From positions 1-64,000 of IMG/VR virus record IMGVR_UViG_3300048597_000133: a DNA stretch of 64,000 nucleotides. One strand, given 5' to 3'. The number at the start of each line of letters is the position of its first letter. Position 1 is the first letter of the stretch. Origin of the DNA: a virus. A model generated the notes under the pieces. That model was given only the letters and a program-made list of their open reading frames with translations, did no database searches and was not told the origin of the DNA. The position numbers were made by a program, and so were the translations under genes. Below are positions 1 to 64,000 of this stretch, in pieces.

Positions 1-3000
1 TTGCTTTCACCTAGAACAATATCAAATGACACTGCTAAGAACAAAAGAGAAGATAACTATCTTAAGTCCCCTACATTGCCGAAAGACATTAAGGGGGCTG
101 AGGTTGCTGTTACCTCTAGACCATTAGAAGGCAGTAAAAAAGATGAAGATAAAAAAGAAGAGAAGGCTTGGTATGAAGGCTTTTTTGAGGGATTAGCTCA
201 GATGGGTCGTGATATGACCAATACCATTAATAAAGCTGCTGACTATGTTGGGGACTTAATTGGAGACGCTGTAGGAGCTATTGGGTCTTTAATAACAGGA
301 GATTATACTCCTAATGTAAGCAAGGAGTTCGAGGAGGCCGCCAGACGTACATCTGCAAACATAGGCATACCCTATGAATATTTGATGGCCGTGATGGGGT
401 TTGAAACTGGTGGCACATTTAGCCCCTCAGAACGGAATATGGCAGGTAGTGGCGCCACTGGTTTGATACAGTTTATGCCTTCTACAGCTAGAGATATGTT
501 TGGTATAAGCACAGACCAAATGGCTTCTATGTCACAAATAGAGCAACTAGCCTACGTAGAAAAATACTACAAGAATGTATTAAATGGAAGACAGGCTTCT
601 ACCCTGACAGACGCTTATATGGTGGTTCTTTACCCTGCCGCTGTAGGAAAAGGAGATGACTATACTTTATTTCGGTCTGGTACTACTGCATATAGACAGA
701 ATGCAGGACTAGATGTAAATAAAGATGGTACGGTTACTGCCGGAGAAGCTACAGAGAAAGTTAAACAATATTTACCAAGGTCTGGTGATTCTAGAGATGC
801 CTCTAAGAACGGACCTAGTAAAAGTTATTCTCCTATGTCTGTCAATAAAGGTTCTTTTTTAGATGACTCTCCTAAAGGGTCTTATGACTACACTCTATCT
901 AGAAATGGTAAAACTAATGTAGAAATTCCAGCGCCTTTCAGTGGTGTTGTAATTAGTGCTCTACCTGAATCTAAATCGGGTGGGTATGGGGAGGACCTTC
1001 TTATATATGACCCATCTACTAATCTTACTCATCGTCTTGCCCATAACCAAAGACTTTTAGTGAAAGAAGGAGATACCTTTGTTAAGGGTCAGCCAATAGC
1101 AATACAAGGAAGTACTGGGCGCAGCAGGGGTACGCATATACATCATGAAGTACATAAGGGAAAAATTAATTATGCTCAGTCTGTGGGTGCAAGACCACAA
1201 ATGATCAGAGATAGGTCACAAAGTCGTCCTATTGTAGAAGGAATAATTAATGAATGGACCGCTGGGTCTAAAGGAGGAGAAACATCTAGTGCTAAGTCTG
1301 TAAATGATAAACCTAAAAGCTCAGTTCGTAAGGGTTGGATAACTCCTAAGTCAACTAGTGGCTCTGATTGGGTTAATAGCTCTCCTACTAGTCAGAATAA
1401 TATCCCCAGAAAAATAGCAATAGCCGCCGGTCATTGGAATACTTATGGACAAGGAGCACCAGGAGAGCAAGCCTGGAATAAACTAGTAGCTCAACAAATC
1501 GCCAATACTGGTAAAGAACGTGGCTTTGAAGTTGACTATATAGAGCCTTCGAAAACTAAAAAGATGAGTCTAGCTGAAGTAGGAGCCGCCTTAGCAGCTA
1601 AAGAGTCTCAAGGATATTACGCCGTAGAAATACACGCTGACAGAAATGATAGCGCTGGTAGGTCTGGCGTAATACCAGGTTCTAAAGTAGACGCTGCAGA
1701 TATAGCTCTAGCTAAAGTATTTGGTTCTTTCTCTAAAGGACAATACTCTGGCTATGCTTTACCACGTCAAGGGGTGTCTCTTCTAGAAACTGTCGGTATG
1801 GCTGAAGTTAATAAAATGACTCCAGAAGAACAAGCCAAATTTGCTAAAGAAATAGCTGCAATGTTCTTTGACGCTTTGGGGGGAGCTGAGCCTTCTGATA
1901 CTCCCTTTGACCCTAATCAGTTATATAGCGACGATGTTGACGTCTATAAATACCAAAGACCACAACCCCAACGCAGAAAAGTAACCTCTTGGGCAGAACG
2001 AGAACGTAAAGCTCAAGAACGTATCAAGTCTGGACAGGTTAAAAGAGAGTCCTACCAAACAAACCCCAGCCGTCTACGTAATAATGGCGTTAGACCTGGT
2101 GGTAGACCGGCAGAACCCAATCCACAAGCTAAAGCGGACTTGGATATAAAAGAGATAGTGGGTTCTAATTCAGGCTCTAAAGAGTTAGCTATAGTAGCTT
2201 CCGCTGGTGGGGACTTATCTGGATTAATACCTCAAGTCACGGCTTTAGCACCAGAACCTCAAGTTAAGAAACAGACTCCGGCGAAAGTAGAGCTTCCCAG
2301 AGAAATACGTTCTAGGGAAGTTGCTACAGTAGCAGAGACGAAAGGTAGTGTTGGTTATGGCGGCGGCTCAGGTGGGTCTAGCGGGGCGGGCGGTCAATCA
2401 TCCACAGTATCCGGTGTTGTATACACCCAAGGTGATTTAGGTTCCCCTGGAGCATTTCACTTTGATATTAAACGTGTAGAAGGCGGCTTCTATGAGCGTG
2501 AATATCTAGACAACTACGTCCAAGTAAATGGTAAACCCATTGGTTCAGGTATAACAGTTAAAGGAGGTGAGTATGGAGCACCCAGAAAATATGGCGGTCA
2601 TGGTGGTTGGGATTATGCTTTTGGTGATAAGAATGCAGGGCTGACTTTAGTCAACGGCGCCCGCTTAATTAGTGTCACACCAACCAAAACATATGGAGAT
2701 AAGTTAATCTTCCAATTACCTACTGGAGAACAGTTTGCTATTATCCATGGTCGTGCCACCCAATTAGGACGTGAGTCTGCCGGGGCAGAAGGAGCCTATG
2801 CAGCTAATGTCCCTAGTGATAGCGGCGGTGGGGGGCAAATGATGATGAGAAGGCAACCTCCTCGTAGAAAAGTAACCTCTTGGGCGGAACGAGAACGCCG
2901 AGCTCTAGAACGCATACAGTCTGGTCAAGTCGTAAGGCAATCTTACCGGACCAACTCTAGTCGTATAGCTAAGAATAACCAACAAAGCAAAGAAGATGAC

Positions 3001-3591
3001 AAAGGATTATTCGGGTTTATACAAATCCCAAATCTGTTTAAACGAAATACCACACTACCCTCTAAACCTACTAAGGATGATAATCAGTCCTTTACGCCAC
3101 CTGTAGGTAAGAAGCTTGATATTAAATCTCAAGTGTCTCAAAAAGACATTGTTAAAGCCATACCTACAAATAGTAAAGACTTAGATGTAGATGAAATACT
3201 AGACATCAAAGTCAGTCAGGCCTCTGACGCGGCAATGTCTAAAGCCGAAGTGGTAGGTAATGTTATAGCTGAAGCCGCCGCCAAAGCTCACAAACAGAAA
3301 AAAGAAAGCACCCCAGAAAAAGCAGTTAAGCATATTACTAATGTCCAACGTCCGGCAGAAACTGCACAAAATGTCAGCAGCTATACCCGGAGCATAACTA
3401 GTAACATAACCCGCGCTACCAAAACACAACCTGTCTATCAGCCAGACAACGACCAAAATGTCATTTTAGTTAGTTCTCAGATAGACCAGACTATGGTCAA
3501 TGTCAACGTTGCTAATAGTGGGATGAGGTCCCCATGCTCTGGACAGATGGCTGGTAAGAAACAAAGAGTACAAGGACCATGTGTTGCTTAA
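1..3591 (+). CDS. Multidomain tail lysin (SLT, M23-like, amidase)
   Basis: Probably a tail-hub or tail-tip protein that cuts peptidoglycan during DNA entry. The N-terminus has a lytic transglycosylase fold around residues 112-170 (E135 in GFETGG, then GLIQFMPSTA). Residues about 305-390 resemble an M23 peptidase and end in THIHHEV, but I see no upstream H-x-x-x-D half. Residues about 470-630 resemble N-acetylmuramoyl-L-alanine amidase (AAGHW, then VEIHAD). Near residue 865 a second M23-like segment has HGGWD but no closing H-x-H. Two near-identical linker repeats start at residues 658 and 955. The frame opens with TTG at base 1, so the true start may lie upstream of the window. The 1196-residue length and low-complexity linkers fit phage tail proteins. 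Lytic role is confident; exact tail position is inference. Confidence 0.8.
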   Translation: MLSPRTISNDTAKNKREDNYLKSPTLPKDIKGAEVAVTSRPLEGSKKDEDKKEEKAWYEGFFEGLAQMGRDMTNTINKAADYVGDLIGDAVGAIGSLITGDYTPNVSKEFEEAARRTSANIGIPYEYLMAVMGFETGGTFSPSERNMAGSGATGLIQFMPSTARDMFGISTDQMASMSQIEQLAYVEKYYKNVLNGRQASTLTDAYMVVLYPAAVGKGDDYTLFRSGTTAYRQNAGLDVNKDGTVTAGEATEKVKQYLPRSGDSRDASKNGPSKSYSPMSVNKGSFLDDSPKGSYDYTLSRNGKTNVEIPAPFSGVVISALPESKSGGYGEDLLIYDPSTNLTHRLAHNQRLLVKEGDTFVKGQPIAIQGSTGRSRGTHIHHEVHKGKINYAQSVGARPQMIRDRSQSRPIVEGIINEWTAGSKGGETSSAKSVNDKPKSSVRKGWITPKSTSGSDWVNSSPTSQNNIPRKIAIAAGHWNTYGQGAPGEQAWNKLVAQQIANTGKERGFEVDYIEPSKTKKMSLAEVGAALAAKESQGYYAVEIHADRNDSAGRSGVIPGSKVDAADIALAKVFGSFSKGQYSGYALPRQGVSLLETVGMAEVNKMTPEEQAKFAKEIAAMFFDALGGAEPSDTPFDPNQLYSDDVDVYKYQRPQPQRRKVTSWAERERKAQERIKSGQVKRESYQTNPSRLRNNGVRPGGRPAEPNPQAKADLDIKEIVGSNSGSKELAIVASAGGDLSGLIPQVTALAPEPQVKKQTPAKVELPREIRSREVATVAETKGSVGYGGGSGGSSGAGGQSSTVSGVVYTQGDLGSPGAFHFDIKRVEGGFYEREYLDNYVQVNGKPIGSGITVKGGEYGAPRKYGGHGGWDYAFGDKNAGLTLVNGARLISVTPTKTYGDKLIFQLPTGEQFAIIHGRATQLGRESAGAEGAYAANVPSDSGGGGQMMMRRQPPRRKVTSWAERERRALERIQSGQVVRQSYRTNSSRIAKNNQQSKEDDKGLFGFIQIPNLFKRNTTLPSKPTKDDNQSFTPPVGKKLDIKSQVSQKDIVKAIPTNSKDLDVDEILDIKVSQASDAAMSKAEVVGNVIAEAAAKAHKQKKESTPEKAVKHITNVQRPAETAQNVSSYTRSITSNITRATKTQPVYQPDNDQNVILVSSQIDQTMVNVNVANSGMRSPCSGQMAGKKQRVQGPCVA
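1972..2091 (+). repeat. Internal repeat copy 1 in tail lysin
   Basis: Encodes a basic, Arg/Glu-rich linker of about 40 residues beginning RRKVTSWAERERKAQERI. A diverged second copy begins at 2863. Both copies come shortly before or after an M23-like segment, so they may mark an ancestral duplication of a linker-plus-peptidase unit. Confidence 0.85.
2863..2980 (+). repeat. Internal repeat copy 2 in tail lysin
   Basis: Second copy of the linker, beginning RRKVTSWAERERRALERI. The nucleotide match to copy 1 is strongest over the first 30 or so bases. It follows the incomplete second M23-like segment. Confidence 0.85.
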
Positions 3592-3676
3592 TGTTAGGGG
3601 CCTGCAAAGGGGCCGGCCTAGACAGTCTCAGACTAATTAACTGGTAATTATGAATTGGATTTCTGTTACACATTAA

Positions 3677-3708
3677 AAGCGGCACTATGTCTGCTTACAG
3701 TACCGCTT
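3677..3708. other. Hairpin after tail lysin
   Basis: AAGCGGCACT (3677-3686) pairs with AGTACCGCTT (3699-3708), with one internal mismatch, around a 12-base loop. There is no U-tract on either side, so a bind site or integrase arm is as likely as a terminator. Confidence 0.5.
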
Positions 3709-3709
3709 A

Positions 3710-3758
3710 GTCAGGTGTTATTCTTTGATATACAATGACTTTGAGGATTTCACCTGAC
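3710..3758. repeat. 8-bp inverted repeat, candidate integrase arm sites
   Basis: GTCAGGTG at 3710-3717 is the exact reverse complement of CACCTGAC at 3751-3758, with 33 bases between. Its place between the tail gene and the tRNA half makes it a candidate integrase-binding pair. Confidence 0.5.
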
Positions 3759-3813
3759 GACATTAATCTGTCACTGTGTGGGAATTCTCGGGTGGATACC
3801 GCACATACGTGCT

Positions 3814-3852
3814 CTTGTAAGGCAGGCGCTCTACCAACTGAGCTAATCGCCC
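3814..3852 (-). pseudogene. 5' half of tRNA-Val(UAC), truncated
   Basis: Reading the minus strand from 3852 gives a canonical tRNA 5' half: acceptor GGGCGAT, D-arm GCTC AGTTGGTA GAGC, anticodon 5' stem CCTGC and loop CTTACAA with anticodon TAC. After the loop the sequence diverges. The 3' anticodon strand, T-arm and matching acceptor strand are missing (the T-loop position reads TATCCAC). It is therefore not a functional tRNA. It probably marks where integration splits a host tRNA-Val gene at the anticodon loop. Confidence 0.8.
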
Positions 3853-3921
3853 TTTACTCGTGCTTAACCACTATATCATAGGTTACCGTTTTCTACTAAC
3901 TTTTCAACGGGGTATCTCAAA

Positions 3922-5064
3922 ATGGCCGGTCAACCCAGAATCAAATTAGATGTTTTACCAGTATACCGAGGAATGGCTTCTTTATATTCAAGGGGTAATT
4001 CTTTGTCTGTAAGGCTACCAGATAAGTTAGGATTGGGACGTTATAAATTTATATCTTTAGGGTTACCAGCTAACGCAGAAGGAATAGGGCGGGCCATACA
4101 GATAGTCAACGACCTAAACAGAGATATAATCTACGACCGTTTTGATTTCACGCTAGAAAAATATTTACCTACCGCAGCTATAACAGAGCCACCAATTGAC
4201 TTATACGAATTGTGGTGTAAATATTGTGATTATAAGGAGGGTAAAGTTAGAGAGTCTACTCTAGAGTATCTACGCGTCACAATAGGCAGTAAGATACGCC
4301 TAATTCCTATACTTGACATAACTAAATCTGCAGCTATAAGTAAATGGGTAATATCTCATAATACAAAGGATTACGGCATTAGAGTATTAGCTAAAATTTC
4401 TGCTTTATACGAGTGGTCTATTCTCCATGAGTTGATTAACTCTAAAGAGGCTTTAAATCCATATAAAGGACATTTAGATAAAGCACGGAGCAATGTTATT
4501 GATATAGACGAAGAGCCCGACGAAGCCCGCCCACTATCTGACAGTGAGGTTAACAGCCTTATTACTGGGATAAGGCCTGTATTCCGTAACTTCGTAAAGT
4601 ATTGCTTTTTAACCGGATGTCGCCCTTCAGAAGGGATTGGTCTAGAATGGCGTGATGTAAGAGAAGACCATCTTTTTCTGGGTCGCACTTTACGGTGTAA
4701 GAACGGTAAAGTCTTTATGTCGCCTAAGAGTAAGAATAACCGTAACTGGCTATTTCCTAAAACAGAAGAGTTAGCTGACTTATTAGATAAAACTCCTAAG
4801 TTAAGTGACCAATGGGTATTCGCTCAAGATAAACCTAAAATCCAATATTTGTCTTATGACTCTTACTATAAAAACTGGAAAAAGATAATGCCAGAAGAGA
4901 CTAGTCCTTATAACACTAGAGATACATTTATTAGCCGGCAGATTTCATTAGGAATGCCGCCGGCGGTCGTAGCCAAGTGGGTTGATAACTCAGTCAGAGT
5001 TATAGAAAAGCACTACCTAAAAATAGGTCTAGATGTAGTACCCTACTCATTACCAGCTTTATAG
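3922..5064 (+). CDS. int: Tyrosine recombinase / phage integrase
   Basis: Site-specific recombinase that would insert or excise the element at a tRNA gene. The 380-residue length is typical. Catalytic positions visible are R234 (TGCRPSEG), K269 (MSPKSKN), an altered H-x-x-R box reading Y330-N-T-R333, W353 and nucleophile Y365 (EKHYLK). Replacement of the first His by Tyr is seen in one integrase group and does not by itself mean inactivity. The gene follows the half tRNA-Val by about 70 bases, as expected for int beside attP. It converges with and overlaps the minus-strand gene ending at 5043 by 22 bases. Confidence 0.9.
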   Translation: MAGQPRIKLDVLPVYRGMASLYSRGNSLSVRLPDKLGLGRYKFISLGLPANAEGIGRAIQIVNDLNRDIIYDRFDFTLEKYLPTAAITEPPIDLYELWCKYCDYKEGKVRESTLEYLRVTIGSKIRLIPILDITKSAAISKWVISHNTKDYGIRVLAKISALYEWSILHELINSKEALNPYKGHLDKARSNVIDIDEEPDEARPLSDSEVNSLITGIRPVFRNFVKYCFLTGCRPSEGIGLEWRDVREDHLFLGRTLRCKNGKVFMSPKSKNNRNWLFPKTEELADLLDKTPKLSDQWVFAQDKPKIQYLSYDSYYKNWKKIMPEETSPYNTRDTFISRQISLGMPPAVVAKWVDNSVRVIEKHYLKIGLDVVPYSLPAL

Positions 5065-5774
5065 ACAGTAGGTCTAGTAGGAAACTTAGGGAAAGACAAC
5101 GGAGGATTAGACTGAGAATCGGCTTCTTTCTTCTTAGGGGTGAACTTATAAGTAAAGCGACCAGACTTAACAGCCAACCGTTCTTGTTCTAGCTTCTGTA
5201 AGGCCGCCCTGGCAGCGTCCTTCCATAAATGTCGGTCAGCACGACTGGGGCTAACACGCAAGTCTAATAGCCGCGCCTTGTCCCCTTCTTTCATGTTGGA
5301 TAAGTACTGACTGTAGATGTGGTCGTTATATTCATAACTGGTAGTATCTGAGAGCCCGAACTTATCTTGGTCTAAATCAGCTTTGACCCTGTTGTAGATA
5401 TAGTCAGATATTTCTAACAGCTCACTGCGAGACCCGAATTTAAGTTCTGCTCCGGTAACCAATGGGTGCGGCACAGAGCCTCTTTTAACAATGCTATCTT
5501 TCTCTACCGGTACAGAGGGTGTGGGACTAACCTCAACGATGTTATTGAGCACTTCTGCTAAGACGTTGAGGGATTTGTAGTCTTCAGAGTTTACGGAGTC
5601 TACAGCTAATTCCTTAAGGCAGGTTAGGAGTTTGGTCTGGCACGTCTGAGACAGACTCTCTAGTAGCGTGCTCAAAGTAGGATCGAATGAGGACTTGTGC
5701 ATAACGGTTATTAAGTAAAGATTGCGTAAGTTTAACTTTTTGGTCTGGCAGTCCAAGGCAGAGGATTTGCCCAA
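5043..5774 (-). CDS. Unknown protein, last gene of the nrd operon
   Basis: I do not recognise this protein. From the TTG start at 5774 it is 243 residues; an ATG at 5702 would give 219. The TTG start overlaps the upstream gene by 161 bases and is preceded by a weak AGGT, so the shorter form is at least as plausible. The C-terminal half is charged and helical, with a lysine-rich stretch (KFTPKKKEAD) near the end. It is the last gene of a run that starts at nrdB and it meets the integrase tail to tail. Confidence 0.6.
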   Translation of the reverse strand: MGKSSALDCQTKKLNLRNLYLITVMHKSSFDPTLSTLLESLSQTCQTKLLTCLKELAVDSVNSEDYKSLNVLAEVLNNIVEVSPTPSVPVEKDSIVKRGSVPHPLVTGAELKFGSRSELLEISDYIYNRVKADLDQDKFGLSDTTSYEYNDHIYSQYLSNMKEGDKARLLDLRVSPSRADRHLWKDAARAALQKLEQERLAVKSGRFTYKFTPKKKEADSQSNPPLSFPKFPTRPTVYKAGNE

Positions 5775-5991
5775 ATGGCGGCGTACCTGATATGGCTGCG
5801 ATCAGACCTTTCTCGCCACCGTCTTTATATAGTTCAATGACTTGACCAACATAAGGACTTTCTAGGTTTAGCCAATCATAAAACCTTGGCGCGGTTTCAT
5901 ATCGACGACGAAGGGACACAGCGTATGTACCGCTATGCATCCTTTTAATGTTCTGTTTAGTTCTCGGAGTAGAGGTTAGGTTTAAAACCAT
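5614..5991 (-). CDS. Unknown 125-residue protein
   Basis: No family recognised. The first 40 residues are very basic (SLRRRYE, TPRTKQ), followed by a compact part with DWLNLESPYVGQV that could be a small beta-rich domain. It starts just below the 6007 gene and overlaps its downstream neighbour in another frame. The overlap is 89 bases if that neighbour starts at 5702. Confidence 0.6.
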   Translation of the reverse strand: MVLNLTSTPRTKQNIKRMHSGTYAVSLRRRYETAPRFYDWLNLESPYVGQVIELYKDGGEKGLIAAISGTPPFGQILCLGLPDQKVKLTQSLLNNRYAQVLIRSYFEHATRESVSDVPDQTPNLP

Positions 5992-6006
5992 ATATTAAAG
6001 GTGTTT

Positions 6007-6573
6007 CTAGGGGATGTTAACGCTTAATACATGACCGGTTGAGCTTACTATTATTCCAGTCGCCTCAAACTCTTCTACTGCTTCTAAGAGTCTATTGTCC
6101 AGACCTAGACTTATGTCTAATAAGGCTATGTACGGGTAATGGAAATTTAGGTTAGCGCCGCCGGCCAACATTGCAGTCATGTAGATAGCTTCATATTCAG
6201 ACAGCCCCCACATGATGTAGAGGCCGACTATTAGGCTATGACTTAAGACCTGATAATTCAACTGATAGACAAATCTTACTAAGTCACATTCGAGCAGTAA
6301 TTTGTTATGGGCCTTATATATAGCTCCTATGCAGTCGAATGCTTCTGTGAAGTAATCTATCTGGTCAAATTCGTTGTCTAGCTCATATAGGGGGTCTATG
6401 ACTGGGTCATGGACTAACCCAATAGTGACACTAGGTGTAGTTTCATCTTCAATGGGCGGCGGCGCCCGGTCAAACCCCCCTACATAAATCAAGCCATCTG
6501 AAGGTTTAATCGCTGTAGAAAGGTTTGACCATTGAAAACTAGTCAGTAACTCTAACCTTGGCAGGCTAGACAT
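6007..6573 (-). CDS. Unknown acidic protein downstream of nrdA
   Basis: A 188-residue acidic protein with no motif I can name. The middle is rich in hydrophobic and aromatic residues (SHSLIVGLYIMWG), but I do not see a clear transmembrane signal. Its start overlaps the end of nrdA by 22 bases, so it is translationally linked to the reductase. Confidence 0.65.
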   Translation of the reverse strand: MSSLPRLELLTSFQWSNLSTAIKPSDGLIYVGGFDRAPPPIEDETTPSVTIGLVHDPVIDPLYELDNEFDQIDYFTEAFDCIGAIYKAHNKLLLECDLVRFVYQLNYQVLSHSLIVGLYIMWGLSEYEAIYMTAMLAGGANLNFHYPYIALLDISLGLDNRLLEAVEEFEATGIIVSSTGHVLSVNIP

Positions 6574-8813
6574 TCGCCTCCTCCATCTTCTGAATGATAA
6601 CTTTGGGTAACAACTTTACGTTCTAGTTCTTGTTGACGTTTAGCCGCTAATTGTCCAGACCGCCCTTCAGCATTCTGAATAGCTTGTGACCGACAATAAT
6701 ACAACGTCTTTAGACCTAAGCGCCAGGCTTCATAGTGAACTTTAGCAAAGTAGGTAGGGTCAGGCTCCGCAGTAAAGAATAGATTTACCGACTGAGACTG
6801 ACCTTGACGATGGCGGTCCATTTCTATTTGGCGCTCGGCAGCTTGCTTGATAATAGCCATCTGGTTAATCTCACGGGCAGTTAAGAATACCTCACGCTCT
6901 AACTCAGATAAGAAATTTAAGTGCTGTACACTACCACGAGCTTCTGTAATAGAATCCCAAGTCTCTTCATCATCACGACCATACTCAGCTAATACTTTCT
7001 GTAAGGTGGGATTATGGAAGAACATGGAGCCACGGCTAGTCTTCTTCTCAAAACTATTAGCAGCAAATGGCTCAATACCAGCACTGACATGACCACAGAT
7101 AATACTGTTAGTGACCGTAGGAGCACAAGTTATGGTGTGAGTATTATGGACACCGGTGCCTTGACACCATTCTGGTTCACCATACTCTTTAGCCATATCT
7201 ACGCTAGCTTTGTGAGACTCATCGGCTAAATGACGGAAGACAGCTCTATTTAGCAAGCTTGCTCCGAATGATTCGAAAGGAAGCTTACGTTCTTGTAATA
7301 AGGAATGCCAACCCATGGCCCCTAAGCCGAGCATACGACTTTTAACAGCAAAGCGATAAGCATTATCAAAGAAGGGTTCCCCTTGAATCTTATCAATGTA
7401 TTCTTGCATGACACCATCTAGGAACCAGGTAGCCCAATATACAGCGTCCGTCTCGCGCCATTCTTCCCACTTAGCTAAGTTCATAGAACTCAAACAGCAG
7501 ACGAAGGTATGACTTGGGTCAGTGTACGCGGTTATCTCGGAACAGTTGCCGGTCATTCTACCGTCCGCTAAAGCGAACATCTTTGTAGTAGGCACGGAAG
7601 TGCAATAGACCGGCACCGGTTCTTCTAGATAAACCCTGGTTACTTGTTTGATTAAGCCGGTGGCTTTATTCTTATGGGTTAATACTTCTAGCAGTGCCGA
7701 GTTAGGACGTGCATAGTGGTCATATAATTCCCGAGCTGTGATGAATTTGGTTTTTTGTGTGCCGACGACACCAAACTCTTGGACGGGTACCCTGTGTTCT
7801 GGTGTAACGTCTATGCTGGTGTCGTCGTTATAGATGATTCTTATAAAGCGGTCATATATCCCTTTCTGTTCAAAGGAGCTATTTGATACCCAGTCTTTAC
7901 CATCCCAGATACTTACTGTCTTACCAACTAAGTCTTTAATGGGGACGGCGCCGTCTTTAGTCCTTACTAACTCTTCACCCTTTAAGCATATATTAGAGGT
8001 CTTTACCTTAAGTCCCAAACGTTCGTAGCCTAGAGGATTAGTCCGATTAACGTTGTCAGTGAAGAATAAGTAAGGTTCGCCGGTTTCAATCCTAGCTCGT
8101 AATATCTGACCAAATAATTCTCGTGCTTCGCCGCCGGCTGATATGGCTTCCATATCTTCATCGGTTAAACATACAGCATGGTGTATATTCATACAGCGCT
8201 GGTTTTCATCTCCAGTAGGGCGGCGCATATTAATGAATTCTTTGATGTCTGGATGACTAAAGGGGAGGTATGCTGCCGATGCGCCCTTTCTTACCCCGTT
8301 CTGGCTGACACCTACGGTAGTAGAATCTATAATCTTACACCAAGGGATAACACCCTCAGAAATATATCCACCACTAATAGAGGCTCCTCTGCCTCTTATA
8401 TCCCCCATATAAATGCCTACTCCAGCCCCTTTAGAACTTAGGTGGGCTAGCTCAGTAACACTGTGGAATATCCCACCAAGAGAATCTTGTACGTGTGTAC
8501 TATTGCACGAGATCGGGAAACCCCGTGTGGTACCAAGATTAGCGAGTACAGGGCTGGCTGGTCCGAGCCAGCCGAGCCACATAATCTTAAAGAACTTCTG
8601 GGCCAGTTCTGGTCGTTTAAGTGATCGGGCAGAGGCTTCAGCTAGTCGAACATAGGCATCCCAAGGAGACTCACCGTCTAATAAGTAGCCCGATTTGAGC
8701 ATGTAATAGCCCTCGGCGGTCATCCAGTCAGGCACTCCATTATCCGGTTTAGTAAAACCCTTGGTGGTCTGATATTTAATGTGGGCTTGAGGCAACTTAG
8801 GGAAGATAAACAT
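6552..8813 (-). CDS. nrdA: Ribonucleotide reductase large subunit with intein
   Basis: Catalytic alpha subunit of class I RNR, converting ribonucleotides to deoxyribonucleotides. The precursor has 753 residues; removing the intein at residues 276-423 leaves about 605. Family landmarks include PASPVLANLGT, the cysteine in FPISCNST, and the spliced joint SNI-CSEI, in which C424 corresponds to the thiyl-radical cysteine (C439 in E. coli NrdA). The C-terminus ends in a redox pair, ECLACQG. It follows nrdB in the same operon after a 72-base gap that holds a hairpin. A phage-encoded RNR usually supplies dNTPs when host pools limit replication. Confidence 0.93.
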   Translation of the reverse strand: MFIFPKLPQAHIKYQTTKGFTKPDNGVPDWMTAEGYYMLKSGYLLDGESPWDAYVRLAEASARSLKRPELAQKFFKIMWLGWLGPASPVLANLGTTRGFPISCNSTHVQDSLGGIFHSVTELAHLSSKGAGVGIYMGDIRGRGASISGGYISEGVIPWCKIIDSTTVGVSQNGVRKGASAAYLPFSHPDIKEFINMRRPTGDENQRCMNIHHAVCLTDEDMEAISAGGEARELFGQILRARIETGEPYLFFTDNVNRTNPLGYERLGLKVKTSNICLKGEELVRTKDGAVPIKDLVGKTVSIWDGKDWVSNSSFEQKGIYDRFIRIIYNDDTSIDVTPEHRVPVQEFGVVGTQKTKFITARELYDHYARPNSALLEVLTHKNKATGLIKQVTRVYLEEPVPVYCTSVPTTKMFALADGRMTGNCSEITAYTDPSHTFVCCLSSMNLAKWEEWRETDAVYWATWFLDGVMQEYIDKIQGEPFFDNAYRFAVKSRMLGLGAMGWHSLLQERKLPFESFGASLLNRAVFRHLADESHKASVDMAKEYGEPEWCQGTGVHNTHTITCAPTVTNSIICGHVSAGIEPFAANSFEKKTSRGSMFFHNPTLQKVLAEYGRDDEETWDSITEARGSVQHLNFLSELEREVFLTAREINQMAIIKQAAERQIEMDRHRQGQSQSVNLFFTAEPDPTYFAKVHYEAWRLGLKTLYYCRSQAIQNAEGRSGQLAAKRQQELERKVVTQSYHSEDGGGECLACQG
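7545..7988 (-). other. Mini-intein in NrdA at the radical cysteine
   Basis: A 148-residue intein spans C276 (CLKGEELVRT) to N423 (RMTGN), with extein C424 as the +1 nucleophile. The block B signature is TPEH (337-340). The penultimate residue is Gly rather than the usual His. There is no room for an endonuclease domain, so it is a minimal intein. It is inserted immediately before the catalytic radical cysteine, so the enzyme is dead until splicing occurs. Confidence 0.93.
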
Positions 8814-8849
8814 TTGTCTTAGTCAGATGGAGTAGATAAATGGAGACAA

Positions 8850-8872
8850 GGCGGAGACATTACATCTCCGCC
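8850..8872. other. Intercistronic hairpin between nrdB and nrdA
   Basis: GGCGGAGA (8850-8857) pairs perfectly with TCTCCGCC (8865-8872) around a 7-base loop. It is the main content of the gap between nrdB and nrdA. On the minus strand the tail (TTGTCTCC) is not a real U-tract, so an RNA-processing or attenuating element is more likely than a full terminator. Confidence 0.6.
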
Positions 8873-8885
8873 AACGGATGACTAG

Positions 8886-11345
8886 TTATGCAAAGACGGC
8901 GTCCCAGTCAATAGCTTCAGTGTTAAATAACCCTTTAGCATAGTTAGAAACGTGAGCAGCAAAGAAATCAGTGCTGGCTTCGCCGCCGGTCATCAAATAA
9001 AACCAGCGTTCAATCTGCCGAGCTGCTTCTTTATCAACGTCAAAGATAGGCTCTAAACCTAGCTCTTCTAACTTTTGATTTGTACGCTGTTCGATGAACG
9101 ACTTAACGATGTGGGCGTTTAGCCCGGGCAACTCATGGTTATCAAAGACCATATCAATGAAGTTATATTCCAACTCCACTACAGTGCGCGCCGCATCGTA
9201 CAAGGTGTTGTTCAAGCGCTCATTGTTTAACGAGGGGAACTCTGAACGTAGTTGTCTAAATAGCCAGCACCCAGCATTACTGTGCATACAGTTGCCGGAT
9301 ATCATCACTGACTCTTTATACCTGGTGATCAAAGTCCCTTTATCCACAGTCGCGCAGTAGACATAACCTGAGTAGGTCTTAGTGTCTTTGGTGCCACACC
9401 TGGTATTCTTCCAAGCTTTGTTATCCCAAATCTTTAAACCATGACTATAACCACGAAGGGGATTAGGATAATATTCCGCTGCCCTACCAGATAAGACACA
9501 AAGAACTTGCACCATATCTGAAGCTTCTTTGTTGTTAGTGTAGAATACCTCACAAGTCCTATTAGCCGGTCTACCACGACGCCAGAATCGCAATTCCATA
9601 AGGAACTGGTCTATCCAACTTTGTGTGCAATGGGTCAACACTATCCATTTATAGCCAGCAGGCTTTAAATGACAGTCTTGTATTTTGGCTTGGAAATTGA
9701 CGCTATAAGGATTGTCCCTGACTACTGTGCAGATACCTTCTACTTCGTATAAAGCAGACACGAGCTTGTGCATCTCATCAATCTTGTGTTGTTCTCTCCT
9801 CTTAGAGAAAGTAACAGTGAGTGTATAAAGACCATCTTCATCAGGCATATCTACCCGACCACCAATGAACTCTGTGATTAAATAGAGTCGTTCAAGGGGT
9901 GTCATAGAAATCTTATTGCCTTGTAGCTTATACCCGGCAATAGGTATTTCATATTTGTTTTGTAAGTTAAGGTCGATAGCCTTAATTTTGTGGGTGCATT
10001 TTTTATTAAGATTGCGGACTACCATGTCATGGTCTTTGGTAACCCGACACTTGACAGCAGCTTTACGCTTTCCACCAAGCTCTACCATCACACCTGAGTA
10101 GCGCTTCTTAATGATTTGCTGTGGTCTTACATAGCTAATCTCTTGGGTTTCCATGTCGTATTGAGCCAAAAGACAATGCTGCGGCAGCGAATCAAACCGG
10201 ACCCAGCCTATATCAGTTAACACTTCGGTGTCTGGAGTATGACATTCATCACGCACGCTATAAGCAATCACCTCAGATACGCCTTTGAGCATGTTCTCTG
10301 ATGGTAGTTCCAAGTAGTTGCCTTTAAGACCGTACTTGTCTGTGATATCTTTGCCTCCAGCTCGGTCTAATTCTTTGATTAATCCCCGAGCAGAGAAGTA
10401 TAGTAGGACAGCAAAGTTTGCATAGAGGCTAACCCCTTCAGCAAAAGCAGAGTATACAGCTAGAGATACAGCTCTGTCTTCTAACGAGTCACTGCGGACA
10501 TTAATAAGATTTTCTATCTTGGCGGCTGCACTAGGTTCTCTTAAGAAGGCATCATGCTCTTCTAGGTTTAGTGTCTCATTCAGGTAGTTATAAGACTTGC
10601 TATGGATACTATTACCAGTGATAGTAATCTTACCGTTACGTCTGCACACTACAGTAGTATCTGGCATAGACACACAGTAGACGTATCCATTGTATTGCCG
10701 CTTAATGGGGCGCGGTAGGTGGCTAAACTCTATCAACTCATCTATTTGGATTGTAGTTAGTAGACTGCCAGTGTCAGTGCGCTCTAATAAATCCCCAGCT
10801 TTGATTTTATCTAAATCCCCGTTAGCTAAAATCACTAACATGTCATGGTTAGGTGTTACACATACATCAATGTGCTCACCTAAGAAATGGACCATGTCGC
10901 CCGTGTAACGACGCTTAATGACCTTCTCGGGCTCAGCATAACTAATAGTGCAGGTCTTCATATCCATCTGAGCTACCTTGTGTTCTTCTGTAATATCTGG
11001 GCAAGGTACCCAACCTTCAGTAGTCAATAGCTCAGTCTCAGCGTCGAAGCATTCCATACCTGCAAAGGTAAACGCCATCAGGCTAATTTCCGGCTTAGGA
11101 AACCACTGAGCCACCTTCTGTGCCCAGTAGTTACCGATATACAATTCCATCTGCGTAAAGCCGAGTAGCGTGCCGCTGATTATCTTTTTTTCCTCTTCGG
11201 TCAGCTTAGTCTCCCAATCATGCACAGAGCTTGTCATTACACACTGTGACCACAGCCAATGAGACTGTTGTTGCTTTACAAAGTACTCATGTGCCTCTGG
11301 GTATTCAAAAGGCTGATACGACTTTCTTGGTGTGATTAACGTCAT
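8886..11345 (-). CDS. nrdB: Ribonucleotide reductase small subunit with two inteins
   Basis: Beta subunit of class I RNR, which holds the diiron (or Mn/Fe) radical cofactor. The precursor is 819 residues; removing inteins at 99-245 and 368-685 leaves about 354, a normal NrdB size. Splicing rebuilds both metal motifs: E98-S-I-H248 and E367-C-M-H688. Y252, four residues after H248, matches the tyrosyl-radical position (HSKSY). E67, 31 residues before E98, fits the first ligand, which is Asp in E. coli. The gene starts the operon after a 215-base leader. Without protein splicing neither metal site exists. Confidence 0.93.
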   Translation of the reverse strand: MTLITPRKSYQPFEYPEAHEYFVKQQQSHWLWSQCVMTSSVHDWETKLTEEEKKIISGTLLGFTQMELYIGNYWAQKVAQWFPKPEISLMAFTFAGMECFDAETELLTTEGWVPCPDITEEHKVAQMDMKTCTISYAEPEKVIKRRYTGDMVHFLGEHIDVCVTPNHDMLVILANGDLDKIKAGDLLERTDTGSLLTTIQIDELIEFSHLPRPIKRQYNGYVYCVSMPDTTVVCRRNGKITITGNSIHSKSYNYLNETLNLEEHDAFLREPSAAAKIENLINVRSDSLEDRAVSLAVYSAFAEGVSLYANFAVLLYFSARGLIKELDRAGGKDITDKYGLKGNYLELPSENMLKGVSEVIAYSVRDECHTPDTEVLTDIGWVRFDSLPQHCLLAQYDMETQEISYVRPQQIIKKRYSGVMVELGGKRKAAVKCRVTKDHDMVVRNLNKKCTHKIKAIDLNLQNKYEIPIAGYKLQGNKISMTPLERLYLITEFIGGRVDMPDEDGLYTLTVTFSKRREQHKIDEMHKLVSALYEVEGICTVVRDNPYSVNFQAKIQDCHLKPAGYKWIVLTHCTQSWIDQFLMELRFWRRGRPANRTCEVFYTNNKEASDMVQVLCVLSGRAAEYYPNPLRGYSHGLKIWDNKAWKNTRCGTKDTKTYSGYVYCATVDKGTLITRYKESVMISGNCMHSNAGCWLFRQLRSEFPSLNNERLNNTLYDAARTVVELEYNFIDMVFDNHELPGLNAHIVKSFIEQRTNQKLEELGLEPIFDVDKEAARQIERWFYLMTGGEASTDFFAAHVSNYAKGLFNTEAIDWDAVFA
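9291..10244 (-). other. Large intein in NrdB second EXXH motif
   Basis: A 318-residue intein runs from C368 (CHTPDTEVLT) to N685 (VMISGN), with C686 as +1. Block B reads TKDHD (436-440). The middle holds a degenerate LAGLIDADG-like domain: LYLITEFIGGRVD stands where an active enzyme would have an acidic GDG-type motif, and FLMELRFWRRG may be the second. It therefore probably splices but no longer cuts DNA. Its N- and C-terminal parts clearly resemble the other NrdB intein (EISYVRP versus TISYAEP; YSGYVYC versus YNGYVYC). Confidence 0.9.
10611..11051 (-). other. Mini-intein in NrdB first EXXH motif
   Basis: A 147-residue intein runs from C99 (CFDAETELLT) to N245 (KITITGN), with Ser246 as +1. 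Block B is TPNHD (164-168). The penultimate residue is Gly. It sits directly after the ligand Glu98 and splits E-S-I-H. It lacks an endonuclease domain and is homologous to the larger intein in the second EXXH motif. Confidence 0.93.
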
Positions 11346-11560
11346 AATTTATCGGTGTTGGAATGGTCCCTGTTAGGGACGTGATTTTACCTTAGCCTTT
11401 TTGTAGACTCTCTTAAACATAAGAGAACCTTAAGAAATTATTAAGCTTTTTATTGTGTAATAAACTACAATATCACAACAAAACCAAGGCATAAGAATAA
11501 AACTCTCAAGCCTTGTTATGTATAGTGTATAGACCGCTCCACCGTATAAATAAAGCGCTA
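11346..11560 (-). promoter_or_regulatory. nrdB leader region with three inverted repeats
   Basis: A 215-base gap upstream of nrdB with no gene seen. It carries three short perfect inverted repeats: 11367-11381 (GTCCCT / AGGGAC), 11409-11426 (TCTCTTA / TAAGAGA) and 11449-11464 (TTTATT / AATAAA). The A+T-rich part near 11440-11480 is the likeliest promoter area for the nrd operon. I cannot fix a -10/-35 pair with confidence. Confidence 0.5.
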
Positions 11561-12295
11561 CTATTTGGTCTGGGAAAGTAGTTTATTTACTCCAGTATCC
11601 TTAAATCTAGCTAATATTAAAGCTTGTTTTTCAGGTAACTCTTGAAGTAGTATCTCTCTGACTATGTCTTTTACTTGTTGTAGCTCTTGCTGGGCGGTAT
11701 AACGAGCTTGGAAGCCTTCAACATTTTTAAGTAGTTGTCGGAGTTCAGCTATATACCGGACATGGTTCTCAGGGTCATTCTCTAGTTTAGCAAGCATTCT
11801 ATATATGAGGGTGCCCATCTCTTCCCAATGCCCTACAAAGTCCATAATGGACCTATTACGCTCCTTGACCTTTTCTAAAGGGGTCATCTGGTCATATAAG
11901 CGGCAGAACTTAGATATGGAACGCTCCGACAAAGAATAACGCTCTGCTATTTCCCTGTAACTCCGGCGCTCTATATTCCTCAGACGTATAATCTCCGACC
12001 CAATACCTAGGTTAGCTATAACGCCACGCACGGACGAGCTGTTCGTATCGGCCTCAGCATTCAGACTCTTTAGGATTTCCTCGCCATCTTCACTGTTGTT
12101 GAGCATGTTAAACAGCGATTCTGCCCTGGATTTGACTATGGACACCTCGGCTCTATACTCTAACCCTACGTGCTCATAGAGCTTATCTAAGTCTTTAACT
12201 ACCTTTTCGAACTGTTCGATAATAGCTAAAGCTCTTTGAGCTACAGCAACTGCTTGGTTATCTGGGGTAGCTGGGGCGCCGCTGGTTGTGTACAT
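11561..12295 (-). CDS. Helix-turn-helix protein
   Basis: A 244-residue, mostly helical protein. Residues about 103-136 (RRSYREIAERYSLSERSISK) form a convincing helix-turn-helix: conserved Y-R-E-I-A, a turn, then a recognition helix. Long flanking helices suggest dimerisation. This architecture occurs in phage regulators and in some small terminase subunits; with no large terminase nearby I favour a regulator. It starts an operon of replication and recombination genes reading away from nrdB. Confidence 0.65.
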   Translation of the reverse strand: MYTTSGAPATPDNQAVAVAQRALAIIEQFEKVVKDLDKLYEHVGLEYRAEVSIVKSRAESLFNMLNNSEDGEEILKSLNAEADTNSSSVRGVIANLGIGSEIIRLRNIERRSYREIAERYSLSERSISKFCRLYDQMTPLEKVKERNRSIMDFVGHWEEMGTLIYRMLAKLENDPENHVRYIAELRQLLKNVEGFQARYTAQQELQQVKDIVREILLQELPEKQALILARFKDTGVNKLLSQTK

Positions 12296-12309
12296 ATCAA
12301 ATAAAGGGT

Positions 12310-12567
12310 TTAGTAATCTTCGCTGAGATATTCAGTAATATCATCAATAACACAGCTTTGGTTATTAATGGCGTTAACTAGTCTACAACTGGTAGCAAAG
12401 TTATCCGCTGTAATCTCTAGAACTTTTTCTAGAATATGACATAAGACCACCACTTCAGGATTACTAGTGCTAAACCTCAGATACCCTAAGGTATTATCAC
12501 AATCCTCTATGGTTTGAGCTACTTCTTGGATATACTGCTCTGCAGCAGCCGATTCTTGGGAGTCCAT
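12310..12567 (-). CDS. Small acidic unknown protein
   Basis: 85 residues, strongly acidic, predicted helical, no recognised domain. It lies between the HTH gene (14 bases away) and the 12580 gene (12 bases), so it is part of the same transcript. Confidence 0.6.
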   Translation of the reverse strand: MDSQESAAAEQYIQEVAQTIEDCDNTLGYLRFSTSNPEVVVLCHILEKVLEITADNFATSCRLVNAINNQSCVIDDITEYLSEDY

Positions 12568-12579
12568 AATCAGGTCCTA

Positions 12580-13254
12580 TTACGTCTTCTTACTACCTAA
12601 CTTAGAATCCAAGAGCTCTTTCACACCAGACGGCGTTAAGTGCCCTGAAGTCAATAGCAGCAACACAGAGTCTACAGACTTTAACCAAGCCCGCTTGACT
12701 AAGTAAACATTACTGTCCAACTGTTCAGCTATAAATTCCGCCCGCTCACTCACAGGCCACCACAATAACCAAAACAACAACCAGTCTTTAGGGTTAACAC
12801 TACGGTATAACTCCACAGCCTCTTTAATCTGACTATGTTGGTAAACTACCCTAGTTACTGGGTGCTCCCAGTTATGACCCAGAACAAACCCTTCTCTTAG
12901 GTACCGCATGAAAGCATTCCGTAATTTACGGGTTGAATCACGAATACCTTTAGCCCGTAATGGCGTTATTTGTTTAGTAGAAGGTATCAGGTCCTCTAAC
13001 TGCCGAGCATTATTCCTAATGGCTCTGCCTAACTTAGCAGGGTAATATAGCCGGATATAACTAATTTTCTTGTCTTCTTTGTTAATGCTGGCTTTTAACT
13101 TACCAAGTTGACCTAAGTCGGCCTCACCATTAGCTAATAGCTCGCTGAGTATACAGTCTGCTAGGGCATCTGCTATGACTTGACTGTCGTCTTTATTAAG
13201 TCCTAGCCGGCTTTGTAAATGGTAAGTCAGCTTGTCTATAATTTGCTGGGTCAT
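12580..13254 (-). CDS. Unknown protein, possible HU-like N-terminus
   Basis: 224 residues. The N-terminal 60 residues (DALADCILSELLANGEADL then GQLGKLKAS) recall the helix-plus-beta layout of HU/IHF-type DNA-binding domains, but the match is weak. The C-terminal part is helical with a tryptophan-rich segment (WLLFWLLWWPVSERAEF). Its start overlaps the RecB-like nuclease stop by four bases (ATGA), so the two are translated together. DNA binding is inference. Confidence 0.55.
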   Translation of the reverse strand: MTQQIIDKLTYHLQSRLGLNKDDSQVIADALADCILSELLANGEADLGQLGKLKASINKEDKKISYIRLYYPAKLGRAIRNNARQLEDLIPSTKQITPLRAKGIRDSTRKLRNAFMRYLREGFVLGHNWEHPVTRVVYQHSQIKEAVELYRSVNPKDWLLFWLLWWPVSERAEFIAEQLDSNVYLVKRAWLKSVDSVLLLLTSGHLTPSGVKELLDSKLGSKKT

Positions 13255-14372
13255 TCTAACTTCAGCATATGTTTAACTTCATCTTTGACATAATCCACAT
13301 ATCTAGGATGACATAGTTGTAAGTAAGGGCAGACTGACGTGACTTGTTTGCTTTTCCAGTCTCTTTTAATACAGGGTGTGCCGTACTCTGTGGGCATCTT
13401 AGTAGGCCAGCAGTTATTCTCATGGGCTAAATTAATAGCCTTCTGGATATCTTGGAAATGTGTAAAGGTGTCATATACGACCTTTAAGTCCACAGCGGCT
13501 ACCACTACCTCACCACTAGGTAAATGATTGATTGCTATGTAGTCAGGCGGCTTTCCTGTATCTTCGGTCCATAAGTAGGCGTACATATTTAGTTGACTGT
13601 GAAAAGCAACATCTAGACCAGAGGGTGTATCTTTACCAGTCTTATGGTCACTAATTACAGTGTGCCCATCTTTTGTTTTGTAACTGAAGTCTACGAACCA
13701 GGCCCATTCTTTATCAGTGTCCCAGGATATTTTCTTTTCTGATGTATATTCAATCCCTGTAATTTCTTCTACCCAGTCAGGGATATAGAAATTATAAAAG
13801 CAGGCTGCAGCTAAGCCGGCGGTATTACAAAGACTGATACGACGGAATTCTGGGTTAATCAAAGAGGCTAAATTGTCCAAAGCCATCTTAATCTCGTATA
13901 GCCCATGCCGTTCTATTTCGGCGCTCATTCTCTTAGGTGGGAACTTAGCCGGGTCTTTGGGCACTGACCCGTCAGCATTACGAATAGCATCTGTACCTTT
14001 ATAAACACTGCTGGCTCTATGAAGTAAATACCCGTAGACTTTAGCGTACTTAGTGAGGCTATCTACGTCTATGAACTGCAAGCCATCTAAGTCTTTAGTG
14101 TTCATATGGATAGACTCTGTGCTGAACCCACAGCTTTCTACTAACCACTCAGGGATTAACATCTCTAAGATGTCATCTTTAGCACCGCCAGTTTTAAGGA
14201 ATTCCTCAACACAGTTATGAGCTAAAGTCCCTTTCAAGAAGTAGTCTTCTAACGGTACGTAAAGCCCTTCAGGTTTATTGACATAGCGGTGGTAGAACTT
14301 AGCCGGGCACTCGGTAAAGGTAGAAAGTCTGCTGTAAGAAACTGTATTAGATAACTGTTTTGAGGAACTCAT
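13251..14372 (-). CDS. RecB/Cas4-family PD-(D/E)XK nuclease
   Basis: Likely a DNA exonuclease or recombination nuclease. The N-terminus has the family's SYSRLSTFTECPAKF box (12-26) and KGTLAHNCVEEF (48-59). The catalytic core shows D228 (WFVDFSYKT), the D242-H-K-T box (ISDHKTGK) and QLNMYAYL (260-267). One N-terminal cysteine (C22) and three C-terminal ones (C334, C348, C354) match the pattern of Cas4/AddB-type iron-sulfur clusters. It overlaps the RuvC-like gene by 26 bases, suggesting a recombination and genome-processing pair. Confidence 0.88.
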   Translation of the reverse strand: MSSSKQLSNTVSYSRLSTFTECPAKFYHRYVNKPEGLYVPLEDYFLKGTLAHNCVEEFLKTGGAKDDILEMLIPEWLVESCGFSTESIHMNTKDLDGLQFIDVDSLTKYAKVYGYLLHRASSVYKGTDAIRNADGSVPKDPAKFPPKRMSAEIERHGLYEIKMALDNLASLINPEFRRISLCNTAGLAAACFYNFYIPDWVEEITGIEYTSEKKISWDTDKEWAWFVDFSYKTKDGHTVISDHKTGKDTPSGLDVAFHSQLNMYAYLWTEDTGKPPDYIAINHLPSGEVVVAAVDLKVVYDTFTHFQDIQKAINLAHENNCWPTKMPTEYGTPCIKRDWKSKQVTSVCPYLQLCHPRYVDYVKDEVKHMLKLE

Positions 14373-14964
14373 TTGGTTGAGATATTCTTTTGAATTTTAG
14401 CTTAGGGTTTTCAATCCATTTTAACGTTATTAGGTCAGCTCTAACCAAACCACCGAATAGCACTCCCAAAGCATCGTACTCATGCTCCGTACCTCCTTTA
14501 AGGCGATTATTAAAATACTCCTTAGCGTATTCTTTAGTGCCTTTTAGATTTAAATGCTGTGACCATTCTTTAGCTCCGATGACTTCATAAGGGATTGATT
14601 GTTTATACAAAGCCATATGAACAGTCATCTCTGCTCGGAGTAAAGTACCGTAAGCAGACCTCCTACCCGGGTAAACTTGTTCAGTGAACACTGTAGTGGG
14701 TTTACCCTTGGCACAAGACGTTACAAAGGTCTCTAGTTGTATTAGTCGTTTGACTAACTGAGTAGAGCTAGAGCCGGATAGGAGGGTGGTGGTGTAGACG
14801 GTTAAATTTGGTATATCTAGCCAAGCCACCCCAGTATAACTAGAGCTTTGGTCTAACCCTAAGTAATAATTGCCTAGCGGCCTAGGTTTAGATTGGCGAG
14901 TGCTAGGTTTAGTGGACTTGGTGGATTTGCGCCGGGTTTTGGTTGGCGGTTTTGACAAAGTCAT
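14347..14964 (-). CDS. RuvC-like Holliday junction resolvase
   Basis: RNase-H-fold endonuclease that resolves branched DNA during replication and packaging. Acidic residues in RuvC order are D38 (YLGLDQSS), E95 (VFTEQVYPG) and D164 (EHEYDALG). The 30-residue N-terminal tail is very basic and probably disordered. Phages commonly carry a RuvC-like enzyme to clear junctions before packaging. Confidence 0.85.
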   Translation of the reverse strand: MTLSKPPTKTRRKSTKSTKPSTRQSKPRPLGNYYLGLDQSSSYTGVAWLDIPNLTVYTTTLLSGSSSTQLVKRLIQLETFVTSCAKGKPTTVFTEQVYPGRRSAYGTLLRAEMTVHMALYKQSIPYEVIGAKEWSQHLNLKGTKEYAKEYFNNRLKGGTEHEYDALGVLFGGLVRADLITLKWIENPKLKFKRISQPNEFLKTVI

Positions 14965-15331
14965 TTAAAGCTGAAGTTCGATGTTCACTATAGTTTAGTA
15001 TTTCCTGCCAACAATTTATGTCATTGTTGTCTAACATCCGGCTAATACCCAAAACCCAGCGCCGAATTAAATCTAAAGACTCAACGTAACTCTTAGTGTT
15101 ACCTATACTTGGGTTTAGCTCTAACCATTCTTCATTGAGTCCAATCCAGAAACTAACCCACCATGGATTATAGTAGACATCCTCTGCACTGGTTACTGAC
15201 AATCTGATTAAGTCTCTGATTAGCCTGACTTCTATAGCTACTAACATCTCAGAATCAATAACAGAGTCTTCGCTGACTGACTCTGGTAGCCGTTGTTCTA
15301 AATATTCTAATTGGGTTTTGGCGGGTTCCAT
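14909..15331 (-). CDS. Unknown protein upstream of ruvC-like gene
   Basis: 140 residues with no recognised motif, acidic at the start and largely helical (DLIRLSVTSAEDVYYNPWW). It overlaps the resolvase start by 56 bases and the 15307 gene end by 25, an unusually deep overlap in which both frames look coding. Confidence 0.6.
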   Translation of the reverse strand: MEPAKTQLEYLEQRLPESVSEDSVIDSEMLVAIEVRLIRDLIRLSVTSAEDVYYNPWWVSFWIGLNEEWLELNPSIGNTKSYVESLDLIRRWVLGISRMLDNNDINCWQEILNYSEHRTSALNDFVKTANQNPAQIHQVH

Positions 15332-16209
15332 AAAGTTGGTGATAATTTGTGTTGATATTGTGTAGGGCTGCCATAGACGCTCATATGGGCTATATCACTT
15401 TGTTGCTTTAACCATGACTGAAACTCTTTAGGGTGTTTAGCTAATCCGAGTAACTCTACGGATGGTTTAGTAGTCTCATCCCAATAAGGCAGCTGTCTAA
15501 ATGTATGATTCCACCACTCTGGCGCCTTAGGAAGACTGCCGTCAAAGTAGTTAGTGATAGACCTTAAAGGCGCATCTAAAGTGGAAGACTCTAGGTCTAG
15601 GACCCGTAAACTAGGCAGTAAATCGTAGACGTTCTCTAAGATAAATAAATCTTCGTTATAAACCCCGTGTTGCCATAAGATACGACTAGCTCCCACATCT
15701 AGAACACCCCTGTTTTTTAGAAGGTCTAGTTGTGGGTATACTTTGCCATAGTGACTATCAATCATCCAATGACGTCGAATGGCTGTTGCGGCGGCTAATA
15801 CAGCACACTGAGAGCAATAATGTGAGGCTTTGCTAGACCGTAGATATTTATCGTTGAGATTCACATAAGGTATTGTGCATATCTTAGCTACAGTGTTAGC
15901 TGTGTCTAATTTATGTTTGGCTATGAATTTATGCGCCAGTAACCTTAATCGTCTTTGGATTAACTTCTGAGAGCCCTTAAAGTTAGCATTAAGTTCTTTA
16001 GGTGTGATAATGTCTAGCATCACATCAGGTGCCTTATGCTCTACTAAGGACTCTACATCTTTATCTTTGTAGCAAGACTGGTAGTGAGTGCAGCATTTCT
16101 TAAGGTCTGGGTCTAATCTTTTTGGTAACTGCATCCCTACTGCACACCATAAAGGGGCGGCAAAGTAGTTATTGGGCCAGTGAACGTGACAGTAGATGTA
16201 GTTCAACAT
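15307..16209 (-). CDS. Cysteine-rich protein next to primase
   Basis: 300 residues, no family recognised. Two cysteine clusters, CCTHYQSC near residue 40 and CSQC near residue 135, suggest one bound zinc or iron-sulfur centre. The gene begins inside the last codons of the primase gene (7-base overlap), which points to a replication accessory role. That is context only. Confidence 0.6.
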   Translation of the reverse strand: MLNYIYCHVHWPNNYFAAPLWCAVGMQLPKRLDPDLKKCCTHYQSCYKDKDVESLVEHKAPDVMLDIITPKELNANFKGSQKLIQRRLRLLAHKFIAKHKLDTANTVAKICTIPYVNLNDKYLRSSKASHYCSQCAVLAAATAIRRHWMIDSHYGKVYPQLDLLKNRGVLDVGASRILWQHGVYNEDLFILENVYDLLPSLRVLDLESSTLDAPLRSITNYFDGSLPKAPEWWNHTFRQLPYWDETTKPSVELLGLAKHPKEFQSWLKQQSDIAHMSVYGSPTQYQHKLSPTLWNPPKPN

Positions 16210-17402
16210 AGCGGTAAGTCTGCTATGTATCTAGCCCAGTCACCTCTATATTGTTCACTTTGTTCCACGTATTGTTTTAGCAGCGCCACAGCCGAAGCAT
16301 CATAATTATCACCCCTTAGTAATTTCCATAGGTCTCCATGTTGTTTTGGCGTAGACCCGCCGGGTGATTGTAAAACTAACTCTACTGCCATAGTAGTTAA
16401 GGTCATAGCGTTATTAGCTAAGTAACGCTTAAACTCCACCAAATCCCAATCAATGGCCTTCATAAAGTCGTTGATGTCCTTTACACCGGACCAATTAGGC
16501 ACCATACAGCAGAATAGTTTAGTGTTTGGTAAGGCGCCGGCTAATTCCACTAAGTTAGGCAACATTTTAGACCAGCTTTTATACTGACCTGCATAATCAG
16601 ACCCCAAAGGGTATTTGTCCCTATCAAGGACTATGACTATATGACTCAGGTTTCTTAGCGCCCAAGCATGGTGGACTAGTGGGATATTCACTCCAAAGCA
16701 GGAAACTACGGGCTCCCCTAATGCTTTAAGACTAATACCATCAGTCACGCCCTCACATAAAATGACGTAGTCTTGTTCTTGGTATTTAACTTGGTCTAGA
16801 CCCCAAAGGTAATTATTGATAGCAGGTGTACCTTTAGAGTGCATCCAGCGAGGCTCTATCTCTGCTTTAGCTCGACCCGTTAAATGTACAACATGCCCAG
16901 TTAAGTCTTTGATAGCTGCTATATAACGGTTGTTGAAGCACCGGTATAAGTCGTGGTCTTGTAGTTGATTTGGGTGCCAGTAAGTGAAGTAATCAGTCAA
17001 ACTATGTTTGATGACCAGGTCTTCAGGAATACCTCGGCCATTCACTAGCCACTCTTGTACTTGACCTACATTATGTTTAGCTAATACCGTATCCCAGAGG
17101 ACGTCAAGCGCAGTAGGAGAAGAGGTAGTGTTAGTAGATTGGATATTAAAGGTGTCTGCAAGCCAGGATAAGGCTGATTTAAAGTTGTCAGCCCGTCCAC
17201 TTTTGATGACTAAATCAAATACAGAGCCTTGGCTATCACAGCGGTAACAACGAAAGTATTGGTCTCTGGTTACCTTAAAGCCGGTGGAAGAGCCACACCA
17301 AGGACAGGGGTCTCTCCTACCGGCATTTGTAATGTGAATTCCTAAATGTTCTGCTGCCCTTGATAAACTAACTTGTTCCTTTATCGTCTGGCTGAGATTC
17401 AT
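16203..17402 (-). CDS. DnaG-like primase (zinc finger plus TOPRIM)
   Basis: Makes RNA primers for DNA replication. An N-terminal CHC2-like zinc finger uses C33, C36, C52 and C55 (PCPWCG, FRCYRCDSQGS). The TOPRIM domain has the E217-G218 box (VILCEGVTDG) and a D260-x-D262 pair (VIVLDRDK). The 399-residue length matches primase without a fused DnaB helicase domain; no separate DnaB-type helicase was found in the window. A 55-residue gene starts upstream and overlaps its start. Confidence 0.9.
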   Translation of the reverse strand: MNLSQTIKEQVSLSRAAEHLGIHITNAGRRDPCPWCGSSTGFKVTRDQYFRCYRCDSQGSVFDLVIKSGRADNFKSALSWLADTFNIQSTNTTSSPTALDVLWDTVLAKHNVGQVQEWLVNGRGIPEDLVIKHSLTDYFTYWHPNQLQDHDLYRCFNNRYIAAIKDLTGHVVHLTGRAKAEIEPRWMHSKGTPAINNYLWGLDQVKYQEQDYVILCEGVTDGISLKALGEPVVSCFGVNIPLVHHAWALRNLSHIVIVLDRDKYPLGSDYAGQYKSWSKMLPNLVELAGALPNTKLFCCMVPNWSGVKDINDFMKAIDWDLVEFKRYLANNAMTLTTMAVELVLQSPGGSTPKQHGDLWKLLRGDNYDASAVALLKQYVEQSEQYRGDWARYIADLPLC

Positions 17403-17535
17403 TAGAGTTAATGGTTGGTAATGGTGCTTGTTTTATTTGTTCCAGCGAAGCGTCAGAAGATAACCCAAGTTGTTTAGCTAAGCAAGGTATAACCCAATAT
17501 TCGTAGCTTTCTTTTAGCCTAGACCTAAGCGACAT
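17368..17535 (-). CDS. 55-residue small protein between 17525 gene and primase
   Basis: Start ATG at 17535, stop TAG at 17368-17370. It overlaps the upstream gene by 11 bases and the primase start by 35, in a third frame, filling what would otherwise be a 122-base gap in a tightly packed operon. The sequence begins MSLRSRLKESYEYW and ends in an acidic tail. AAGAG lies about 8-12 bases before the start. Function unknown. Confidence 0.6.
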   Translation of the reverse strand: MSLRSRLKESYEYWVIPCLAKQLGLSSDASLEQIKQAPLPTINSNESQPDDKGTS

Positions 17536-17881
17536 TATATGACTCTTGGAGTAGATGGGCGGCTGATTCTAGTCGACCTTCGATTTCGAACCATTCGAAA
17601 TCATCTAAAGCACAAGCATAACCATGGGGACCAAATAAGATAGAATCCCCTTTAACCTGAGCCACGTACCAACGGCTAGGTAGAATACCGTTAAGTCGTT
17701 CTCTAGTGGTATTTGTTGACCAGCCTGCTAGGGAGTAAAAGACGTGACCAGTATCAGGGTCACGTTTAGCGATGCTATTACCGTGGAGCCAAACTGATTG
17801 CCCGTCCGTTTCAGTGTTTGACTTTTTCCATGGTGTATGATTACGCCAAGCGCTAGCTAGTTCACGGGTGATTTTTCTCAT
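17525..17881 (-). CDS. Conserved-type phage protein, unknown function
   Basis: 118 residues. The sequence has the feel of a widespread small phage family: a polar start, HGNSIAKRDPDTG, and GWSTNTTRERLNG in the middle, followed by a short acidic C-terminal helix. No catalytic signature is visible. It sits between the endolysin and the primase operon. Confidence 0.65.
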   Translation of the reverse strand: MRKITRELASAWRNHTPWKKSNTETDGQSVWLHGNSIAKRDPDTGHVFYSLAGWSTNTTRERLNGILPSRWYVAQVKGDSILFGPHGYACALDDFEWFEIEGRLESAAHLLQESYNVA

Positions 17882-17896
17882 AAGTAGTTTTGTTAA

Positions 17897-18646
17897 TTAG
17901 CTTTTGATAGCCTTTTTAGCTAACTCGAAGTAGCGCTCCCTTTCTGATAGACCATTAAGACCTCCATTGACTATCCGAGTGATGATTTTAACTGTGGCGC
18001 CGCTATCTGCTGTTTTATTAAGGTTATTTTGTTGCCAAAACCACCCGGCTGAGCAGAAGGGGTAATGTTCAGCGACGTATTTAGCACCCTGTAGGATGAC
18101 TTGTGGGTCTTTAATGTCATCAGAGAAGTGTTGGTAGTTATATCTACCGGTGAGCATTAAACCGCCCGACCCTTTAAATTTAGGACCGTCGCCTTTGCGA
18201 GTGTTACCTAACTTAAGATTTCCTTCATAGGCGTCACCGGAGGCTAATTCAACCCACCATTGACCGCCGCCGGTTTCATGAGCTACTTGAGATAAAAAGT
18301 GCCAAGCCCTGGGGCCTGGCACGATGTCATATTGTTTAAGGCAGCGGTTTAAGTCTGCTAAATGAGTTTTGCTTAGAGGTCTACCGAAGATATATTTGAT
18401 TTGGTCTGCCGATAACCAGTCTTGGGTTTGTACTTGATTGAAGCACCAGTCGAGGGAAGCTAAGGATTCATCGCCGTATTTATCTAGGTTGACTTCGTGA
18501 ACGCGGCGTTTGAATTGAGCCCATGCTAATTGAGTTTTAGGTCCGAAGATACCATCTATTGGTCCGGGGTCAATGCCAATTATCTTGAGTTTGTGTTGAA
18601 TATTACGAAGGAGGTTGGGTTGAGCGGAGGATAGAGGGAGCATCAT
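17897..18646 (-). CDS. Endolysin: peptidoglycan-binding domain plus GH19
   Basis: Cell-wall hydrolase for lysis. The N-terminal 50 residues form a peptidoglycan-binding domain (IGIDPGPIDGIFGPKTQLA). The C-terminal part is glycoside hydrolase family 19, lysozyme/chitinase-like: SQVAHETGGGQWW with the catalytic Glu, then GPKFKGSGGLMLTGRYNY and the late NGGLNGLSER. The start overlaps the HNH gene stop. A second, unrelated lysin lies at 38996. Confidence 0.9.
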   Translation of the reverse strand: MMLPLSSAQPNLLRNIQHKLKIIGIDPGPIDGIFGPKTQLAWAQFKRRVHEVNLDKYGDESLASLDWCFNQVQTQDWLSADQIKYIFGRPLSKTHLADLNRCLKQYDIVPGPRAWHFLSQVAHETGGGQWWVELASGDAYEGNLKLGNTRKGDGPKFKGSGGLMLTGRYNYQHFSDDIKDPQVILQGAKYVAEHYPFCSAGWFWQQNNLNKTADSGATVKIITRIVNGGLNGLSERERYFELAKKAIKS

Positions 18647-19380
18647 GTGTTGTATCTAAGGTAAGGGTTATCTTCGTGAATGCATTTAAGAATCCATTTA
18701 GACATCCAACTAGGCATATAGGTGCGGATTAGATTGTTATATAGTCGTTTGACTGGTAATCCGCGTTTAATAATGCTTAGTGCCAGTTTAACTTCCTGAC
18801 CAGTTCTGGAGTTGCTAACTGCTGCCAAAGTTTGTTGAAGGATGTTAGCTAGGAAGTGAATTGGGTTAGAGACAGGCTCGCCTTGTTTATTAAAAGGAGT
18901 AGGCTCTTCTGACTTTGGCTTTCCGACGAGGGGAGTATTAGTAGAGGAGCTTACTAAGATGTGGTCTTGTTTAGATAGGTAGACGAGGTTTTCCGGTCTG
19001 TTATCGTCAGTGACACCGTTAATGTGATGAACTTCTACAAAACCTTCTTTAGCTGTGAATCCGTTAGCTAGAGCTTTATAGCCGCCGCAGGCATAGAATG
19101 CTACTATTTGAGAGAGACCTACTATTTCACCTTTGTTAGTGGTGTGAAAATCAAAGAATCCAGATAGGTCTAATAATTCGAAGACGTACTTATTGTCAGC
19201 GCGCTTAGCGAATAGGCGCCCTGACTTTTTGCATTTGACCGTCTTGATGATATTAAGTATGATGCCGAGTCTAGTATTAGCTAGCTCGGCACCAAGTGGA
19301 GATTTATTTTTGTCTTTCATAGGCTTAATAATCGTGGTGGGCGGACACACTGATTCTATCAACAGTTTAGATAGAACCAC
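18643..19380 (-). CDS. HNH endonuclease, probably free-standing homing type
   Basis: The HNH core is FVEVHHINGVTDDNRPENL. The start is uncertain: GTG at 19380 gives 245 residues, ATG at 19320 (MKDKNKSPLG) gives 225; neither has a good ribosome site. It is preceded by a 281-base non-coding stretch with strong hairpins. The protein has no RuvC domain, so it is not IscB. A mobile, free-standing HNH nuclease is the best reading. Confidence 0.8.
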   Translation of the reverse strand: MVLSKLLIESVCPPTTIIKPMKDKNKSPLGAELANTRLGIILNIIKTVKCKKSGRLFAKRADNKYVFELLDLSGFFDFHTTNKGEIVGLSQIVAFYACGGYKALANGFTAKEGFVEVHHINGVTDDNRPENLVYLSKQDHILVSSSTNTPLVGKPKSEEPTPFNKQGEPVSNPIHFLANILQQTLAAVSNSRTGQEVKLALSIIKRGLPVKRLYNNLIRTYMPSWMSKWILKCIHEDNPYLRYNT

Positions 19381-19661
19381 AGTTAATACGTCCAGCTCCT
19401 ACGGCTATCTTGCACACTTCGACCATTTAAATCATCTAAATGACTTAAATAACCTAGTAGAGCCACGGCCTGGCATCCCTTGTCTCTGAGAGCAGTTCCG
19501 TAGATACCTTACCGGTCCTGGCGAATTGAGCCCGTAGGCTTACCCTCTTTCTTATGCTGTTTATAGAAAGGTCCCGCGCCCAGGCACATAGGATTGTGGT
19601 ATCGACGTCCGGCCCATGTCCCCAAGAGGATGGTGTCCGGCTCGCCGATAAACTAATAATA
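19381..19661 (-). ncRNA. Candidate structured RNA upstream of HNH gene
   Basis: 281 bases with no convincing gene. It holds an 11-bp stem with a TTAG loop and one G-U pair (19425-19450). On the minus strand it also has a 4-bp stem closed by a UACG tetraloop (19529-19540) and a GCCA/TGGC hairpin near 19461-19473. CTACGG/CCGTAG offers a long-range match (19399-19404 with 19498-19503). The open frame across 19454-19705 has a non-protein-like composition. It could be an RNA partner or intron remnant of the HNH element, but I could not find group I core motifs. Confidence 0.4.
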
Positions 19662-20216
19662 TCATAGCTTGCCCAATCTTTCCAGACAATCTCTACAAAT
19701 CCCACAGTGTCCGCAGTCTACTTTATTAGACATATTTTGCAGGTCGCTATTAGATCCAAGGTCTACAGTAGTGTTAGAGCCGAAGCCCCGGGCTATTTTG
19801 CGTGCTCGTGCTTGTTGCTGTTGTAGTAGTTTCTGTTCGTATGCCCACCGACGGGCTTCTTTTTGTTCGAAAGATTCGAGAGTAATGCGAACGCCTTGGG
19901 TGGGTATAGCCACTACATTAGCTGTCTCCGGTAACATAGGTTTTAGTTTTTTATATACCTTGAGCATGTGATGCACCTTAAAGATAGTGGCCTCTTTAAG
20001 GTTATCTGTAACACCCAGAGTAAAGTTGCTGAGTTTTTTATCTTGTTGAGTAGGACGTCCGGAACATAACCACTGTAAGTAAAGCCATTGGCTAGGAGCA
20101 TCAATCCAGTCAATGCGGATATAACGAGTTTTTACTGGGTCTTGTTCTTTAGGTTTACGTAGGACACGCTCACGCTTAATTTTACGTCCTTTCTCACTAC
20201 GTCTTCTTTGCATCAA
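19662..20216 (-). CDS. Unknown protein with C-terminal Cys cluster
   Basis: 184 residues. The N-terminal 25 residues are extremely basic (RRRSEKGRKIKRER), the middle has a coiled segment (KLLQQQQARARKIARGF), and the end has four cysteines spaced CGHCGICRDC, a zinc-knuckle-like pattern. Nucleic-acid binding is likely from charge but not shown. Its start overlaps the tail-fibre accessory gene by four bases. Confidence 0.65.
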   Translation of the reverse strand: MMQRRRSEKGRKIKRERVLRKPKEQDPVKTRYIRIDWIDAPSQWLYLQWLCSGRPTQQDKKLSNFTLGVTDNLKEATIFKVHHMLKVYKKLKPMLPETANVVAIPTQGVRITLESFEQKEARRWAYEQKLLQQQQARARKIARGFGSNTTVDLGSNSDLQNMSNKVDCGHCGICRDCLERLGKL

Positions 20217-20749
20217 GTCCCTCTGATAGTGTTTACAAAGTCTAATGGTAGATTATTAGTTTCTGCCAGGTCAGCCCATTCATCTCTATGGTCTTGAATA
20301 ACACCTGCCGTCTGACAGTATAGAGGGAATAGTTGGTTAAAGTTCTCCATACCATGACTGGTAATCATAAGATAAGCGAGGTCTAGTTTACCGGCTAGAG
20401 TAGGGTTAACTGAGACGAGAGCAAGGTCGTATGATATTTTAGCTTGATTAGTGGTTAGGGCAGCATTAAAGCCCGTCCAATTGGGAGATGGTGCAGGTTC
20501 AGGTAATGGCTCTACAGACCAACCGATAGTCCAAACATCGTCAATTAGTTGAGGTTGTAGGTCTTTAACTAAGTGATGTGTTTCTGAGTTATAGATTGGT
20601 TCTGGCGCAGTGACTACGATAGCGGCGTCAAAGTCTGATAAATCTATAGAGGATAAATCTAACGGGAAGCTGGTATTAGGATAGTCATTGCGGAGACTAT
20701 GAAAGGAGTATGGATAAGTTTGGGTTGATATCTTGATGAGGTCGTTCAT
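20213..20749 (-). CDS. Tail-fibre cassette accessory protein, copy 1
   Basis: 178 residues. The C-terminal half shares PNW-x-GFN-A, a central helix and the ending DFVNTIRG with proteins at 47673-48143 and 49428-49934. In all three cases the gene closes a tail-fibre cassette. The variable N-terminal half would suit a fibre-specific partner or chaperone, as in other tail-fibre assembly proteins; that role is inferred. Confidence 0.75.
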   Translation of the reverse strand: MNDLIKISTQTYPYSFHSLRNDYPNTSFPLDLSSIDLSDFDAAIVVTAPEPIYNSETHHLVKDLQPQLIDDVWTIGWSVEPLPEPAPSPNWTGFNAALTTNQAKISYDLALVSVNPTLAGKLDLAYLMITSHGMENFNQLFPLYCQTAGVIQDHRDEWADLAETNNLPLDFVNTIRGT

Positions 20750-20753
20750 AGTG

Positions 20754-21578
20754 TTAGCTTCCTATAACGTTTATTTGTCTGGTGCCGGGCCAGATTATAC
20801 GGACAGCTCCGTCACCTCCGGCACCACTATTTTGGGGATCGTAAGCGCCCCCACCACCTCCGCCGTATAGCCGTCCGATTCCACCGCTGCCTGACCCTCC
20901 ATTTCCACTATTAACTCCGCCGGCACCGGAAGCTCCCGCACCATATATACCTACTCCACCTCCGGAACCCCCTATAAAAATGCCAGATGCACCACCACCG
21001 CCACCACCTCCGGCACCACTGCCGCCTGAAGTAGCAGTATTAATTCCGTTTGCGCCATTACCGCCGTTACCACTATACCCACCGGCACCACCACCTCCAG
21101 CCGGCCAATTTGCATAACCGCCTAATCCACCGTTGCCACCGCCAGTTTTAAATGTGCCGTAACTATCACCTCCACTGGCGTTTTGAGTATTTATCCTGCC
21201 ACCTCCACCGCCACTTGCATACAGAAAAAACTCTTCTTCTAGGTTAACTTGTATATATATAGCTGAAGGGGTTCCCATATTTCCTATAGTACCAATACTG
21301 CTGACAGCAGCACCACCTTGCCCACACTGTATGTATAACACTTGCCCAGGAGTTACAGGAATATTATTGCCGTAAGATAATCCACCCCCTCCTCCACCTC
21401 CAGAATTCGATGCCTCGCCTTTAGAGCCACTCCCTCCACCTCCTATACACACAGCAGAGATAGATGTCACCCCTGCAGGGACAGTCCATTGATAGCCCCC
21501 AGGTGTAGTATAAATTACTTCTCCAGAAGAGGAACCTGAATCATTAGTGAATAATAAAGACTGATTAATAAAATCCAT
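20754..21578 (-). CDS. Glycine-rich tail-fibre tip/adhesin
   Basis: 274 residues. It opens with the module GEVIYTTPGGYQWTVPAGVT, common at phage fibre tips. It then turns into very long glycine-rich runs typical of polyglycine-II host-recognition domains. The high-GC run of glycine codons makes the DNA locally repetitive. It follows the fibre shaft gene by 7 bases and probably forms the receptor-binding end. Confidence 0.8.
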   Translation of the reverse strand: MDFINQSLLFTNDSGSSSGEVIYTTPGGYQWTVPAGVTSISAVCIGGGGSGSKGEASNSGGGGGGGLSYGNNIPVTPGQVLYIQCGQGGAAVSSIGTIGNMGTPSAIYIQVNLEEEFFLYASGGGGGRINTQNASGGDSYGTFKTGGGNGGLGGYANWPAGGGGAGGYSGNGGNGANGINTATSGGSGAGGGGGGGASGIFIGGSGGGVGIYGAGASGAGGVNSGNGGSGSGGIGRLYGGGGGGAYDPQNSGAGGDGAVRIIWPGTRQINVIGS

Positions 21579-21585
21579 ATTTATA

Positions 21586-23076
21586 CTACTGGTTGTAATT
21601 TATAGAAGAGGAGCCGAACCATTTAGACCCATTGTTCCTAGTCACAAAGGTAAATATATGTATTTTTGAGTTAGTTAAGGTAGGTGCGGTATTGCCAGGC
21701 CAGCTTACAGATGCTGGCCATGTCACAGTCCCACTATTATGTGTAAGTTCTAAAGTAAAAGCATAAACTGTGCCGTTACTAGGCGCATTAGAAAAAGTAA
21801 AAGTAGAATTACTACTTATAGTCTTTGTGTAATAGTTACCTAACGAGCAGTCGATATTAAGAGCCGATACAGTTGTTGCTGCCCGCGTATAGCGCTCTGC
21901 CATCTTAGACTGAACAAATTCAGTCGTAGCAAATTGAGTAGTATTAGTAGTCAGAGATGGTGTAGGTCCAGCCGGCGTACCAGTAAATGTTGGAGAGTTA
22001 ATTGGAGCCTTAGCATCTAAAGTAGACTGCAGATTGGTTACAGTAGATATTGCTTGTGTCCCAGTGTGATTAGCTCTAGCTTTATTTGCTGTATCACGGG
22101 CATTTAACTGCGTAGTAGTCTCATAGTTAGTCACTGCACTTTGTACAAAAGCAGTGGTAGCTAGCTGAGTATTATTAGTACCTCCTGCAGCAGTGGGTCC
22201 AGCCGGCGTACCAGTAAACGTTGGAGAGTTAATTGGAGCCTTAGCGTCTAAAGTAGTCTGCAAACCTGACACGCTAGAAATAGCTTGGGTGCCAGTGTGA
22301 TTAGACCTAGCTCGATTAGCAGTATCTCTGGCGTTTAGCTGCGTAGTAGTCTCATAGTTAGCTAGAGCTGATGCTTGTAGTGCACTGGCCGCTAAGGAGC
22401 CTTGAGCTGCCGTGGCAAAATCTCCAGTGTTAGCTAACGCTGCAGTCCCAAAGGCTGGCTTACCAGTGATATCAGCCCAATCAGCAATTAAGTCCAAGTT
22501 TCCTAATTCATCTAGGTCGATAGCGGCCAGCTTTTGTTTTTCTAAGGTAGTGTAATTCTCTTCTGTCGCTACGTAGTTAGGGTCAATTACTATGTCTGGG
22601 TTATAACCCATAACAGTAACGCCGATGTCCACTTCCTTTAATATCGTGGAGTCGGCGTCTTCTTTATACCCAAGCGCAGACTCTACATAACCTAGAGCAG
22701 TATTGATATCTTCTAGCTCATCACTTAGTCCAGTAATGGTGCTTATACTTTGAGTGCCACTATGATTAGACCTGTCCCTATTAACTGAGTCTCTAGTGTC
22801 TAGTTGACTTGAAGTCTCATATTCAGCAAGGTCTGAAGTTTGTAGTGCTGACTCAGCTAAAGTACCTTGAGCGGCGGTGGCGAAGTCTAAAACATCAGCC
22901 AGAGCCGCCGTCCCTAAGTCTGGTTTATTAGTTACTTGAGTGTCCCAGTCGACGCTAATTTCAGACTCTAAATCGTTGAGCTTAGCTTTCTCTGCATCTG
23001 TATAAGCGTTAGTATCCGGTTGGCTTTCGTATAAAGCCTTAATCTGCCCGCCGGTTAGGTGATTTACATTGCTCAT
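21586..23076 (-). CDS. Tail fibre with repeated shaft modules, copy 1
   Basis: 496 residues. The N-terminus has the module TGGQIKALYESQPDTNAY, then TDAEKAKL, also found in the fibres at 46525 and 48146. The shaft has three degenerate repeats: 'LNARDTANRARSNHTGTQAI' type units, and two 'INSPTFTGTPAGPT' units each followed by TTQ-x-ATT-x-FVQS, as in many trimeric phage fibres. The C-terminus is a beta-rich cap. Direct repeats within the shaft invite recombination and host-range change. Confidence 0.85.
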   Translation of the reverse strand: MSNVNHLTGGQIKALYESQPDTNAYTDAEKAKLNDLESEISVDWDTQVTNKPDLGTAALADVLDFATAAQGTLAESALQTSDLAEYETSSQLDTRDSVNRDRSNHSGTQSISTITGLSDELEDINTALGYVESALGYKEDADSTILKEVDIGVTVMGYNPDIVIDPNYVATEENYTTLEKQKLAAIDLDELGNLDLIADWADITGKPAFGTAALANTGDFATAAQGSLAASALQASALANYETTTQLNARDTANRARSNHTGTQAISSVSGLQTTLDAKAPINSPTFTGTPAGPTAAGGTNNTQLATTAFVQSAVTNYETTTQLNARDTANKARANHTGTQAISTVTNLQSTLDAKAPINSPTFTGTPAGPTPSLTTNTTQFATTEFVQSKMAERYTRAATTVSALNIDCSLGNYYTKTISSNSTFTFSNAPSNGTVYAFTLELTHNSGTVTWPASVSWPGNTAPTLTNSKIHIFTFVTRNNGSKWFGSSSINYNQ

Positions 23077-23194
23077 TAGAGGTAACAGTGCTAGACGCTT
23101 CTGCTACTAACTTAATAGCTTGAGGGTAATTGTAATCAGTGACCAAAATCAGTGGATTGGCGGCGGCTCGTTCAACAAAGGTAGTGTTAGGCAT
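23039..23194 (-). CDS. Small protein overlapping fibre start
   Basis: 51 residues from ATG 23194 to TAA at 23039-23041, beginning MPNTTFVERAAANP. It overlaps the upstream gene by 8 bases and the fibre start by 38, and is the only plausible content of the 110-base gap. Function unknown; it may act mainly by translational coupling. Confidence 0.5.
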   Translation of the reverse strand: MPNTTFVERAAANPLILVTDYNYPQAIKLVAEASSTVTSNEQCKSPNRRAD

Positions 23195-23399
23195 ATTGGC
23201 GGTATTGTGGAAGGCTTAAAGTCTGAATTAGCTCAGCTTTAGTAAGTCGGCTGTACTTTTTAATCTTAGCTACTTTTGCTAGCTCCTTTAACTCCCGGAT
23301 AGTATGTCGGGATAATTTCCGCCTTTGATTACATTTAGGGGCAAAGATAACCCCCACAGCGAGGATATACAACAACACTACGACAATTAGATTTTCCAT
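23187..23399 (-). CDS. Membrane-anchored SAP/Rho-N-like protein
   Basis: 70 residues. The first 20 or so (NLIVVVLLYILAVGVIF) are one transmembrane helix. The rest (ELAKVAKIKKYSRLTKAELI) is a helix-extended-helix motif like the Rho N-terminal or SAP domain, usually a nucleic-acid or protein contact. It could tether DNA or RNA to the membrane; that is inference. Confidence 0.65.
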   Translation of the reverse strand: MENLIVVVLLYILAVGVIFAPKCNQRRKLSRHTIRELKELAKVAKIKKYSRLTKAELIQTLSLPQYRQYA

Positions 23400-23418
23400 G
23401 GTTTTTGATTTGAATAGG

Positions 23419-23438
23419 GCGAGGCTATAGAGCCTCGC
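23419..23438. terminator. 8-bp hairpin, probable terminator
   Basis: GCGAGGCT (23419-23426) pairs perfectly with AGCCTCGC (23431-23438) around ATAG. A short T-run follows on the plus strand. On the minus strand it sits just after the 23454 gene, with only a weak U-tail, and would separate that operon from the tail genes. Confidence 0.6.
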
Positions 23439-23453
23439 GTTTTTGGGTCGCTA

Positions 23454-23765
23454 TCAGAGCTTCATAAACACTAATAGCTTTATTACGTCACAATGCTCAT
23501 TATCAACACTGGACACTTTAATAGTGTTATCACTAGGAGTAATCCAGATATTTAACGAGTCGTCTTTTTGCCACACACAGGACCGCTGCAGTTGAGTTTC
23601 TTTATCTGTATATTCCAGATAAATACCATAGCGGGTGCTAGCTTCAGTTGTAGTGGCAATATGTCCGTTGACAGTGACAGCGTCTGCGTGGTCTATCAGT
23701 CTGACTAAGTCTTGAAAGGTAAGTACCGTATAATGACGAGGAAATACACCTTGTTTAAATGCCAT
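23454..23765 (-). CDS. Unknown protein after gp157
   Basis: 103 residues, no recognised family. Alternating hydrophobic stretches (TVLTFQDLVRLIDHADAVTV) suggest a small alpha/beta fold. It begins two bases after the Gp157 gene stop and is the last member of the DUF932-Gp157 operon before the 23419 hairpin. Confidence 0.6.
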   Translation of the reverse strand: MAFKQGVFPRHYTVLTFQDLVRLIDHADAVTVNGHIATTTEASTRYGIYLEYTDKETQLQRSCVWQKDDSLNIWITPSDNTIKVSSVDNEHCDVIKLLVFMKL

Positions 23766-23767
23766 AG

Positions 23768-24292
23768 TTACTTAATGCTTAAGATCATTCTGGTTTCTAA
23801 AGTAGCCCATTCTGTTGCTTGTCCAGACTTTAGAGCTAACTTCAACGCAGTCTTATCGGCAGTAACTTTAACCCGTTGATACTCGGGAGGTAGTTTATCT
23901 TCTTCTACCTTGAGCACAACAGAGCCCGGCGACTTACGAATACTAACTACACCATCAACCCCTTCTACCTTGCTCCTACCGGTCAATTCCATCTGGTGAG
24001 CTAAGTATTGCTTCAACCGCTCAGCTCTATTTTCTGCGGTCTTAGCTAAATCAGTTAACCGTTTTGCCTCTGCTTTACGCGCCTCGGCCAAGGCCGACTC
24101 ATGACGTATATAAGCAGCCACAGATAAGACTTTATCGTTAAAGTTCTCACCTAAGGCCAACCACTCTTGGAATAGAGACTCACGGGCCTCATCGTCCAAA
24201 TCATTGTTCTCATCAAGGGAGTCTACTAAGTGACGCTCTAATTCAAGCACGCCCTTAGATAACTCCCATAATTTGCTGTTTGTGTCAGACAT
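23768..24292 (-). CDS. Siphovirus Gp157-family protein
   Basis: 174 residues with the family pattern: N-terminal helices, a long coiled coil (EARKAEAKRLTDLAKTAENR), and a C-terminal segment with VVSIRKSPGSVV and LPPEYQRVKVTADKTALK. Gp157 proteins occur in many phages and have been linked to phage DNA metabolism or resistance. The exact activity is unknown. It lies in an operon with DUF932, as in other phages and plasmids. Confidence 0.85.
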   Translation of the reverse strand: MSDTNSKLWELSKGVLELERHLVDSLDENNDLDDEARESLFQEWLALGENFNDKVLSVAAYIRHESALAEARKAEAKRLTDLAKTAENRAERLKQYLAHQMELTGRSKVEGVDGVVSIRKSPGSVVLKVEEDKLPPEYQRVKVTADKTALKLALKSGQATEWATLETRMILSIK

Positions 24293-24295
24293 AGA

Positions 24296-25279
24296 TTAAA
24301 TAGTCAGGGCAAGTTGTTTAGCTTCGTCTAATAACTTACTATCAGGTCCAAACCAGATAGAGTTATATCGGTTATCTCGGTTACTAGAACGGTCTTTAAT
24401 AGCTTCTGTTATACCGTTAAACGCCGCCCACGCCGTGCCTTCTACTCCGTCTAACTGTAAGTCTGGAGAATACATGTAGTTCTCTAGGCACTTACGAGTG
24501 AAACGGTTATCCTCTAACTTCATCTCTTCTTTGGGGATGTCTAACCGTTTAGCAGAGTCTACTAACTGGCGCTCAAAGAGTTTTTCTAGATAAGTGCGGG
24601 TTTGGTCTAGGTCCATATTACGCTTAGACAACTCTTTGTAGATAGAAACTTCTTCGTCGAAACTACGACGGAATAGGTTGATAGAAGCCCGTACTTCAGA
24701 CAACTGTTGGATTTGACTGGCAGTATGGCGGATACTACGGAAATTACCCCGTTCAGCCATGGCAGCTCGAAGAGTATTAGAACATACCACTCGAACGTTG
24801 GTGAACTTCACTGTGGTACCAATAGAGCCATCATGACTAGTAGCCAGTAATAAGTAGGCACGAACGTAATCGTCTTTAACTACTTCCCGTACATTGTCTT
24901 CTATTTCAGCCAACAAGCAGATTTTCTTACCTTGGTTAAGGGAAATGGCACTGCTGATAAAGCAACCTTCGTGGAGAAAAGGCTCAAAGAACTGGAATGC
25001 TTCTTCGTTTTGTAGTGGGTGATAGCTAGACGATACGCAAGGGTTGAGAATATTCTGGTCCGTGTCTCTTACTAAGGCGTAGTAGTTATCTATAGCAACT
25101 ACTACATCTGGGTCTACCTCGTCGGTGTACGCTAAAGGGCGCTTACTTACGGTCCAATCTAAACCACCTAAGGATAAGGCAGTTTTAATGTCGCGCAGCT
25201 TTTCTGGTAGAACGACACCTAAACCGTGCCAAGCTTGCTTACCGTCAGAAAATACTCCCGATTCAAATTCGTGAGACAT
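24296..25279 (-). CDS. DUF932 phage/plasmid protein
   Basis: 327 residues, matching the phage/plasmid DUF932 type: start MSHEFESGVFSDGKQAWHGL, then the segment around SSYHPLQNEEAFQFF, and FTNVRVVCSNTLRAA. Function is not established for the family; it is often near recombination or repair genes, as here (Gp157, helicases). Confidence 0.85.
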   Translation of the reverse strand: MSHEFESGVFSDGKQAWHGLGVVLPEKLRDIKTALSLGGLDWTVSKRPLAYTDEVDPDVVVAIDNYYALVRDTDQNILNPCVSSSYHPLQNEEAFQFFEPFLHEGCFISSAISLNQGKKICLLAEIEDNVREVVKDDYVRAYLLLATSHDGSIGTTVKFTNVRVVCSNTLRAAMAERGNFRSIRHTASQIQQLSEVRASINLFRRSFDEEVSIYKELSKRNMDLDQTRTYLEKLFERQLVDSAKRLDIPKEEMKLEDNRFTRKCLENYMYSPDLQLDGVEGTAWAAFNGITEAIKDRSSNRDNRYNSIWFGPDSKLLDEAKQLALTI

Positions 25280-25338
25280 AAAGTTTAAGTTGATTTTTGT
25301 GGTTTGTTAGTTGACTTTTTGTTTGGCAGCGCGTCTAA

Positions 25339-25644
25339 TCAACGCCAAATCGTGTAGGAAGGGTACGCGTAGTCAATGTTCTCTGGGTCAGTATCGTCGT
25401 AATAGGCGTAGCTAAGACGCTTAAGCTTATCGATAGGCACTTCGTAGCTACCGGCGGCGCATTCTAATACTGTATGGATAGACTTACTGAGTATTAGAAT
25501 TAGCTTACCTTGCCAGTCATTAGGTGATACAGTGACTAGCTCATAACAGGTTAGACCGTCTAGTCTGTTATTGCACTCAGAAAACCATTCAGTCTGGCTG
25601 GGTGTAGATTTCATATTAGGTTGGTCTTGTGTAACGATGCTCAT
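25339..25644 (-). CDS. Unknown protein, start trimmed to ATG 25644
   Basis: About 101 residues from ATG 25644 (MSIVTQDQPNMK); an upstream TTG at 25656 is possible. No domain recognised. It is divergent from, and almost abuts, the plus-strand membrane gene starting near 25657, so the two would share a very short control region. Confidence 0.55.
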   Translation of the reverse strand: MSIVTQDQPNMKSTPSQTEWFSECNNRLDGLTCYELVTVSPNDWQGKLILILSKSIHTVLECAAGSYEVPIDKLKRLSYAYYDDTDPENIDYAYPSYTIWR

Positions 25645-25656
25645 AAGGCTAATCAA

Positions 25657-26358
25657 GTGATTGTAATTATCAAGAACTTAGTCTCTTCAACTCTATTACT
25701 GTCACTGGCCGGGTCTCTTACAGCGACAGTGGTGTTGGTTGGCGAGGAAGACCAAAAACCAATAAGTTATGTCAATGCAGCGGACACGAAGCATACAGAC
25801 CAACCAAGTTGGATAGAAAAGGCCGCAGACCCAGCAGTTTCTGTGCCCCTATTCATAACTTTATTGGGAGTCCTGTACTTTATCACCAGTCGCTTTTATG
25901 GAGTACACCAAGAGCTAGGGCGTGAGCGATTTTTAAACACTGTCACTAAGTCTATAGATGAGGTGTTAAGTGAAAGGCTTGACCCAAAATTAGACAGTAT
26001 GGAAAAACACATAGAGTGGTTCCATGCGGAGATTCAGGAAGTGCGCCGCAAACTGTCTAATATACAAACTAGACACTACGCCATAGAATCTAAAATCACT
26101 GAAGATGAAGAGATAATTGACGACTACTTTGAGAAAGTAGACGATGAATTATCTGAGATACTTAGTGAGATTACAGGCACCCAAATCAGAGTCAGGATAT
26201 ATAGGAATCGCCGGGCTCAAACTAAAAAAGGGCACACCAGTAGCTGGTATGCCCGGTATATTGACCCGTCTATAGAAGAACAAACTAAAGAAGCGCTTAA
26301 CGAAACAGAGACTCCGCGTACTTCTGGTCCACCACCTGGGCCGAGTCAGGATAGCTAG
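25657..26358 (+). CDS. Membrane protein with coiled coil
   Basis: A lone plus-strand gene in a long minus-strand block. I chose GTG 25657, preceded by AAGG 8-11 bases upstream; a longer TTG form from 25621 is possible. Two hydrophobic helices (VSSTLLLSLAGSLTATVVLV and VPLFITLLGVLYFI) are followed by a long charged coiled coil and a proline-rich tail. The topology would suit a holin/spanin-like or superinfection-exclusion role, but no family was recognised. Its end overlaps the helicase gene tail to tail by 62 bases. Confidence 0.6.
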   Translation: MIVIIKNLVSSTLLLSLAGSLTATVVLVGEEDQKPISYVNAADTKHTDQPSWIEKAADPAVSVPLFITLLGVLYFITSRFYGVHQELGRERFLNTVTKSIDEVLSERLDPKLDSMEKHIEWFHAEIQEVRRKLSNIQTRHYAIESKITEDEEIIDDYFEKVDDELSEILSEITGTQIRVRIYRNRRAQTKKGHTSSWYARYIDPSIEEQTKEALNETETPRTSGPPPGPSQDS

Positions 26359-27805
26359 CGTTTAACAACTTAATACGCTTATAAGAGTGCTGTTGTAGGT
26401 AGAAAGGCTCTTCATCAAAGAAATCGATGATGTATGCATTCTGTTTGACTCCCGACTTATCCATCCTTAAAGCGCGTCCTATTCGTTGTGTAGTTATCCT
26501 CTTGTTAGCTTGTCCTGCACAGTTAATTAACAGTTCTAACTGGGGTAAGTCTTCCCCTTCATTCAAGATAGAGCTCGCTATCAGACATTTAAGTTCCCCA
26601 GACCGGAAGGCATCTAAGACCTCCATACGCTCTTTACCTTTAACGTTACCATCTATGAACGGCACATCTTTAAGTCCTTGAGCGCGGGCTTCATCAGCTA
26701 ATATCTGACCATGCACTAATAACTTAACGATGAGTAGGACATTACCTGATTCCTCATTGGTGTCTAGGAATTGCTTTGCGTATTTAATGGCTAGCTGATT
26801 CCTCTTGTCGTTATAGACGATGTTAGCCTTATAGACATCTTCAGGGTCTGGTTTGCCATTAGGGCTCTTAGGATAAGTTTCTATTTTCTTACCGTCTGAC
26901 GCTGTTACTAGTTGTAGTCCAGGATATTGATTAGTCTGTGGTTTGACCCTTACAAAAAACGCTTTAGGGGCGTGGATTACCTTTAAATCCACCATTACAG
27001 ATGGAGGCACTATCAAAGCTTTAGGTCCGCATACGCCTTCTAATACTAAGTCAGCTCCGTCTGTCCTGTAAACAGTAGCACTCAAACCGAGACGGTACGA
27101 AGTATTGATACATGCATCACTTAATTTTTGGTAGCTTTTTGAGGCGCCTTGATGGCATTCGTCTACCACAAAGATTTGTTGCTGAGCTAATTCATCAGCG
27201 TATTTGCCGGTACAATGCTTCGACAAAGAGTTGATGATGCCTACTGTAATGCGCTGCCACTTAGATTTACCGTCGCCAATCATTCCTACCTCTTCACCCA
27301 GAACGCTTTCTAACGGTCGTTTAATGTTGTGCAAGAGGTTCACACTAGGTACGCATACTAAGACACGTTGGGTAGGAAATTTACTAATAAAGAACGCTGC
27401 TGCATAGCTTTTTCCACTACCTGTGGGTGACTGTACTACAGTACGCTGATGTTCTAACGCTGTCTTAACAATAACCCGCTGATGGTCATAGGCCCAATCG
27501 GGCAATTCCACCGTCTCATCTGGTATAACCCTTTTGTACAAGCATTTAAACTCTACTTTTACCTTAAAGGCTTCTAATATACTGGCTACGCGAGGTAAAA
27601 GGCCAGTCGGGAACTGGTGATTAACTAAGTCGTAACAGCATTCAGTTGGGTCAATCCAGTCGAATTTCTTCTGGTGGACGAGATAAGACTGAGACTTATT
27701 CTCCCAGGTAAGAGCTGAGATTATATGGTCTATAACGTTAGAGTCAATATCCCCCGTAATGGATGCCCTGGCGGCATCAAATTCAATAGTTACTTTGGGT
27801 TCCAT
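26297..27805 (-). CDS. Superfamily 2 DNA helicase (UvsW/XPB-like)
   Basis: 502 residues. Motifs in order: Q-like YDHQR, Walker A SPTGSGKS (about 120), VCVPSVNLLHNI, Walker B/DEAH box VVDECHQ, motif III GLSATVYR, motif V ASSILNEGEDLP and motif VI QRIGRALRMD. The layout matches phage UvsW-type helicases, which remodel recombination intermediates and control origin use. A terminator-like hairpin lies just before its start, so it probably has its own transcript. Confidence 0.88.
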   Translation of the reverse strand: MEPKVTIEFDAARASITGDIDSNVIDHIISALTWENKSQSYLVHQKKFDWIDPTECCYDLVNHQFPTGLLPRVASILEAFKVKVEFKCLYKRVIPDETVELPDWAYDHQRVIVKTALEHQRTVVQSPTGSGKSYAAAFFISKFPTQRVLVCVPSVNLLHNIKRPLESVLGEEVGMIGDGKSKWQRITVGIINSLSKHCTGKYADELAQQQIFVVDECHQGASKSYQKLSDACINTSYRLGLSATVYRTDGADLVLEGVCGPKALIVPPSVMVDLKVIHAPKAFFVRVKPQTNQYPGLQLVTASDGKKIETYPKSPNGKPDPEDVYKANIVYNDKRNQLAIKYAKQFLDTNEESGNVLLIVKLLVHGQILADEARAQGLKDVPFIDGNVKGKERMEVLDAFRSGELKCLIASSILNEGEDLPQLELLINCAGQANKRITTQRIGRALRMDKSGVKQNAYIIDFFDEEPFYLQQHSYKRIKLLNASYPDSAQVVDQKYAESLFR

Positions 27806-27808
27806 AAT

Positions 27809-27841
27809 AAAGAAAAAGCCGCCAATAGTTAGTTGACGGCT
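27809..27841 (-). terminator. Intrinsic terminator before SF2 helicase
   Basis: On the minus strand a 9-bp stem (27817-27825 with 27833-27841, one G-U) around a 7-base loop is followed by TTTTTCTTT. It ends the 27871 transcript 4 bases before the helicase start codon, so it could also act as an attenuator of the helicase gene. Confidence 0.75.
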
Positions 27842-27870
27842 ATATACAAGTTGATTCAGTTCACTGTTGT

Positions 27871-29310
27871 TTAGTCAATGTCCGGGGCAGGAGCAGTAAA
27901 AGCACTAAAGGAAGTAGTGGGTTTAACTACCTCTTCTTCTACAACTTCTACTTCTACTGGGGTATCCGCTTCCTCTTTATTTGGTTGTGGCATAGGACAC
28001 GCCTCTGAAGCACTAGTAGGTAATGCTTGAGGACTGCTGGTAGAGTCAACTGGGTTAACCTCACCATTAATCAAAGCTTCTTCGTACTGAAGACATTGTA
28101 AGGAGAGTTGTAACCAGTCGATAGGAGTCAAGCCTTCGCCGCGACTAATGACGTTTGGGTCAGTGACTGGACAGAATACTGGTAAGTGAGTAGCACCAAA
28201 TTCAGGCTTCTTAAGCTTAGCCAAATGAACCTCCGTAACTACCGGGAATACTGTATTGCCGAATAGAGCTAGTCGGCGGGGCTCACCAGTAACATTACGG
28301 GCGTTTAAGTAGTTACGGTAGTAATCACCCCAAGAGTAATATTGGGCTCCTTCCGGTAAGTAACATTGACGACCATTAGTAACAATGTCACGTTCATAGT
28401 CGCCGCTACCTAGAGACCTGTGTTGTACAGGACCCATACCAGCAATCTTAAGAATAAACGGAGCTTCACGCTGAGCGCTGAATCCAGTCGGATGGTAATA
28501 AGTTAGGTTAGCGTCCTTAACATCTACCCACTTGATGGTAGGCTTACCACCTTTAAGCACTGCAGAAGAGTCTAAGATACCTAATTGAAAGACACAGAAC
28601 TTTAAGTAACCCTCTAGTTTACACTTAGGGATTTCTGTATTCGGGTCTTGGAATTGGTCTAAAGTGCCTACATAGTGTTCGCCGGCAGCAACACATTCTG
28701 CACAAGTGCGGGTTTCAGAAGTCTTTACACCTTCTGGTGTGCCAACTGGAGGGCGGGAACCTTTAAGGGTCAACCAAGGGCGCTCAGCTAGCCAGCTATT
28801 GATGGTGTGAGGATTTTTCTTTGATTGGTTGATCTTATTGATAGGAATCTCTAACGGGTGGCTATCGGTAATAGTTGTGCCACTGTCTTGGTCGATCAAA
28901 GCCGTAGTCTGACAGAAGTTAGTGAATTTATCGCCCACTTTACCAGACATGCGAAAGCCATAGGCTACTTTAACTACTACACCCCGCAGAGCCACAAAGT
29001 GATGTTCTGGAATGGGGGAGACCTCATTAGGCTCTTCTACCCCTTCTTTAGCCAAACGTTCTTTATCCGCTTTGGTTAGTGGATAATTCCAGCTAAGTCG
29101 GTCAGAAGATCCAAACTTACCTTCCACATGTGCCTGCCAACGGCGGTCACCTGACCCAGAACCAAACCCCTCTTTAATAGCTAGTGAGTCATTAGACTGT
29201 TTAGCTTCTTCTACGAGTTTCTTAAAATCACTAAGGTCGATGGAGCCTAAGTCCTGAGGAGCTGTAGCTAAACCGACAGCAGACTGAGTGATACTGTTAC
29301 TTGTTTCCAT
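27871..29310 (-). CDS. Candidate ssDNA-binding protein with acidic tail
   Basis: 479 residues, no family recognised with certainty. A central beta-rich region contains a possible zinc site (CAECVAAGEHYV plus a later KCKLEGYLKFC). The last 90 residues are strongly acidic (EVEVVEEEVV) and end in FTAPAPDID, like the acidic C-terminal tip that SSB proteins use to bind partners. It lies just upstream of a helicase and close to the clamp-loader genes. SSB-like role is inference from the tail and context. Confidence 0.5.
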   Translation of the reverse strand: METSNSITQSAVGLATAPQDLGSIDLSDFKKLVEEAKQSNDSLAIKEGFGSGSGDRRWQAHVEGKFGSSDRLSWNYPLTKADKERLAKEGVEEPNEVSPIPEHHFVALRGVVVKVAYGFRMSGKVGDKFTNFCQTTALIDQDSGTTITDSHPLEIPINKINQSKKNPHTINSWLAERPWLTLKGSRPPVGTPEGVKTSETRTCAECVAAGEHYVGTLDQFQDPNTEIPKCKLEGYLKFCVFQLGILDSSAVLKGGKPTIKWVDVKDANLTYYHPTGFSAQREAPFILKIAGMGPVQHRSLGSGDYERDIVTNGRQCYLPEGAQYYSWGDYYRNYLNARNVTGEPRRLALFGNTVFPVVTEVHLAKLKKPEFGATHLPVFCPVTDPNVISRGEGLTPIDWLQLSLQCLQYEEALINGEVNPVDSTSSPQALPTSASEACPMPQPNKEEADTPVEVEVVEEEVVKPTTSFSAFTAPAPDID

Positions 29311-29368
29311 TTGTTCGTTAATTAATTAGTTAGTTGAGGATGCGTTTGATTTTCTTTTTACTTAGCGG

Positions 29369-30400
29369 TCAGTAGCTCAGACTCTCTATTATTTTAGCGA
29401 ATGCCTGCCTAGCTTTTACACTGGGTTTAAAGTTCCAATATGGTGCTTTAGCCTTAAACCCAGTAGTCTGATAAAACCCTTCATATCCAGGCTCAGCGTA
29501 AACATGATTACAGGACCAAACCCATAAGGCAAATCTAGATAACATGAGTGGCGCCAAAGTAAGATTGTCCCGCATCTGGTCTAAGAAAGGTTCTAGGTAT
29601 AAGGCTAACCCCCAGGCCCGCCCAGTCTTTAATGCGATAGGGATAGCCTGCCCTTCTTTATTGCCGTCTACGTAGACAAGAAACCATTTGAAGTAGTTAT
29701 GGCACTCAGGGAAGTGGTACCACTGATTAACCCCGTCTTCAGTAGGTAAAGATTCAAAGAGTCGTATTACTGCAGCTGTTTCCTTGTCATACGGCTGGTG
29801 TTCTTCTGTGGCATTATTCCACTGCTGCGCCAAATAGGGCAAATAAAACCTGTTATCCTCTTGTAATAACACAGCGTGCTCTAAAGCAGTCATTGGGAAT
29901 TTATTAAGCCACTCTGTTTCTCCAGGTACTCCGAGCAAACCGACTTCAAAATCTACAGTTCTGAGGTCTAGTAACTTAAAACAGCCCCCCTCTAAAGACT
30001 TAGCCTTAGCCAAGGCACTTTTATCTATCTCTCCTGTTATAGGGTCAGCTAATACAACAAAGATAAATTTACTGCGCGGCACTACTACCGTCTGATCATT
30101 AGGGATTAACTCCTCAGTGCTAGTAGGTTTTAAGGTGCCATAGGTTTTAGGTCCATTTCTTATACGTCCCGTGCCTTCTAGCCTTGGATAAAAAATAACA
30201 TCGGCACTAGGTCCGTATAAAGGAGTTGGGATAAGTAGCCGGCGGAATTGTTGGACTGTAGGGTTGTAGTGTCTTTGAGTGTGCTTTACTAATCCGCCAC
30301 TCAACCTAGTAACTTGTTGACCTGTGCCTATGGTTAGGTATATGTTGCCAGGCTCTAACTGGTTTCGAATTGTTCTAAAACTGATCTTGGTCTTCATCAC
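29369..30400 (-). CDS. Unknown protein overlapping clamp loader
   Basis: 343 residues, no motif recognised. The N-terminus is basic and beta-like (GNIYLTIGTGQQVTRLSGG); the C-terminal half is aromatic and helical (FALWVWSCNHVYAEPGYEGF). It starts within the end of the clamp-loader gene (26-base overlap), so it is co-translated with it; a replisome or recombination role is possible. Confidence 0.6.
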   Translation of the reverse strand: MMKTKISFRTIRNQLEPGNIYLTIGTGQQVTRLSGGLVKHTQRHYNPTVQQFRRLLIPTPLYGPSADVIFYPRLEGTGRIRNGPKTYGTLKPTSTEELIPNDQTVVVPRSKFIFVVLADPITGEIDKSALAKAKSLEGGCFKLLDLRTVDFEVGLLGVPGETEWLNKFPMTALEHAVLLQEDNRFYLPYLAQQWNNATEEHQPYDKETAAVIRLFESLPTEDGVNQWYHFPECHNYFKWFLVYVDGNKEGQAIPIALKTGRAWGLALYLEPFLDQMRDNLTLAPLMLSRFALWVWSCNHVYAEPGYEGFYQTTGFKAKAPYWNFKPSVKARQAFAKIIESLSY

Positions 30401-31520
30401 CGGTAGGTATGCCTAAGTCTAAGTGATTAAACATAGCTAGATAATCATTGAGGATGATTGACCTTGAGTGTTGGACAAACCGCATAAGATAATCTATAGC
30501 TAATAACTGGTCATCAATGTTTCCTGCTCGACGCTTGATGGCACGTTGAATGTCACCAATCAAGTCTAGACCCAGCTGTTTAAAGTTAGCCGGGTCATAG
30601 ACTTTTGCTAGTTTAGTCAGACACTGGTCGACCTCATACCATTTACCAAGTCTGACTGATTCCCATAGTGGTAATCGGTCTGAGGGGTCGGTATAACTGA
30701 GGAAATACTTTACGGTTCCTGGACGAAGATATTCACAACCAAGGTCATAGGGAGCTACTAACCCATAATGAGCTATTGCCTGGCGTAGGGAGTAACCGGA
30801 CCTTAATGCTATGATTTTCGCCTCAGCTGGCCCGACTTTTGGGTAACCGAGCGGCGCTGCTTCAGATACCCTAGATACTAAATATTCTTCTATCTCTTCG
30901 GGAAGAAGACCCTTCAAATTTATAGTTATTCCTCGACTAGCCAAAGCAGTCCGGTTTTGTTCTCCTAATTCCTCTTCGGACATCGTGATAAAGAAGAATA
31001 AGGTATACGCTGGCGACGCCTCTGCCTGTAGCAAAACGTCCTGTCTTAATCCTTTGTCGACTCGCTGCCACTCATCAAAAATGATAAATCTATAGGCCTT
31101 ACGACTATTAAGAATTGTCGGTGGCACTTTGGTTAATTGCAGCGCTTCTTTAACCTGGGCGTTTATCGTAGTAGAGTCTCCCTTGCCATGTTGGACGAGC
31201 TTGATATTGTTGTAGTTAGAGGCTGTATCTCTAAAATCTACTTGCATCTTACAAGTTTGGCATTTACCACACGGGTCTACTTTTTCATATGTGACGCCGT
31301 CCAGTGTATAGTCTTTAGGGTCCTCACACATGTAAGAACGGATCATTAAATTGACCAAGGCTGTTTTGCCTGTGCCGGTGTAACCAGCCACGTAGAAACT
31401 ATTGGGGGTCAGTTTTGAGTTGTTAGTTATGCAACGTAGAAGGTAATGGACGATTCGTTTATGCCCATAGTAATTTCCCCAGCGCATAGGCGCCAGGTAT
31501 CTAGGTAAATTAATGCTCAC
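30375..31520 (-). CDS. Clamp-loader AAA+ ATPase (DnaX-like)
   Basis: 381 residues. Walker A is GYTGTGKT (46-53). A four-cysteine zinc module follows (C65, then CGKCQTC at 84-90), a DnaX-like feature. Walker B is FIIFDEWQ. The segment with EEELGEQNRTALASRG is sensor I/arginine-finger-like, in place of the usual SRC motif, so ATP hydrolysis geometry may differ. The rest resembles the collar domain. It would load the clamp-like protein at 37196. Confidence 0.85.
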   Translation of the reverse strand: MSINLPRYLAPMRWGNYYGHKRIVHYLLRCITNNSKLTPNSFYVAGYTGTGKTALVNLMIRSYMCEDPKDYTLDGVTYEKVDPCGKCQTCKMQVDFRDTASNYNNIKLVQHGKGDSTTINAQVKEALQLTKVPPTILNSRKAYRFIIFDEWQRVDKGLRQDVLLQAEASPAYTLFFFITMSEEELGEQNRTALASRGITINLKGLLPEEIEEYLVSRVSEAAPLGYPKVGPAEAKIIALRSGYSLRQAIAHYGLVAPYDLGCEYLRPGTVKYFLSYTDPSDRLPLWESVRLGKWYEVDQCLTKLAKVYDPANFKQLGLDLIGDIQRAIKRRAGNIDDQLLAIDYLMRFVQHSRSIILNDYLAMFNHLDLGIPTGDEDQDQF

Positions 31521-31526
31521 GCTAGC

Positions 31527-31877
31527 TTAGCCTCTAAAGAATTTATGTGGTTTCTTAGTTATTGGGACACCTTTAAACAGTTCTTTTAAGGGGGTCCGAA
31601 ACTTAGCTGAACAAGTAAGGTCCAGCTTTGCTTGTGATTGAGACCAATAGATTACGCCTTTAATGTCCTTTTTACAAAACAGTAACCCGGCGTCGAGCCG
31701 AGCCTGTAGATATTGTTCAACGCTGGCTATTCTCTTTTTATAGAGGACTTCATTAACAATATCTTTTTTAGGATAAGTAGCCACCACAATATCAGTTACT
31801 GTGCGGGCTACTTCAGAATCAGATAAATACTGCTCGACCTTAATTCGATATGGAGGAGTTACTGGAGGCTGCGGCAT
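31527..31877 (-). CDS. Unknown, possible winged-helix protein
   Basis: 116 residues. The middle (YKKRIASVEQYLQARLDAGLL) and the following IYWS could be a helix-turn-helix with a wing. It lies 6 bases upstream of the clamp-loader gene in the same operon. DNA binding is tentative. Confidence 0.55.
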   Translation of the reverse strand: MPQPPVTPPYRIKVEQYLSDSEVARTVTDIVVATYPKKDIVNEVLYKKRIASVEQYLQARLDAGLLFCKKDIKGVIYWSQSQAKLDLTCSAKFRTPLKELFKGVPITKKPHKFFRG

Positions 31878-32049
31878 TTTTCTCTGCTATTAGCTTGGTG
31901 ACCTCTTTTAATATACGTGTGCCAGCCCACCGATGGTTAGCTAACATCTCTAATTCGCCTACAGATAACTGGTTGAGATGATATTGGAGTTCATCTTCGG
32001 CGTAATAATTTAATCTATTAAGCGTTCTTAATGGGTCAAAGGGTCTCAT
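31840..32049 (-). CDS. Small helical protein
   Basis: 69 residues, helical (EDELQYHLNQLSVGELEMLA), no known family. It overlaps the next gene by 38 bases in another frame and is the first gene of the clamp-loader operon after the HU terminator. Confidence 0.55.
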   Translation of the reverse strand: MRPFDPLRTLNRLNYYAEDELQYHLNQLSVGELEMLANHRWAGTRILKEVTKLIAEKNAAASSNSSISN

Positions 32050-32062
32050 ATCTACATGAATG

Positions 32063-32102
32063 AAAAATAAAGAGGCAGCCTATATAACCAGACTACCTCT
32101 TT
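32063..32102 (-). terminator. Intrinsic terminator after HU gene
   Basis: On the minus strand AAAGAGGTAG (32093-32102) pairs with CTGCCTCTTT (32069-32078), with one U-G pair and a 14-base loop, followed by ATTTTT. It is well placed to end the HU transcript. Confidence 0.8.
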
Positions 32103-32144
32103 ATCTAAAATCTTGGACTCTTCTCACAGCTTAAAGAAACTGGG

Positions 32145-32417
32145 CTAATTAACCCGTTCTTTAAACTCTTTGCCGACAGTAAACACTACGACATTACGTG
32201 CAGGGATAGTCAAGGTCTCTCCTGTTTTAGGATTGCGACCTTGTCGTTCTGCCCGACTTTTTAGCTTCCAGCTACCAAAACCAGGGACAACAACCGCTTC
32301 TTGACCCTCAACAGCATCAATGATGAGATTGAATAGGGTATTGACACAGTTGCCTGCTTCTAATTTAGTAAGTCCGGTCTCGTTAGCTAATTTGTTAACT
32401 AGGTCAGTCTTAGTCAT
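32145..32417 (-). CDS. hup: HU-family DNA-binding protein
   Basis: 90 residues, a standard HU length. Landmarks: MTKTDLVNKLANETGLTK, VVVPGFGSWKLK and RNPKTGETLTIPARNVVVF, the beta-arm with the RNP-x-TG signature. It bends and compacts DNA and often helps phage integration or replication. It probably has its own transcript, ending at the 32063 terminator. Confidence 0.95.
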   Translation of the reverse strand: MTKTDLVNKLANETGLTKLEAGNCVNTLFNLIIDAVEGQEAVVVPGFGSWKLKSRAERQGRNPKTGETLTIPARNVVVFTVGKEFKERVN

Positions 32418-32464
32418 GTCTAATTTGGTTCAGTGTATATCTGACGGGCATTTTAGCACGAATG

Positions 32465-32908
32465 TTAGTCAGCCATACGTTTGAGGTCGTCGGCGTACTG
32501 ACGTTGATAGGTAACGAAGTAAATGCCGGGGTCTAGTAGTTGGTCACCATGCTCAGGGTGAGTCACCAAAGTTTCTACTTCGTTGACCCAAATAGGACCT
32601 TGAAGAGGATTGGCATTAGACCGCACATAGAACTTAGCATTCTGAACGCTTTCTGAGTCCAAGCAGTGGCGGGAACCACGGGTATTACCAGGAGCTAACT
32701 GGTATACAGGGCTGGTCTCGCTGATATCACCTAGGTCAGAAAGAGATTCTACTTTCCAAATATTGATGTCACCTTGGGCGCTAAAGCGGTCATTGTCGAT
32801 TAATACTGGACGGGCAGCAGAGTCGTTGGCGTTCTCTTGACCGTGACGGATGATTTGTTGGATTACTTCGGCAGCGGTCATGTTGGTGGTAACGGTGGAA
32901 TTACTCAT
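32465..32908 (-). CDS. Unknown protein behind an 11-bp repeat array
   Basis: 147 residues, polar and mostly beta-like (GIYFVTYQRQYADDLK). No known family. Three tandem 11-base repeats lie 9 bases upstream of its start, which suggests specific control of this gene. Confidence 0.6.
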   Translation of the reverse strand: MSNSTVTTNMTAAEVIQQIIRHGQENANDSAARPVLIDNDRFSAQGDINIWKVESLSDLGDISETSPVYQLAPGNTRGSRHCLDSESVQNAKFYVRSNANPLQGPIWVNEVETLVTHPEHGDQLLDPGIYFVTYQRQYADDLKRMAD

Positions 32909-32916
32909 ATGTTAGA

Positions 32917-32949
32917 GATAATGGGTTGATAATGGGTTGATAATGGGTT
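32917..32949. repeat. Three tandem 11-bp direct repeats
   Basis: GATAATGGGTT is repeated exactly at 32917, 32928 and 32939. Spacing of 11 bases is about one helical turn, so a protein could bind all three copies on one DNA face. It lies just upstream of the gene starting at 32908; operator or iteron-like function is inferred. Confidence 0.8.
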
Positions 32950-32978
32950 GGTTGGTCAGGCGTGTCAGGCACAACTAA

Positions 32979-33212
32979 CTAATTATAATCATGTTGACCG
33001 GTGATTTCGCAGAGTGTTACATCTATTGACGCTGCAACCATGTCTGAGATGATTAACTGTGTTGGGCCTCCTTGATAGGTAAGAGCAGCATAAGCAAGGA
33101 CTAAGACTTTACAACAACCGTCAATAATAGGGTTGAAGTATATAATCTTAGACTCTCTTACGGAGACCATATTCCTCGTATCTAGTTTGTGAATGGCAGC
33201 TTTACTAATCAT
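32979..33212 (-). CDS. Small protein, M-x-x-K family outlier
   Basis: 77 residues starting MISKAAIHK, the same start type as the arrays at 54-64 kb. The middle is hydrophobic (CKVLVLAYAALTYQGG), and GGPTQLIISDMV resembles the array's x-P-x-x-[FIL] segment. Its ATG overlaps the stop of the upstream gene (TAATG). Function unknown. Confidence 0.6.
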   Translation of the reverse strand: MISKAAIHKLDTRNMVSVRESKIIYFNPIIDGCCKVLVLAYAALTYQGGPTQLIISDMVAASIDVTLCEITGQHDYN

Positions 33213-33436
33213 TAGTGGAAGGACTGCTTAAGCCCTAATTCTACGGCGATAACTGTGGATGAGTAAAACATATCAGTACCGCCGAAATAAGTGACTCGTT
33301 CAGGACCTCTAATGTTTTGCTGCAAAGCACTCAGTTTGGTATTCACCGAACTAGTTAGGTCCCGGCAATAAATTACTAGACGACGTTGTAAATCCGTCTG
33401 CTCGGTTATCTTATCTACCGTAGCTCTAGTAACCAT
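33212..33436 (-). CDS. Small protein, M-x-x-R family outlier
   Basis: 74 residues starting MVTRATVDKITEQ. Coupled to the 32979 gene by a one-base stop/start overlap. It has the pattern of a basic N-terminal helix followed by GPERVTYFGG. Likely a distant member of the small-gene family; confidence in the family link is low. Confidence 0.55.
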   Translation of the reverse strand: MVTRATVDKITEQTDLQRRLVIYCRDLTSSVNTKLSALQQNIRGPERVTYFGGTDMFYSSTVIAVELGLKQSFH

Positions 33437-33501
33437 ACCCGAACCTTCCTGTTTTGGTGCTTGTAGTCTTCTTTTTACTTATCGGGAATTTAGCCATACC
33501 C

Positions 33502-35214
33502 TTAAGACCCTAGTAAACGCCTTACTGCTTCGGCAGGGCTAAGGTCGCCGCCATTATTATCTGGGTCTCCATCTAAGTCATCTAAGTCAAAATCCATTAA
33601 TAACTTAGAGCCCCGGATTTTCTCTACGGCTAAAGCAACTTGGTGCGTGTCTATCAACCCATTAGTGTAAATGTAATGGGTATTGACTTCTTTATTTGGG
33701 TTACCAGGTCTAACAGCCCGTTTAAGGCTCTGCAAAATAGATAGGCTAGACCAACCACAGCAGTAATAAATAACGTCTGAGGCTGCTGTCAAGTCAATTG
33801 ATTGGGAAGCCAGGTTTAAGGAAAAGACTCCAGCTTTAATATTGGGGTCGTATTGAAACTTGGTGCGCCTGTCTACTTGTTGTTCTTGACTAAGACTAGT
33901 GGGAGTAGCTAATGGGTCTGTAGCATATAACCTAGTTATTGAGTCAGTCCCTAAGTACTCAGTAAGGTAGTCAGTGACTAGTCTGGCAGAGGCTACATAA
34001 TGACAGAAAATCACTACTTTACCTACGGCCTGCTCAACTAACTTACGGACCTTAATGATTTTATTAGAGTCTTTGGCTCCGTTAGCTACTTGAATTAGAG
34101 GCACGATCAGGCGTAAAGTCTGGGCGTTAGGTCCATTCTTATGGGTAGCTAACGTGAGTTGATGCCGGTGGGCGGTCAAATATGCCTTATGCAGTTCTAA
34201 TTGGTCTGGGGTAGCTTCTACTGGGTGCATATGGACAATAGAGTCCGGCACTGTAATACAAGACTTAACCTGTGGGTCGTCTACTCTCACACGATAAACA
34301 TAGCGACGCATCAAATCGTAGTATTCCGGCGCCTTAGTAGTATCTAAGGCTTTTAACCACCGTTCAGGACCATTGAGTGTATTAGCCTGTCCTGTGTAAT
34401 TGGTTCTGAGTTTTTGCTTAGTGCTGAAGTGTTGGATGAAAACATTACGGTCCTTATACGGGAACTCACCTCTATATATGAGGTCCGCACATACCGTATA
34501 GATATGATTTATTTCTGTAAGGGTGCCAGTTAATCCTATGCGTCGTTTAGCACTACGCCCTACTAGAGATAATTGCTTGGTCCTGCTAGAGCCAGCTTGA
34601 CAGTTATGAATCTCGTCTATAACCAAACAGTTGGGTTTACAGTGGCGACGAATCCATCTGCTTACAGTGGCTCGCTTACCTGTATAAGCCCTACATCTAT
34701 TTTTAGGGAAGTCGTGATTGTATATTAATACTGGGGCTGTGGATTGTCGTAGCTGTTTATCGGTACGAATCACTTCGTACTCAATTGGGTGTGGGAGTAA
34801 CTTATTAAGGCGGTCTAGGTCTTCTGTCCAACGACCGGCACTTAATAGATTAGGCACGGTAATCTGAATAGCCCCTCGGCGTCGGCCGACCATAGGATAA
34901 TACACGGAGTATAAAGCCAACAGAGTTATAGTCGTTTTGCCTAAACCTAGTCCGTGGGTCAACACATGATTAGGTCTGGTACAGAGGATGGCAGCATCAT
35001 TTACTTGATATGGTCGGAATTCTAGGTTTGTGTTCTGCTTGACTAACTCAGAATACAACTCATTTATACGTTGTCTGTGTTGACTATAAGAGTCTAGCTC
35101 TGTCAGAAGGTCTTCTTCTAACAATTCGAAGTTTTCTAGCTGCACGTAATCAGTCAATACCACCTTATCTTCTGTGCTAGGAGGTGAATTACTTTGAGTA
35201 TAGGTAAAGGACAC
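33502..35214 (-). CDS. SNF2-type helicase/ATPase
   Basis: 570 residues. Motif Q/I: EFRPYQVNDAA and HGLGLGKTT; motif II is DEIH (LVIDEIHNC); motif III GLTGTLTEI; C-terminal motifs VIFCHYVASARLV, FSLNLASQSIDLTAASDVIY and LQSLKRAVRPG, where the R-x-x-R arginine finger lies. It translocates on double-stranded DNA and may help recombination or strip proteins. It precedes the 33436 gene and follows the UDG-like gene by 9 bases. Confidence 0.88.
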   Translation of the reverse strand: MSFTYTQSNSPPSTEDKVVLTDYVQLENFELLEEDLLTELDSYSQHRQRINELYSELVKQNTNLEFRPYQVNDAAILCTRPNHVLTHGLGLGKTTITLLALYSVYYPMVGRRRGAIQITVPNLLSAGRWTEDLDRLNKLLPHPIEYEVIRTDKQLRQSTAPVLIYNHDFPKNRCRAYTGKRATVSRWIRRHCKPNCLVIDEIHNCQAGSSRTKQLSLVGRSAKRRIGLTGTLTEINHIYTVCADLIYRGEFPYKDRNVFIQHFSTKQKLRTNYTGQANTLNGPERWLKALDTTKAPEYYDLMRRYVYRVRVDDPQVKSCITVPDSIVHMHPVEATPDQLELHKAYLTAHRHQLTLATHKNGPNAQTLRLIVPLIQVANGAKDSNKIIKVRKLVEQAVGKVVIFCHYVASARLVTDYLTEYLGTDSITRLYATDPLATPTSLSQEQQVDRRTKFQYDPNIKAGVFSLNLASQSIDLTAASDVIYYCCGWSSLSILQSLKRAVRPGNPNKEVNTHYIYTNGLIDTHQVALAVEKIRGSKLLMDFDLDDLDGDPDNNGGDLSPAEAVRRLLGS

Positions 35215-35223
35215 GATAAGTAG

Positions 35224-36063
35224 TTATAGATATGGTTTTAGCATTAATAGGTCTTGGTGAAATGACCAAGAAGGACTACCAGGTAGGTAAGGGGTCAGCC
35301 ATTGGTTACTGGTGACCACGTTGTTGCCTTTTTTGTATTTGGTGGTGGATTCTATGCGTGGCTCACATCTTGCGGGACGGGCTGGATTTAAGGTAAAAAC
35401 CGTCGGATGTCTGCCTAATTTCAGGTCAGACCGCCGACGGCAATCATTCAAGCCCATTCCATCCAACACCTTGGGGTATAACAACCGTAAACCTCTAAAG
35501 GCTAACGATCCGCACACCAACATTGGAACAGTAGATGGTAGTGTCTCTAACTCTAGCTTTAGCCACGACAAAACACAAGGCTTCACATGTGTATGCAATA
35601 AGGGCTTACGCGCCCCTGGGTCGCACTTTAAAACATTAGTAACCCAACAATCATCGTAAGTATTCAAACCATATATCTGATTTAGTTTGTACCTGATATA
35701 GCCGCCGGCATTGTACGGTCTCAACAACCCGCTTTTAAGTCGGTCACCGTTTTCCCCTCTACGGGTGTCCCAAAAAGGCTCACCATTAGCTGCTTCCCAA
35801 TGTCCGCTAAAATCACTGATTACTATCAGCTTCACGTCGTTGACATCATCAGGACCAGCTCCTGGCGCTACTAAACTCAATGGCTCTGTACGGCGTGAAC
35901 CATCATTAGCCATATTGGCTTCAGTAGCCTTCTTGTTTCTGGCTTCACGTACCTTACCTAAAGGACAAATTGTACATTTAGTATCACAACGAATAATAGG
36001 GTGGTCTCCGGCTAAGTATCTAGTTGGAGGCTGATTTGGTAATTGAGGCTCTAGTGCTTGCAT
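35224..36063 (-). CDS. Family-4 uracil-DNA glycosylase-like protein
   Basis: 279 residues. The N-terminal CDTKCTICPLGK resembles the cysteine box of family 4 / SPO1-type UDG, which binds a 4Fe-4S cluster. YDDCWVTNVLKCDPG matches the conserved TN..KC segment, and the C-terminus has TLNPARPARC in the position of the usual HP-containing motif. The family removes uracil or, in phage SPO1, was linked to DNA polymerase. It overlaps the DHH gene end by 44 bases. Confidence 0.75.
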   Translation of the reverse strand: MQALEPQLPNQPPTRYLAGDHPIIRCDTKCTICPLGKVREARNKKATEANMANDGSRRTEPLSLVAPGAGPDDVNDVKLIVISDFSGHWEAANGEPFWDTRRGENGDRLKSGLLRPYNAGGYIRYKLNQIYGLNTYDDCWVTNVLKCDPGARKPLLHTHVKPCVLSWLKLELETLPSTVPMLVCGSLAFRGLRLLYPKVLDGMGLNDCRRRSDLKLGRHPTVFTLNPARPARCEPRIESTTKYKKGNNVVTSNQWLTPYLPGSPSWSFHQDLLMLKPYL

Positions 36064-36952
36064 AATTCCTATTAAAGAAACTGGGGTCGTCAGTTTTGAT
36101 AATCACCGCGTGGTGATGTCCTTTAGGTCTCCAAAGTTCCACCAACTCATTAATATTAGGAGCTTCTCCATTAGGGCTATTCCTCAAGGACCAGACGTTA
36201 TTGCTACTCTTAAGCGCCACAAAGGGAGCCTTTGGGTACATATGATATAACTCTTTAGCAATGTCGCTGATAAGTGGACGCTCATTATTTCTGAGCATCA
36301 CATATGGAATGTTATTTATACCAGCTACCTGACCAAGTTTATGCCTTTTGACTACTCTGCCTATAGACTGCTGGAAAGGTCCATTAATCTTCGCTCCTAG
36401 GGGGCACATATAATCTAAGAGCTCTTCTTTAGACATAGCTGCCAACTTTTCATATAGCTCAAAGGACCGTCCCGTTAAACCATAAGCAGCGTGGACTAGG
36501 ATAGTCTGCTCTAATCTATTGAGCATAAGGTCCCGGTCACTAATATATTTAAGAAACTCGGGTACAGGCTCGTCAGGAAAATAATGTTGCCAGCAAGTAA
36601 TAGCGGCAGACTGCTCAAAGTTGACTACTAGAGTAAGATTGGGATTATCTAATTCAGCGTCTAGTAAGTCTTTAGCCGCCAAATGGTGGTCAATCATAGT
36701 AACCTTGTGCCCTTGCTTAAGCCAACGCTTTAGGGTTTTAGCCGGGTAATGGTAGTCAACTATGTATATGTTTTTGGGGTTGTCGCCAAAGTATAGTTTA
36801 TTGTTTTCATACTGGTGGCTACGCCCAACCATTTTTATACTGGTTATGTTTTGTTGTCTTAGCCAACGGTCAACCACCCAAGCGGCGGCATAACCGTCTG
36901 GGCAGATTTGGCTGGTATTTACCATGTGGTAAATGATGTAATTATTCGGCAT
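36020..36952 (-). CDS. DHH-family phosphoesterase (RecJ/NrnA-like)
   Basis: About 310 residues from ATG 36952, which has GGAGGT 13-18 bases upstream; the longer form from 36976 is less likely. Motifs: ICPDGYAAAWV (D-G box), IYIVDYHYP, and the DHH motif in VTMIDHHLAAKD. It would hydrolyse ssDNA or short oligonucleotides or nucleotide second messengers. Phage DHH enzymes occur in recombination modules; c-di-nucleotide degradation is an alternative. Confidence 0.8.
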   Translation of the reverse strand: MPNNYIIYHMVNTSQICPDGYAAAWVVDRWLRQQNITSIKMVGRSHQYENNKLYFGDNPKNIYIVDYHYPAKTLKRWLKQGHKVTMIDHHLAAKDLLDAELDNPNLTLVVNFEQSAAITCWQHYFPDEPVPEFLKYISDRDLMLNRLEQTILVHAAYGLTGRSFELYEKLAAMSKEELLDYMCPLGAKINGPFQQSIGRVVKRHKLGQVAGINNIPYVMLRNNERPLISDIAKELYHMYPKAPFVALKSSNNVWSLRNSPNGEAPNINELVELWRPKGHHHAVIIKTDDPSFFNRNYASTRASITKSASN

Positions 36953-37175
36953 CGTCGTTAATGACCTCCAGCACAATGCGCGGAGGCTCTCCTTGAATTG
37001 GTGATCTAGTTACATGGTCAACTTTATAAATTGTAGGGGGTGTATCTGGGTCATCTAAGTGTTCATCTATTAATACTTGTCCCCGTCGAAGTACCCACTG
37101 GCGCCGGCGCCAACTCATAAAATGCGGGTACTTCAACTTACTTTTGGGGTCTACCGCTTTGTTACGTCTTGACAT
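36942..37175 (-). CDS. Small basic/acidic unknown protein
   Basis: 77 residues. The N-terminal half is basic (PHFMSWRRRQWVLRRGQV), the C-terminal half beta-like and acidic. It overlaps the DHH start by 11 bases. No family recognised. Confidence 0.6.
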   Translation of the reverse strand: MSRRNKAVDPKSKLKYPHFMSWRRRQWVLRRGQVLIDEHLDDPDTPPTIYKVDHVTRSPIQGEPPRIVLEVINDDAE

Positions 37176-37195
37176 ACGTCTCCTTGAAGTTAAGC

Positions 37196-38611
37196 TTAGT
37201 CTGCTATTTGGTCTAAAGATACTTCAGTAGAACAACTAAGACATATGGAGAAGTCTTCAGAGTAGGGCACTGAATCTACAAACATAGTCCATAGCTCTTG
37301 CTCTTCTGAGTAAGACTGAGTCAGACACATTAAATGGTCGTTGTCTGTATTGTCTACTCCTCCGTTTAAATCATTATCAGTCCAAAGCATCAAGTCATCT
37401 GGGTCTTCTGGTAGCTCACTGCCCGCATCTTCATATAACTCATCCTCTGTTAACAGCTGACAAAATTTGTAGGTGGCTATAAGTGCACACATAAGATAGC
37501 TATGGTTGATGATTAAAGACCTCCAAGGGGTCTCTTCGCCTGTTAATTCGGCAAACAGAGCAAAGGACTTATCTTTCTCCATCAAGTCTGAAGACTTCGT
37601 TAATTCTAGATGGCTTTCAAGGCAGCGTAGTCTGACTCCTTCTGACTCGTTAGCCGAGCGCTTTTTCTGAATATTGGTTTTATGGATGAGTTGCTTGGCG
37701 GCGAATATCCGGCTACTCATATTAGTCAGCGGCATGTTGTTATTAAGGATAACAGGAGCATATTCACTGACAGCTCGACTTAAATATGCTTCGGTGGTGG
37801 GCAACAATAGCCAATCTTTACCAGACCATACTTGGACGTGCTTTTGGTCAGAAGTGATTCTAAAATTAAGGTCCCCATTAACCTGTAAATTAAGTATTCT
37901 TACTAGATGTCTGGCCGGGACACCAAAGCTTATCTTGTCTAATCCTTCGATGGTGCACTGGGCGTCTATACCTACTTTGATTAGGCTAATGCCGGTATCC
38001 GCGCCGCTATACTCAGAACCAAATACCTGTAATTTGCCTAAATCTTTGTTGTAGTAAAACCAGACGGACCGGTGACTTGTGTCATTAGCGTATTTGCTAA
38101 AGGTATTTAATATGGCAACCCGCCTCCGAAATGGAATTAAGTCTGGGATGTTAATGCATCCAGAGAGCCAGTCTGTAAAAGCAGGAGGCCGGAACTCATC
38201 AAAACTTCCCGTATATATGGGACTGGTAATGTGGTCTACCATTTCCGGGTCAGCACTGAGACTACAATCCGTAAGGCATTGAACCTCTATTTCATTACGT
38301 TTGGTGGCTCGTATCCTCATTGGATTACTAACCCATGGCTCTTCTTTTAATTGTTTAATATCAGAGCCGTCAATCAGGAACTGAGATTCGCCCACTATAC
38401 CGGAGCTGGGGATTACCTTAGACCCCCAAGTAGACCGCTTTAATAAGGCAGTCAGTCGACAATGAGACTCATCTATCTGGGCTAGTCTCATATAACGCAA
38501 GGCAGAGCCAGCGGGGCTGGCCTCTTCGTCTAAGTCCAGCAAAAATTTAACTGCCTGGACTAATTGAGCACCAGTGGCAAAGTCCAGGTAGTTCAGGTTA
38601 TTATTTTTCAT
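37196..38611 (-). CDS. Sliding-clamp-like protein (DnaN-like), tentative
   Basis: 471 residues. The region around RRRVAILNTFSKYANDTSHR, then LQVFGSEYSGADTGISLI and ISFGVPARHLVRIL, resembles the middle domain of a bacterial beta clamp: a helix, then strands with G-x-D/E-x-x-x, then the PARxL segment. The C-terminus is long, acidic and not clamp-like (EDAGSELPEDPDDLML). If correct it is the processivity factor for the polymerase at 40218. The call rests on local similarity only. Confidence 0.5.
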   Translation of the reverse strand: MKNNNLNYLDFATGAQLVQAVKFLLDLDEEASPAGSALRYMRLAQIDESHCRLTALLKRSTWGSKVIPSSGIVGESQFLIDGSDIKQLKEEPWVSNPMRIRATKRNEIEVQCLTDCSLSADPEMVDHITSPIYTGSFDEFRPPAFTDWLSGCINIPDLIPFRRRVAILNTFSKYANDTSHRSVWFYYNKDLGKLQVFGSEYSGADTGISLIKVGIDAQCTIEGLDKISFGVPARHLVRILNLQVNGDLNFRITSDQKHVQVWSGKDWLLLPTTEAYLSRAVSEYAPVILNNNMPLTNMSSRIFAAKQLIHKTNIQKKRSANESEGVRLRCLESHLELTKSSDLMEKDKSFALFAELTGEETPWRSLIINHSYLMCALIATYKFCQLLTEDELYEDAGSELPEDPDDLMLWTDNDLNGGVDNTDNDHLMCLTQSYSEEQELWTMFVDSVPYSEDFSICLSCSTEVSLDQIAD

Positions 38612-38669
38612 TTGTTATAGGAACGATTAGGGCGGGGCGGGCAGAGCCCCATTGATAATATCTGTTAGT

Positions 38670-38999
38670 CTACTTTTTAGTGAGCAGACCTTCAGCTTTA
38701 TCTAACCAAACACCTAAAGAGAATTCAGAGAGCACCGCTTGTTTTAGGTCTTCCCTCAGTTTGCTGTCTTCTAACTCTTCTGGCAGAATGGCGTCGTCTA
38801 CAAAATTAAAAGCTTCTGCTAACTGACCATCTAGTTTATCTAGAGTCTGTTGTAGATACTTATCTTTGACATATGAGTAGGATTTACGCCCTAGGCTAGC
38901 AGCTAGAGGTTCTACTACGGACTTAGATGCAATGGTAAGAAAGAAGCCCAGGCCGACGCCTAAGACTAAATCAATAGCATGCGCGATGAAGTTAATCAC
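38670..38999 (-). CDS. Holin-like membrane protein
   Basis: About 109 residues from GTG 38999, which has GGAGAG 6-11 bases upstream and overlaps the lysin stop by four bases (GTGA). One transmembrane segment (VLGVGLGFFLTIA) near the N-terminus is followed by a long helical, acidic tail. Position right after a lysin supports a holin or pinholin role. Confidence 0.65.
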   Translation of the reverse strand: MINFIAHAIDLVLGVGLGFFLTIASKSVVEPLAASLGRKSYSYVKDKYLQQTLDKLDGQLAEAFNFVDDAILPEELEDSKLREDLKQAVLSEFSLGVWLDKAEGLLTKK

Positions 39000-39886
39000 A
39001 GCCAGTCTCTCCAAAGTAAAGTAAAGTCAAATCGGGCAGCTCGGTTGGTTTTATACTGAGTCGAGCTTTTAACTAGTTTCATGAAGTTAAGAAACTGGTT
39101 AGGGTCGCGGATGACAACACAACCAGCGCTCCAAGTACTTATGTACGAGTTAAAAGCGCCACGCCAACCAGTCGTTTTAGTAGTATGCAAGTTAATTCCA
39201 TTCCAGTACTCAGTAGTGACGCGGTCATCCCTATAAAAGTTACGATTAGCGTCACGGACTAAGATGGCAGGACCTACTTGTTGTAAAGCTTCATAACCAC
39301 GATGGCGACCAACAGTCCAGATTTGTCGATGTTGTCCTAATTGAAGGCGGGCAGCCCCACCTCTATTTAAAGGATTAATGGTATAGTATCTGCCCGGCTC
39401 TGTAGTCCCAACGTAAAGACAAGACCATTTAGGTTGATTTAAAGCATCAAATTGCATGATACCGATTAGGTCATTCCAGCGGTCAGGCGCGTCATTGTTA
39501 GCTGTACCGTCTAGATTAAGACCTTCTATGCCGATGATATTAATGGCGCCGGGGCGCTGGTCTAATATAAAACCCCGCTCGACACAACAACGGAATGCGC
39601 GGTCCACTATGGAGTTACTACTGGGTAGTTTAGGAGTCTTTAAAAGTTCAGCCAAAGACCCTGCACCAACCAACTCCGGAGACTTTTGGTGGATAGTATT
39701 CTTAAATGTATTCCAACCACCTTGAGTAAGAGGACCATAAAGTCCGTCAATGCGGTCTTTAGGGTACAACCCTCGATGAGATAGTAAGGTTTGCAGTTCT
39801 TTAAGTTCTGCAGAAGTGAGAGCTTTTACTGCTTTGGGGTCTCCTTTCGACATTAAGGCAGTAAGAGCCGGGTATAGATTGCTCAT
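38996..39886 (-). CDS. Second lysin: PG-binding plus YkuD-like fold
   Basis: 296 residues. An N-terminal peptidoglycan-binding repeat (YPKDRIDGLYGPLTQGGWN) is followed by a catalytic part ending INLHTTKTTGW and STWSAGCVVIRDP. H ... S-x-G-C is the L,D-transpeptidase (YkuD) active-site pattern. Such domains can cross-link or cut peptide stems. With the adjacent holin candidate it makes a lysis cassette separate from the GH19 lysin at 17897. Confidence 0.7.
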   Translation of the reverse strand: MSNLYPALTALMSKGDPKAVKALTSAELKELQTLLSHRGLYPKDRIDGLYGPLTQGGWNTFKNTIHQKSPELVGAGSLAELLKTPKLPSSNSIVDRAFRCCVERGFILDQRPGAINIIGIEGLNLDGTANNDAPDRWNDLIGIMQFDALNQPKWSCLYVGTTEPGRYYTINPLNRGGAARLQLGQHRQIWTVGRHRGYEALQQVGPAILVRDANRNFYRDDRVTTEYWNGINLHTTKTTGWRGAFNSYISTWSAGCVVIRDPNQFLNFMKLVKSSTQYKTNRAARFDFTLLWRDWL

Positions 39887-39909
39887 AATGATGGCTAGGG
39901 CTTAGTAGC

Positions 39910-40194
39910 TTATACTTTCAACCTAGTCAGAACACCTTCTAAAGCGGTAATCAGTTCCATATGGCGGTGGGCAGTGATTACCTTTAAAGACCCTTTCTCT
40001 TCTACTTCTGCGATATATGGGTATCTAGAACTGGGGCGGCTAACGACGACAGTATAGTCTTTAGCCTTACTAGTTCTATCCTTTAAGGAGACCCATACTT
40101 CCTCGTCATCTACGTCTTTAACTGTTACAGAAAAAGTCGTACCCAGAACTTTTCTAATGGTTCTACGGATACTACGTATTTGGTCCTGTGTCAT
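39910..40194 (-). CDS. Unknown beta-rich protein after polymerase
   Basis: About 94 residues from ATG 40194 (MTQDQIRSIRRT); a longer frame reaches into the polymerase gene but has a poor start. Alternating strands (FSVTVKDVDDEEVWVSLKD) with a final helix. Downstream of the polymerase's last exon by 23 bases. No family recognised. Confidence 0.55.
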   Translation of the reverse strand: MTQDQIRSIRRTIRKVLGTTFSVTVKDVDDEEVWVSLKDRTSKAKDYTVVVSRPSSRYPYIAEVEEKGSLKVITAHRHMELITALEGVLTRLKV

Positions 40195-40217
40195 AGTTTT
40201 GCTACTCAATAATCGAC

Positions 40218-43131
40218 TTAGTGAGCCCAAACCGGGGCGATAGAATAAGAACATGCTCCTTTAATCTCAGACCCTAAAGCCTCAAATTGTTCGGTTTGTA
40301 CCTGTTCCATTATCTGTTTAATAGACTCAGCTATCTCTAATGCTAGGACATCATGCTCGAAGACTAACTCTGTGTATAGCCCGTCGGCGCTCTTCTTGCT
40401 CTTGTCCCAGTCAATGGTAGACTTACCTGGAGCGTAGATTAAGATTTCCAATCGGTGTTACGCCCTACCCGATTCCGATAGGGCTCCTTAGCTTTCACTA
40501 AGGGTCAGACTATATCATCAGCATTATCATGCTGCAACCTGTTTCGAGGTCTCTTGACCCCTACTCCCTTGCGGGATAGTCGTTGGACGGTCAAAGAGTC
40601 CTACCTTGTAATACATACCATACAGCTTATTCTTACAGATAAATGATTCTACAAAAGAGCCGAACGCGCTAGCGCCTTTAGTCCCTATATATAGATAGTT
40701 ATAACTTTTACCACTTTTCTTGACGTCTTTCCGCATTGCAGGTCTGAAACTTAGCAGTGATTCAAACTTATCTATCAGATGCAAAGTCTCTTCATCATTT
40801 AGCATGTTGCAGTAAAGGTGCATAAAGTGTTTCTTTTTATGCCAACTACCGTCATCTAAGTACCAAATTATTAACTCGTTTATAGAGAGCCTATCTATAG
40901 CTTCTTTATAGGTTAAGTCAGCTAAGACATCAGCGTAGTAGAAAGGCGATGTCCTAAACGAATAAATAGGTTTATCTCCGTAAGAATCTGGATGTTGTTC
41001 ACTCACTCGTAACCTATCTTCGTATCCAACATATTTAGCCTTCCATTTTATATAGTCGGCGTCCGTACCACTAAACGTTATTTGATGATGTCTACAGCTC
41101 TTTTGTTTAGATATACACCCATCGCCTAATTTAGCTGTCAGATACAAGTTTATAGGAGTCATTTATAGTAGAGTAAGGTAAGGACTCTAAGCTTCGCTGC
41201 TGATTGCCCAATCTTATGTAATTATAAGCTCTAAGGGGTTCCCAGCAATTAAGGTTGTTTACCCACGACAAAATCTATCGTGCACCTGTCCGATAAGCTG
41301 AACTCTGTTATCATTGAATATAGGGTGGTTATCAATCCACTTCTGTATCCTCAACATTGACTCCTTCGTTTGTGAGCAGCTGAGGCTTTGAATGGCACAA
41401 TTAACAGCAGCGCGCACCGCAGAGTCGCCGTCCTTGCCGCCTGACCGCTCTTCGGACACCCACCTCCATCGTCCAGTCAAGGGCACAATACAAAACCCCC
41501 GTGCGGAGGCTAATGCCCCATAACTTTCAGCCCATTCATAATACCCGGCATAGGTCTTACGATGATTAGCCACCCAGGACTCTGCTACATCCAACTTCAC
41601 ATGGTTTCGTTCACTGATTGACTGACTAGTACTTAAGTACAACATCGCAAAATTGAGCGTCTTTGAGATGTCTCGTGGTTTACGCTTTTCTCCAGGCTGT
41701 ACAACGCGAACAATAGCGTCCCACTCTGACTCAGGCTTCCCTTCTATAAGATGAGGATGGGTGCAAGTGCACCCAGTTAATGTATGAAGGTCAGAGTAGG
41801 GGTCTGGGTATTCTGTCCCATCTGGTAACTTCTTTTTCTTGGGCAATAATTGAGCCTTAGTCATAGCAGGGTCTTTGCTTAATACCGTAGCTACGGCTAT
41901 TTCTTGCAGTATTGTTATCATTGAGTTCTTTATCTCAACTTCTTATGGTTTACTATCCCATAAGCTCAGACTATATCATCTTCCTGTACATACAGGAAGG
42001 AGGGCGCTCGTGGCTGCATTACTGTCTGTTCTAGACTCGGCAGCTAGTCGTTACACTTTCCTACTATCCCTAGTAGACTTAGCTCGGGATTATCCTTAAA
42101 TACTCAGAGGACGTTCCCCGAATTCACCCCCTTTGCTCCTAAACATTACTATTTAGGGGAGCCGGACTTACTACCTAGCAGAATATCTCTCTTTCTATGG
42201 AGAGCTGGCGCTGATAAATCACTATACAAATAGCTTATAAACTTCCTTCTGTTATCAGATACGCCTGATACGTATGCTGCATGTACATTTTCTTTTATAA
42301 GTCTATACCAACAATTAACGCCTTGTGATTGCATATAATCAAGCGCTTGGTCTATAAAAGATTTACTGCCTGAAAATATGTAAGTTGATGTTTTATGAAC
42401 TGTACCGTTCCCATCAAAGTACCCTCGGATAAAATCCCAGGTGAAGTTAAAATTTAACTTAAGGGTAAGGCTTTTTCTCGGTGTAATACCTAAAGAGATA
42501 AGGAAGTCTACAACCATCACATTAGAGAATCCTACGGCATATTCATATACGCCATATTTTTTATTCCAAGACCTGTTCACATTTACAGGTGCTTTTAAGA
42601 ATTCAATATACTTCTCTAAGTGTTCTGGGTCTTTATTTGTACAAATACGTACGCAGCTGGCTTTGCCTTTAATGTCACTAACACAACCGTCGGATGCTAT
42701 ATAACCCAACCAGTACTGAGTTTCAGGATTGGTTAAATCAGCAAATGGATTATGGTGAACTTTTCGTAGTCTATCTCCTGTAGAGATTAGAGGTATGTTA
42801 TTACGCAAAAGAATTCTCCTAACGGAAGTATTGTTAGCTAAACCTGTTTCTTTAGCTATCTCTACTGTGTTTAATCCTTGTTTGTATAACGATACAACTA
42901 ATTCTTCAGTTTCTTTAGAGCAACGCTTAGGCATAATTTCTACTGTAGTTAGTGTTTTTGACTCGAGTAATCTAAAGATACTATACAGCTCCCAGAGCCA
43001 TCACCGCAGGTAAAGCCATTACGTGGGTTGCTGACAAAAGATACAACTTCTTCCTCAGTCTGTGGTTTGTCTAAGGCTACAGCAGTTTGGTTGGTGCCGG
43101 GCCTAGTAGTTATTCTTCGTTTTCGTTTCAT
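40218..43131 (-). CDS. Family-A DNA polymerase, three exons, two group I introns
   Basis: Exons are 42961-43131, 41277-41906 and 40218-40448 (57, 210 and 76 residues; 343 in total). Splicing joins VSLDYSS to QEIAVAT (motif A) and QVHD to EILIYAPG (motif C, H-D-E). Motif B is KTLNFAMLYL, and RAAVNCAIQSLSC matches the polI 'RAA-N-PIQG' helix. The start ATG overlaps the stop of the upstream gene, so the gene really begins here: the exonuclease, thumb and most of the polymerase N-terminal part are absent. The missing half may be encoded outside this window (a split polymerase). Each unspliced intron would stop translation within a few codons. Confidence 0.88.
40449..41276 (-). other. Group I intron 2, in polymerase motif C
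   Basis: 828 bases. The 5' exon ends ...CACGAT (U before the splice), the intron ends in G, and the 3' exon begins GAAATC. Core elements are visible on the minus strand: P as AATTGCTGGGAACCCC, Q as GGGCAATCAGCAGC, R as CCAACGACTA, and S as GATATAGTCTGACCC. These closely match the T4 td-type group IA pattern. The insertion splits the H-D|E of motif C. A LAGLIDADG gene lies inside. Confidence 0.9.
40527..41162 (-). CDS. LAGLIDADG homing endonuclease in intron 2
   Basis: 211 residues. Motif-like segments are NLYLTAKLGDGCISK and INELIIWYLDDGSWHK (two LAGLIDADG motifs with acidic G-D-G / D-D-G). It cuts intron-less alleles to spread the intron. Its last 25 or so codons overlap the intron's own R, P7 and P8 sequence, so protein evolution and RNA folding constrain each other. 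Confidence 0.85.
   Translation of the reverse strand: MTPINLYLTAKLGDGCISKQKSCRHHQITFSGTDADYIKWKAKYVGYEDRLRVSEQHPDSYGDKPIYSFRTSPFYYADVLADLTYKEAIDRLSINELIIWYLDDGSWHKKKHFMHLYCNMLNDEETLHLIDKFESLLSFRPAMRKDVKKSGKSYNYLYIGTKGASAFGSFVESFICKNKLYGMYYKVGLFDRPTTIPQGSRGQETSKQVAA
41907..42960 (-). other. Group I intron 1, in polymerase motif A
   Basis: 1054 bases. The 5' exon ends GATTACTCGAGT (U before the splice), the intron ends in G, and the 3' exon begins CAAGAA. Core motifs are P GAATTCGGGGAACG, Q AATCCCGAGC, R TAACGACTAG and S GATATAGTCTGAGC. The endonuclease gene occupies the 5' part, before P. The insertion is 3 codons after the catalytic Asp of LDYSS. Confidence 0.9.
42149..42934 (-). CDS. LAGLIDADG homing endonuclease in intron 1
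   Basis: 261 residues with an N-terminal helix-turn-helix (LNTVEIAKETGLANNTSVRR) then LAGLIDADG motifs YWLGYIASDGCV and FIRGYFDGNGTV. Motif 2 has G-N-G rather than a second acidic G-D-G, so activity may be weakened, though D is present earlier in it. The HTH would add DNA-binding specificity. Confidence 0.88.
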   Translation of the reverse strand: MPKRCSKETEELVVSLYKQGLNTVEIAKETGLANNTSVRRILLRNNIPLISTGDRLRKVHHNPFADLTNPETQYWLGYIASDGCVSDIKGKASCVRICTNKDPEHLEKYIEFLKAPVNVNRSWNKKYGVYEYAVGFSNVMVVDFLISLGITPRKSLTLKLNFNFTWDFIRGYFDGNGTVHKTSTYIFSGSKSFIDQALDYMQSQGVNCWYRLIKENVHAAYVSGVSDNRRKFISYLYSDLSAPALHRKRDILLGSKSGSPK

Positions 43132-43364
43132 GGGCGGTCACTTAGTTCCTTGAGCTTTTGTTTGCCTTTTTTGGTTAAGGTGAGCGGAGCTGACTGTTTA
43201 AGCAAATCTTTACCCTTGAGAGATTTAAGGGCGTCGGCAATTTGCTGTTTAGTTAGCCCCCCGCAGTCTATAGGATAAGCAATAGGGTTGTGGTCTATAA
43301 AAGACTGCAACACCAATTGCTCATCTTCTGTTAACTGCGGACCAAAGTTATTGGACTGGGTCAT
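43128..43364 (-). CDS. Small winged-helix-like protein
   Basis: 78 residues. TKQQIADALKSLKGKDLLKQ followed by a lysine-rich strand (APLTLTKKGKQKL) is a typical winged-helix layout. Its TGA overlaps the polymerase ATG (ATGA), and its start overlaps the GHKL gene end by 17 bases. It could regulate or assist the polymerase operon. Confidence 0.6.
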   Translation of the reverse strand: MTQSNNFGPQLTEDEQLVLQSFIDHNPIAYPIDCGGLTKQQIADALKSLKGKDLLKQSAPLTLTKKGKQKLKELSDRP

Positions 43365-45828
43365 GGGCGGCGGTGGCGCGTAAGGTCTCTAACTCATTAA
43401 TAATGTCTAACAACTGCCACGACTTATCCATGTCATAGCTATATGGATAACCAGTTACTAGCTCTCGGTACTGCCAAATCACGTCACCCATAAGCAAGTA
43501 AGAGTCTTCAACTTTTCTATGTAAGCCTACCTTTATGCGACGGTATTCTTCACACAAAGCTCTAAATTCAGGACTCCAATCAGCAATGCGCTTAGTGGTT
43601 ACTGGGATAAACCTGCCCAGTCTCATACGAATGCGGGGGTAGATATTACCACACATGTTTGAGTCTCCGGCAAAATCTAGAATGTCTGCTGAGTGTTTAC
43701 TTTCTAACCATTCGAAAAGGCTCTGTCGAACTTCTTGTATGCTGACCCAATTACATAAACCAGCTTGCCTTAAGGTCGTGATCTTATCTGCCGCGTTGCT
43801 TGATACAGTAAACCGAAAAGGATGGTAGTGCTTAATGAAACAGCGCGGCGCCATAGCTACACACTTATAGTTCTTATCAGTGGATATAAACCCATGGTCA
43901 TTATCAGACTCTAGATAAATAATCCGTTCAGATAATAACGCTTCGTTAATGTCATCTAAGTTCTCTACAGTGTGTACATGCGCCCAGCTACCTACTGGAA
44001 TGTAATCTTTGGACGTGTTACGTAGCTGACGCATCAAAACAGCCAGGTTTACCCCAGTCTTAGCCTCCACCTCATCCTTCTTACTTTTGTTTGTTGGTTT
44101 AGACTTAGGGCTGCTATATACCCCCAGATAATTAATAAGGGCGCCATAGGACTTAAATAGACGGTCGATTTCGTTAACAGATGCCTCGCCGTTAGCTAAC
44201 TTTAAGACTAATATTGGTCCATCGACACGTTCTTTATAGACCCGCTCAAGTTGCTTCAATGTCACATCTTGCCCGCGCGTCGCCACTACAGTAAGACCTA
44301 AGCCCAACACCTTTAACCTATTTATCTTTGTGCCACCTTTCGGCACCGCTTTAATCCTATGATGTACGTAGTTATCCCGTAGCTCCTTACATAGGTCATC
44401 TTCATACCTATAAAGGTGATCTTCGTGAGCCAGGATATAAAACTTAGAGACAGCCCAAGACGCATTTATGTCGTTGTTATTATCTTGATAAGACTTTAAC
44501 CCGGTTGCATGTGGGTGCAAAAGGTTAATGGTCTTAGTATCCCCTTCGTATAAGAACTCAGGGTACGTAGATTCAGCATGTTCCCCGCCTTTATAGCAGA
44601 GAGTATACTCACCAAACTTGACGGTGTAAGTAAGGTTATTCAGCCTATAACAAGACAACACAGCCAAGACCTTACAGCAAAACTTAAAGAACGTGTTAGC
44701 TAAGGTCGTCGCGTTGTCTAACTCATCTACGTTCTTTATATAGACATCAAAAGCCTTTTGGATATGTCGCCCTATTTCCTGGTTGAATACTTCTGTAAGA
44801 GCTTCGTAGGCAAGCTGCTTTACGGATTCTAAGGTCAACCGTTTGAGGTCATTATCTAGTAGCTCTTCGCGACTAGTGTTAAGAGGTAAATAGCCGGGCG
44901 GTACCCGAATAACCACAATATAATGTGACTCAGTACTTAACTGCCTAAATCGTTCAACGAAGGACAAAGCGGTTTCAATAGTATCTTGCCGTCTAAGTCT
45001 GAGACCGCTACCTGACGAGTAATATGACCTGCGGTTAAGTGGGTATAATGCACCGCCCAAATCTAAAACTAGATACTCACCACTAAACCGGTTAGCCAGA
45101 TAAAAGTCTACAGTGATGTCTACACCTTTATTGTCTTTGATAGGTAAAGACCAGCACTTAAACTCTTCTAGATTATGGTTAAACCACCAGTCATCGTCTT
45201 CACTATCTTCGTGAAAAGACTCTCCTTTGAGAATATTGACTTTATACCTAGACACCTCCGTTAAATCTAAGACATTGGAGATTATGGTGTCCACAGAGGT
45301 TTTAGCCGTAGGTATAGTCACCTCTAATCCAGTATTGTCGGCGGGCACCGGCTCCGGCCCAGACCAAACAGTCAGCTCAGGGATGTGATACTCATTGAGA
45401 TTACAGAGGTATAGAGTTTCATAGCCGCCGTGAAAACTACGGATATAGAACTGTTTGGAGAATGCTAATGGCGCTAAGCGACCTACACCGTAAGCGCCAA
45501 TGGCGTTGGCATTATCCTCCTTAGTGCTTTCTCCAATGTGGGTATATAACCCGTGCATTTGCTCATCACTTAGCCCTGGCCCGTGGTCTCGAATAACAAC
45601 CCGGTCTTTTTCTATAGTGATGTCTACGGCTAATCCAGGCGCTACTTCGTTATTAGCGTCGTAGGCATTGCTAATAATCTCCCGTAGGGCGGCGGTCAGT
45701 GGGTTGGCATATTGCTGGGTAATTAAGAGCTGACTTAGTTTAGCCAGTTGCTGTCGCTCTAACTTAATAGTGAACTCTTTACCAGACTCGTTTTTAATGG
45801 CAGTGCGGGATTCTAAGATGGGTTTCAT
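43348..45828 (-). CDS. GHKL ATPase, rIIA/Hsp90-like
   Basis: 826 residues. Bergerat ATP-binding motifs: N box LREIISNAYDAN (N54), G1 IRDHGPGLS (D81, G83) and G2 NAIGAYGVGRLAP (G111-G114). Size and order fit phage rIIA-like or MutL/Hsp90-like ATPases. T4 RIIA affects lysis inhibition and host-factor exclusion; an equivalent role here is inferred. It ends in the middle of a replication block, directly upstream of the polymerase. Confidence 0.8.
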   Translation of the reverse strand: MKPILESRTAIKNESGKEFTIKLERQQLAKLSQLLITQQYANPLTAALREIISNAYDANNEVAPGLAVDITIEKDRVVIRDHGPGLSDEQMHGLYTHIGESTKEDNANAIGAYGVGRLAPLAFSKQFYIRSFHGGYETLYLCNLNEYHIPELTVWSGPEPVPADNTGLEVTIPTAKTSVDTIISNVLDLTEVSRYKVNILKGESFHEDSEDDDWWFNHNLEEFKCWSLPIKDNKGVDITVDFYLANRFSGEYLVLDLGGALYPLNRRSYYSSGSGLRLRRQDTIETALSFVERFRQLSTESHYIVVIRVPPGYLPLNTSREELLDNDLKRLTLESVKQLAYEALTEVFNQEIGRHIQKAFDVYIKNVDELDNATTLANTFFKFCCKVLAVLSCYRLNNLTYTVKFGEYTLCYKGGEHAESTYPEFLYEGDTKTINLLHPHATGLKSYQDNNNDINASWAVSKFYILAHEDHLYRYEDDLCKELRDNYVHHRIKAVPKGGTKINRLKVLGLGLTVVATRGQDVTLKQLERVYKERVDGPILVLKLANGEASVNEIDRLFKSYGALINYLGVYSSPKSKPTNKSKKDEVEAKTGVNLAVLMRQLRNTSKDYIPVGSWAHVHTVENLDDINEALLSERIIYLESDNDHGFISTDKNYKCVAMAPRCFIKHYHPFRFTVSSNAADKITTLRQAGLCNWVSIQEVRQSLFEWLESKHSADILDFAGDSNMCGNIYPRIRMRLGRFIPVTTKRIADWSPEFRALCEEYRRIKVGLHRKVEDSYLLMGDVIWQYRELVTGYPYSYDMDKSWQLLDIINELETLRATAAHDPVQ

Positions 45829-46184
45829 TAGTTCTTGATGGGGAATTTGGACTCGAAGGATTCTTTGAGGGCATTAGCTAACTGAGTGCCTTTATCTAAG
45901 GCCATATCACTTAGCTCTTTAGGGTCTAATCCTGGATAATCTTCAATTAGCTGCGGGAGATAAATTATGGCGCAGGTCAATGCTTCAGTTGCCCAATACT
46001 CGTCGGAATTAATATAAGGGTCTTGCTCTTCAGCTAAAAGCGTATAGAGGTCGCATAACTGGTCTTCGATGGAAGACAGGTATTGATCCCGGTCAGCGAT
46101 TTGTTTGAGGTAATGGGCGCCGTAGACCACGGCCTTCTGAATAGTCTTGAGGTAGTTAAGAACGTGAGTCAGTGGATTGTTCAT
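45828..46184 (-). CDS. Unknown helical protein upstream of GHKL ATPase
   Basis: 118 residues, nearly all helical, mildly acidic (SSIEDQLCDLYTLLAEEQDP). It overlaps the ATPase start by a single base (TAATG type). Position recalls the rIIB partner in T4, but I see no sequence support for that. Confidence 0.6.
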   Translation of the reverse strand: MNNPLTHVLNYLKTIQKAVVYGAHYLKQIADRDQYLSSIEDQLCDLYTLLAEEQDPYINSDEYWATEALTCAIIYLPQLIEDYPGLDPKELSDMALDKGTQLANALKESFESKFPIKN

Positions 46185-46208
46185 TGGTTTGGTTTAGGTA
46201 GGTAAAAC

Positions 46209-46240
46209 AAAGCCCGCCGATTACTGTATCGACAGGCTTT
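46209..46240 (-). terminator. Terminator after the 45-residue gene
   Basis: AAAGCC (46209-46214) pairs with GGCTTT (46235-46240), with an inner CGAT/ATCG pair. On the minus strand the tail is GTTTTACC. It separates the small gene at 46264 from the 45828 operon. Confidence 0.6.
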
Positions 46241-46263
46241 TCGCAAAAGGTGTTGATTAAGTG

Positions 46264-46401
46264 CTAGCGCCATTCAGGCTCAGCTTTCTGTAGCAGAGTC
46301 GTGAGGTTGGCACGCCTATTCTTTACCTTAAGCCTTTTGTTGGTGTTTAGGCTTCTAAGATATGCAGTGGTTTTTGTCTGGTAATTAGTAGTTGAGTTCA
46401 T
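46264..46401 (-). CDS. 45-residue basic protein
   Basis: ATG 46401 to TAG at 46264-46266. The protein is basic (NTNKRLKVKNRRANLTT) with a C-terminal helix. A TATAAT hexamer lies 28 bases upstream and a short palindrome sits between, while a terminator follows: the marks of a small single-gene transcript. Confidence 0.55.
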   Translation of the reverse strand: MNSTTNYQTKTTAYLRSLNTNKRLKVKNRRANLTTLLQKAEPEWR

Positions 46402-46407
46402 GGATTT

Positions 46408-46434
46408 GGTATCAAAATATACCATTTGATTATA
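46408..46434 (-). promoter_or_regulatory. Probable promoter with palindrome
   Basis: On the minus strand TATAAT (46429-46434) stands 28 bases before the start at 46401. I see no good -35. GGTAT / ATACC (46408-46412 with 46419-46423) forms a 5-bp palindrome between it and the gene, a possible operator. Some or all of this region may also serve the divergent tail-fibre operon. Confidence 0.55.
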
Positions 46435-46524
46435 GCGCGGCGGTTGATAACCTTTTTGTTTAGCGGCGGCTAGAAGTGGACTAAGTTGAGTGTAGTCGAG
46501 CTCCTATTTTGTCTATGAGTAGTT

Positions 46525-47673
46525 ATGGCTAGTTTAAAAGAGCTGTACAGATTACAGAGCACGCTGACGGGCGAGCAGGTTAAGAGTTTATACGAAGGGG
46601 AGTTTGACACTAACGCCTACACTGATGCTGAGAAAAATCGCTTAGCTAGTCTTTATTACACCCCTACAGCCACTAAGACTTCTAACTATACAGCTGTTAA
46701 TGGTGAAGAAGTTAGGTGTGATACTACAACCGCCGGGTTTACAGTAACCCTACCTCTTAGTGGCTCTGTAAGGATAGTAGACATAGTGGGCACAAATATA
46801 AACAGTGGCTTTGGGACTAACTCGTTGATGTTGGTAACACAAGCTGGCCACACTATATTGGGTGAGTCAGACTTAGAGTTAGATGTTGGCGGGCTCCGTC
46901 TTGTGCTGGCTTTGTATGGTAGTGACTGGAAGGTTATAGATGCTTTAGGACCACAATTTGCTGCCCTTGAATGGGATATGGTCCTTAATAAGCCGGCATT
47001 TGGCACAGCAGCGTTAACAGATAGTACTGAGTATGCTACGGCAGAACAGGGTGCTAATTCTGTTCAGGTGACAGGTAACCAAACTATTGCTGGAATAAAA
47101 ACTTTTACTTCTCCCCTTATCCTTCCTGACAATTCCCGCATCAATGGGGTAGAGCATTTTTATAGAACTACTAAGCCCACGGCAAGAGGGGATGGGAGTG
47201 CGTTGGTTGCTGGTGATAAGTGGTACAAAAAAGATACTGGAGAAGAATGGTGGTGGAATGGGACTTATTGGGTTGGGGATATCATTGTAGCCTCAAATTC
47301 TTCAAGTCACAGTATAACTACCACAACGGAAGGGTATGGGGTTCCTTCGCCCACCTACCCTCAAATACTGATTGAATTTATTTCTAGCTACTTTTATCTT
47401 AATGATATCGATGCCACTATTGATCCAGAAAATTATCATGTATTAAGACTTTATAGAAATGGTAGCACTTATGTTGCTGATCTTTTAATCCGTCCCGCTT
47501 CGGGAACACAGTCTGGCGCAATTAATTACATTAGCCCTCAACTTTCAATTTATTCGTCAACAACCGGGGGGTTTCAGTTTTCGTATCGTTACGACGCAGG
47601 TAATGGTACTCCTGGCCCTGTGAATACGCAATCGGTTGTCAAGACTTTGTATTACAGAAATGTATTTATCTAA
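46525..47673 (+). CDS. Tail fibre, cassette 2
   Basis: 382 residues. The N-terminus has the shared module LTGEQVKSLYEGEFDTNAY and TDAEKNRL, and the middle a LNKPAFGTAALTDSTEYAT shaft unit also found in the 21586 fibre. The C-terminal 150 residues are unlike the other fibres and probably form the receptor-binding tip. Its stop overlaps the next start by a base. Confidence 0.85.
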   Translation: MASLKELYRLQSTLTGEQVKSLYEGEFDTNAYTDAEKNRLASLYYTPTATKTSNYTAVNGEEVRCDTTTAGFTVTLPLSGSVRIVDIVGTNINSGFGTNSLMLVTQAGHTILGESDLELDVGGLRLVLALYGSDWKVIDALGPQFAALEWDMVLNKPAFGTAALTDSTEYATAEQGANSVQVTGNQTIAGIKTFTSPLILPDNSRINGVEHFYRTTKPTARGDGSALVAGDKWYKKDTGEEWWWNGTYWVGDIIVASNSSSHSITTTTEGYGVPSPTYPQILIEFISSYFYLNDIDATIDPENYHVLRLYRNGSTYVADLLIRPASGTQSGAINYISPQLSIYSSTTGGFQFSYRYDAGNGTPGPVNTQSVVKTLYYRNVFI

Positions 47674-48143
47674 TGAAACGCAACTCAACTACTTTATTCC
47701 TCGTGTCCCCCGGTGCTACTACTCCCATTCCATGGGTAAATGGTGCGCCTGATTTCTCTGCTTTCACAGAACCAACGCTATCCGTTTTGCAAAATAGCTG
47801 GCAGGCATTTCTTGATAGTGGGCAGGAGTTAGAGGTAGTACCTGATCCTGAACCAATAGTAGAACCTCCTACACCTAACTGGGATGGTTTTAACGCCTAT
47901 ATGCTCACCGACTCCACTTTCAAAACATATCGTGATTCTGTAAGACAAGCTGACGGCGACCTTAACGCTGCTTTATTCAACGCGTATGCGTTAGTAGTGA
48001 GTAATGGAGTAGCACCATTCGCTTTAATATGGGGCGTCTGGTGTCAGTTAGCCCAAATTACTGCAGAGGATAAGGAGCAAATAGCCACCGCAGCTGAAAG
48101 CTTTAACCTTACTAACGACTTTATTAACACTATAAGGGGGTAA
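47673..48143 (+). CDS. Tail-fibre cassette accessory protein, copy 2
   Basis: 156 residues. Shares the C-terminal half (PNWDGFNAY, ... NDFINTIRG) with 20213-20749 and 49428-49934. The N-terminal part differs, fitting a fibre-matched partner. Ends in a stop within a few bases of the next fibre gene. Confidence 0.78.
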   Translation: MKRNSTTLFLVSPGATTPIPWVNGAPDFSAFTEPTLSVLQNSWQAFLDSGQELEVVPDPEPIVEPPTPNWDGFNAYMLTDSTFKTYRDSVRQADGDLNAALFNAYALVVSNGVAPFALIWGVWCQLAQITAEDKEQIATAAESFNLTNDFINTIRG

Positions 48144-48145
48144 CT

Positions 48146-48631
48146 GTGCCTAAGATATCAGAAAAATTAAAGCTAAAAGGGCACTTAGACGGCACGGAAA
48201 TCAAATCCTTATACGAAGGCGTCCCAGATACCAATGCTTTTACTGATAGTGAAAAGTATAAGCTTAATAACTTAGTAGGCAATATAGAAACTTTTATTCT
48301 GCTACTTACTCCACCGGAAGTAAATATCACCCTCGACGCCAATATACCGGCTATCAATTACTTTCCTTATGCAATGACCGTCACTTCTATACTGGCTAGT
48401 TTAGATATAGCACCCACTGGTTCGGCGGCAGTGATTAATGTGTTCAAAAACGGTACAACAATGCTCAACGCCAGCAAGTTAACCATAGCGGCTGGGACTA
48501 AAACTGTGGTCGGCACTTTGGTCACTACCACCATTGCGGCTGGGGATGTGATTAGCGCATCCATCGACCAGATTGGGGCGACGGTTCGAGGTCAGTATTT
48601 AAGCATAACAATTAATGGGGAGAGGGCTTAG
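48146..48631 (+). CDS. Short tail-fibre protein, cassette 3
   Basis: 161 residues. The same N-terminal module (LDGTEIKSLYEGVPDTNAF then TDSEKYKL) is followed directly by a beta-rich domain with no shaft. It probably attaches the next protein (48634) to the tail. Confidence 0.8.
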   Translation: MPKISEKLKLKGHLDGTEIKSLYEGVPDTNAFTDSEKYKLNNLVGNIETFILLLTPPEVNITLDANIPAINYFPYAMTVTSILASLDIAPTGSAAVINVFKNGTTMLNASKLTIAAGTKTVVGTLVTTTIAAGDVISASIDQIGATVRGQYLSITINGERA

Positions 48632-48633
48632 AT

Positions 48634-49422
48634 ATGGGGACTACTGTTGTTTATTGCTACGATATTAGCCTTGATCCAGATGCTTACAATTACATTAAGG
48701 CTGTAGAAACAGCGGATGGTCAGGCATTAGAACCAACCACCAGAAAAGCATACGATAAGTTTATTCGGTCTTGTAAACAAGATGGAATGCTGGATTTAAT
48801 AAAAGCCTGTTGTATTTTGGCGGGAGCAAGAACATTAAATGGAGCTTTGGTGCCATTGAAAGGAACTGCGCCGACTAATTTTAATTTTGTGGGTAGTGAT
48901 TATAACCGCAAAACGGGGTTAAAGGGAGATGGAAGCAACAAGTATTTAAGGACAGCAACAACACTAAACGATATAAATATTGATGATTTTACCTTGTTTT
49001 GTAACATAACAGAAGCGCAGACTGTTAGCACTGCCGGTTGGGTTTCGGCAGCGCAATCTAACGAGACAACTTTGTATTTGGGGAGTTATAACGCTGGATC
49101 AGCAGATGGTGTTTCGGTTGGGCTTGCTACAGGAAGGGCAGGGCTGACTAGAACCACAGCTGTTGGATTTCACGGGGGGAGGGGAAACAGTACAAACTAC
49201 AGGGAATATTATTGGGATGGACTAATTAGAAGTACAAACACAACCTCTCAGGCACTTATTACATCTAGTGCTAATTTTTGTATATTCAGAGCAGGAGAGA
49301 ATGTACTTGGTCAATTTTCAAATCCTAGAATGTCCATTTGTGGATTAGGCAAATTTCTAGATTTAAGTTTACTTAACAACTGTGTAACCCAACTAATGAC
49401 CGACATCAACAACGCATTTTAA
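48634..49422 (+). CDS. Lectin-like tail adhesin, cassette 3
   Basis: 262 residues. The N-terminal KAYDKFIRSCKQDGMLDLI block is found on many receptor-binding tail proteins, and the C-terminal 180 residues look like a concanavalin/LamG-type jelly roll (SNKYLRTATTLNDINIDDFT). Codon use and composition look somewhat different from neighbours, which may reflect recent transfer. Confidence 0.7.
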   Translation: MGTTVVYCYDISLDPDAYNYIKAVETADGQALEPTTRKAYDKFIRSCKQDGMLDLIKACCILAGARTLNGALVPLKGTAPTNFNFVGSDYNRKTGLKGDGSNKYLRTATTLNDINIDDFTLFCNITEAQTVSTAGWVSAAQSNETTLYLGSYNAGSADGVSVGLATGRAGLTRTTAVGFHGGRGNSTNYREYYWDGLIRSTNTTSQALITSSANFCIFRAGENVLGQFSNPRMSICGLGKFLDLSLLNNCVTQLMTDINNAF

Positions 49423-49427
49423 TTATC

Positions 49428-49934
49428 ATGTCTAAAATTCTTTATCACCAACCAACCAATCAAATCGTTGCTTATAACCGATTGGACAGCGATTTGCCTG
49501 TAGGTTTAGATGATGTTTATTTGGTACTTGACCAGATAACAACTAACCTACCAGAGTATGACGAGAAAACTCAGATTGCTACACCATCTTGGGTGATTGA
49601 CGTTGAGAATTTGCAATACCGCCAAGAGTGGATAGTGAGTGACAAACCAGAACCGGAACCTGTACCTAACTGGGATGGCTTTAACGCCGCTATATTAAGC
49701 TCTGTTGAATTTAACACTTATTATGGCACTGGACTTCAAGCTGCCCCGGCTATCACCACCTCTATCCCAACTGCATTAGCCCAAGTATCTACCAACGGTA
49801 TCAATGCTTTTGCTTTAACATTTAATGGATTTTGTCAAGCTGTGAGCGTTACTCCTCAACACCGTGGGGAATGGGCAGATATGGCAGTGACATTCAACTT
49901 ACCGGAGAACTTTGTTAGCATCGTCCGTGGCTAA
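49428..49934 (+). CDS. Tail-fibre cassette accessory protein, copy 3
   Basis: 168 residues, closing the plus-strand operon. It has the shared VPNWDGFNAA and ENFVSIVRG segments. The N-terminal 75 residues differ from the other copies. It converges with the minus-strand 49931 gene, overlapping by four bases. Confidence 0.78.
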   Translation: MSKILYHQPTNQIVAYNRLDSDLPVGLDDVYLVLDQITTNLPEYDEKTQIATPSWVIDVENLQYRQEWIVSDKPEPEPVPNWDGFNAAILSSVEFNTYYGTGLQAAPAITTSIPTALAQVSTNGINAFALTFNGFCQAVSVTPQHRGEWADMAVTFNLPENFVSIVRG

Positions 49935-50101
49935 CCATTAACTACAAAATACTCACATTTCTGTTCATCGGCGGCTAATACCGGGGCAAACCATATTTGA
50001 TTTGAGTTAGCCGCCGCCCGACCAGAGTCAGCGTGTCTCCAACATAGTTTACTGCTAGGGCAAGTGGTGTTAGCACACATGGCGCTGTCTTGTTTAATCA
50101 T
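49931..50101 (-). CDS. 56-residue cysteine protein
   Basis: ATG 50101 to TAG at 49931-49933. Cysteines: MCANTTCPSSKLCWRH and a late KCEYFVVNG. The pattern C-x4-C-x5-C ... C-E-Y-F occurs in a widespread small phage protein type. It follows the 50103 gene after one base. Function unknown. Confidence 0.7.
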   Translation of the reverse strand: MIKQDSAMCANTTCPSSKLCWRHADSGRAAANSNQIWFAPVLAADEQKCEYFVVNG

Positions 50102-50102
50102 T

Positions 50103-50540
50103 TTAAATCCTCGGCGGTAGCATATCTCTTAGTCTAGTTTTTAGAGCGGCATCCCAGTCAGCCCGCCGCTTTTCTGCTATCTTCTCCTTGTTAACCTCAC
50201 TCAGGTTAGCCACAATAGGCTCAAGGTATTCCTCTAAATCAGAGATTAACTCTTTTAAGAGGTTATTTAAGTTATGGCTGGTGTCATATAAATAACGGCA
50301 GCGATACGTTTTTCTATACTCTGGATAGTTATCTGCCCGCCGTATAAGAATAGTGACAGTGTCCATTACGGGGTCGTAGTCTACTCCCATCACAGGAACT
50401 AAATCCTTAACTGTACAGCATAAGTCTTCTGCCTTATCTTCTAATATCTGACAAAAAGCCTTATCTATTACAGAAAGGTTTGGGTTATACGACTTTACTG
50501 CTGCTGTAAATTGGTCTATGTTCATCTTTGAGTTAACCAT
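50103..50540 (-). CDS. Unknown helical protein
   Basis: 145 residues, largely helical. The middle (DYDPVMDTVTILIRRADNYP) may be a two-strand element. No family recognised. Start lies inside the 50522 gene end. Confidence 0.6.
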   Translation of the reverse strand: MVNSKMNIDQFTAAVKSYNPNLSVIDKAFCQILEDKAEDLCCTVKDLVPVMGVDYDPVMDTVTILIRRADNYPEYRKTYRCRYLYDTSHNLNNLLKELISDLEEYLEPIVANLSEVNKEKIAEKRRADWDAALKTRLRDMLPPRI

Positions 50541-50827
50541 TCTTCTAAAGTAAGTATTCCACTACGGTCCACGTTGTCCATATGCAACCGGCCGTACATG
50601 GCATGGATTCTATACGCGCAATTATCAAACACTCTATCTCCCGCAGCTATAGCAGAGCCTACGCAAATCCTCTGTTGAGAAGCCGGCAACCGTGTAGTCT
50701 TATGGCAAAGGAAAGGTTTGTCTTCTTCTATGATGCTATGAGCTATCTCACGTTTGCGAGCCGGCTCTAAGGATTTAATAAATGGTGAGCCTTCACGGAA
50801 AGGGCAGTCTCTACATGGTTTTTGCAT
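50522..50827 (-). CDS. Cysteine-rich phage protein (DUF6283-like)
   Basis: 101 residues. CRDCPFREGSPF at the start, then PFLCHKTT and RICVGSA, match a small cysteine-rich phage family with a probable metal site. Overlaps the next gene by 19 bases. Confidence 0.7.
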   Translation of the reverse strand: MQKPCRDCPFREGSPFIKSLEPARKREIAHSIIEEDKPFLCHKTTRLPASQQRICVGSAIAAGDRVFDNCAYRIHAMYGRLHMDNVDRSGILTLEEWLTQR

Positions 50828-50835
50828 TATGTGTC

Positions 50836-51276
50836 CTACAGGTTTTCTAACTGTTCTAAATCGACTAAAGGATCATCAAAGCATGGGTCTGTTTTATAAA
50901 CTTCAAGGTGTAATAGAGATATAGGTCCGTAGCAGTATGGTTCGCAATGGACCACGGCCTCTTCAAATGACCAGGTGCCGGGTCTTTTAAACCTTTGGTC
51001 TGTGTAGAACACAGACATATCTTCATACTTTGACCGGACTGCATCTCCTCTTCCGTATGCCGCCCACATAGCAGCTCCTTCACGACAAGTAGGCCCTCCG
51101 CTAATCTTTAGTAGGTCTACTAAAAGCCGCTCTCTTTTATTTAATGGCTCCTCTGGGTCATCACAACACAACTGAGCCACGGCGGCGGCAAAAGACCGGT
51201 GGTATTGTGAGTGCGCCCCCGGGCGATGACTTAACCCCCACTTGAGCGCCTTATAGTAAGTTTTGATGATGTCCAT
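50836..51276 (-). CDS. Unknown protein
   Basis: 146 residues with no family recognised; contains scattered cysteines (QLCCDDPEEP, HCEPYCYGP) and acidic C-terminus. Its start overlaps the end of the MLSK gene by 26 bases. Confidence 0.6.
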   Translation of the reverse strand: MDIIKTYYKALKWGLSHRPGAHSQYHRSFAAAVAQLCCDDPEEPLNKRERLLVDLLKISGGPTCREGAAMWAAYGRGDAVRSKYEDMSVFYTDQRFKRPGTWSFEEAVVHCEPYCYGPISLLHLEVYKTDPCFDDPLVDLEQLENL

Positions 51277-51445
51277 TAAAGTACCTTCTTAAGGCTTGAG
51301 CTATACCGCTTATCTTATAATTCTGCTGGTATATTACCTTATCCACATTAATGAGCACGCCAAGATGCAGAAGTCTATTGCGGAGGATTACCTCTATCGG
51401 CATCAATAGCATGTCGTATTTTCTAAGGTTGGTTTTGCTGAGCAT
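51251..51445 (-). CDS. M-x-x-K small protein, isolated copy
   Basis: 64 residues, MLSKTNLRKYDML. Same start type as the arrays further right. A terminator-type hairpin lies directly upstream of its start codon, so expression might depend on readthrough or anti-termination. The C-terminal helix (QALRRYFNGHHQNLL) is basic. Confidence 0.65.
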   Translation of the reverse strand: MLSKTNLRKYDMLLMPIEVILRNRLLHLGVLINVDKVIYQQNYKISGIAQALRRYFNGHHQNLL

Positions 51446-51446
51446 A

Positions 51447-51476
51447 AAATAAAAGCTCCTATGTAGATAGGAGCTT
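51447..51476 (-). terminator. Hairpin plus U-tract abutting MLSK start
   Basis: AAGCTCCTAT (51453-51462) pairs perfectly with ATAGGAGCTT (51467-51476), loop GTAG. On the minus strand TTTTATTTT follows and runs into the ATG of the next gene. The 31-residue gene's stop codon is inside the upstream arm. It is a good intrinsic terminator or attenuator. Confidence 0.85.
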
Positions 51477-51570
51477 ATACTGATTCTTCTAGAAAATGCA
51501 CAATCTTCTTATTTTCCACAATGGGAAATAGGTCATAAGTTTGGACTACTACTGTTTGGACACTAGCCAT
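51475..51570 (-). CDS. 31-residue microprotein
   Basis: ATG 51570, stop TAA at 51475-51477. It has an excellent ribosome site, AAAGGAGAA six or so bases upstream, stronger than most genes here. The protein starts MASVQTVVVQTYDLF and ends in an acidic helix. A terminator follows at once. The clear translation and termination signals make it a real gene despite its size; function unknown. Confidence 0.75.
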   Translation of the reverse strand: MASVQTVVVQTYDLFPIVENKKIVHFLEESV

Positions 51571-51632
51571 AAAGTTCTCCTTTGTGTTTTGGGTTTGATG
51601 GTCTTTTTTGCTTTACGGGCTACAACAGGCTT

Positions 51633-52031
51633 TTATACTGTGTAGTTAGAGACCAAATAACCTCTATGCGGCTCACTTCTTTGATACTCTTCAGCATGTA
51701 CGCGGTCTACGAAGAAATACCCGTCTGTGGCAAATAGGACTTTATCAGGGGACTGTTCTAGTTTTCTAAGTAGAGAATTATCCGCATGGTAGACACGATT
51801 AGTGGACAAGTCCCATGGCTCACCGTCTATATAACAGAGCTCTTCTTCCTTATTCAGATAATAATCCCCATATTTAGGATGCTTAAAAGTTACAACTTCA
51901 GAATCGTCTTTACCTACTGCTTGAGTGAGTAACACGTATTCAGTGAGGGTTGGTGTTAGTTGGCAGGATAATACTTTTTGGGTTGGCATAGAAGTGATTA
52001 AGTGGAGGTCAAAAGTGTAATTATAAGTCAC
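51633..52031 (-). CDS. Unknown protein
   Basis: 132 residues from GTG 52031, or 118 from ATG 51989 (MPTQKVLSCQL). The ending YFFVDRVHAEEYQRSEPH looks like a beta-hairpin and helix. No family recognised. Confidence 0.55.
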   Translation of the reverse strand: MTYNYTFDLHLITSMPTQKVLSCQLTPTLTEYVLLTQAVGKDDSEVVTFKHPKYGDYYLNKEEELCYIDGEPWDLSTNRVYHADNSLLRKLEQSPDKVLFATDGYFFVDRVHAEEYQRSEPHRGYLVSNYTV

Positions 52032-52034
52032 TCT

Positions 52035-52361
52035 TCATTCTCGGTAGCCGTTGTAAACTTCTAGCCACAGCATCTCCCTCCACCCTTCTGGCAGCTTGTC
52101 TACGACGTGGTCTTCCTCTCTTTCTGTTTGAGAGTAATACTCTGGGGGATTGCCCTCGTCGTCGTAGTCTTGTAGTTGGAAAGGTATGTCGTAGTCTTCA
52201 ATTGTGGCGCGAACTACTAAAGCAGTGTACATTGTCACCCCTATTCGCAGTAAGTCTTGAAGACTATGTAGTTCAACCATAGTGCCAGTCTTTGGTGGGT
52301 TGGTTACAGCCGGTTTGTTGCAATGCAGGGGGTGGTTGGAGTATTTGATTAGGAATTGCAT
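52035..52361 (-). CDS. Unknown acidic protein
   Basis: 108 residues. Acidic middle (FQLQDYDDEGNPPEYYSQ). Overlaps the 52349 gene by 13 bases. No recognised family. Confidence 0.55.
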   Translation of the reverse strand: MQFLIKYSNHPLHCNKPAVTNPPKTGTMVELHSLQDLLRIGVTMYTALVVRATIEDYDIPFQLQDYDDEGNPPEYYSQTEREEDHVVDKLPEGWREMLWLEVYNGYRE

Positions 52362-52735
52362 TGGTCAGGGTTGAGGAATATAAGAGTAGGTATTTGGTCG
52401 TCTTCACCTCGCTTATACCCAATAAAGTCTCCTTGATTGCCGTCTATATAGGGCATAATCCACTCAAAGAAGTCTTTGATAAAGCCGGAGTATTTGGTAT
52501 CCCCTTTGCCTAATAAAGAGTAGCAATACTCATCTTTAGTGAGCAGACGGCAAGCGGTGTTAGGCGTGTAATAGCTGGCGGAGTAAAACAGGTATCTCCA
52601 CGACTGCTGTTCCTCTGTTAGCGCTTCTAAGTCAGCGTCTTCATGGTCACACATAACCTTAAGGACGTTAATAACGTCTTCAGGCACGGTGTCTTTGAGG
52701 TCTACATTAATATAGATTTCTGTGTAGTAGCCCAT
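52349..52735 (-). CDS. Conserved phage-type protein, MGYYTEI family
   Basis: 128 residues opening MGYYTEIYINVDLKDTVPED. This opening, the later WRYLFYSASYYTP and FFEWIMPYIDG resemble a small family seen in other phages and bacteria. Function unknown. Starts 8 bases after the array-like gene stop at 52744. Confidence 0.65.
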   Translation of the reverse strand: MGYYTEIYINVDLKDTVPEDVINVLKVMCDHEDADLEALTEEQQSWRYLFYSASYYTPNTACRLLTKDEYCYSLLGKGDTKYSGFIKDFFEWIMPYIDGNQGDFIGYKRGEDDQIPTLIFLNPDQCNS

Positions 52736-52743
52736 TTAGTAGT

Positions 52744-52938
52744 TCAGTTAAGTATGTTTGGTGTCTTTCTCAGTACACGCGAGATAGACAAGCCTAATCG
52801 GTTAGGAATATCTTTTAGCCCGGCGATGTAGGAATAGGGATAATTCAGTCTGAGGAGAACGTTTTCTATCTCTTTATCCGCTGCCGCAGAGATAATGTGG
52901 TCTGACCTCACGCCTATCAGTTTTCTTTTTAGGATCAT
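52744..52938 (-). CDS. M-x-x-K small protein, PNRLG type, copy 1
   Basis: 64 residues from ATG 52938, two bases after the upstream stop. It is a close paralogue of 52941-53135: MILKRKLIGVRSD versus MVIKRTLIEVKSD, and both have IPNRLG / SPNRLG and end ...NIL. The PNRLG segment matches the [TAP]-P-x-x-[FIL] place in the larger array. Confidence 0.7.
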   Translation of the reverse strand: MILKRKLIGVRSDHIISAAADKEIENVLLRLNYPYSYIAGLKDIPNRLGLSISRVLRKTPNILN

Positions 52939-52940
52939 GG

Positions 52941-53135
52941 TTAGTCTGACGCGTTTAATATATTTGCCATATGCCAAGGTAAAAGCCTTCCTAATCTATT
53001 AGGACTGTTAAGTCTTAATGCAATAGTAGGGTGATAAAGAGGTGCGAACCTCGCACATATGTCATCTATCCTTTTTTCAATCCTTGATGCAACAAGCATA
53101 TCTGACTTGACTTCTATCAGTGTTCTTTTTATGAC
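52941..53135 (-). CDS. M-x-x-K small protein, PNRLG type, copy 2
   Basis: 64 residues from ATG 53135, chosen by alignment to its neighbour; an ATG at 53156 would add seven residues (MSRLAPM). Its stop comes two bases before the next start. Together the two copies document recent tandem duplication. Confidence 0.68.
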   Translation of the reverse strand, partial: VIKRTLIEVKSDMLVASRIEKRIDDICARFAPLYHPTIALRLNSPNRLGRLLPWHMANILNASD

Positions 53136-53152
53136 CATGGGTGCAAGTCTGC

Positions 53153-53401
53153 TCATTGGTTAATAACTTGTTGTACTCGTAACCACTCAGCCAGGTCGCA
53201 GTCGTCTCCTAAGTGCCGGAATGCAGAACCAGCATCCCTATCCTCACTATCTCGCTTTATTGCTTTGTTGAGTTCCTTGCTGATTAGGTCTTGAGTGCGT
53301 TTAGGTAGAGTAGACCATTGCTGGATAAGTAAGTCGCAGAAATCTGAGACAGCGTAAGAGCGGCGCCCGAGCCAAAGCGTTAGTAGCTGGGGGTCATTCA
53401 T
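53153..53401 (-). CDS. Unknown helical protein
   Basis: 82 residues from ATG 53401 (MNDPQLLTLWLGRR), overlapping the upstream stop by 8 bases; the longer form from 53416 is less likely. Helical, C-terminal LGDDCDLAEWLRVQQVI. No known family. Confidence 0.55.
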   Translation of the reverse strand: MNDPQLLTLWLGRRSYAVSDFCDLLIQQWSTLPKRTQDLISKELNKAIKRDSEDRDAGSAFRHLGDDCDLAEWLRVQQVINQ

Positions 53402-53621
53402 TCTCGTCCTCCTCATCTTGATTGTCGTCTAAGATATTCTTCAGGCATTCCTTGCCTAGGATCTCTAGAGAGGACCAAAACAGTTGGTTGAGATAGTCGT
53501 CACACATGCGCGCTGCTATGATGTCTAGGTGCTCTTGGGTGATTAAACTAGTTTGCTCATCTGTAAGGTCCAGAGCACATTGAACGTCATTTGGTGTGAT
53601 GTAAGTAATAGCTGATTTCAT
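53394..53621 (-). CDS. Unknown acidic protein
   Basis: 75 residues; the C-terminus is highly acidic (DDNQDEEDENE). Overlaps the next gene by 8 bases. No family recognised. Confidence 0.55.
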   Translation of the reverse strand: MKSAITYITPNDVQCALDLTDEQTSLITQEHLDIIAARMCDDYLNQLFWSSLEILGKECLKNILDDNQDEEDENE

Positions 53622-53633
53622 TTGAGTTCCTCT

Positions 53634-53909
53634 TTAATACCAACTAAGTTCTACGGAAGGGTCTACACAGACATGGATGTCTACGTGTTCCTTAATCACA
53701 GCTAAGACGTCCTTCTTAACATGGCGGCTCTTGTGACGCTTAACTGCAGTTAATAGTTTTTCCAGCTCCTCTACGTAATCTACTTCGAGTATGTCGGAGT
53801 TCTTCACAGCCTCTTCCCAGACTTCAGGTGTGGTTTGCTGCTTTAAGTCCTCCAGTTGTTGTTTTAGGTTCTTTAGCTCTTGTTGGAATTGAATTTGGTC
53901 AGTAGTCAT
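53634..53909 (-). CDS. Coiled-coil unknown protein
   Basis: 91 residues. The first 30 form a glutamine/leucine heptad coil (FQQELKNLKQQLEDLKQQ); the end turns beta-like. First gene after a GC-rich terminator. Possibly an oligomeric small regulator. Confidence 0.6.
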   Translation of the reverse strand: MTTDQIQFQQELKNLKQQLEDLKQQTTPEVWEEAVKNSDILEVDYVEELEKLLTAVKRHKSRHVKKDVLAVIKEHVDIHVCVDPSVELSWY

Positions 53910-53929
53910 AATTGTGTTGGTCCTTTAAA

Positions 53930-53956
53930 GAAAATACCGCCCTCGGTTGGGGCGGC
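53930..53956 (-). terminator. Terminator after 53984 gene
   Basis: CCGCCC (53938-53943) pairs with GGGCGG (53951-53956). On the minus strand TATTTTCTTT follows. It ends the 53984 gene's transcript. Confidence 0.78.
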
Positions 53957-53983
53957 GGTTCAGTATAACTTTATAAAGATAAG

Positions 53984-54565
53984 TTATACAGGCTGTCGCA
54001 GCTTAGACTTAAGGTTGGCATTTTCTGTTAGTAGTTGTTCAATGAGTACCTGGGCTTTCTCTAGTTCTAACTGTAATTGTCGTTTGGTAAGCCCAGCGTG
54101 CGTTTGCTGTTGGTCTTGTTCTAACCAGTATTGGTCAATAGTTAGTTCTTCTTCTGGACGACTGGCAGCCGTTTGTTCTAAATACCAATCAATAATCCTT
54201 AGGGTTCTACTCAACCTCATAGATTTAGATAGACTCTTAGAATCACTACAGTCTTGCATTCCTAGCTTAAGAACTATATCCCAATTCTCTGCCAGCTTTA
54301 TGCACTTATAGCAGTAGGTACGCTTCATATCCTTAAACCCTTCGTCTAAAAAGTGGTTGAAAGACCTGAAAACCCCCAAATCTGTCTCTATAGGATTAGT
54401 TTTAGTGGCGTCCTTTAAAGCTGACCGTATTTTAATGAGAGCATCACCAGCACACTTAAGGGCTAATATAGCTTCCATTCGAAGTCTTTGTGAGTCATCA
54501 AACTTACTGTCATGTAGGCTAATCATAGCTTTGGCTTGCTGAAGGTCCTGCGATATACTTAACAT
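53984..54565 (-). CDS. Coiled-coil protein downstream of array
   Basis: 193 residues. The C-terminal 40 (KRQLQLELEKAQVLIEQLL) form a leucine-zipper-like coil; the middle has YCYKCIKLAENWD. No family recognised. A 14-bp inverted repeat lies 20-60 bases upstream, and its own terminator follows, so it is probably a single, regulated gene at the end of the array. Confidence 0.65.
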   Translation of the reverse strand: MLSISQDLQQAKAMISLHDSKFDDSQRLRMEAILALKCAGDALIKIRSALKDATKTNPIETDLGVFRSFNHFLDEGFKDMKRTYCYKCIKLAENWDIVLKLGMQDCSDSKSLSKSMRLSRTLRIIDWYLEQTAASRPEEELTIDQYWLEQDQQQTHAGLTKRQLQLELEKAQVLIEQLLTENANLKSKLRQPV

Positions 54566-54584
54566 AGTTATGCTTTAAAAAGGT

Positions 54585-54625
54585 AAATAGTTGTACACGT
54601 TTTTCTGTTTTGTGTACAACTATTT
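54585..54625. repeat. 14-bp perfect inverted repeat
   Basis: AAATAGTTGTACAC (54585-54598) and GTGTACAACTATTT (54612-54625) with a 13-base loop. It lies between the last array gene and the 53984 gene. Perfect over 14 bp and A+T-rich, with no clear U-tract, so operator or terminator are both possible. Confidence 0.88.
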
Positions 54626-54644
54626 CAGTTTAGCATATACTATA

Positions 54645-54764
54645 TTAAGTGTATGGGAGCTTTCTAACAGTTCTAATTATGCTCGAATAATAATGCGGCT
54701 CTCCTAAGTGATAAAGACCGACTTTAAGCATAACCACATTATTCACGGTACGTCCAATAGTCAT
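54645..54764 (-). pseudogene. Frameshifted or split array-family remnant, 3' part
   Basis: An open frame of 39 codons (MTIGRTVNNVVMLKV) that follows a 33-codon MLTK gene in another frame. Together they would make one gene of normal array length, so this is best read as the tail of a broken copy. It could also be a real small gene. Confidence 0.45.
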
Positions 54765-54778
54765 AGACACACTACTCC

Positions 54779-54880
54779 TCACGCTTTGTTTACTGGTCTG
54801 GTATTTGGTGAGCAGACAAGCGCAAAAGTGCTAAGTAGACTTATCTGTGTAACTAACAGACTATGGGTCTTAGTCAGCAT
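54779..54880 (-). pseudogene. Array-family gene, truncated at 33 codons
   Basis: Starts MLTKTHSLLVTQISLL; its ATG lies in the overlap with the 54870 gene stop, as elsewhere in the array. It stops early at TGA (54779). The C-terminal half continues in another frame downstream, which points to a frameshift or nonsense change. Confidence 0.5.
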
Positions 54881-55052
54881 ATATCTTAAATAATTGTTCT
54901 AAATAAGCCAGCCGTATTTTCTGGTGACCCATAGGAATAAAGTCTACTGGGACGGCAGATAAAGATATGCCAGCGCTGGCGCTAAGGATTACATACGCCC
55001 TAAGGAGCTTCTTCTTTTCAGAGGGCTGACCAGTATGAGTTTTATCTAACAT
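54870..55052 (-). CDS. Array protein MLDKTHTG
   Basis: 60 residues. Starts MLDKTHTGQPSEKKKLLRAY. Has a strongly basic helix followed by a hydrophobic segment (SASAGISLSAVPVDFIPMG). Its stop falls in the next gene's start region (11-base overlap). Confidence 0.6.
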   Translation of the reverse strand: MLDKTHTGQPSEKKKLLRAYVILSASAGISLSAVPVDFIPMGHQKIRLAYLEQLFKIYAD

Positions 55053-55236
55053 GTCTTCTAATAGAGTGGTGTAGCACTGAGTGATAAGGCGATATGTTGG
55101 GGATAGCGCCCCGCTTTACACCAAGTACGATGTAGAGGTATACGTTAAGGTTATTGATATAGCGCTGCTCTATGACCTTATAGGTGCGGCTTTTAACCAC
55201 CGCAGTTTTCTTACGGTGTGTAGTCTTAGTTATCAC
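55042..55236 (-). CDS. Array protein MITKTTHR
   Basis: 64 residues with a GTG start at 55236. Begins MITKTTHRKKTAVV; rich in aromatic and basic residues (RYINNLNVYLYIVLGVKRGA). Overlaps both neighbours by 4-11 bases. Confidence 0.62.
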   Translation of the reverse strand: MITKTTHRKKTAVVKSRTYKVIEQRYINNLNVYLYIVLGVKRGAIPNISPYHSVLHHSIRRHVR

Positions 55237-55439
55237 GGCAATGATAGTGAGTCAACGAAGTTTTTTATCATTCGGGTCATTACCTCCAGGTAGATAGGTG
55301 GGTTTTCTACTGCTATCTCGCATCGTCCGTTATCGTGGACACGAACTAAGAATCCGCATAACAGGTCTAAGTTTAAATAAGCATCGTACAGAGCATCGTG
55401 CCCATTGCGGGTAACGGGCAGGTGGGTTTTGGTTAGCAT
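55233..55439 (-). CDS. Array protein MLTKTHLP
   Basis: 68 residues. MLTKTHLPVTRN, a helix DAYLNLDLLCGFLVRV, then CEIAVENPPIYLEVM, the array's hydrophobic-strand + x-P-x-x-[FIL] pattern, and a C-terminal helix. Confidence 0.65.
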   Translation of the reverse strand: MLTKTHLPVTRNGHDALYDAYLNLDLLCGFLVRVHDNGRCEIAVENPPIYLEVMTRMIKNFVDSLSLP

Positions 55440-55449
55440 GGTTGGGTAA

Positions 55450-55656
55450 CTAATCTAATCCTATAGTCTTATAAAGCCCGCCGATGATAAACCTAAAGCG
55501 GGCTGGTGGTCGGATCGACGCATAGAACCTAACTTGCTGTTTGTATGGTTGAGTTAAGTATTTAACTGACACGCCTACTTCAGAGATTGCTGTGTCAATA
55601 TGCTTGAAGACATTATTGCGCCGAGGTCGGCATTGGCAGTGCTTCTTTGTTACCAT
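55450..55656 (-). CDS. Array protein MVTKKHCQ
   Basis: 68 residues. Begins MVTKKHCQCRPRRNN; C-terminal YASIRPPARFRFIIGGLY matches the array pattern and resembles the gene at 55740 (PQIEAPNQFRSINVILW). Confidence 0.65.
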   Translation of the reverse strand: MVTKKHCQCRPRRNNVFKHIDTAISEVGVSVKYLTQPYKQQVRFYASIRPPARFRFIIGGLYKTIGLD

Positions 55657-55660
55657 CTGC

Positions 55661-55735
55661 TTAAGACCCTATAAGTACTGCCACTAATAGATCTAAAATA
55701 AGCGGGCGGTCGTATGCAATGCTTTTTGTTATCAT
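55661..55735 (-). pseudogene. Array-family start fragment, 24 codons
   Basis: MITKSIAYDRPLILD..., stop at 55661. It has the array start, an adjacent upstream stop 5 bases away and a good position, but ends after 24 codons. Probably a deletion remnant; a functional micropeptide cannot be excluded. Confidence 0.5.
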
Positions 55736-55739
55736 TCCT

Positions 55740-55937
55740 CTAATATCCTGCGAACTGCCATAGAATTACGTTAATTGAGCGGAATTGATTGGGCGCCTCA
55801 ATCTGAGGATAGAAATACAGTCTGTATCCCGTTGGGTGATATAAGTAACCAACCTGCATGCCTATGTCGTATACGGTTTTCGTGACTGTTCTTGCGGCGG
55901 GGTTGTCACTATTTCGGCGGTACTTCTTTGCTATCAT
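55740..55937 (-). CDS. Array protein MIAKKYRR
   Basis: 65 residues. MIAKKYRRNSDNPAARTV, then YFYPQIEAPNQFRSI. The match to 55450 is visible along most of its length. Its ATG overlaps the 240-residue gene's stop by 29 bases. Confidence 0.65.
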   Translation of the reverse strand: MIAKKYRRNSDNPAARTVTKTVYDIGMQVGYLYHPTGYRLYFYPQIEAPNQFRSINVILWQFAGY

Positions 55938-56631
55938 TTGTCTTTTTATCTATATGTGCCCGAAGCTTGAATAAGATGTCATTAATTTTGAAGTAATAAT
56001 GTAAGCCTCTGCTTCGACCTCTCTTAGGAATTAAATATGACCAACCTATTTCTACCCAGTTGTCATCTACAACATCTTCCACGTTAAAGTTATGGGCTGG
56101 GTGGATGTAGTAGATTTTTCCCTGTAAGTTCACAGCGACTTTTACGTCTATTAAGTCGCCAAGGTTATTCTTAATGCCTAACAGCATTGACCGATGACGG
56201 AAATACTCCCCCAAACTTTTAGCGGCTGCAAATCTATCTTCTGGCGACTCTAGCTCGACGGCACTTAATGCCTTAAGCATATCTAAGGTGACAGGGAGTA
56301 GCCGGTCATAGACTGTGATTAGCTCCGTAGTTGGTGACTGTAAGTCAAACTTGTACATACTGTGGTTACCTACAGGTTTCTCTGTTGTATAACCAGGGTT
56401 TTCTATTAAATCCACTAGATAGATACTGAGTCTGGCTTGGTCTTCGGTGGGATTGTATTTAGGTAGTTGTTCGCGTTTGAACTTGTCTACGGCGGCGACT
56501 ATCTCTTTCTTAGTGCCTCCCTTAATATAGTCTTCGTATCGTTCTATAGTTGAGTATTTAGCTTCTGAGTCGTCTAGATTGTAGAAGCTTATGGTTATTT
56601 TGTAGAGCCGTTTGGTTTTTTGTTTGGTCAT
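55909..56631 (-). CDS. Larger protein within the array
   Basis: 240 residues. The start MTKQKTKRLYKITIS recalls M-x-K, but the rest is not visibly related to the small family. Beta-rich C-terminal part (VEIGWSYLIPKRGRSRGLHY) and a helical middle. It is the only array gene of normal size, and no known family was recognised. Confidence 0.6.
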   Translation of the reverse strand: MTKQKTKRLYKITISFYNLDDSEAKYSTIERYEDYIKGGTKKEIVAAVDKFKREQLPKYNPTEDQARLSIYLVDLIENPGYTTEKPVGNHSMYKFDLQSPTTELITVYDRLLPVTLDMLKALSAVELESPEDRFAAAKSLGEYFRHRSMLLGIKNNLGDLIDVKVAVNLQGKIYYIHPAHNFNVEDVVDDNWVEIGWSYLIPKRGRSRGLHYYFKINDILFKLRAHIDKKTNDSKEVPPK

Positions 56632-56635
56632 TTCT

Positions 56636-56827
56636 TTAGTTAGCAGATAGTTGAGTTATTAGTAGTCTGCATATATACCGCAAGACGACTAAGCCTACCG
56701 TTTGGTTCATACACTCTCTGTAGTAGGTCACTTTTATAAGTTCACCTTCAATATAGGAGCTCAATCTCTCCACTACGACGTTGCAATAGAAACCCCTTCT
56801 AAGATTGTATGTGGGTTTAGGAATCAT
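56636..56827 (-). CDS. Array protein MIPKPTYN
   Basis: 63 residues, MIPKPTYNLRRGFY. Very hydrophobic C-terminus (VGLVVLRYICRLLITQLSAN). Starts inside the stop of 56824 by four bases. Confidence 0.6.
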   Translation of the reverse strand: MIPKPTYNLRRGFYCNVVVERLSSYIEGELIKVTYYRECMNQTVGLVVLRYICRLLITQLSAN

Positions 56828-57015
56828 TTCTTTAATGGTCCATAACGCACTATATGAAGTTTAAGCGCCCAACCAGCCGGGCAGATTAGATTGGAGTATG
56901 AGCTTAAACCATATTGCCAATAGAATAGTGGCTGGTCACGTAAAGAGGTATATAGTCTATCTCTAGTGACACCGTAATATACCCATTTAAAGTCGTGAGT
57001 GTGCTTAGATACCAT
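56824..57015 (-). CDS. Array protein MVSKHTHD
   Basis: 63 residues, MVSKHTHDFKWVYYG. Central SLRDQPLFYWQYGLSSYS, then SNLICPAGWALKL, a loose match to the array pattern. Confidence 0.6.
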   Translation of the reverse strand: MVSKHTHDFKWVYYGVTRDRLYTSLRDQPLFYWQYGLSSYSNLICPAGWALKLHIVRYGPLKK

Positions 57016-57208
57016 GTAAAACCCGCCGCCTTACTATAGTGTTTACAGTGTCGTACTTTTTGGTGCCGTCTATAGCTACGAAACTATAATAAGGGTCAGC
57101 TCTAAGCGTATAGGGCCCCCTAAGCGGACAGATTTTATCTGCGAAGACTGCCGGTAATAACAGGACCTTAGTGGTCCGGCGTTTTACACTTGGTGGTTTG
57201 GCTATCAT
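57005..57208 (-). CDS. Array protein MIAKPPSV
   Basis: 67 residues, MIAKPPSVKRRTTKV. The middle PYYSFVAIDGTKKYDTV follows a hydrophobic helix; the C-terminus is arginine-rich (IVRRRVLHGI). Overlaps the upstream stop by 4 bases and the 56824 start by 11. Confidence 0.6.
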   Translation of the reverse strand: MIAKPPSVKRRTTKVLLLPAVFADKICPLRGPYTLRADPYYSFVAIDGTKKYDTVNTIVRRRVLHGI

Positions 57209-57426
57209 ATCTTATGCTGTTTTAACAGGGAAGGTACATATTCGCTAACTACGTCGCTCATAATGCGGAAGTAGCGCGGCGATTTAGCTGATACTGAGAC
57301 CTCGTACCAAGTCGCTTCACGGTTTCTAGTTATAGTCTTCACATATCCTGTGTACATAGCCAAGTTCACGAATGTGAGTAGCAGCTCTTTGCGTATTACA
57401 CGTGCTTGGCGTGGTTTAGCCAGCAT
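57205..57426 (-). CDS. Array protein MLAKPRQA
   Basis: 73 residues. MLAKPRQARVIRKELLL; TWYEVSVSAKSPRYFRIM fits the pattern [WY]-x-x-[VI]-x-[VI], then SP-x-x-F. Overlaps the next start. Confidence 0.68.
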   Translation of the reverse strand: MLAKPRQARVIRKELLLTFVNLAMYTGYVKTITRNREATWYEVSVSAKSPRYFRIMSDVVSEYVPSLLKQHKI

Positions 57427-57601
57427 ATGTGATGCCCTTAATATAGAGGCAAAGAGGAGTACGGATACTTATGTGAAACCAAGTTAGCCCGGTGTCATAG
57501 GTTATTTCTTCAATGAACCCTGTAGATTTAGATAAGAGTACATAAGCTGAACGGATATCTTTCTGCTTCCTATTGACTTTAGTGTTGTATTTAGTCAGCA
57601 T
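57416..57601 (-). CDS. Array protein MLTKYNTK
   Basis: 61 residues. MLTKYNTKVNRKQKDIR; then LTWFHISIRTPLCLYI, a clear match with 57205, 58005 and 58202. Overlaps upstream and downstream by 11 bases. Confidence 0.7.
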   Translation of the reverse strand: MLTKYNTKVNRKQKDIRSAYVLLSKSTGFIEEITYDTGLTWFHISIRTPLCLYIKGITYAG

Positions 57602-57812
57602 AAAACCTCCATCTTAAATACATACACTTGTAGGCTGTATCACTCATGACATAAAAGCAGTAAGGTATGATTAATACCAACTGGTGCCATAGCATTTCAT
57701 CACCATTAACCATTTCTGTCACTATATATTTATAGTATTCAGCTAAGACCATAGAAGTCTTACTTAGTTCTTCGGGTTTTATGTTATATCGGCCATGTGA
57801 TTTTGTTAACAT
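57591..57812 (-). CDS. Array protein MLTKSHGR
   Basis: 73 residues from ATG 57812; a TTG five codons earlier is less likely. LWHQLVLIIPYCFYVM is the pattern segment. The start overlaps the previous gene by 29 bases. Confidence 0.65.
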   Translation of the reverse strand: MLTKSHGRYNIKPEELSKTSMVLAEYYKYIVTEMVNGDEMLWHQLVLIIPYCFYVMSDTAYKCMYLRWRFYAD

Positions 57813-58011
57813 ATTCATTTTTAACAAGTTGGTCTACAATACTTCCTATAACAAAGATATGGGACGGTGTGTTTATAGGAACATCGTCCCAATGTAATCC
57901 TTTAGTCACGTACTGTATAAGACCACTCCTATTTGCCAGTAACAAATAAGGATTCTTAGGTTTTGCTGATTTACTTAGTCTCATATCTACAAAGGAGGCT
58001 TTGGTCAACAT
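57784..58011 (-). CDS. Array protein MLTKASFV
   Basis: 75 residues from ATG 58011, chosen because the start matches neighbours; a longer open frame extends to 58116 but lacks support. HWDDVPINTPSHIFVIG matches the 58005 and 58202 proteins well. Confidence 0.7.
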   Translation of the reverse strand: MLTKASFVDMRLSKSAKPKNPYLLLANRSGLIQYVTKGLHWDDVPINTPSHIFVIGSIVDQLVKNEYVNKITWPI

Positions 58012-58208
58012 GATAGCTTCTCGATATATCGTTCGAATACACCCCATAAGGCAATGATATAAGAAGGTGTACTTATAGGCACTTGATGCCATATCTCCTG
58101 CCTTCTGACATAGCATACACGTCTGCTAGCTTCTGCCAGTAGTACCCAGGGCTTAGGTCTTTTTCCATACGCCATAGTCATAGGATTAAGACTAGTCTTA
58201 GTTAGCAT
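58005..58208 (-). CDS. Array protein MLTKTSLN
   Basis: 67 residues. MLTKTSLNPMTMAYG, then VCYVRRQEIWHQVPISTP and SYIIALWGVFERY. It aligns along its whole length with the decayed copy at 58390-58578 and with 58202. Overlaps neighbours by 7 bases, using ATGCTAA-type stop/start sharing. Confidence 0.75.
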   Translation of the reverse strand: MLTKTSLNPMTMAYGKRPKPWVLLAEASRRVCYVRRQEIWHQVPISTPSYIIALWGVFERYIEKLSC

Positions 58209-58396
58209 AGGCCGTATTTATATAATTCGAATATATCGTCCAAGACAATAATGTGAAGAGGTGTTCTTAAGTTAACCCCTAGCCATTCCTCTTGTTTTCT
58301 GACATGGGTTAGAGGACTAGTGCTTGAGGCTATTAACGTATACACTTTAGACCTTTTATCTAGGTCTGAATCGATAAGGCTAGTTTTAGTCAGCAT
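58202..58396 (-). CDS. Array protein MLTKTSLI
   Basis: 64 residues. MLTKTSLIDSDLDKRS, then HVRKQEEWLGVNLRTP and LHIIVLDDIFELY. Overlap with the next copy is ATGCTGA: TGA ends the preceding frame one base inside ATG. Confidence 0.75.
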   Translation of the reverse strand: MLTKTSLIDSDLDKRSKVYTLIASSTSPLTHVRKQEEWLGVNLRTPLHIIVLDDIFELYKYGLC

Positions 58397-58578
58397 GAGA
58401 AACTTCTAGCGTATTGTTCGAATGCACTGTCCAACGCAATAATATAAGAGGGCGTATCTATAGTCACCTAGTGCCACCCTTCTTGCTTTCTAACCTGCAT
58501 TAAACGAGTAGCATTCCGCACTATCATAGAAGATTTTTTATGTTGCCGTGTATTTACAAATTTAGTCTTGGTCAATAT
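58390..58578 (-). pseudogene. Decayed array copy: lost start, in-frame stop
   Basis: The frame aligns with 58005: LTKTKFVN..., MQVRKQEGWH, then stop TAG, then VTIDTPSYIIALDSAFEQYA. The first codon is ATA where siblings have ATG, and TAG interrupts the W-H/V junction. Both changes show a recent loss of coding function. It supports the reality of the family. Confidence 0.85.
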
Positions 58579-58580
58579 AT

Positions 58581-58991
58581 TTAAACTTGGATATTTAGAA
58601 CGTCATGCAGAGTTAAAACAAACTTAGCCACCGACAATTCTTTTGACATCTGCAGTTGTATTTTCTCTTTGGCAGGTCCCCAATAAGTATAAACTGACTC
58701 TTCAGGTATAGTGGCACGCTGAAGATACTGCTCTGGTAAAAATACCATCACTGACTCGCCAAAGTTCCACCAGCGCTTGCTTTGTTTCGTAATGCGTATA
58801 TAAACGCCGCGCGTAGGGTGAATCATATAGCCTACACTCAAAGTGGCGTCCCACGTAACCGTTAACGGTTCGTTTATATCCTTTATAAGTTTAGAAATAG
58901 CTTCTACATGTTGAGAGATAAGACCTTTTAATCTTTGTCTTTCTTGATAGTCCTGGTCGTCTATTAACTTTTTGGCGTCGCTGTAATTCAT
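58581..58991 (-). CDS. Unknown protein flanking the array
   Basis: 136 residues, MNYSDAKKLIDDQDYQ, with helices then a beta-rich middle (TVTWDATLSVGYMIHPTRGV). No family seen. Probably the first gene of the 54-59 kb operon. Confidence 0.6.
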   Translation of the reverse strand: MNYSDAKKLIDDQDYQERQRLKGLISQHVEAISKLIKDINEPLTVTWDATLSVGYMIHPTRGVYIRITKQSKRWWNFGESVMVFLPEQYLQRATIPEESVYTYWGPAKEKIQLQMSKELSVAKFVLTLHDVLNIQV

Positions 58992-59230
58992 AATTTGTGT
59001 GTTGTTGCTTAGTGGACAAGGTCGTACAAGCTACGACTTGCAACTACTGATTATTAATGTAATCATTGAGGTCATAGAAAACTTCTAGTAAGTAGACTAT
59101 GTGGTGGAGCGTAGTTCTGACTGTTGGATGAGAAGCCCAAGCAGAACTAACTGTGTCCTGTGATAGACCTCCTTAAATTCACTATTTAAGGGAGGTCTAT
59201 CAAAATAGAATAATGTCTGCGGTGTCTTCC
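58992..59230. other. Gap between ligase and array, no gene found
   Basis: 239 bases. It contains a strong hairpin (59161-59202) and a GTCGTA/TACGAC short stem near 59030-59047. On the minus strand an open frame of about 40 codons runs right after the hairpin (GGT CTA TCA...) but lacks ATG, GTG or TTG, so I do not call a gene. Promoter of the 58991 gene is likely in here. Confidence 0.5.
59161..59202. other. Long hairpin with SD/anti-SD-like stem
   Basis: A 12-bp outer stem (59161-59172 with 59191-59202) and a 5-bp inner stem (59173-59177 with 59185-59189) are separated by one bulged G. One arm reads ACCTCCTTA, like the 3' end of 16S rRNA; the other reads TTAAGGGAGGT, like a Shine-Dalgarno site. 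No U-tract on either strand. It follows the ligase stop on the minus strand. Confidence 0.8.
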
Positions 59231-60421
59231 TCACTCGTAATCTCTGAACGTTACGCCGATGGGAAAACGTGGTAGCCCGTCGTTTGTATAGCCAAAGTGC
59301 TTGATGGTTAAGGGCGTCATTTGCGGCGGCTTGTTATTGTACAAAGCCTCTTTCTGGGCAACAGTGCCTTGCATCTTTGCTTTGAAGGCTCCGTCTTTAC
59401 TGCCAGCGATACAGACTGCAATCAGATCCTCTACGCCCCGCTGCCCCAACTCAAAGTCAAGAAAGGGGAACTCATTAGAGTCGTACTCTTTAACTTTCAA
59501 CAGGTTGGAGCTGCGCTGACCTTGGTCATAGCTGCCGTCTAGCAGGCGCACCATCACACCTTCATAGCCTTCTTGAACGTAATGGTCGTGGAGTTTTAAT
59601 ACTTCTTCTTTGTTAATGCAAAGATGCCCGGGGACTACGTGAGAATATAACCAAGAATTAGTAGCGAACAGCGAACTAATAGTCTCCCACCTTACTACTT
59701 GTGTGGAGTCAGAAACAACGTCATAGACCATATACCGTAAGGTTAGAGATTCATCTCGGTATTTCTTAACGCAGGCTACTATCTCTTGGAAGGTGAGTCC
59801 GTGTGCGTAAATCTCACCGTCTAAGATAATGGGTTTTGTAAGACTATCTTCTAGTTCCTTCGTTATGTGGGGTAAAGTGCTATACGTCTTGCCAGTGCGG
59901 GATAACATAGTGACTTTTTCCCCATCAAAGATACAAAGGCAACGGACTCCGTCGTATTTGGGCATTACAAGGCAACCATAGTTGACTTTCTTCCAGTTTA
60001 CTGACTTGGCCAGCATTGGTTTTACATTGCCCTGGGCGTCAGTCATATAGGTAGGTAAAGCCTCTTCTAAAGCGTTCTTAAGCGTTGAATAGAGTGTGTT
60101 GTTGTATGAGAAAGCGGAGGCTGTTGTTCCTTGTACCCACTCAATACCTAAATCTTCTATAGTCTTGTAGCCTTGGTCTTTCTTTTTCTTCCAGTCGGAC
60201 TCAGCCTGGCTCTTGGCTTGCTCTAAGGGAGTCGTTTGATTCGCGCGTCCCAAGTTTTTGCCTTCTTGAACATGTTCGATGTTCTCTAAGGGTTTGTCGG
60301 TGCCGTACTGTCCAGAGGTTTTGGTAATGATAGCTGTGCCGTCGGCTTGGGCAGTAACATCAATCTCCCAGAATTGTATCGCGGTCGTGCGGGTGCGTTT
60401 GTAGAGCAGGGGCAGCTTCAT
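59231..60421 (-). CDS. ATP-dependent DNA ligase
   Basis: 396 residues. An N-terminal WGR-like segment (about 10-90) precedes the nucleotidyltransferase core: MPKYDGVR (motif I, K155), DGEIY (motif III, E203), EGYEGVMVRL (motif IV) and LLKVKEYDSNEFP (motif V). It seals nicks during replication and repair. WGR fused to ligase is less common than the plain core. Confidence 0.88.
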   Translation of the reverse strand: MKLPLLYKRTRTTAIQFWEIDVTAQADGTAIITKTSGQYGTDKPLENIEHVQEGKNLGRANQTTPLEQAKSQAESDWKKKKDQGYKTIEDLGIEWVQGTTASAFSYNNTLYSTLKNALEEALPTYMTDAQGNVKPMLAKSVNWKKVNYGCLVMPKYDGVRCLCIFDGEKVTMLSRTGKTYSTLPHITKELEDSLTKPIILDGEIYAHGLTFQEIVACVKKYRDESLTLRYMVYDVVSDSTQVVRWETISSLFATNSWLYSHVVPGHLCINKEEVLKLHDHYVQEGYEGVMVRLLDGSYDQGQRSSNLLKVKEYDSNEFPFLDFELGQRGVEDLIAVCIAGSKDGAFKAKMQGTVAQKEALYNNKPPQMTPLTIKHFGYTNDGLPRFPIGVTFRDYE

Positions 60422-60425
60422 GAGA

Positions 60426-60611
60426 TTAATCAGAATAGAATGTTGTGCGTAGGTTAAGAGGGTCCGCGGCGGTGGGACTATCCATCGTACGCATAGGGAT
60501 TTTGGTTAGGTAATAGGTGGACATTAACGCTTTACTATTGCCGGATGCGTTGAGATCGACCCACCTCTCGTGGACTACTTGTGCGTAGTAGACTTCTTCT
60601 TTTTTATCCAT
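60426..60611 (-). CDS. Small unknown protein upstream of ligase
   Basis: 61 residues, MDKKEEVYYAQVVHERW. No family recognised. Spaced 4 bases from the ligase. Confidence 0.55.
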   Translation of the reverse strand: MDKKEEVYYAQVVHERWVDLNASGNSKALMSTYYLTKIPMRTMDSPTAADPLNLRTTFYSD

Positions 60612-60879
60612 ATTCAGTTGAGAATATTGGTAGTTTTAGGCAGCTTAAAACCTTTTGTTGATAATCCGCATCCAGTCGCTGCTTAATTACCTCTGGGTTT
60701 TCCTCAGTTACTTGCTCATTAAGACTCCACGGCGTGTTGTAGATGGCTTTCCGAGCTGTCCACCTAATCCAAATAGTACCAAAGGGCGTGCCTGCAATGT
60801 ATTCATTGCAGGCTCCATAGTCTTCACTTTCAGGCCAGTGGGTCATTTCCCAATCTAGGGGTTTAACAAGGTTGTTCAT
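60604..60879 (-). CDS. Unknown protein
   Basis: 91 residues. GTIWIRWTARKAIYNTPWSL looks like a beta-hairpin. Overlaps the next gene by 8 bases. No family recognised. Confidence 0.55.
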   Translation of the reverse strand: MNNLVKPLDWEMTHWPESEDYGACNEYIAGTPFGTIWIRWTARKAIYNTPWSLNEQVTEENPEVIKQRLDADYQQKVLSCLKLPIFSTEYG

Positions 60880-60882
60880 GGG

Positions 60883-61083
60883 TTAAAGAGTAGTGGTTAT
60901 GTTCTTAATGGTTAGGGCTAGGTGCTCTACTTCGGCTTGATCTGGTCGACAGTTGTACAACCTCAATACTCCTTTGTAGAGCCTGATATCCGGCGGCAAC
61001 ATTAGCTTGGTACCTTTTTTACCAATGCTGTGGAGCCACCTTAAAGTCTCCCCGAGGTCTACTAGGGCGGTGAGGTTCGGCAT
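60883..61083 (-). CDS. Unknown protein next to TnpB insertion
   Basis: 66 residues, helical. Starts at 61083, about 90 bases from the divergent TnpB start. The left end of the TnpB element may lie in that 90-base gap. Confidence 0.55.
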   Translation of the reverse strand: MPNLTALVDLGETLRWLHSIGKKGTKLMLPPDIRLYKGVLRLYNCRPDQAEVEHLALTIKNITTTL

Positions 61084-61176
61084 ATAGTAGACGTCGATTA
61101 GGTCGTTGTCGGGGAAGGTTAAGGGGGTTTGAAACTGTTGGCATAAATCTGTAGAAAATAGTAGAATCTAGTAGTA

Positions 61177-62406
61177 ATGGTTGCACAGCGTAATTCCATG
61201 AGACAAGTTGAACGAACATACATTAAGCTATCGAGTGCCTATTTCTCCACAGTGGATGATTTATCGTGGAGGGCAAAGAATTTATACAACTTAGCCAACT
61301 ACCACATCAGACAAGAGTTCTTCAAGTCTGGTGGATATATTGGATTCTTTGACCTTTATCACCTCCTAAAGGGGACAGAGGCATACTTGGACTTGCCTAC
61401 AAAGGTGTCCAAACAGATAGTTAAACGTGTTGCTCAGACCTGGAAAGGTTATTTAGCCGCACACAAAGACTGGAAGCGTAATCCACATAAGTACCTAGGA
61501 GAGCCAAAGATTCCTGGTTACTTGGATAAGGAAAAAGGACGTTATTTAATCCCGTATCCTATAGACGCAATCAGTCGTCCTGCGCTTAGAGAAGGATTCA
61601 TTAAACCGTCCATGACGAAGATGCGTATCCCAACTCAAGTCAAAGACGTTAAGGTCTGCGAGGTGCGCTTTGTGCCTAAAACAGATTGCTACGTTATGGA
61701 AGTTGTGTACGAGGTAGAAGGCAAGGAACTTACCGAGGATAATGGTGTAGTTGCTGGATTAGACCTAGGGCTTAACAACCTTTGTACAGTCGCTACCAAT
61801 CGACTCGATGTTGCCCCTCTTATTGTTAACGGAAGGGGACTAAAGTCTATAAACCAGTTCTACAACAAGACTAAAGCTGACATCCAGTCTAAGTTAAGCG
61901 GGAAGCGTAAATCCTCTGCAAGGTTGCGCCTATTAACTCAGAAGCGGAATCAGCGTGTAGATTCTGCTCTGCATCAAGCTAGTAGAAAGGTAATTGACTA
62001 CTGTGTCGAAAACCTAGTAACGACGCTTGTAGTGGGCTACAACAGCTTGTGGAAACAAGAGATTAACATCGGTAAGCGTAACAACCAGCAGTTTACTCAA
62101 ATCCCCCACCGTAAACTGATAGACCAAATCACATATAAGGCGGCGCTTGTAGGTATCAAGGTAATAGAGACAGAGGAAAGCTACACCAGCAAATGCTCTG
62201 CTTATGACCTAGAACCTGTCAAGAAGCATAAGTCCTATGTAGGTCGTAGGGTTAAGCGTGGACTGTTTAAGACTGCCACTGGATTGTTGGTTAATGCCGA
62301 CGTTAATGGAGCATTAAATTGCATCTTAAAAGTATTCAGCAACGAGGTTATCTTCGAGTTGATAGGGGCTCAGCCGTTGCGCCCTAGAGTGGTTAATCCA
62401 ATCTAA
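61177..62406 (+). CDS. tnpB: TnpB RNA-guided nuclease (IS200/IS605-type accessory)
   Basis: 409 residues. RuvC-I is AGLDLGLNN (D196), RuvC-III NADVNGALN (D375). The usual RuvC-II glutamate place reads VVGYNSLWKQE; candidates are E295 or the ETEESYTSK acids (331-334), so the active site may be rearranged. The zinc ribbon is reduced to one cysteine (TSKCSAYD), with KSYVGRRVKRGLF between. No tnpA is nearby, so it is probably a TnpB-only (IS1341-like) element. Confidence 0.88.
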   Translation: MVAQRNSMRQVERTYIKLSSAYFSTVDDLSWRAKNLYNLANYHIRQEFFKSGGYIGFFDLYHLLKGTEAYLDLPTKVSKQIVKRVAQTWKGYLAAHKDWKRNPHKYLGEPKIPGYLDKEKGRYLIPYPIDAISRPALREGFIKPSMTKMRIPTQVKDVKVCEVRFVPKTDCYVMEVVYEVEGKELTEDNGVVAGLDLGLNNLCTVATNRLDVAPLIVNGRGLKSINQFYNKTKADIQSKLSGKRKSSARLRLLTQKRNQRVDSALHQASRKVIDYCVENLVTTLVVGYNSLWKQEINIGKRNNQQFTQIPHRKLIDQITYKAALVGIKVIETEESYTSKCSAYDLEPVKKHKSYVGRRVKRGLFKTATGLLVNADVNGALNCILKVFSNEVIFELIGAQPLRPRVVNPI

Positions 62407-62530
62407 AAACATTACCTCGTATTTCTACAGGTTTTGTGAACGGTTAGGGGACATAAGACTAGCTCAGCTAGCTGTTCCTGTTTGAGCCCCGAATCCCATC
62501 GGCTTTAGCCGTGGGAGTGGGTCAATCTCC
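62407..62530 (+). ncRNA. TnpB right end, probable omega-RNA
   Basis: Contains CTAGC/GCTAG near 62458-62473 and a stem-loop, CCCA-CGGC / GCCG-TGGG (62495-62515) with loop TTTA, ending near GTCAA (62521-62525). In IS200/IS605 elements the omega-RNA overlaps the tnpB 3' end and runs through the right end, with the guide from flanking sequence just beyond. The 62526+ bases would be that guide. Confidence 0.65.
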
Positions 62531-62562
62531 AAGGAATTAGAGTAGGAGTAGTTAGGTGTTGT

Positions 62563-62832
62563 TTAGCTAGCATAATTTTTAAGTGCGGCGCGGGCAACTG
62601 TTTCAGCAAAACCTTTAGAGTTACCAACATGGCTAGTGTAGAGCCAATAGCCTTTAAGTAAGAGTCCCTCCTCATGTGAAAACTTCTTAACTTCGCTACA
62701 CATACGCTGAGACAAAGTGTGATGCTTATTATCGTTACACCAGTTAGATAGCAGTGAGTAGAATTCCCTCAGCTTTAATTCTTTCAGTTGAGCGCCGGCT
62801 AACTTACGGCACTTGGCTTTGTCAAAAATCAT
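62563..62832 (-). CDS. Array-like protein MIFDKAKC
   Basis: 89 residues, MIFDKAKCRKLAGAQL. Its ATG overlaps the stop of the 62829 gene (ATGA-type). Longer than most array proteins and its start has an extra residue; membership is tentative. Mostly helical. Confidence 0.6.
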   Translation of the reverse strand: MIFDKAKCRKLAGAQLKELKLREFYSLLSNWCNDNKHHTLSQRMCSEVKKFSHEEGLLLKGYWLYTSHVGNSKGFAETVARAALKNYAS

Positions 62833-63026
62833 CTTTTGTTTCTAATCCTGTTGGCTACAATATGTACAGCAAAGCAATAGTTAAAGTGCCTTGTGTCCGG
62901 GTCATACTTAGGATACACGTCATACTCTGACCTAATATCATTGCGTAGTTTAAAAGCCAAGTCGAAGGTAGTCATTCTACTAAAGGGCGACCTTTTCCTG
63001 CTGATGGTTTTCTTTTTAGTTAGCAT
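62829..63026 (-). CDS. Array protein MLTKKKTI
   Basis: 65 residues, MLTKKKTISRKRSPFSR, very basic. The C-terminal part has FNYCFAVHIVANRIRN. Coupled to both neighbours by overlaps. Confidence 0.65.
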   Translation of the reverse strand: MLTKKKTISRKRSPFSRMTTFDLAFKLRNDIRSEYDVYPKYDPDTRHFNYCFAVHIVANRIRNKR

Positions 63027-63184
63027 CGGCCCAGATACTGTATTAAGGTGTAGTGCATCTTATTGAGAGCTGGTAGATTAGACCTATATAGCGACTCTCG
63101 GAACACATTACGCCTGGAGATGTGGGACTTTAAGTTAAACTTCAGACCGGCTGGAGCCAAACCACTATTAGGCTTCTTTAGCAT
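63020..63184 (-). CDS. Array protein MLKKPNSG
   Basis: 54 residues from ATG 63184 to TAA at 63020-63022. MLKKPNSGLAPAGLKF..., arginine-rich middle. Overlaps the upstream stop by 17 bases and the next start by 7, keeping the array continuous. Confidence 0.62.
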   Translation of the reverse strand: MLKKPNSGLAPAGLKFNLKSHISRRNVFRESLYRSNLPALNKMHYTLIQYLGRC

Positions 63185-63374
63185 AAACTGTCATATCGTT
63201 ATGATTTATATAGTTCAGGTATTCGCCTACTTCTACGTTTATATAGGTGATGTTAAACCTGCTGTCCCTTTTCATGACAGCAGCAAGTATCACGGTATAT
63301 AACTCAAGGTGCAGTTTCTGTGATACATAGCCGGGTCTACAGAGCTCATCGGATAAATTAAGTTTAGATATCAT
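63168..63374 (-). CDS. Array protein MISKLNLS
   Basis: 68 residues from ATG 63374, chosen over an in-frame ATG eleven codons upstream since it matches the array start and overlaps the previous stop by 11 bases. MISKLNLSDELCRPGYV, then FNITYINVEVGEYL. Confidence 0.65.
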   Translation of the reverse strand: MISKLNLSDELCRPGYVSQKLHLELYTVILAAVMKRDSRFNITYINVEVGEYLNYINHNDMTVYAKEA

Positions 63375-63543
63375 ACGTGTAGTATAAGCAGACCCCGACT
63401 CGGGCAACCATCAACGTATAAACTGCTCTCATCTTTAATATGTACGGGTCAGGGAGGCATTCTTGTAGGTCTGACAGTGTATTACATACGTCGGAGCAGC
63501 AGGTAGTAGCGCCGGCCTTCACTGTGTTAGTCTTTATTAACAT
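63364..63543 (-). CDS. Array protein MLIKTNTV
   Basis: 59 residues, start 63543, stop TAA at 63364-63366 within the next gene's ATGATATCTAAA. MLIKTNTVKAGATTCC has four cysteines in 30 residues, unlike the siblings. Confidence 0.62.
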   Translation of the reverse strand: MLIKTNTVKAGATTCCSDVCNTLSDLQECLPDPYILKMRAVYTLMVARVGVCLYYTYDI

Positions 63544-63709
63544 ACTTTGGTAGTGTAAAGCGTTGTAGGTCCACCGCTAGTGATATTCGCCAGTTTACTT
63601 TAAATGAGTGCCGATACATAACTCTATATTTAAGGGTGTTTAATGTCTGCTCAAGCACACCATAGCTACAAACTGCTCTTTTATCTTTTAGGTGCGCTTT
63701 GTTAATCAT
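63527..63709 (-). CDS. Array protein MINKAHLK
   Basis: 60 residues, MINKAHLKDKRAVCSYG; KVNWRISLAVDLQRFTL is a loose match to the pattern. Overlaps the previous gene by 8 bases and the next by 17. Confidence 0.63.
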   Translation of the reverse strand: MINKAHLKDKRAVCSYGVLEQTLNTLKYRVMYRHSFKVNWRISLAVDLQRFTLPKYVNKD

Positions 63710-63884
63710 TAAATCCCCTTAAATACTCATGTAATGTAAGACCTAATAATCTATGAGCTACTATTGGAGTTTTAAATAGGAACCTTTCGCACCACAATGG
63801 ACTAGCTATTCCTTCTAATACTCGGTGTAGTTTGCCATAACAAAGAAAGTTCTTTTTGCTTCTTGACTGTCTCTTTCCTAGCAT
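63702..63884 (-). CDS. Array protein MLGKRQSR
   Basis: 60 residues, MLGKRQSRSKKNFLC. Resembles 63527 (CYGKLHRVLEG versus SYGVLEQTL). Its ATG overlaps the TAG of an open frame running to the window edge. Confidence 0.63.
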   Translation of the reverse strand: MLGKRQSRSKKNFLCYGKLHRVLEGIASPLWCERFLFKTPIVAHRLLGLTLHEYLRGFND

Positions 63885-64000
63885 ACTAATAGGTAGTTAC
63901 AATGACGCCAGCGCAGGCCCAAGACAATACTGTCAGCAGAGCAACTTGCAATTTGATAGGTAGACGGTAATGATTGACCCAGTATAAGGCAATAACGCCG
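63878..64000 (-). CDS. Partial array gene at window edge
   Basis: An open frame of at least 40 codons runs from the window's right edge to TAG at 63878-63880, overlapping the next ATG by 7 bases in the array style. A second open frame (ending 63886) is hydrophobic and equally possible. The start lies outside the window. Confidence 0.4.
   Translation of the reverse strand, partial: RRYCLILGQSLPSTYQIASCSADSIVLGLRWRHCNYLLVC

Follow-up and report, generated by a model that had tools for sequence, protein, structure and literature searches.

A probable cyanophage attachment site carrying the 5′ half and the leader of a Synechocystis-like tRNA-Val(UAC) gene

What is half of a tRNA gene doing next to an integrase gene in a phage? 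The question arises in the window, the 64,000-nucleotide stretch analysed here (positions 1 to 64,000 of the virus record IMGVR_UViG_3300048597_000133). Its minus strand reads GGGCGATTAGCTCAGTTGGTAGAGCGCCTGCCTTACAAG from 3852 to 3814, and all 39 bases are identical to nucleotides 1-39 of cyanobacterial tRNA-Val(UAC). The original prediction proposed a match from the acceptor through the anticodon loop followed by divergence, and a gap of about 70 bases to the integrase gene. We find both: beyond nucleotide 39, only 11 of 60 bases are identical between the window and a Synechocystis 3′ half, which is the chance level, and 69 bases lie between the tRNA 5′ end and the ATG at 3922. The 39-mer occurs once in the window, and none of 100 shuffled windows contains a match with 3 or fewer mismatches. 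In a collection of bacterial genomes it is present in 38 stretches, mostly cyanobacterial, and in 37 of them it starts a complete tRNA-Val(UAC). The sole exception, L031 in Tildeniella torsiva, is a 5′ half that has been displaced. We take these 39 bases to be the tRNA part of a putative attP core. The coordinates of this and the other features are given in Table 1.

Table 1. Coordinates of the features discussed (window positions unless a locus is named).
Feature	Position	Strand	Basis or remark
Tyrosine integrase, 380 aa	3922..5064	+	PF00589, PHROG, invariant catalytic residues
tRNA-Val(UAC) 5′ half, nucleotides 1-39 (from the acceptor to one base past the anticodon loop)	3814..3852	-	Exact match to cyanobacterial tRNA-Val genes
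Copy of the leader of Synechocystis tRNA-Val (40 bp; contains -10-like TATGATATAGT)	3853..3892	-	37-38/40 bases identical in three Synechocystis genomes
Probable crossover: anticodon loop CTTACAA plus adjoining stem base	3814..3821	-	Inferred
Two inverted repeats on the side away from the integrase gene; possible arm-type sites or terminators	3677-3708 and 3710-3758	
Tail-like proteins with LTGxQxKxLYExxxDTNAYTDAEK-like motif	21589-23103, 46519-47670, 48128-48628	-, +, +	
tRNA-Ala(UGC), complete but degenerate (mismatches in the D and anticodon stems)	L130:2830-2903		Upstream of the integrase gene
Tildeniella torsiva duplicate copies	L089:3850-3888 and L090:15551-15589		

The identity with host DNA is not confined to the tRNA. 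The 40 bp 5′ of it (3853-3892), overlooked in the earlier reading, are a copy of the host tRNA leader, and the shared block is 79 bp long (3892-3814). A search for a host tRNA-Val with these bases, the check that the original prediction had proposed, finds the 79-bp block in three of the five Synechocystis genomes searched, at one place per genome and with 96-97% identity. Of the 20 bases preceding the leader, only 3-4 are identical to Synechocystis, and the limits of the block, as read from the bases, are sharp on both sides. The leader may act as a promoter, to judge from its -10-like TATGATATAGT; a consensus scan of this strand of the leader reports no convincing -35 and no consensus promoter.

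In a sample of 386 cyanobacterial genomes that took in two of the Synechocystis genomes with the block, the matches in Synechocystis reach 130-134 bits and the best of the others 80.6; we therefore assign the putative host, with fair confidence, to Synechocystis or a close relative. No lysogen, attL, attR or excision product of this phage was found in the five Synechocystis genomes searched, and a comparison of 20 kb of the phage with the same five genomes, for spacers and prophages, gives just 26-37-base matches with E-values of 0.12 or worse. Neither the 39-mer nor the leader pattern occurs in the other viral contigs searched.

Which enzyme would act on this block? The neighboring gene product is placed among the tyrosine recombinase integrases by a Pfam PF00589 match (E = 5.9e-7, above the cut-off) and by a match to a PHROG integrase (E = 6.7e-28). 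Its residues of the R-K-R-H/W-Y set, R234, K271, R333, W353 and Y365, are invariant across an integrase alignment of 8 rows. In the HxxR motif, Y330 stands in the place of the first H in the window integrase, and all 8 rows have a Y there.

The displaced 5′ half and host leader at the end of an integrated prophage would also appear identical over 79 bp, and thus the site could be an attL instead of an attP. An end of that kind would have a host flank, and there is none: on the leader side lie the integrase gene and a phage ribonucleotide reductase, and on the opposite side a phage baseplate-hub/peptidase gene. Because there is phage DNA on both flanks, we read the site as a predicted attP, and we regard a prophage end as very improbable.

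In the model that we favor, 3814-3892 would be the attP core of a temperate cyanophage, and the integrase would exchange strands, at the anticodon loop, between this core and the tRNA-Val(UAC) gene of a Synechocystis-like host. At the integrase-side junction this would rebuild the tRNA, with its 5′ half from the phage and its 3′ half from the host, such that the phage could enter the matching gene of Synechocystis and leave the tRNA intact. The original host promoter, together with the host 5′ half, would be moved to the opposite end of the prophage and would fire into that end. The rebuilt tRNA would probably be transcribed from upstream DNA supplied by the phage, because the block includes the 40 bp of host leader. 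We hold this model, as to the core, the integrase acting on a Synechocystis-like tRNA-Val(UAC) and the 5′ half supplied by the phage, to be highly probable. Against it stand the negative searches for a lysogen and for phage matches in the five Synechocystis genomes, and the negative scan of the leader for a -35 box or consensus promoter.

We have evaluated the model by joining the sequences in silico, which is a test of sequence compatibility and not of the reaction. Joined within the anticodon to the Synechocystis 3′ half, the phage block yields a tRNA-Val(UAC) that matches the host gene at every base, as expected of an element with a 5′ tRNA fragment; the reciprocal junction gives no tRNA, and neither does the attP alone. 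The anticodon loop CTTACAA is the probable region of exchange, because the identity ends at nucleotide 39 and the 3′ fragments found near related integrases mostly start at nucleotides 28-33. With an identity that ends at nucleotide 39 and a crossover predicted in the loop, the site falls among the anticodon-centred tRNA attachment sites.

Could the phage instead carry a whole tRNA gene of its own to replace a host gene destroyed by integration, as in tRNA-dependent lysogeny? The integrase family does target tRNA genes. However, ARAGORN detects no complete tRNA anywhere in the 97.5 kb viral record, the window included (the record is classed as linear and may be incomplete). Moreover, the shared block is 79 bp rather than about 10 bp, and the tRNA that it rebuilds is perfect. 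We give this possibility very little credence. The mycobacteriophages known for this strategy (PMC10865867) are similar in that the integrase targets a tRNA gene, the function of which must survive in the lysogen. In those phages the shared sequence is about 10 bp long and the loss is made good by a complete tRNA of the phage, whereas here no tRNA was found in the record and the 79-bp core would rebuild the gene.

Homologous integrases are frequent in cyanobacteria, and most have a tRNA gene or fragment near the integrase gene, usually 120-360 bp upstream. The tRNA fragments are split at the anticodon. In order to count the arrangements, we removed duplicates and left out loci without a recognisable tRNA part, and assigned each class by the tRNA end or half that faces the integrase gene (an inference where only one junction is seen). 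Counted in this way, 51 of 54 distinct relatives have the 3′ arrangement, and 3 have the 5′ arrangement: G383 (tRNA-Gly), L087 (tRNA-Ser-like) and L130 (tRNA-Ala). G383 is a genome in which a 2.6 kb element holds a homologous integrase between the full tRNA-Gly gene, at the integrase end, and a 33-bp 5′ copy of that gene at the other end. The integrated form thus has a whole tRNA on one flank and a displaced 5′ fragment on the other. L087 has a displaced 5′ half of its tRNA-Ser-like gene. The layout of the window recurs in homologous elements. An attP with the 5′ half of tRNA-Val(UAC), as originally proposed, is the best-supported reading: homologous integrases adjoin anticodon-centred tRNA sites, and there are real 5′-half duplications in other integrated elements.

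The nearest integrase found (40% identity) is that of L130, a viral contig of 216,563 bases (IMGVR_UViG_3300035670_000008). A first scan of viral contigs with the integrase alone had given no match. In L130, the tRNA-Ala has the same place and orientation relative to the integrase gene as the half tRNA in the window, which favors our model, but it is complete, so the two layouts are not identical, and this counts against our preferred model. The leader (about 42 bp), tRNA and trailer of L130 have their best match, among the genomes searched, in the genus Synechocystis (85%), and the site may be an attP that copies a whole gene.

The degenerate tRNA of L130 can also be taken to favor a different origin for the half tRNA in the window, as the relic of an ordinary tRNA gene of the phage that has decayed, losing its 3′ half, and has nothing to do with integration. 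Complete tRNA genes are common in cyanophages, and other phages with similar sequence have annotated tRNA genes at the match. On the other hand, decay would have to leave the 5′ half 100% identical and the 3′ side at chance, and the limit between them would have to fall at the anticodon loop; it would have to retain the 40-bp host leader as well, and to do so 69 bp from the integrase gene, where the tRNA sites of the relatives stand. We consider such decay improbable, and prefer an attP.

In a tree, the integrases of the window and L130 are sisters (support 100/100). Since the tree requires two label changes for the window, L130 and G383 (L087 is outside the tree), the 5′ arrangement is likely to have arisen at least twice. 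The tRNA of the phage has the same orientation relative to the integrase gene as in those relatives that have opposite-strand 3′ halves upstream; no reversal of the integrase is needed, and it is the retained tRNA half that would have changed side.

As another 5′ duplication, a contig of Tildeniella torsiva has the tRNA-Val leader and 5′ half in two copies 69.7 kb apart, around phage-like genes. Between the copies there is neither a homologous integrase nor a PF00589 integrase, and we have rejected this element as kin, retaining it as an analogy only. It would be a 5′-type element that either uses another recombinase or has lost its integrase.

How unusual is this attP? Islander reports a 5′ tDNA fragment in 159 of 3,919 islands, about 4% (PMC4383910). 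Those islands and the phage have in common that the element carries the 5′ part of its target tRNA, with an anticodon-centred crossover and a tyrosine integrase; the difference is that those are integrated islands and this is the predicted attP of a free phage. The stretch copied by the phage also takes in 40 bp of host leader. It is well supported that the attP is of an already known 5′-fragment kind, uncommon rather than new, and we see its copied host leader as its least ordinary feature.

The pTN3-like integrases of archaea also use the tRNA 5′ half and part the tRNA from its promoter (PMC8371274; PMC5495485), and such separation is described as seldom encountered in bacteria (PMC8371274). 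Their attP is inside the integrase gene, which is disrupted on integration, whereas the core here is 69 bp upstream of an intact integrase ORF, outside the pTN3-like arrangement. The passages cited describe no host leader for the pTN3-like integrases, in contrast with the 40 bp in the phage (PMC5495485, PMC8371274). The cyanobacterial anticodon-loop integrases with 3′ fragments are of the same family as the window integrase and use the same tRNA sublocation, and several share the tRNA orientation. Those elements carry the 3′ half, so that a rebuilt tRNA stays under its native promoter; the phage carries the 5′ half.

Thus, the attP probably targets the tRNA-Val(UAC) of Synechocystis and would give the rebuilt tRNA a new upstream region. 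As for why the leader is there, we suggest tentatively, with slightly more doubt than belief, that it was captured together with the 5′ half so that the rebuilt and apparently single-copy tRNA-Val(UAC) keeps a host-like transcription. This would be common to a small clade of phages infecting Synechocystis, with anticodon-loop integrases that switched the retained half and compensate with promoter-proximal DNA. The model predicts a temperate phage of Synechocystis, a widely used laboratory cyanobacterium, with an exact integration site, and a possible tool for site-specific integration in that organism. Both tRNA halves would be used within one integrase family at the same kind of anticodon-loop site, and this allows one to ask how elements change between two modes, one in which the tRNA stays with its native promoter and one in which the element takes control of its expression.

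Other features of the window are worth recording. The two ribonucleotide reductase genes (8886-11345 and 6552-8813, both on the minus strand) contain interrupting inserts that resemble inteins; by eye, the small subunit has two and the large subunit one, and the only Pfam indication is a sub-threshold Intein_splicing match in the small subunit. An rIIA-like protein is encoded at 43351-45873 on the minus strand (PHROG RIIA lysis inhibitor, E = 7.3e-39), alongside the integrase in the same phage. Finally, a motif approximating LTGxQxKxLYExxxDTNAYTDAEK recurs near the start of three tail-like proteins, encoded on both strands.

Follow-up and report, generated by a model that had tools for sequence, protein, structure and literature searches.

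Three inteins split the catalytic motifs of a phage ribonucleotide reductase

Results

Organization of the RNR operon

The DNA analyzed here, referred to as the window, is a 64,000-nt stretch of an IMG/VR virus record of 97,522 bases. Its minus strand carries a ribonucleotide reductase (RNR) operon in which nrdB lies upstream of nrdA, with 72 bases between the two genes (Table 1). Searches of the 97.5-kb record for a second RNR (NrdA/NrdJ, NrdB or NrdD) were empty, so that the expected absence of a second, intein-free RNR holds for this record. A second NrdA was likewise not found in the records of a close relative (205 kb) and of a third phage (212 kb). A glutaredoxin partner for the RNR was sought and not found.

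A phage integrase family ORF is located near the operon, at 3922-5064 on the plus strand, and hints at a temperate phage. The ORFs flanking the operon are among those without any PHROGs match, all of which lie on the minus strand (6007-6573, 5043-5774, 5614-5991, 11561-12295, 27871-29310 and 37196-38611).

Table 1. Features of the RNR operon, with positions in the window and residues of the precursor proteins.
Feature	Position	Strand	Residues	Description
nrdA precursor ORF	6552..8813	-	753 aa	605 aa if spliced; no ATP cone
NrdA N-extein	7989..8813	-	1-275	ends ...KTSNI; C225-equivalent in PISCN
NrdA mini-intein	7545..7988	-	276-423	148 aa; Cys1...Gly-Asn; no homing endonuclease
NrdA C-extein	6555..7544	-	424-753	CSEI (C439-equivalent), FVCCLSS (C462-equivalent), LYY, C-terminal CLACQG
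nrdB precursor ORF	8886..11345	-	819 aa	354 aa if spliced
NrdB N-extein	11052..11345	-	1-98	last residue is the Glu of EXXH motif 1; contains Glu67 (first metal ligand) and Trp74
NrdB intein 1	10611..11051	-	99-245	mini-intein of 147 aa in motif 1 (E|SIH)
NrdB middle extein	10245..10610	-	246-367	SIHSKSY...VRDE
NrdB intein 2	9291..10244	-	368-685	318 aa; HINT and LAGLIDADG domains; inserted E|CMH, motif 2
LAGLIDADG endonuclease domain	9390..9968	-		part of NrdB intein 2; lacks both catalytic Asp (EFIGG and FWRRG instead)
NrdB C-extein	8889..9290	-	686-819	begins CMHSN

Anatomy of the three inteins

A first-pass annotation of this DNA had placed three inteins within RNR active-site motifs, an assignment that is borne out by the junctions, profile matches, AlphaFold models and intein-free homologues. 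The sequence analysis confirms one intein in NrdA and two in NrdB, each splitting a catalytic motif. As expected of cis-splicing inteins, all three are in-frame insertions that are missing from homologues and leave the extein homology intact on both sides. Once they are taken out, the homology to approximately 40 intein-free relatives becomes continuous, and the computed lengths of the mature proteins are exactly those previously suggested, 605 residues for NrdA and 354 for NrdB. Each intein displays Cys at position 1 and a TxxH block (TPEH, TPNH and TKDH), and the C-terminal junctions read GN|C, GN|S and GN|C.

The boundaries are KTSNI|CLKGEEL...GRMTGN|CSEIT in NrdA, AGME|CFDAETE...ITGN|SIHSKSY in NrdB intein 1 and VRDE|CHTPDTE...ISGN|CMHSN in NrdB intein 2. 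The junction MTGN|CSEI corroborates the earlier claim that the NrdA intein ends directly before the thiyl-radical cysteine, which constitutes its +1 residue, and each NrdB intein directly follows the Glu of an EXXH metal motif. For the roles of the NrdA and NrdB catalytic residues and the E. coli numbering, we follow established knowledge of class I RNRs. The spliced NrdA matches solved R1 structures across the catalytic core and contains the C225-, C439- and C462-equivalents, the YY pair and the C-terminal CxxC. The spliced NrdB matches solved R2 structures, and its residues E67, E98, H101, E156, E220 and H223 are all present.

The NrdA intein and, within the precursor, NrdB intein 1 score above the cut-off of TIGR01445 (intein_Nterm). 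NrdB intein 2 itself has no match to a curated family; it aligns with intein 1 and about 20 other viral inteins, and its AlphaFold model (pLDDT 92, pTM 0.91) matches endonuclease-bearing inteins, including TliVMA, PI-PfuI and PI-SceI. The LAGLIDADG fold is recognizable in this intein, with Foldseek matches to PI-PfuI, PI-SceI and I-DmoI. The model of the NrdA intein (pLDDT 84, pTM 0.73) matches the Npu DnaE, Prp8 and Ssp DnaB inteins. A HINT fold is thus predicted from the two models, and from the sequence features in the case of NrdB intein 1.

The final residues of all three inteins are Gly-Asn, and the His that is usually penultimate is missing. The AceL NrdHF R2 intein, which also lacks this His, splices within minutes (PMC7891396). 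Class 3 inteins are characterized by a WCT triplet and by the lack of a nucleophile at position 1 (PMC7891396). Of the three class 3 signature residues, two can be recognized here, namely the Cys of block F and a Thr close to the C end. Assignment to class 3 was nevertheless rejected, on account of the presence of Cys1 and the lack of a Trp in block B in alignments read by eye.

Metal class of the NrdB subunit

NrdB contains a Glu as its first metal ligand (E67) and a Trp seven residues on (W74), the two residues that define NrdBi proteins (PMC6754362). The position four residues after Glu67 is occupied by Gly71; a Lys at this position marks only a subgroup, which holds all characterised class Id members (PMC6754362). 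No match to NrdI (PF07972) was found in the record, which may be incomplete, or in two related phages. Based on the NrdBi signature and the missing NrdI match, we infer that the metal site is probably dimanganese rather than di-iron, and the operon probably encodes a class I, class Id-like RNR. The previous description of the NrdB inteins as following a ligand glutamate and splitting both EXXH iron motifs is thus correct as to position, but the predicted metal is manganese.

Conservation of the insertion sites

Inteins show a known preference for conserved sites, which the first-pass annotation had also invoked. The insertion sites were ranked by local conservation among all positions with Cys, Ser or Thr at +1. 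When three residues on either side were considered, the NrdA site ranked 7th of 91, and the NrdB sites 5th and 1st of 42. The ranks were lower with five residues on either side (39th of 91 for NrdA; 14th and 4th of 42 for NrdB). The ranks are in line with the known preference, and conservation explains much of the choice of insertion site.

Loss of mobility and purifying selection

An endonuclease domain is absent from both mini-inteins, that of NrdA and NrdB intein 1. Full-length inteins that bear an endonuclease, in two other phage sequences (L016 and L121), can be aligned with the NrdA mini-intein, whose own endonuclease was therefore probably deleted. In NrdB intein 2, the LAGLIDADG motifs read EFIGG and FWRRG versus QADG and WDG in most relatives, with the consequent loss of the acidic residue that ends both motifs in active enzymes. 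The equivalent residues are also non-acidic in both motifs of intein 2 of the close relative. Because two of the inteins have no endonuclease and the third lacks both catalytic aspartates, none of them should be capable of homing.

The close relative, IMG/VR contig 3300048597_000634 (L013-L015), carries a single RNR, in which the same three positions are occupied by inteins. Between this contig and the window, the exteins are 90-100% identical and the inteins 60-72%, with synonymous sites near saturation. The pN values of the inteins range from 0.17 to 0.27, versus pS values of 0.73-0.84. In this comparison of two phages, the constraint extends to the dead endonuclease domain within NrdB intein 2 (pN 0.26, pS 0.83). 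These values are consistent with the vertical inheritance of all three inteins under selection to splice, and leave room for a structural role of the dead endonuclease domain.

Recurrence of inteins at the same sites

An intein fills the NrdA site, (S/T)N(I/L)|C, in 14 further sequences that were fetched, among them those of T5-like, ICP1, Ccr and CB7 phages. The R2 inteins that could be placed are inserted at E|XXH or two residues upstream (FAE|SEVRH) in motif 1, and at E|XXH or one residue later (EX|CH) in motif 2. The share of EXXH sites in this census is biased, as the search pattern was derived from inteins at these same sites; a set of R2 sequences collected through the exteins is unbiased but smaller. 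Clustering of R2 inteins and introns near the two metal-ligand regions has been described (PMC8772380).

All three sites are occupied, in the same registers, in contig 3300010885_025649 (L121/L180). A clade joining this contig with our phage and its close relative was rejected by AU tests for both subunits (p 2.6e-4 for NrdB and 3e-6 for NrdA), and with it the inheritance of the triple state as one RNR clade. The sister of our phage in both trees, L016/L017, has the NrdA intein and an intein-free NrdB. Because the triple state is found in a contig that is not a sister, triple occupancy was either assembled more than once or is ancestral and was repeatedly lost. The saturation of all three motifs had initially been regarded as striking; it is not unique, as two other phage contigs show it, one from the close relative and one unrelated by RNR phylogeny.

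Further inteins were also observed. In L012 (7656-10493), the NrdA intein lies directly before the C225-equivalent Cys (PIS|C...VHN|CFGI), and a second active-site cysteine of NrdA thus serves as +1 residue. The NrdF intein of Corynebacterium phage Darwin (L080, 1994-4150) occupies the same motif-1 site, and its first residue is Ala rather than Cys; its splicing may therefore follow a class 3-like path. A fourth intein of 128 aa is found in our record outside the window, in a family-A DNA polymerase-like ORF (88678-90438, minus strand), with the junctions ATGRLA|C...VSN|CRTPNLQ. About 26 codons beyond the intein the ORF comes to an end, indicating that the polymerase is truncated or continues elsewhere.

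Relationship between the two NrdB inteins

Most R2 inteins belong to a single group in which both motifs are mixed. In a careful tree of this group, the motif-2 intein of L112 is nested among motif-1 inteins with a support of 96/90. The tree supports switching between EXXH motifs within the group, which suggests a route for the spread of inteins within internally repeated protein folds. For L112 and its relatives, intein jumps between the two pseudo-symmetric EXXH motifs are suggested.

The two NrdB inteins of our phage could themselves be related by copying between the EXXH motifs of the gene. They share 41% identity over 92 aa (E about 1e-15) and the register E|XXH, and the empty-site DNAs of the two motifs have 17 of 30 central bases in common, which places them in the top 0.06% of in-gene pairs. 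The mixing of motifs in other phages, with the nested motif-2 intein, points in the same direction. However, the two inteins are not joined in the tree (support 44/49), and the similarity of intein 1 to inteins of other genes is about as high; many phage inteins are related in this way. Intragenic duplication was discarded because the inteins, albeit similar, are not resolved as sisters, and we consider such copying unlikely.

Discussion

Origin and maintenance of the inteins

It follows from the anatomy that a working enzyme requires three splicing events, as the first-pass annotation had pointed out. We favour the interpretation, with a probability of roughly 0.85, that once-selfish inteins became fixed at conserved RNR sites, and are now immobile and splice spontaneously. 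The inteins would have arrived as selfish LAGLIDADG elements homing into conserved DNA, an origin favoured because unrelated inteins recur at the same sites. Two of them would have ended as mini-inteins and the third with a catalytically dead endonuclease, and their persistence would be due to the fact that only precise loss is tolerated. Spontaneous post-translational splicing, presumably unregulated, would then give the 605-aa NrdA and the 354-aa NrdB. The anatomy, the exact sites, the dead endonuclease residues, the purifying selection and the recurrence are all read directly from the sequences compared. The purifying selection on the dead endonuclease domain goes beyond bare persistence and is not fully explained by this interpretation.

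The first-pass annotation had interpreted splicing as a checkpoint on the dNTP supply of the phage. Under this hypothesis, conditional splicing of at least one intein, dependent on metal, redox or dNTP state, times or limits phage dNTP synthesis. Each insertion indeed disables the enzyme until it is excised, and the three inteins are kept under purifying selection despite being endonuclease-dead or endonuclease-free; the need to splice, however, is by itself sufficient to predict such selection. Examples of conditional splicing exist among other inteins (PMC6195587, PMC7360933, PMC5790916), and the Aquifex R2 intein in EXXH motif 2 increased the metal loading of the mature protein (PMC8772380). 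By contrast, no regulatory feature was identified here, the NrdB of the close kin L016/L017 is intein-free, and the same sites are filled in other phages by unrelated, endonuclease-bearing inteins, as would be anticipated for homing hot spots. The checkpoint is thus not supported, and we regard it as decidedly unlikely.

Alternatively, the inteins might be kept to gate or aid manganese loading and RNR activation, with the dead endonuclease domain retained for this function. In such a mechanism, the R2 metal-ligand motifs and the R1 radical cysteine would be held apart until splicing takes place. The R2 produced from the intein-bearing Aquifex gene contained more iron and had twice the activity (PMC8772380), which makes a metal-loading role the most interesting alternative, albeit a highly improbable one. 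That the RNR is a decaying pseudogene with degenerate, non-splicing insertions, as the loss of the endonuclease catalytic residues and the degenerating intein-bearing nrdA of Campylobacter phages (PMC3653736) might suggest, is close to negligible given the open frames of 753 and 819 codons, the intact catalytic residues and the 90-100% conservation of the exteins despite a dS near saturation.

Fixation of selfish elements at conserved sites remains the preferred reading, and the case is a further instance of a known phenomenon that does not establish a control switch. It is a clean one, with all three hot spots of one enzyme filled at once, a state repeated at least once in a phylogenetically separate phage. 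This collection of inteins is suited to asking whether inteins at catalytic motifs are mere parasites of conserved sites or have been domesticated.

Comparison with known systems

The R2 intein of the Aquifex aeolicus class I RNR is also located within EXXH motif 2, and its splicing is likewise needed to join the Glu and the His (PMC8772380). It is positioned one residue later (EL|CH versus E|CMH here), bears a LAGLIDADG domain, and is the single intein of a cellular di-iron enzyme, whereas NrdB of our phage has two. Pectobacterium phage CB7 (PMC7344957; L081, L067) carries an NrdA intein at SNL|C and an NrdB intein at E|TIH, which correspond to the same two sites. An intron in its nrdB immediately precedes DEALH (motif 2), so that the same three hot spots are interrupted (PMC7344957). 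The third interruption is an intron in CB7 and an intein here, and the last residue of the CB7 NrdA intein is Gln. In PcCB7V, the intein is present in NrdB, and NrdA is intein-free.

The AceL NrdHF intein (PMC7891396; PDB code 6zgq) belongs to a phage R2 gene and is the nearest solved profile relative of NrdB intein 2. Both lack the penultimate His and share the block F Cys and the Thr near the C end. AceL NrdHF is a split class 3 intein with Ala1, whereas the inteins described here are contiguous and start with Cys1. The NrdA inteins of the T5-like phage SelmaRatti, ICP1, CcrColossus, Domovoi and eugene 12A10 occupy the same SN(I/L)|C site (TNL|C in SelmaRatti), with the thiyl-radical Cys as +1 residue, but are larger (about 300-341 aa versus 148 aa).

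Among the contigs with triple occupancy, the close relative 3300048597_000634 differs in the sequences of its inteins. In 3300010885_025649, the RNR of which is not sister to that of our phage, the inteins in NrdA and in NrdB motif 1 are of full length, and the acidic residues of their LAGLIDADG motifs are intact; only intein 2 appears endonuclease-dead.

What the first reader, a model, noticed from the sequence alone, without database searches (positions are those of the whole stretch)
54645..64000. Tandem array of diverged small genes sharing only an M-[LIV]-x-K start
About 23 genes or gene remnants in 54645-58578 and 62563-64000 encode proteins of about 54-90 residues. Most begin M-[LIV]-[TSA]-K. 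Many then have a basic helix, a strand with [WY]-x-x-[VI]-x-[IL], a [TSAP]-P-x-x-[FIL] segment and a short C-terminal helix (for example at 57205, 57416, 57784, 58005, 58202, 55450, 55740). This looks like a rapidly diverging gene family made by tandem duplication. Phage arrays of this type often encode host-takeover or anti-defence factors; function here is unknown.
Basis: partly seen in the sequence, partly recalled or inferred. Interest (0 to 1): 0.92.

Follow-up and report, generated by a model that had tools for sequence, protein, structure and literature searches.

The report
Hypervariable tiny-gene array with shared tag
Two related large phages, probably of filamentous cyanobacteria, each carry about 50-60 tiny, fast-changing genes whose proteins have almost nothing in common except the same four-residue beginning (Met-Leu/Ile/Val-x-Lys), which suggests one reused start tag fitted to many different small phage proteins; the function itself is untested.

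Summary
The window is part of a 97.5-kb phage record whose minus strand carries 48 small genes with the start M-[LIV]-x-K, mainly at 52.9-69.5 kb and broken up by core genes and two TnpB elements. A relative (G001, 205 kb; DNA ligase 63%, other core proteins up to 92% identical) carries 62 more. In the array regions 94 of 136 short minus-strand ORFs bear the motif, against 3 of 113 control ORFs. Codon variation and the absence of any upstream motif show that the header is conserved as protein. Removing the first 8 residues abolishes profile similarity between sub-families, except for one pair. Only 1 of 48 array genes has a reciprocal-best ortholog in G001; core genes have a median 66% identity. 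Tandem neighbours are homologous end to end and all 16 pairs tested have pN<pS, so these are selected genes under birth-and-death. Headers often hold the upstream gene's stop codon (11-nt overlap in 28 of 110; core 2 of 183). The proteins are basic (pI 9.8) and match no known family. Best reading: a hypervariable effector array with a common N-terminal tag, resembling T4 internal proteins but not shown to be one. Function is inferred.

The parts
52941..53138 (-). headed gene MVIK, 65 aa, just upstream of the finding
   Evidence: body similar to 55937 gene, E 3e-4
54779..54880 (-). remnant MLTKTH, 33 aa
54870..55052 (-). headed gene MLDK, 60 aa
55042..55236 (-). headed gene MITK (GTG start), 64 aa
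55233..55439 (-). headed gene MLTK, 68 aa, GYL/WTP body (weak)
   Evidence: E 1e-4
55450..55656 (-). headed gene MVTK, 68 aa, GYL/WTP body
55661..55735 (-). remnant MITK, 24 aa
55740..55937 (-). headed gene MIAK, 65 aa, GYL/WTP body
55909..56631 (-). 240-aa gene inside the array, start MTKQK; no family match
56636..56827 (-). headed gene MIPK, 63 aa
56824..57015 (-). headed gene MVSK, 63 aa
57005..57208 (-). headed gene MIAK, 67 aa
57205..57426 (-). headed gene MLAK, 73 aa, GYL/WTP body
57416..57601 (-). headed gene MLTK, 61 aa, GYL/WTP body
57591..57812 (-). headed gene MLTK, 73 aa, GYL/WTP body
57784..58011 (-). headed gene MLTK, 75 aa, GYL/WTP body
58005..58208 (-). headed gene MLTK, 67 aa, GYL/WTP body
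58202..58396 (-). headed gene MLTK, 64 aa, GYL/WTP body
58408..58575 (-). decayed copy: start lost, one in-frame TAG; still ends in the next gene's header
   Evidence: E 3.6e-9; sequence
59231..60421 (-). ATP-dependent DNA ligase, core gene; G001 ortholog 63% identical and carries an in-frame insert
61177..62406 (+). TnpB-type (OrfB_IS605) gene in the array, opposite strand
62505..62573 (-). headed gene MLAK, only 22 aa, ending next to the TnpB element
62563..62832 (-). 89-aa array gene without canonical header (MIFDK)
62829..63026 (-). headed gene MLTK, 65 aa
63020..63184 (-). headed gene MLKK, 54 aa; the only array gene with a reciprocal best hit in G001 (156057-156260, 46%)
63168..63374 (-). 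headed gene MISK, 68 aa
63364..63543 (-). headed gene MLIK, 59 aa
63527..63709 (-). headed gene MINK, 60 aa
63702..63884 (-). headed gene MLGK, 60 aa; array continues beyond the window to 69549 of the record
51251..51445 (-). outlying headed gene MLSKTNLRKYDM, 64 aa
32979..33212 (-). outlying headed gene MISKAAIHKLDT, 77 aa

Best explanation
It is a lineage-specific, hypervariable multigene array of tiny basic phage proteins built as tag plus variable body. Shown: the N-terminal tag M-[LIV]-[TSAN]-K is conserved at the protein level, the bodies turn over by tandem duplication, fast divergence and decay, and the genes are packed so that in about half of the cases the start of one gene holds the stop of the gene before it. 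Inferred: the tag is read by one common phage or host partner (a docking or delivery signal), while the bodies are small effectors that meet changing host targets such as defence or takeover targets; this arms race is why only the tag stays constant. The stop-start overlap is a by-product of the tag's codons that keeps a newly inserted copy closed and translationally coupled.
For: Enrichment 94/136 against 3/113. Wobble positions vary while codon positions 1-2 are fixed, and no upstream nucleotide motif exists. Headers that do not overlap an upstream gene carry embedded stops only as often as synonymous codon choice predicts (frame 1: 0.75 vs 0.67+-0.06; none: 0.21 vs 0.20+-0.05), so stop capture does not explain the motif. 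Profile similarity between sub-families: 49/66 pairs above the 95th percentile of controls with the header, 4/66 without. Tandem neighbours align end to end. pN<pS in 16/16 pairs (0.43 vs 0.69 pooled). Core median 66% identity, array 1/48 orthologs. pI 9.8 against 6.3 for core. A second array in the relative G001.
Against: No function, partner, expression or host is shown. Absence of family and fold matches is not evidence of effector function. The header is only four residues, short for a targeting signal. The 110 genes in the position counts were selected by the motif, so the K4 invariance is partly by construction (array genes without it exist: MNKQ, MIKH, MTKQ, MIFDK, MPITK). pN/pS pairs were chosen because they still align as proteins, which biases pN down. 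Both phages come from one lineage, so the two arrays are not independent origins.
Confidence: 0.45

Rival explanations
1. Virion cargo like the T4 internal proteins: the header is a capsid-targeting tag, and the small basic proteins are packed in the head, injected with the DNA and protect it in the new host.
For: Same overall design: small, basic, poorly conserved proteins that share an N-terminal targeting sequence; in T4 the first 10 residues of IPIII suffice, residues 4 and 7 matter most for targeting, and IPI inhibits a type IV restriction enzyme (PMC9026906). Array proteins are small and basic, with K4 and a frequently L/T/A/V residue 7.
Against: No conserved cleavage site: [LIV]xE in residues 5-28 in 32/110 (20.7+-3.7 expected; a slight excess, not a shared site). 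No T4-type prohead protease or capsid detected, but those searches had no positive control; HK97-type families were also not found. About 50-60 different cargo proteins would be far more than T4 has.
Confidence: 0.22
2. The header is a translation device, not a protein tag: it gives good SD-less initiation and stop codons in both other frames, so that genes can be stacked with termination-reinitiation.
For: 28/110 array starts overlap the upstream gene by exactly 11 nt and 10 by 7 nt, against 2 and 3 of 183 core starts; 58/110 overlap the upstream stop by 1-12 nt. Core genes have SD-like motifs no more often than random (11/75, 15%). Coupling by short overlaps is established, with -4 and -1 the usual lengths (PMC10666635, PMC6728339).
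Against: 52 of 110 headed genes have no such overlap and keep the same residues, with embedded stops at the neutral expectation; codons that give no stop (CTC, CTT, ATC, GTC, ACC) are common; AAA and AAG both serve for Lys; core genes of the same phage lack the motif.
Confidence: 0.18
3. One very old family in which the whole protein is homologous and the header is simply its slowest-changing part (for example a helix N-cap or a surface needed for folding), with no separate tag function.
For: Tandem pairs align from residue 1 to the end; two sub-families (GYL and WTP) are linked by body alone and one ortholog pair survives across phages; lengths and basic N-terminal segments are similar.
Against: 10 of 12 sub-families cannot be linked to any other by body profile above all controls. 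In the two models the header region lies outside the predicted secondary structure, although confidence is low there.
Confidence: 0.15

Closest known systems
T4 internal proteins IPI/IPII/IPIII with capsid-targeting sequence (PMC9026906)
   Same: Small basic phage proteins, poorly conserved between related phages, sharing a short N-terminal sequence; plausible arms-race role (IPI is an anti-restriction protein).
   Different: T4 has three, with a propeptide cleaved by gp21; here about 50-60 per phage, a four-residue conserved header, no conserved cleavage motif, no evidence of being in the virion.
Tightly packed clusters of small early or host-takeover genes in large phages (for example the SPO1 takeover module; from general knowledge, not tested)
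   Same: Runs of tiny co-directional genes of unknown function in a large phage genome.
   Different: Such clusters are not known to me to share one start motif across unrelated bodies, nor the recurrent 11-nt stop-start overlap.
Translationally coupled overlapping gene pairs in prokaryotes (PMC10666635, PMC6728339)
   Same: Stop of the upstream gene overlaps the start of the next.
   Different: Usual overlaps are 4 and 1 nt; here the mode is 11 nt, with the stop written into codons 3-4 of the next gene.

Membership tests
T4-type internal proteins with CTS | short conserved N-terminal sequence on otherwise divergent small basic proteins | tested here: met
T4-type internal proteins with CTS | prohead-protease cleavage site after the tag | tested here: not met
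   [LIV]xE in 32/110 only, no conserved position
T4-type internal proteins with CTS | phage encodes a gp21-type prohead protease and a gp23-type capsid | tested here: inconclusive
   no match to PF03420 or PF07068, but no positive control rang and the records may be incomplete
T4-type internal proteins with CTS | present in the virion and injected | not testable with these tools
   needs virion proteomics
Tandem multigene family under birth-and-death | adjacent copies homologous end to end, with decaying copies | tested here: met
Tandem multigene family under birth-and-death | all members homologous over the body | tested here: not met
   only one sub-family pair is joined above all controls without the header; homology may be lost to divergence
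Known phage, defence or structural families | significant match to PHROGs, Pfam, PADLOC, PDB sequence or fold | tested here: not met
   106 proteins scanned; best hits E 0.002-0.01, each in one member only; PDB best E 0.65; Foldseek best E 0.69

The most novel reading that the evidence does not exclude
A four-residue N-terminal tag defines a class of dozens of unrelated small phage proteins that are all routed through one common partner, while the same twelve bases close the preceding reading frame, so that the phage can add new effector genes in any frame: a plug-in system for effector evolution.
Probability: 0.27. Interest if true: 0.85.

Novelty: new variant of a known kind. Interest (0 to 1): 0.62.

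Why it matters
If the tag is a docking or delivery signal, it would give a sequence handle for finding dozens of otherwise unrecognisable small phage effectors at once, and one pull-down with the tag could reveal the shared partner. It would also be a strong natural case of the design seen in T4 internal proteins (constant tag, variable body) taken to 50-60 genes in phages of little-studied, probably cyanobacterial, hosts. If instead the header is translational, the 11-nt stop-start junction is an unusual route to stacking genes.

Tried and rejected
DNA-level repeat or promoter at the header: rejected, no upstream information and free wobble positions. Selection for embedded stop codons as the cause of the motif: rejected for non-overlapping genes. 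One shared fold for all bodies: not supported (models at pLDDT 65 and 73; no fold match). The weak winged-helix-like PDB matches (E about 3-9) are not significant and not used. Searches that found no further relatives: ligase, RecA and 240-aa gene as single queries (the G002 hit has no array), DUF6745 and kinase-ligase alignments (only G001), two double-header scans of IMG/VR (113 stretches, only G001 has an array), 390 genomes of the class of the Hormoscilla genome (positive control of the profile), INPHARED. Literature searches found no description of such an array; only openly licensed papers are held.
Full report
WHAT WAS CHECKED. The window is bases 1-64000 of a 97,522-base virus record; I fetched the rest and analysed all of it. 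The finding describes small minus-strand genes at 54645-58578 and 62563-64000. They are there, and the array continues to 69,549, with a satellite cluster at 75.2-76.1 kb. In all, 48 genes or remnants that begin M-[LIV]-x-K were taken as the family in this record.

IS IT MORE THAN CHANCE? Counting every ATG-started ORF of 45-110 codons regardless of its start motif, 36 of 47 on the array strand carry M[LIV]xK at an in-frame ATG, against 0 of 9 on the other strand of the same region and 3 of 61 in the core region; two of the three look like stray family members. In the relative G001 the numbers are 58 of 89 against 0 of 43. Internal methionines of core proteins are followed by [LIV]xK in 2 of 325 cases.

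A SECOND PHAGE. A scan of IMG/VR for two headers at gene spacing returned 56 stretches, of which one, IMGVR_UViG_3300048597_000634 (205,544 bp, G001), has a true array. It holds 31 reverse-strand ATGYTNACNAAR sites against 2 forward and 0-2 in the reversed-pattern control, and 62 headed genes, nearly all at 151-193 kb. Its core genes are orthologs of this phage's: DNA ligase 63%, DUF6745 protein 87%, kinase-ligase 77%, PhoH 92%, RIIA 57%; 42 reciprocal best pairs with median 66%. Only 1 of the 48 array genes has a reciprocal best hit among array genes (63184 with 156260, 46% over 37 residues), although some arrays sit next to the same core genes. One of the 62 G001 genes (196382-196642) is instead the ortholog of a core gene without a header, so it is probably a chance match to the motif. 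No further relative was found with the tools available, nor any match in 390 genomes of one class.

THE HEADER IS A PROTEIN FEATURE. Among 110 genes selected by the motif, position 2 is L80/I23/V7 and position 3 T64/S18/A8/N8; Leu is written with all six codons, Thr with all four, and Lys as AAA or AAG. Nucleotide information is concentrated at codon positions 1-2 of the header; the 25 bases upstream carry almost none. Core genes of this phage have Shine-Dalgarno-like motifs no more often than random sequence (11/75, about 15%). The Lys at position 4 was part of the selection, so its invariance is not itself a measurement; variants with a shifted Lys exist in the arrays (MIFDK, MTKQ, MNKQ, MIKH, MPITK).

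THE HEADER ALSO CLOSES THE GENE BEFORE IT. In 58 of 110 cases the upstream gene overlaps the start by 1-12 nt, so that its stop lies in or touches the header. The commonest overlap is 11 nt (28/110, against 2/183 for core genes), then 4 and 7 nt. In the 11-nt class the header, read in another frame, writes the neighbour's last residues, often -AD or -VN. Is this the cause of the motif? No: in the 52 genes without such overlap the header persists, and embedded stops occur at the rate expected from synonymous codon use. Capture of the stop is best read as a consequence, perhaps a useful one.

WHAT THE BODIES ARE. Tandem neighbours are homologous from end to end (58011/58208, 5e-13; 66266/66420, 1e-10), and 16 of 16 pairs show pN below pS (pairs chosen by protein similarity, so the ratio is biased low). 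A decayed copy at 58408-58575 has lost its start and has a TAG. Of 110 proteins, 76 join no cluster at E<1e-3. Comparing 12 sub-family profiles, 49 of 66 pairs beat the 95th percentile of column-shuffled controls with the header, but only 4 of 66 (3.3 expected) once the first eight residues are removed; one pair, GYL-WTP, beats every control. No fold match was significant, and no family library recognises any of the 106 proteins scanned beyond single marginal hits. The proteins are small (median 65 aa) and basic (median pI 9.8, 80% above 8; core 6.3), with the basic residues densest at positions 5-12.

HOST. The TnpB gene at 61177-62406 is closest, among searched genomes, to one in Hormoscilla (77% in the best segment) and other filamentous cyanobacteria. 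Mobile elements travel, so this is a lead, not a proof.

INTERPRETATION. The shown facts are a constant protein-level tag, variable bodies, tandem birth and death, and selection on the bodies. The best-supported reading is a hypervariable effector array whose tag is recognised by one partner. T4 internal proteins are the nearest known design: small basic proteins that share a short N-terminal capsid-targeting sequence, with an anti-restriction role for IPI (PMC9026906). Membership is not claimed: the cleavage-site test failed, virion presence is untested, and searches for a T4-type head were inconclusive. A purely translational role and a single ancient family remain possible.

Noticed in passing
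window 61177-62406; record 67027-68334; G001 190137-192206: Two different TnpB (OrfB_IS605) genes sit in the array. The first is nearly identical to a broken copy in G001 (94% over 124 aa) that lies among array genes at another place and is itself interrupted by a second TnpB, so the arrays seem to be tolerant landing sites.
   Followed up: partly
G001 151496-153766: The G001 DNA ligase is an open 756-aa frame with about 1.07 kb of extra in-frame sequence that the window's ligase lacks, probably an intein.
   Followed up: no
window 8886-11345 and L004 3676-5424: NrdB is 819 aa with an internal insert, and the PolA-like protein has intein-like sequence near its end; inteins appear common in this lineage.
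   Followed up: no
window 3922-5064: Tyrosine-type integrase gene (phrog_1, E 7e-28) in a phage that also carries RIIA, NrdA/B, PolA, RecA and ThyX.
   Followed up: no
record 66713-67000 (L002 13714-14001): SH3_3-domain protein inside the array, conserved at 76% in G001; no match in INPHARED.
   Followed up: partly
record 69602-70672 (L002 16603-17673): DUF6745 protein flanking the array, 87% identical in G001; distant relatives only on a Nostoc and two Streptomyces plasmids.
   Followed up: partly
window 55909-56631: 240-aa protein of unknown function inside the array, starting MTKQKTKRL, a header-like start without the hydrophobic second residue.
   Followed up: no
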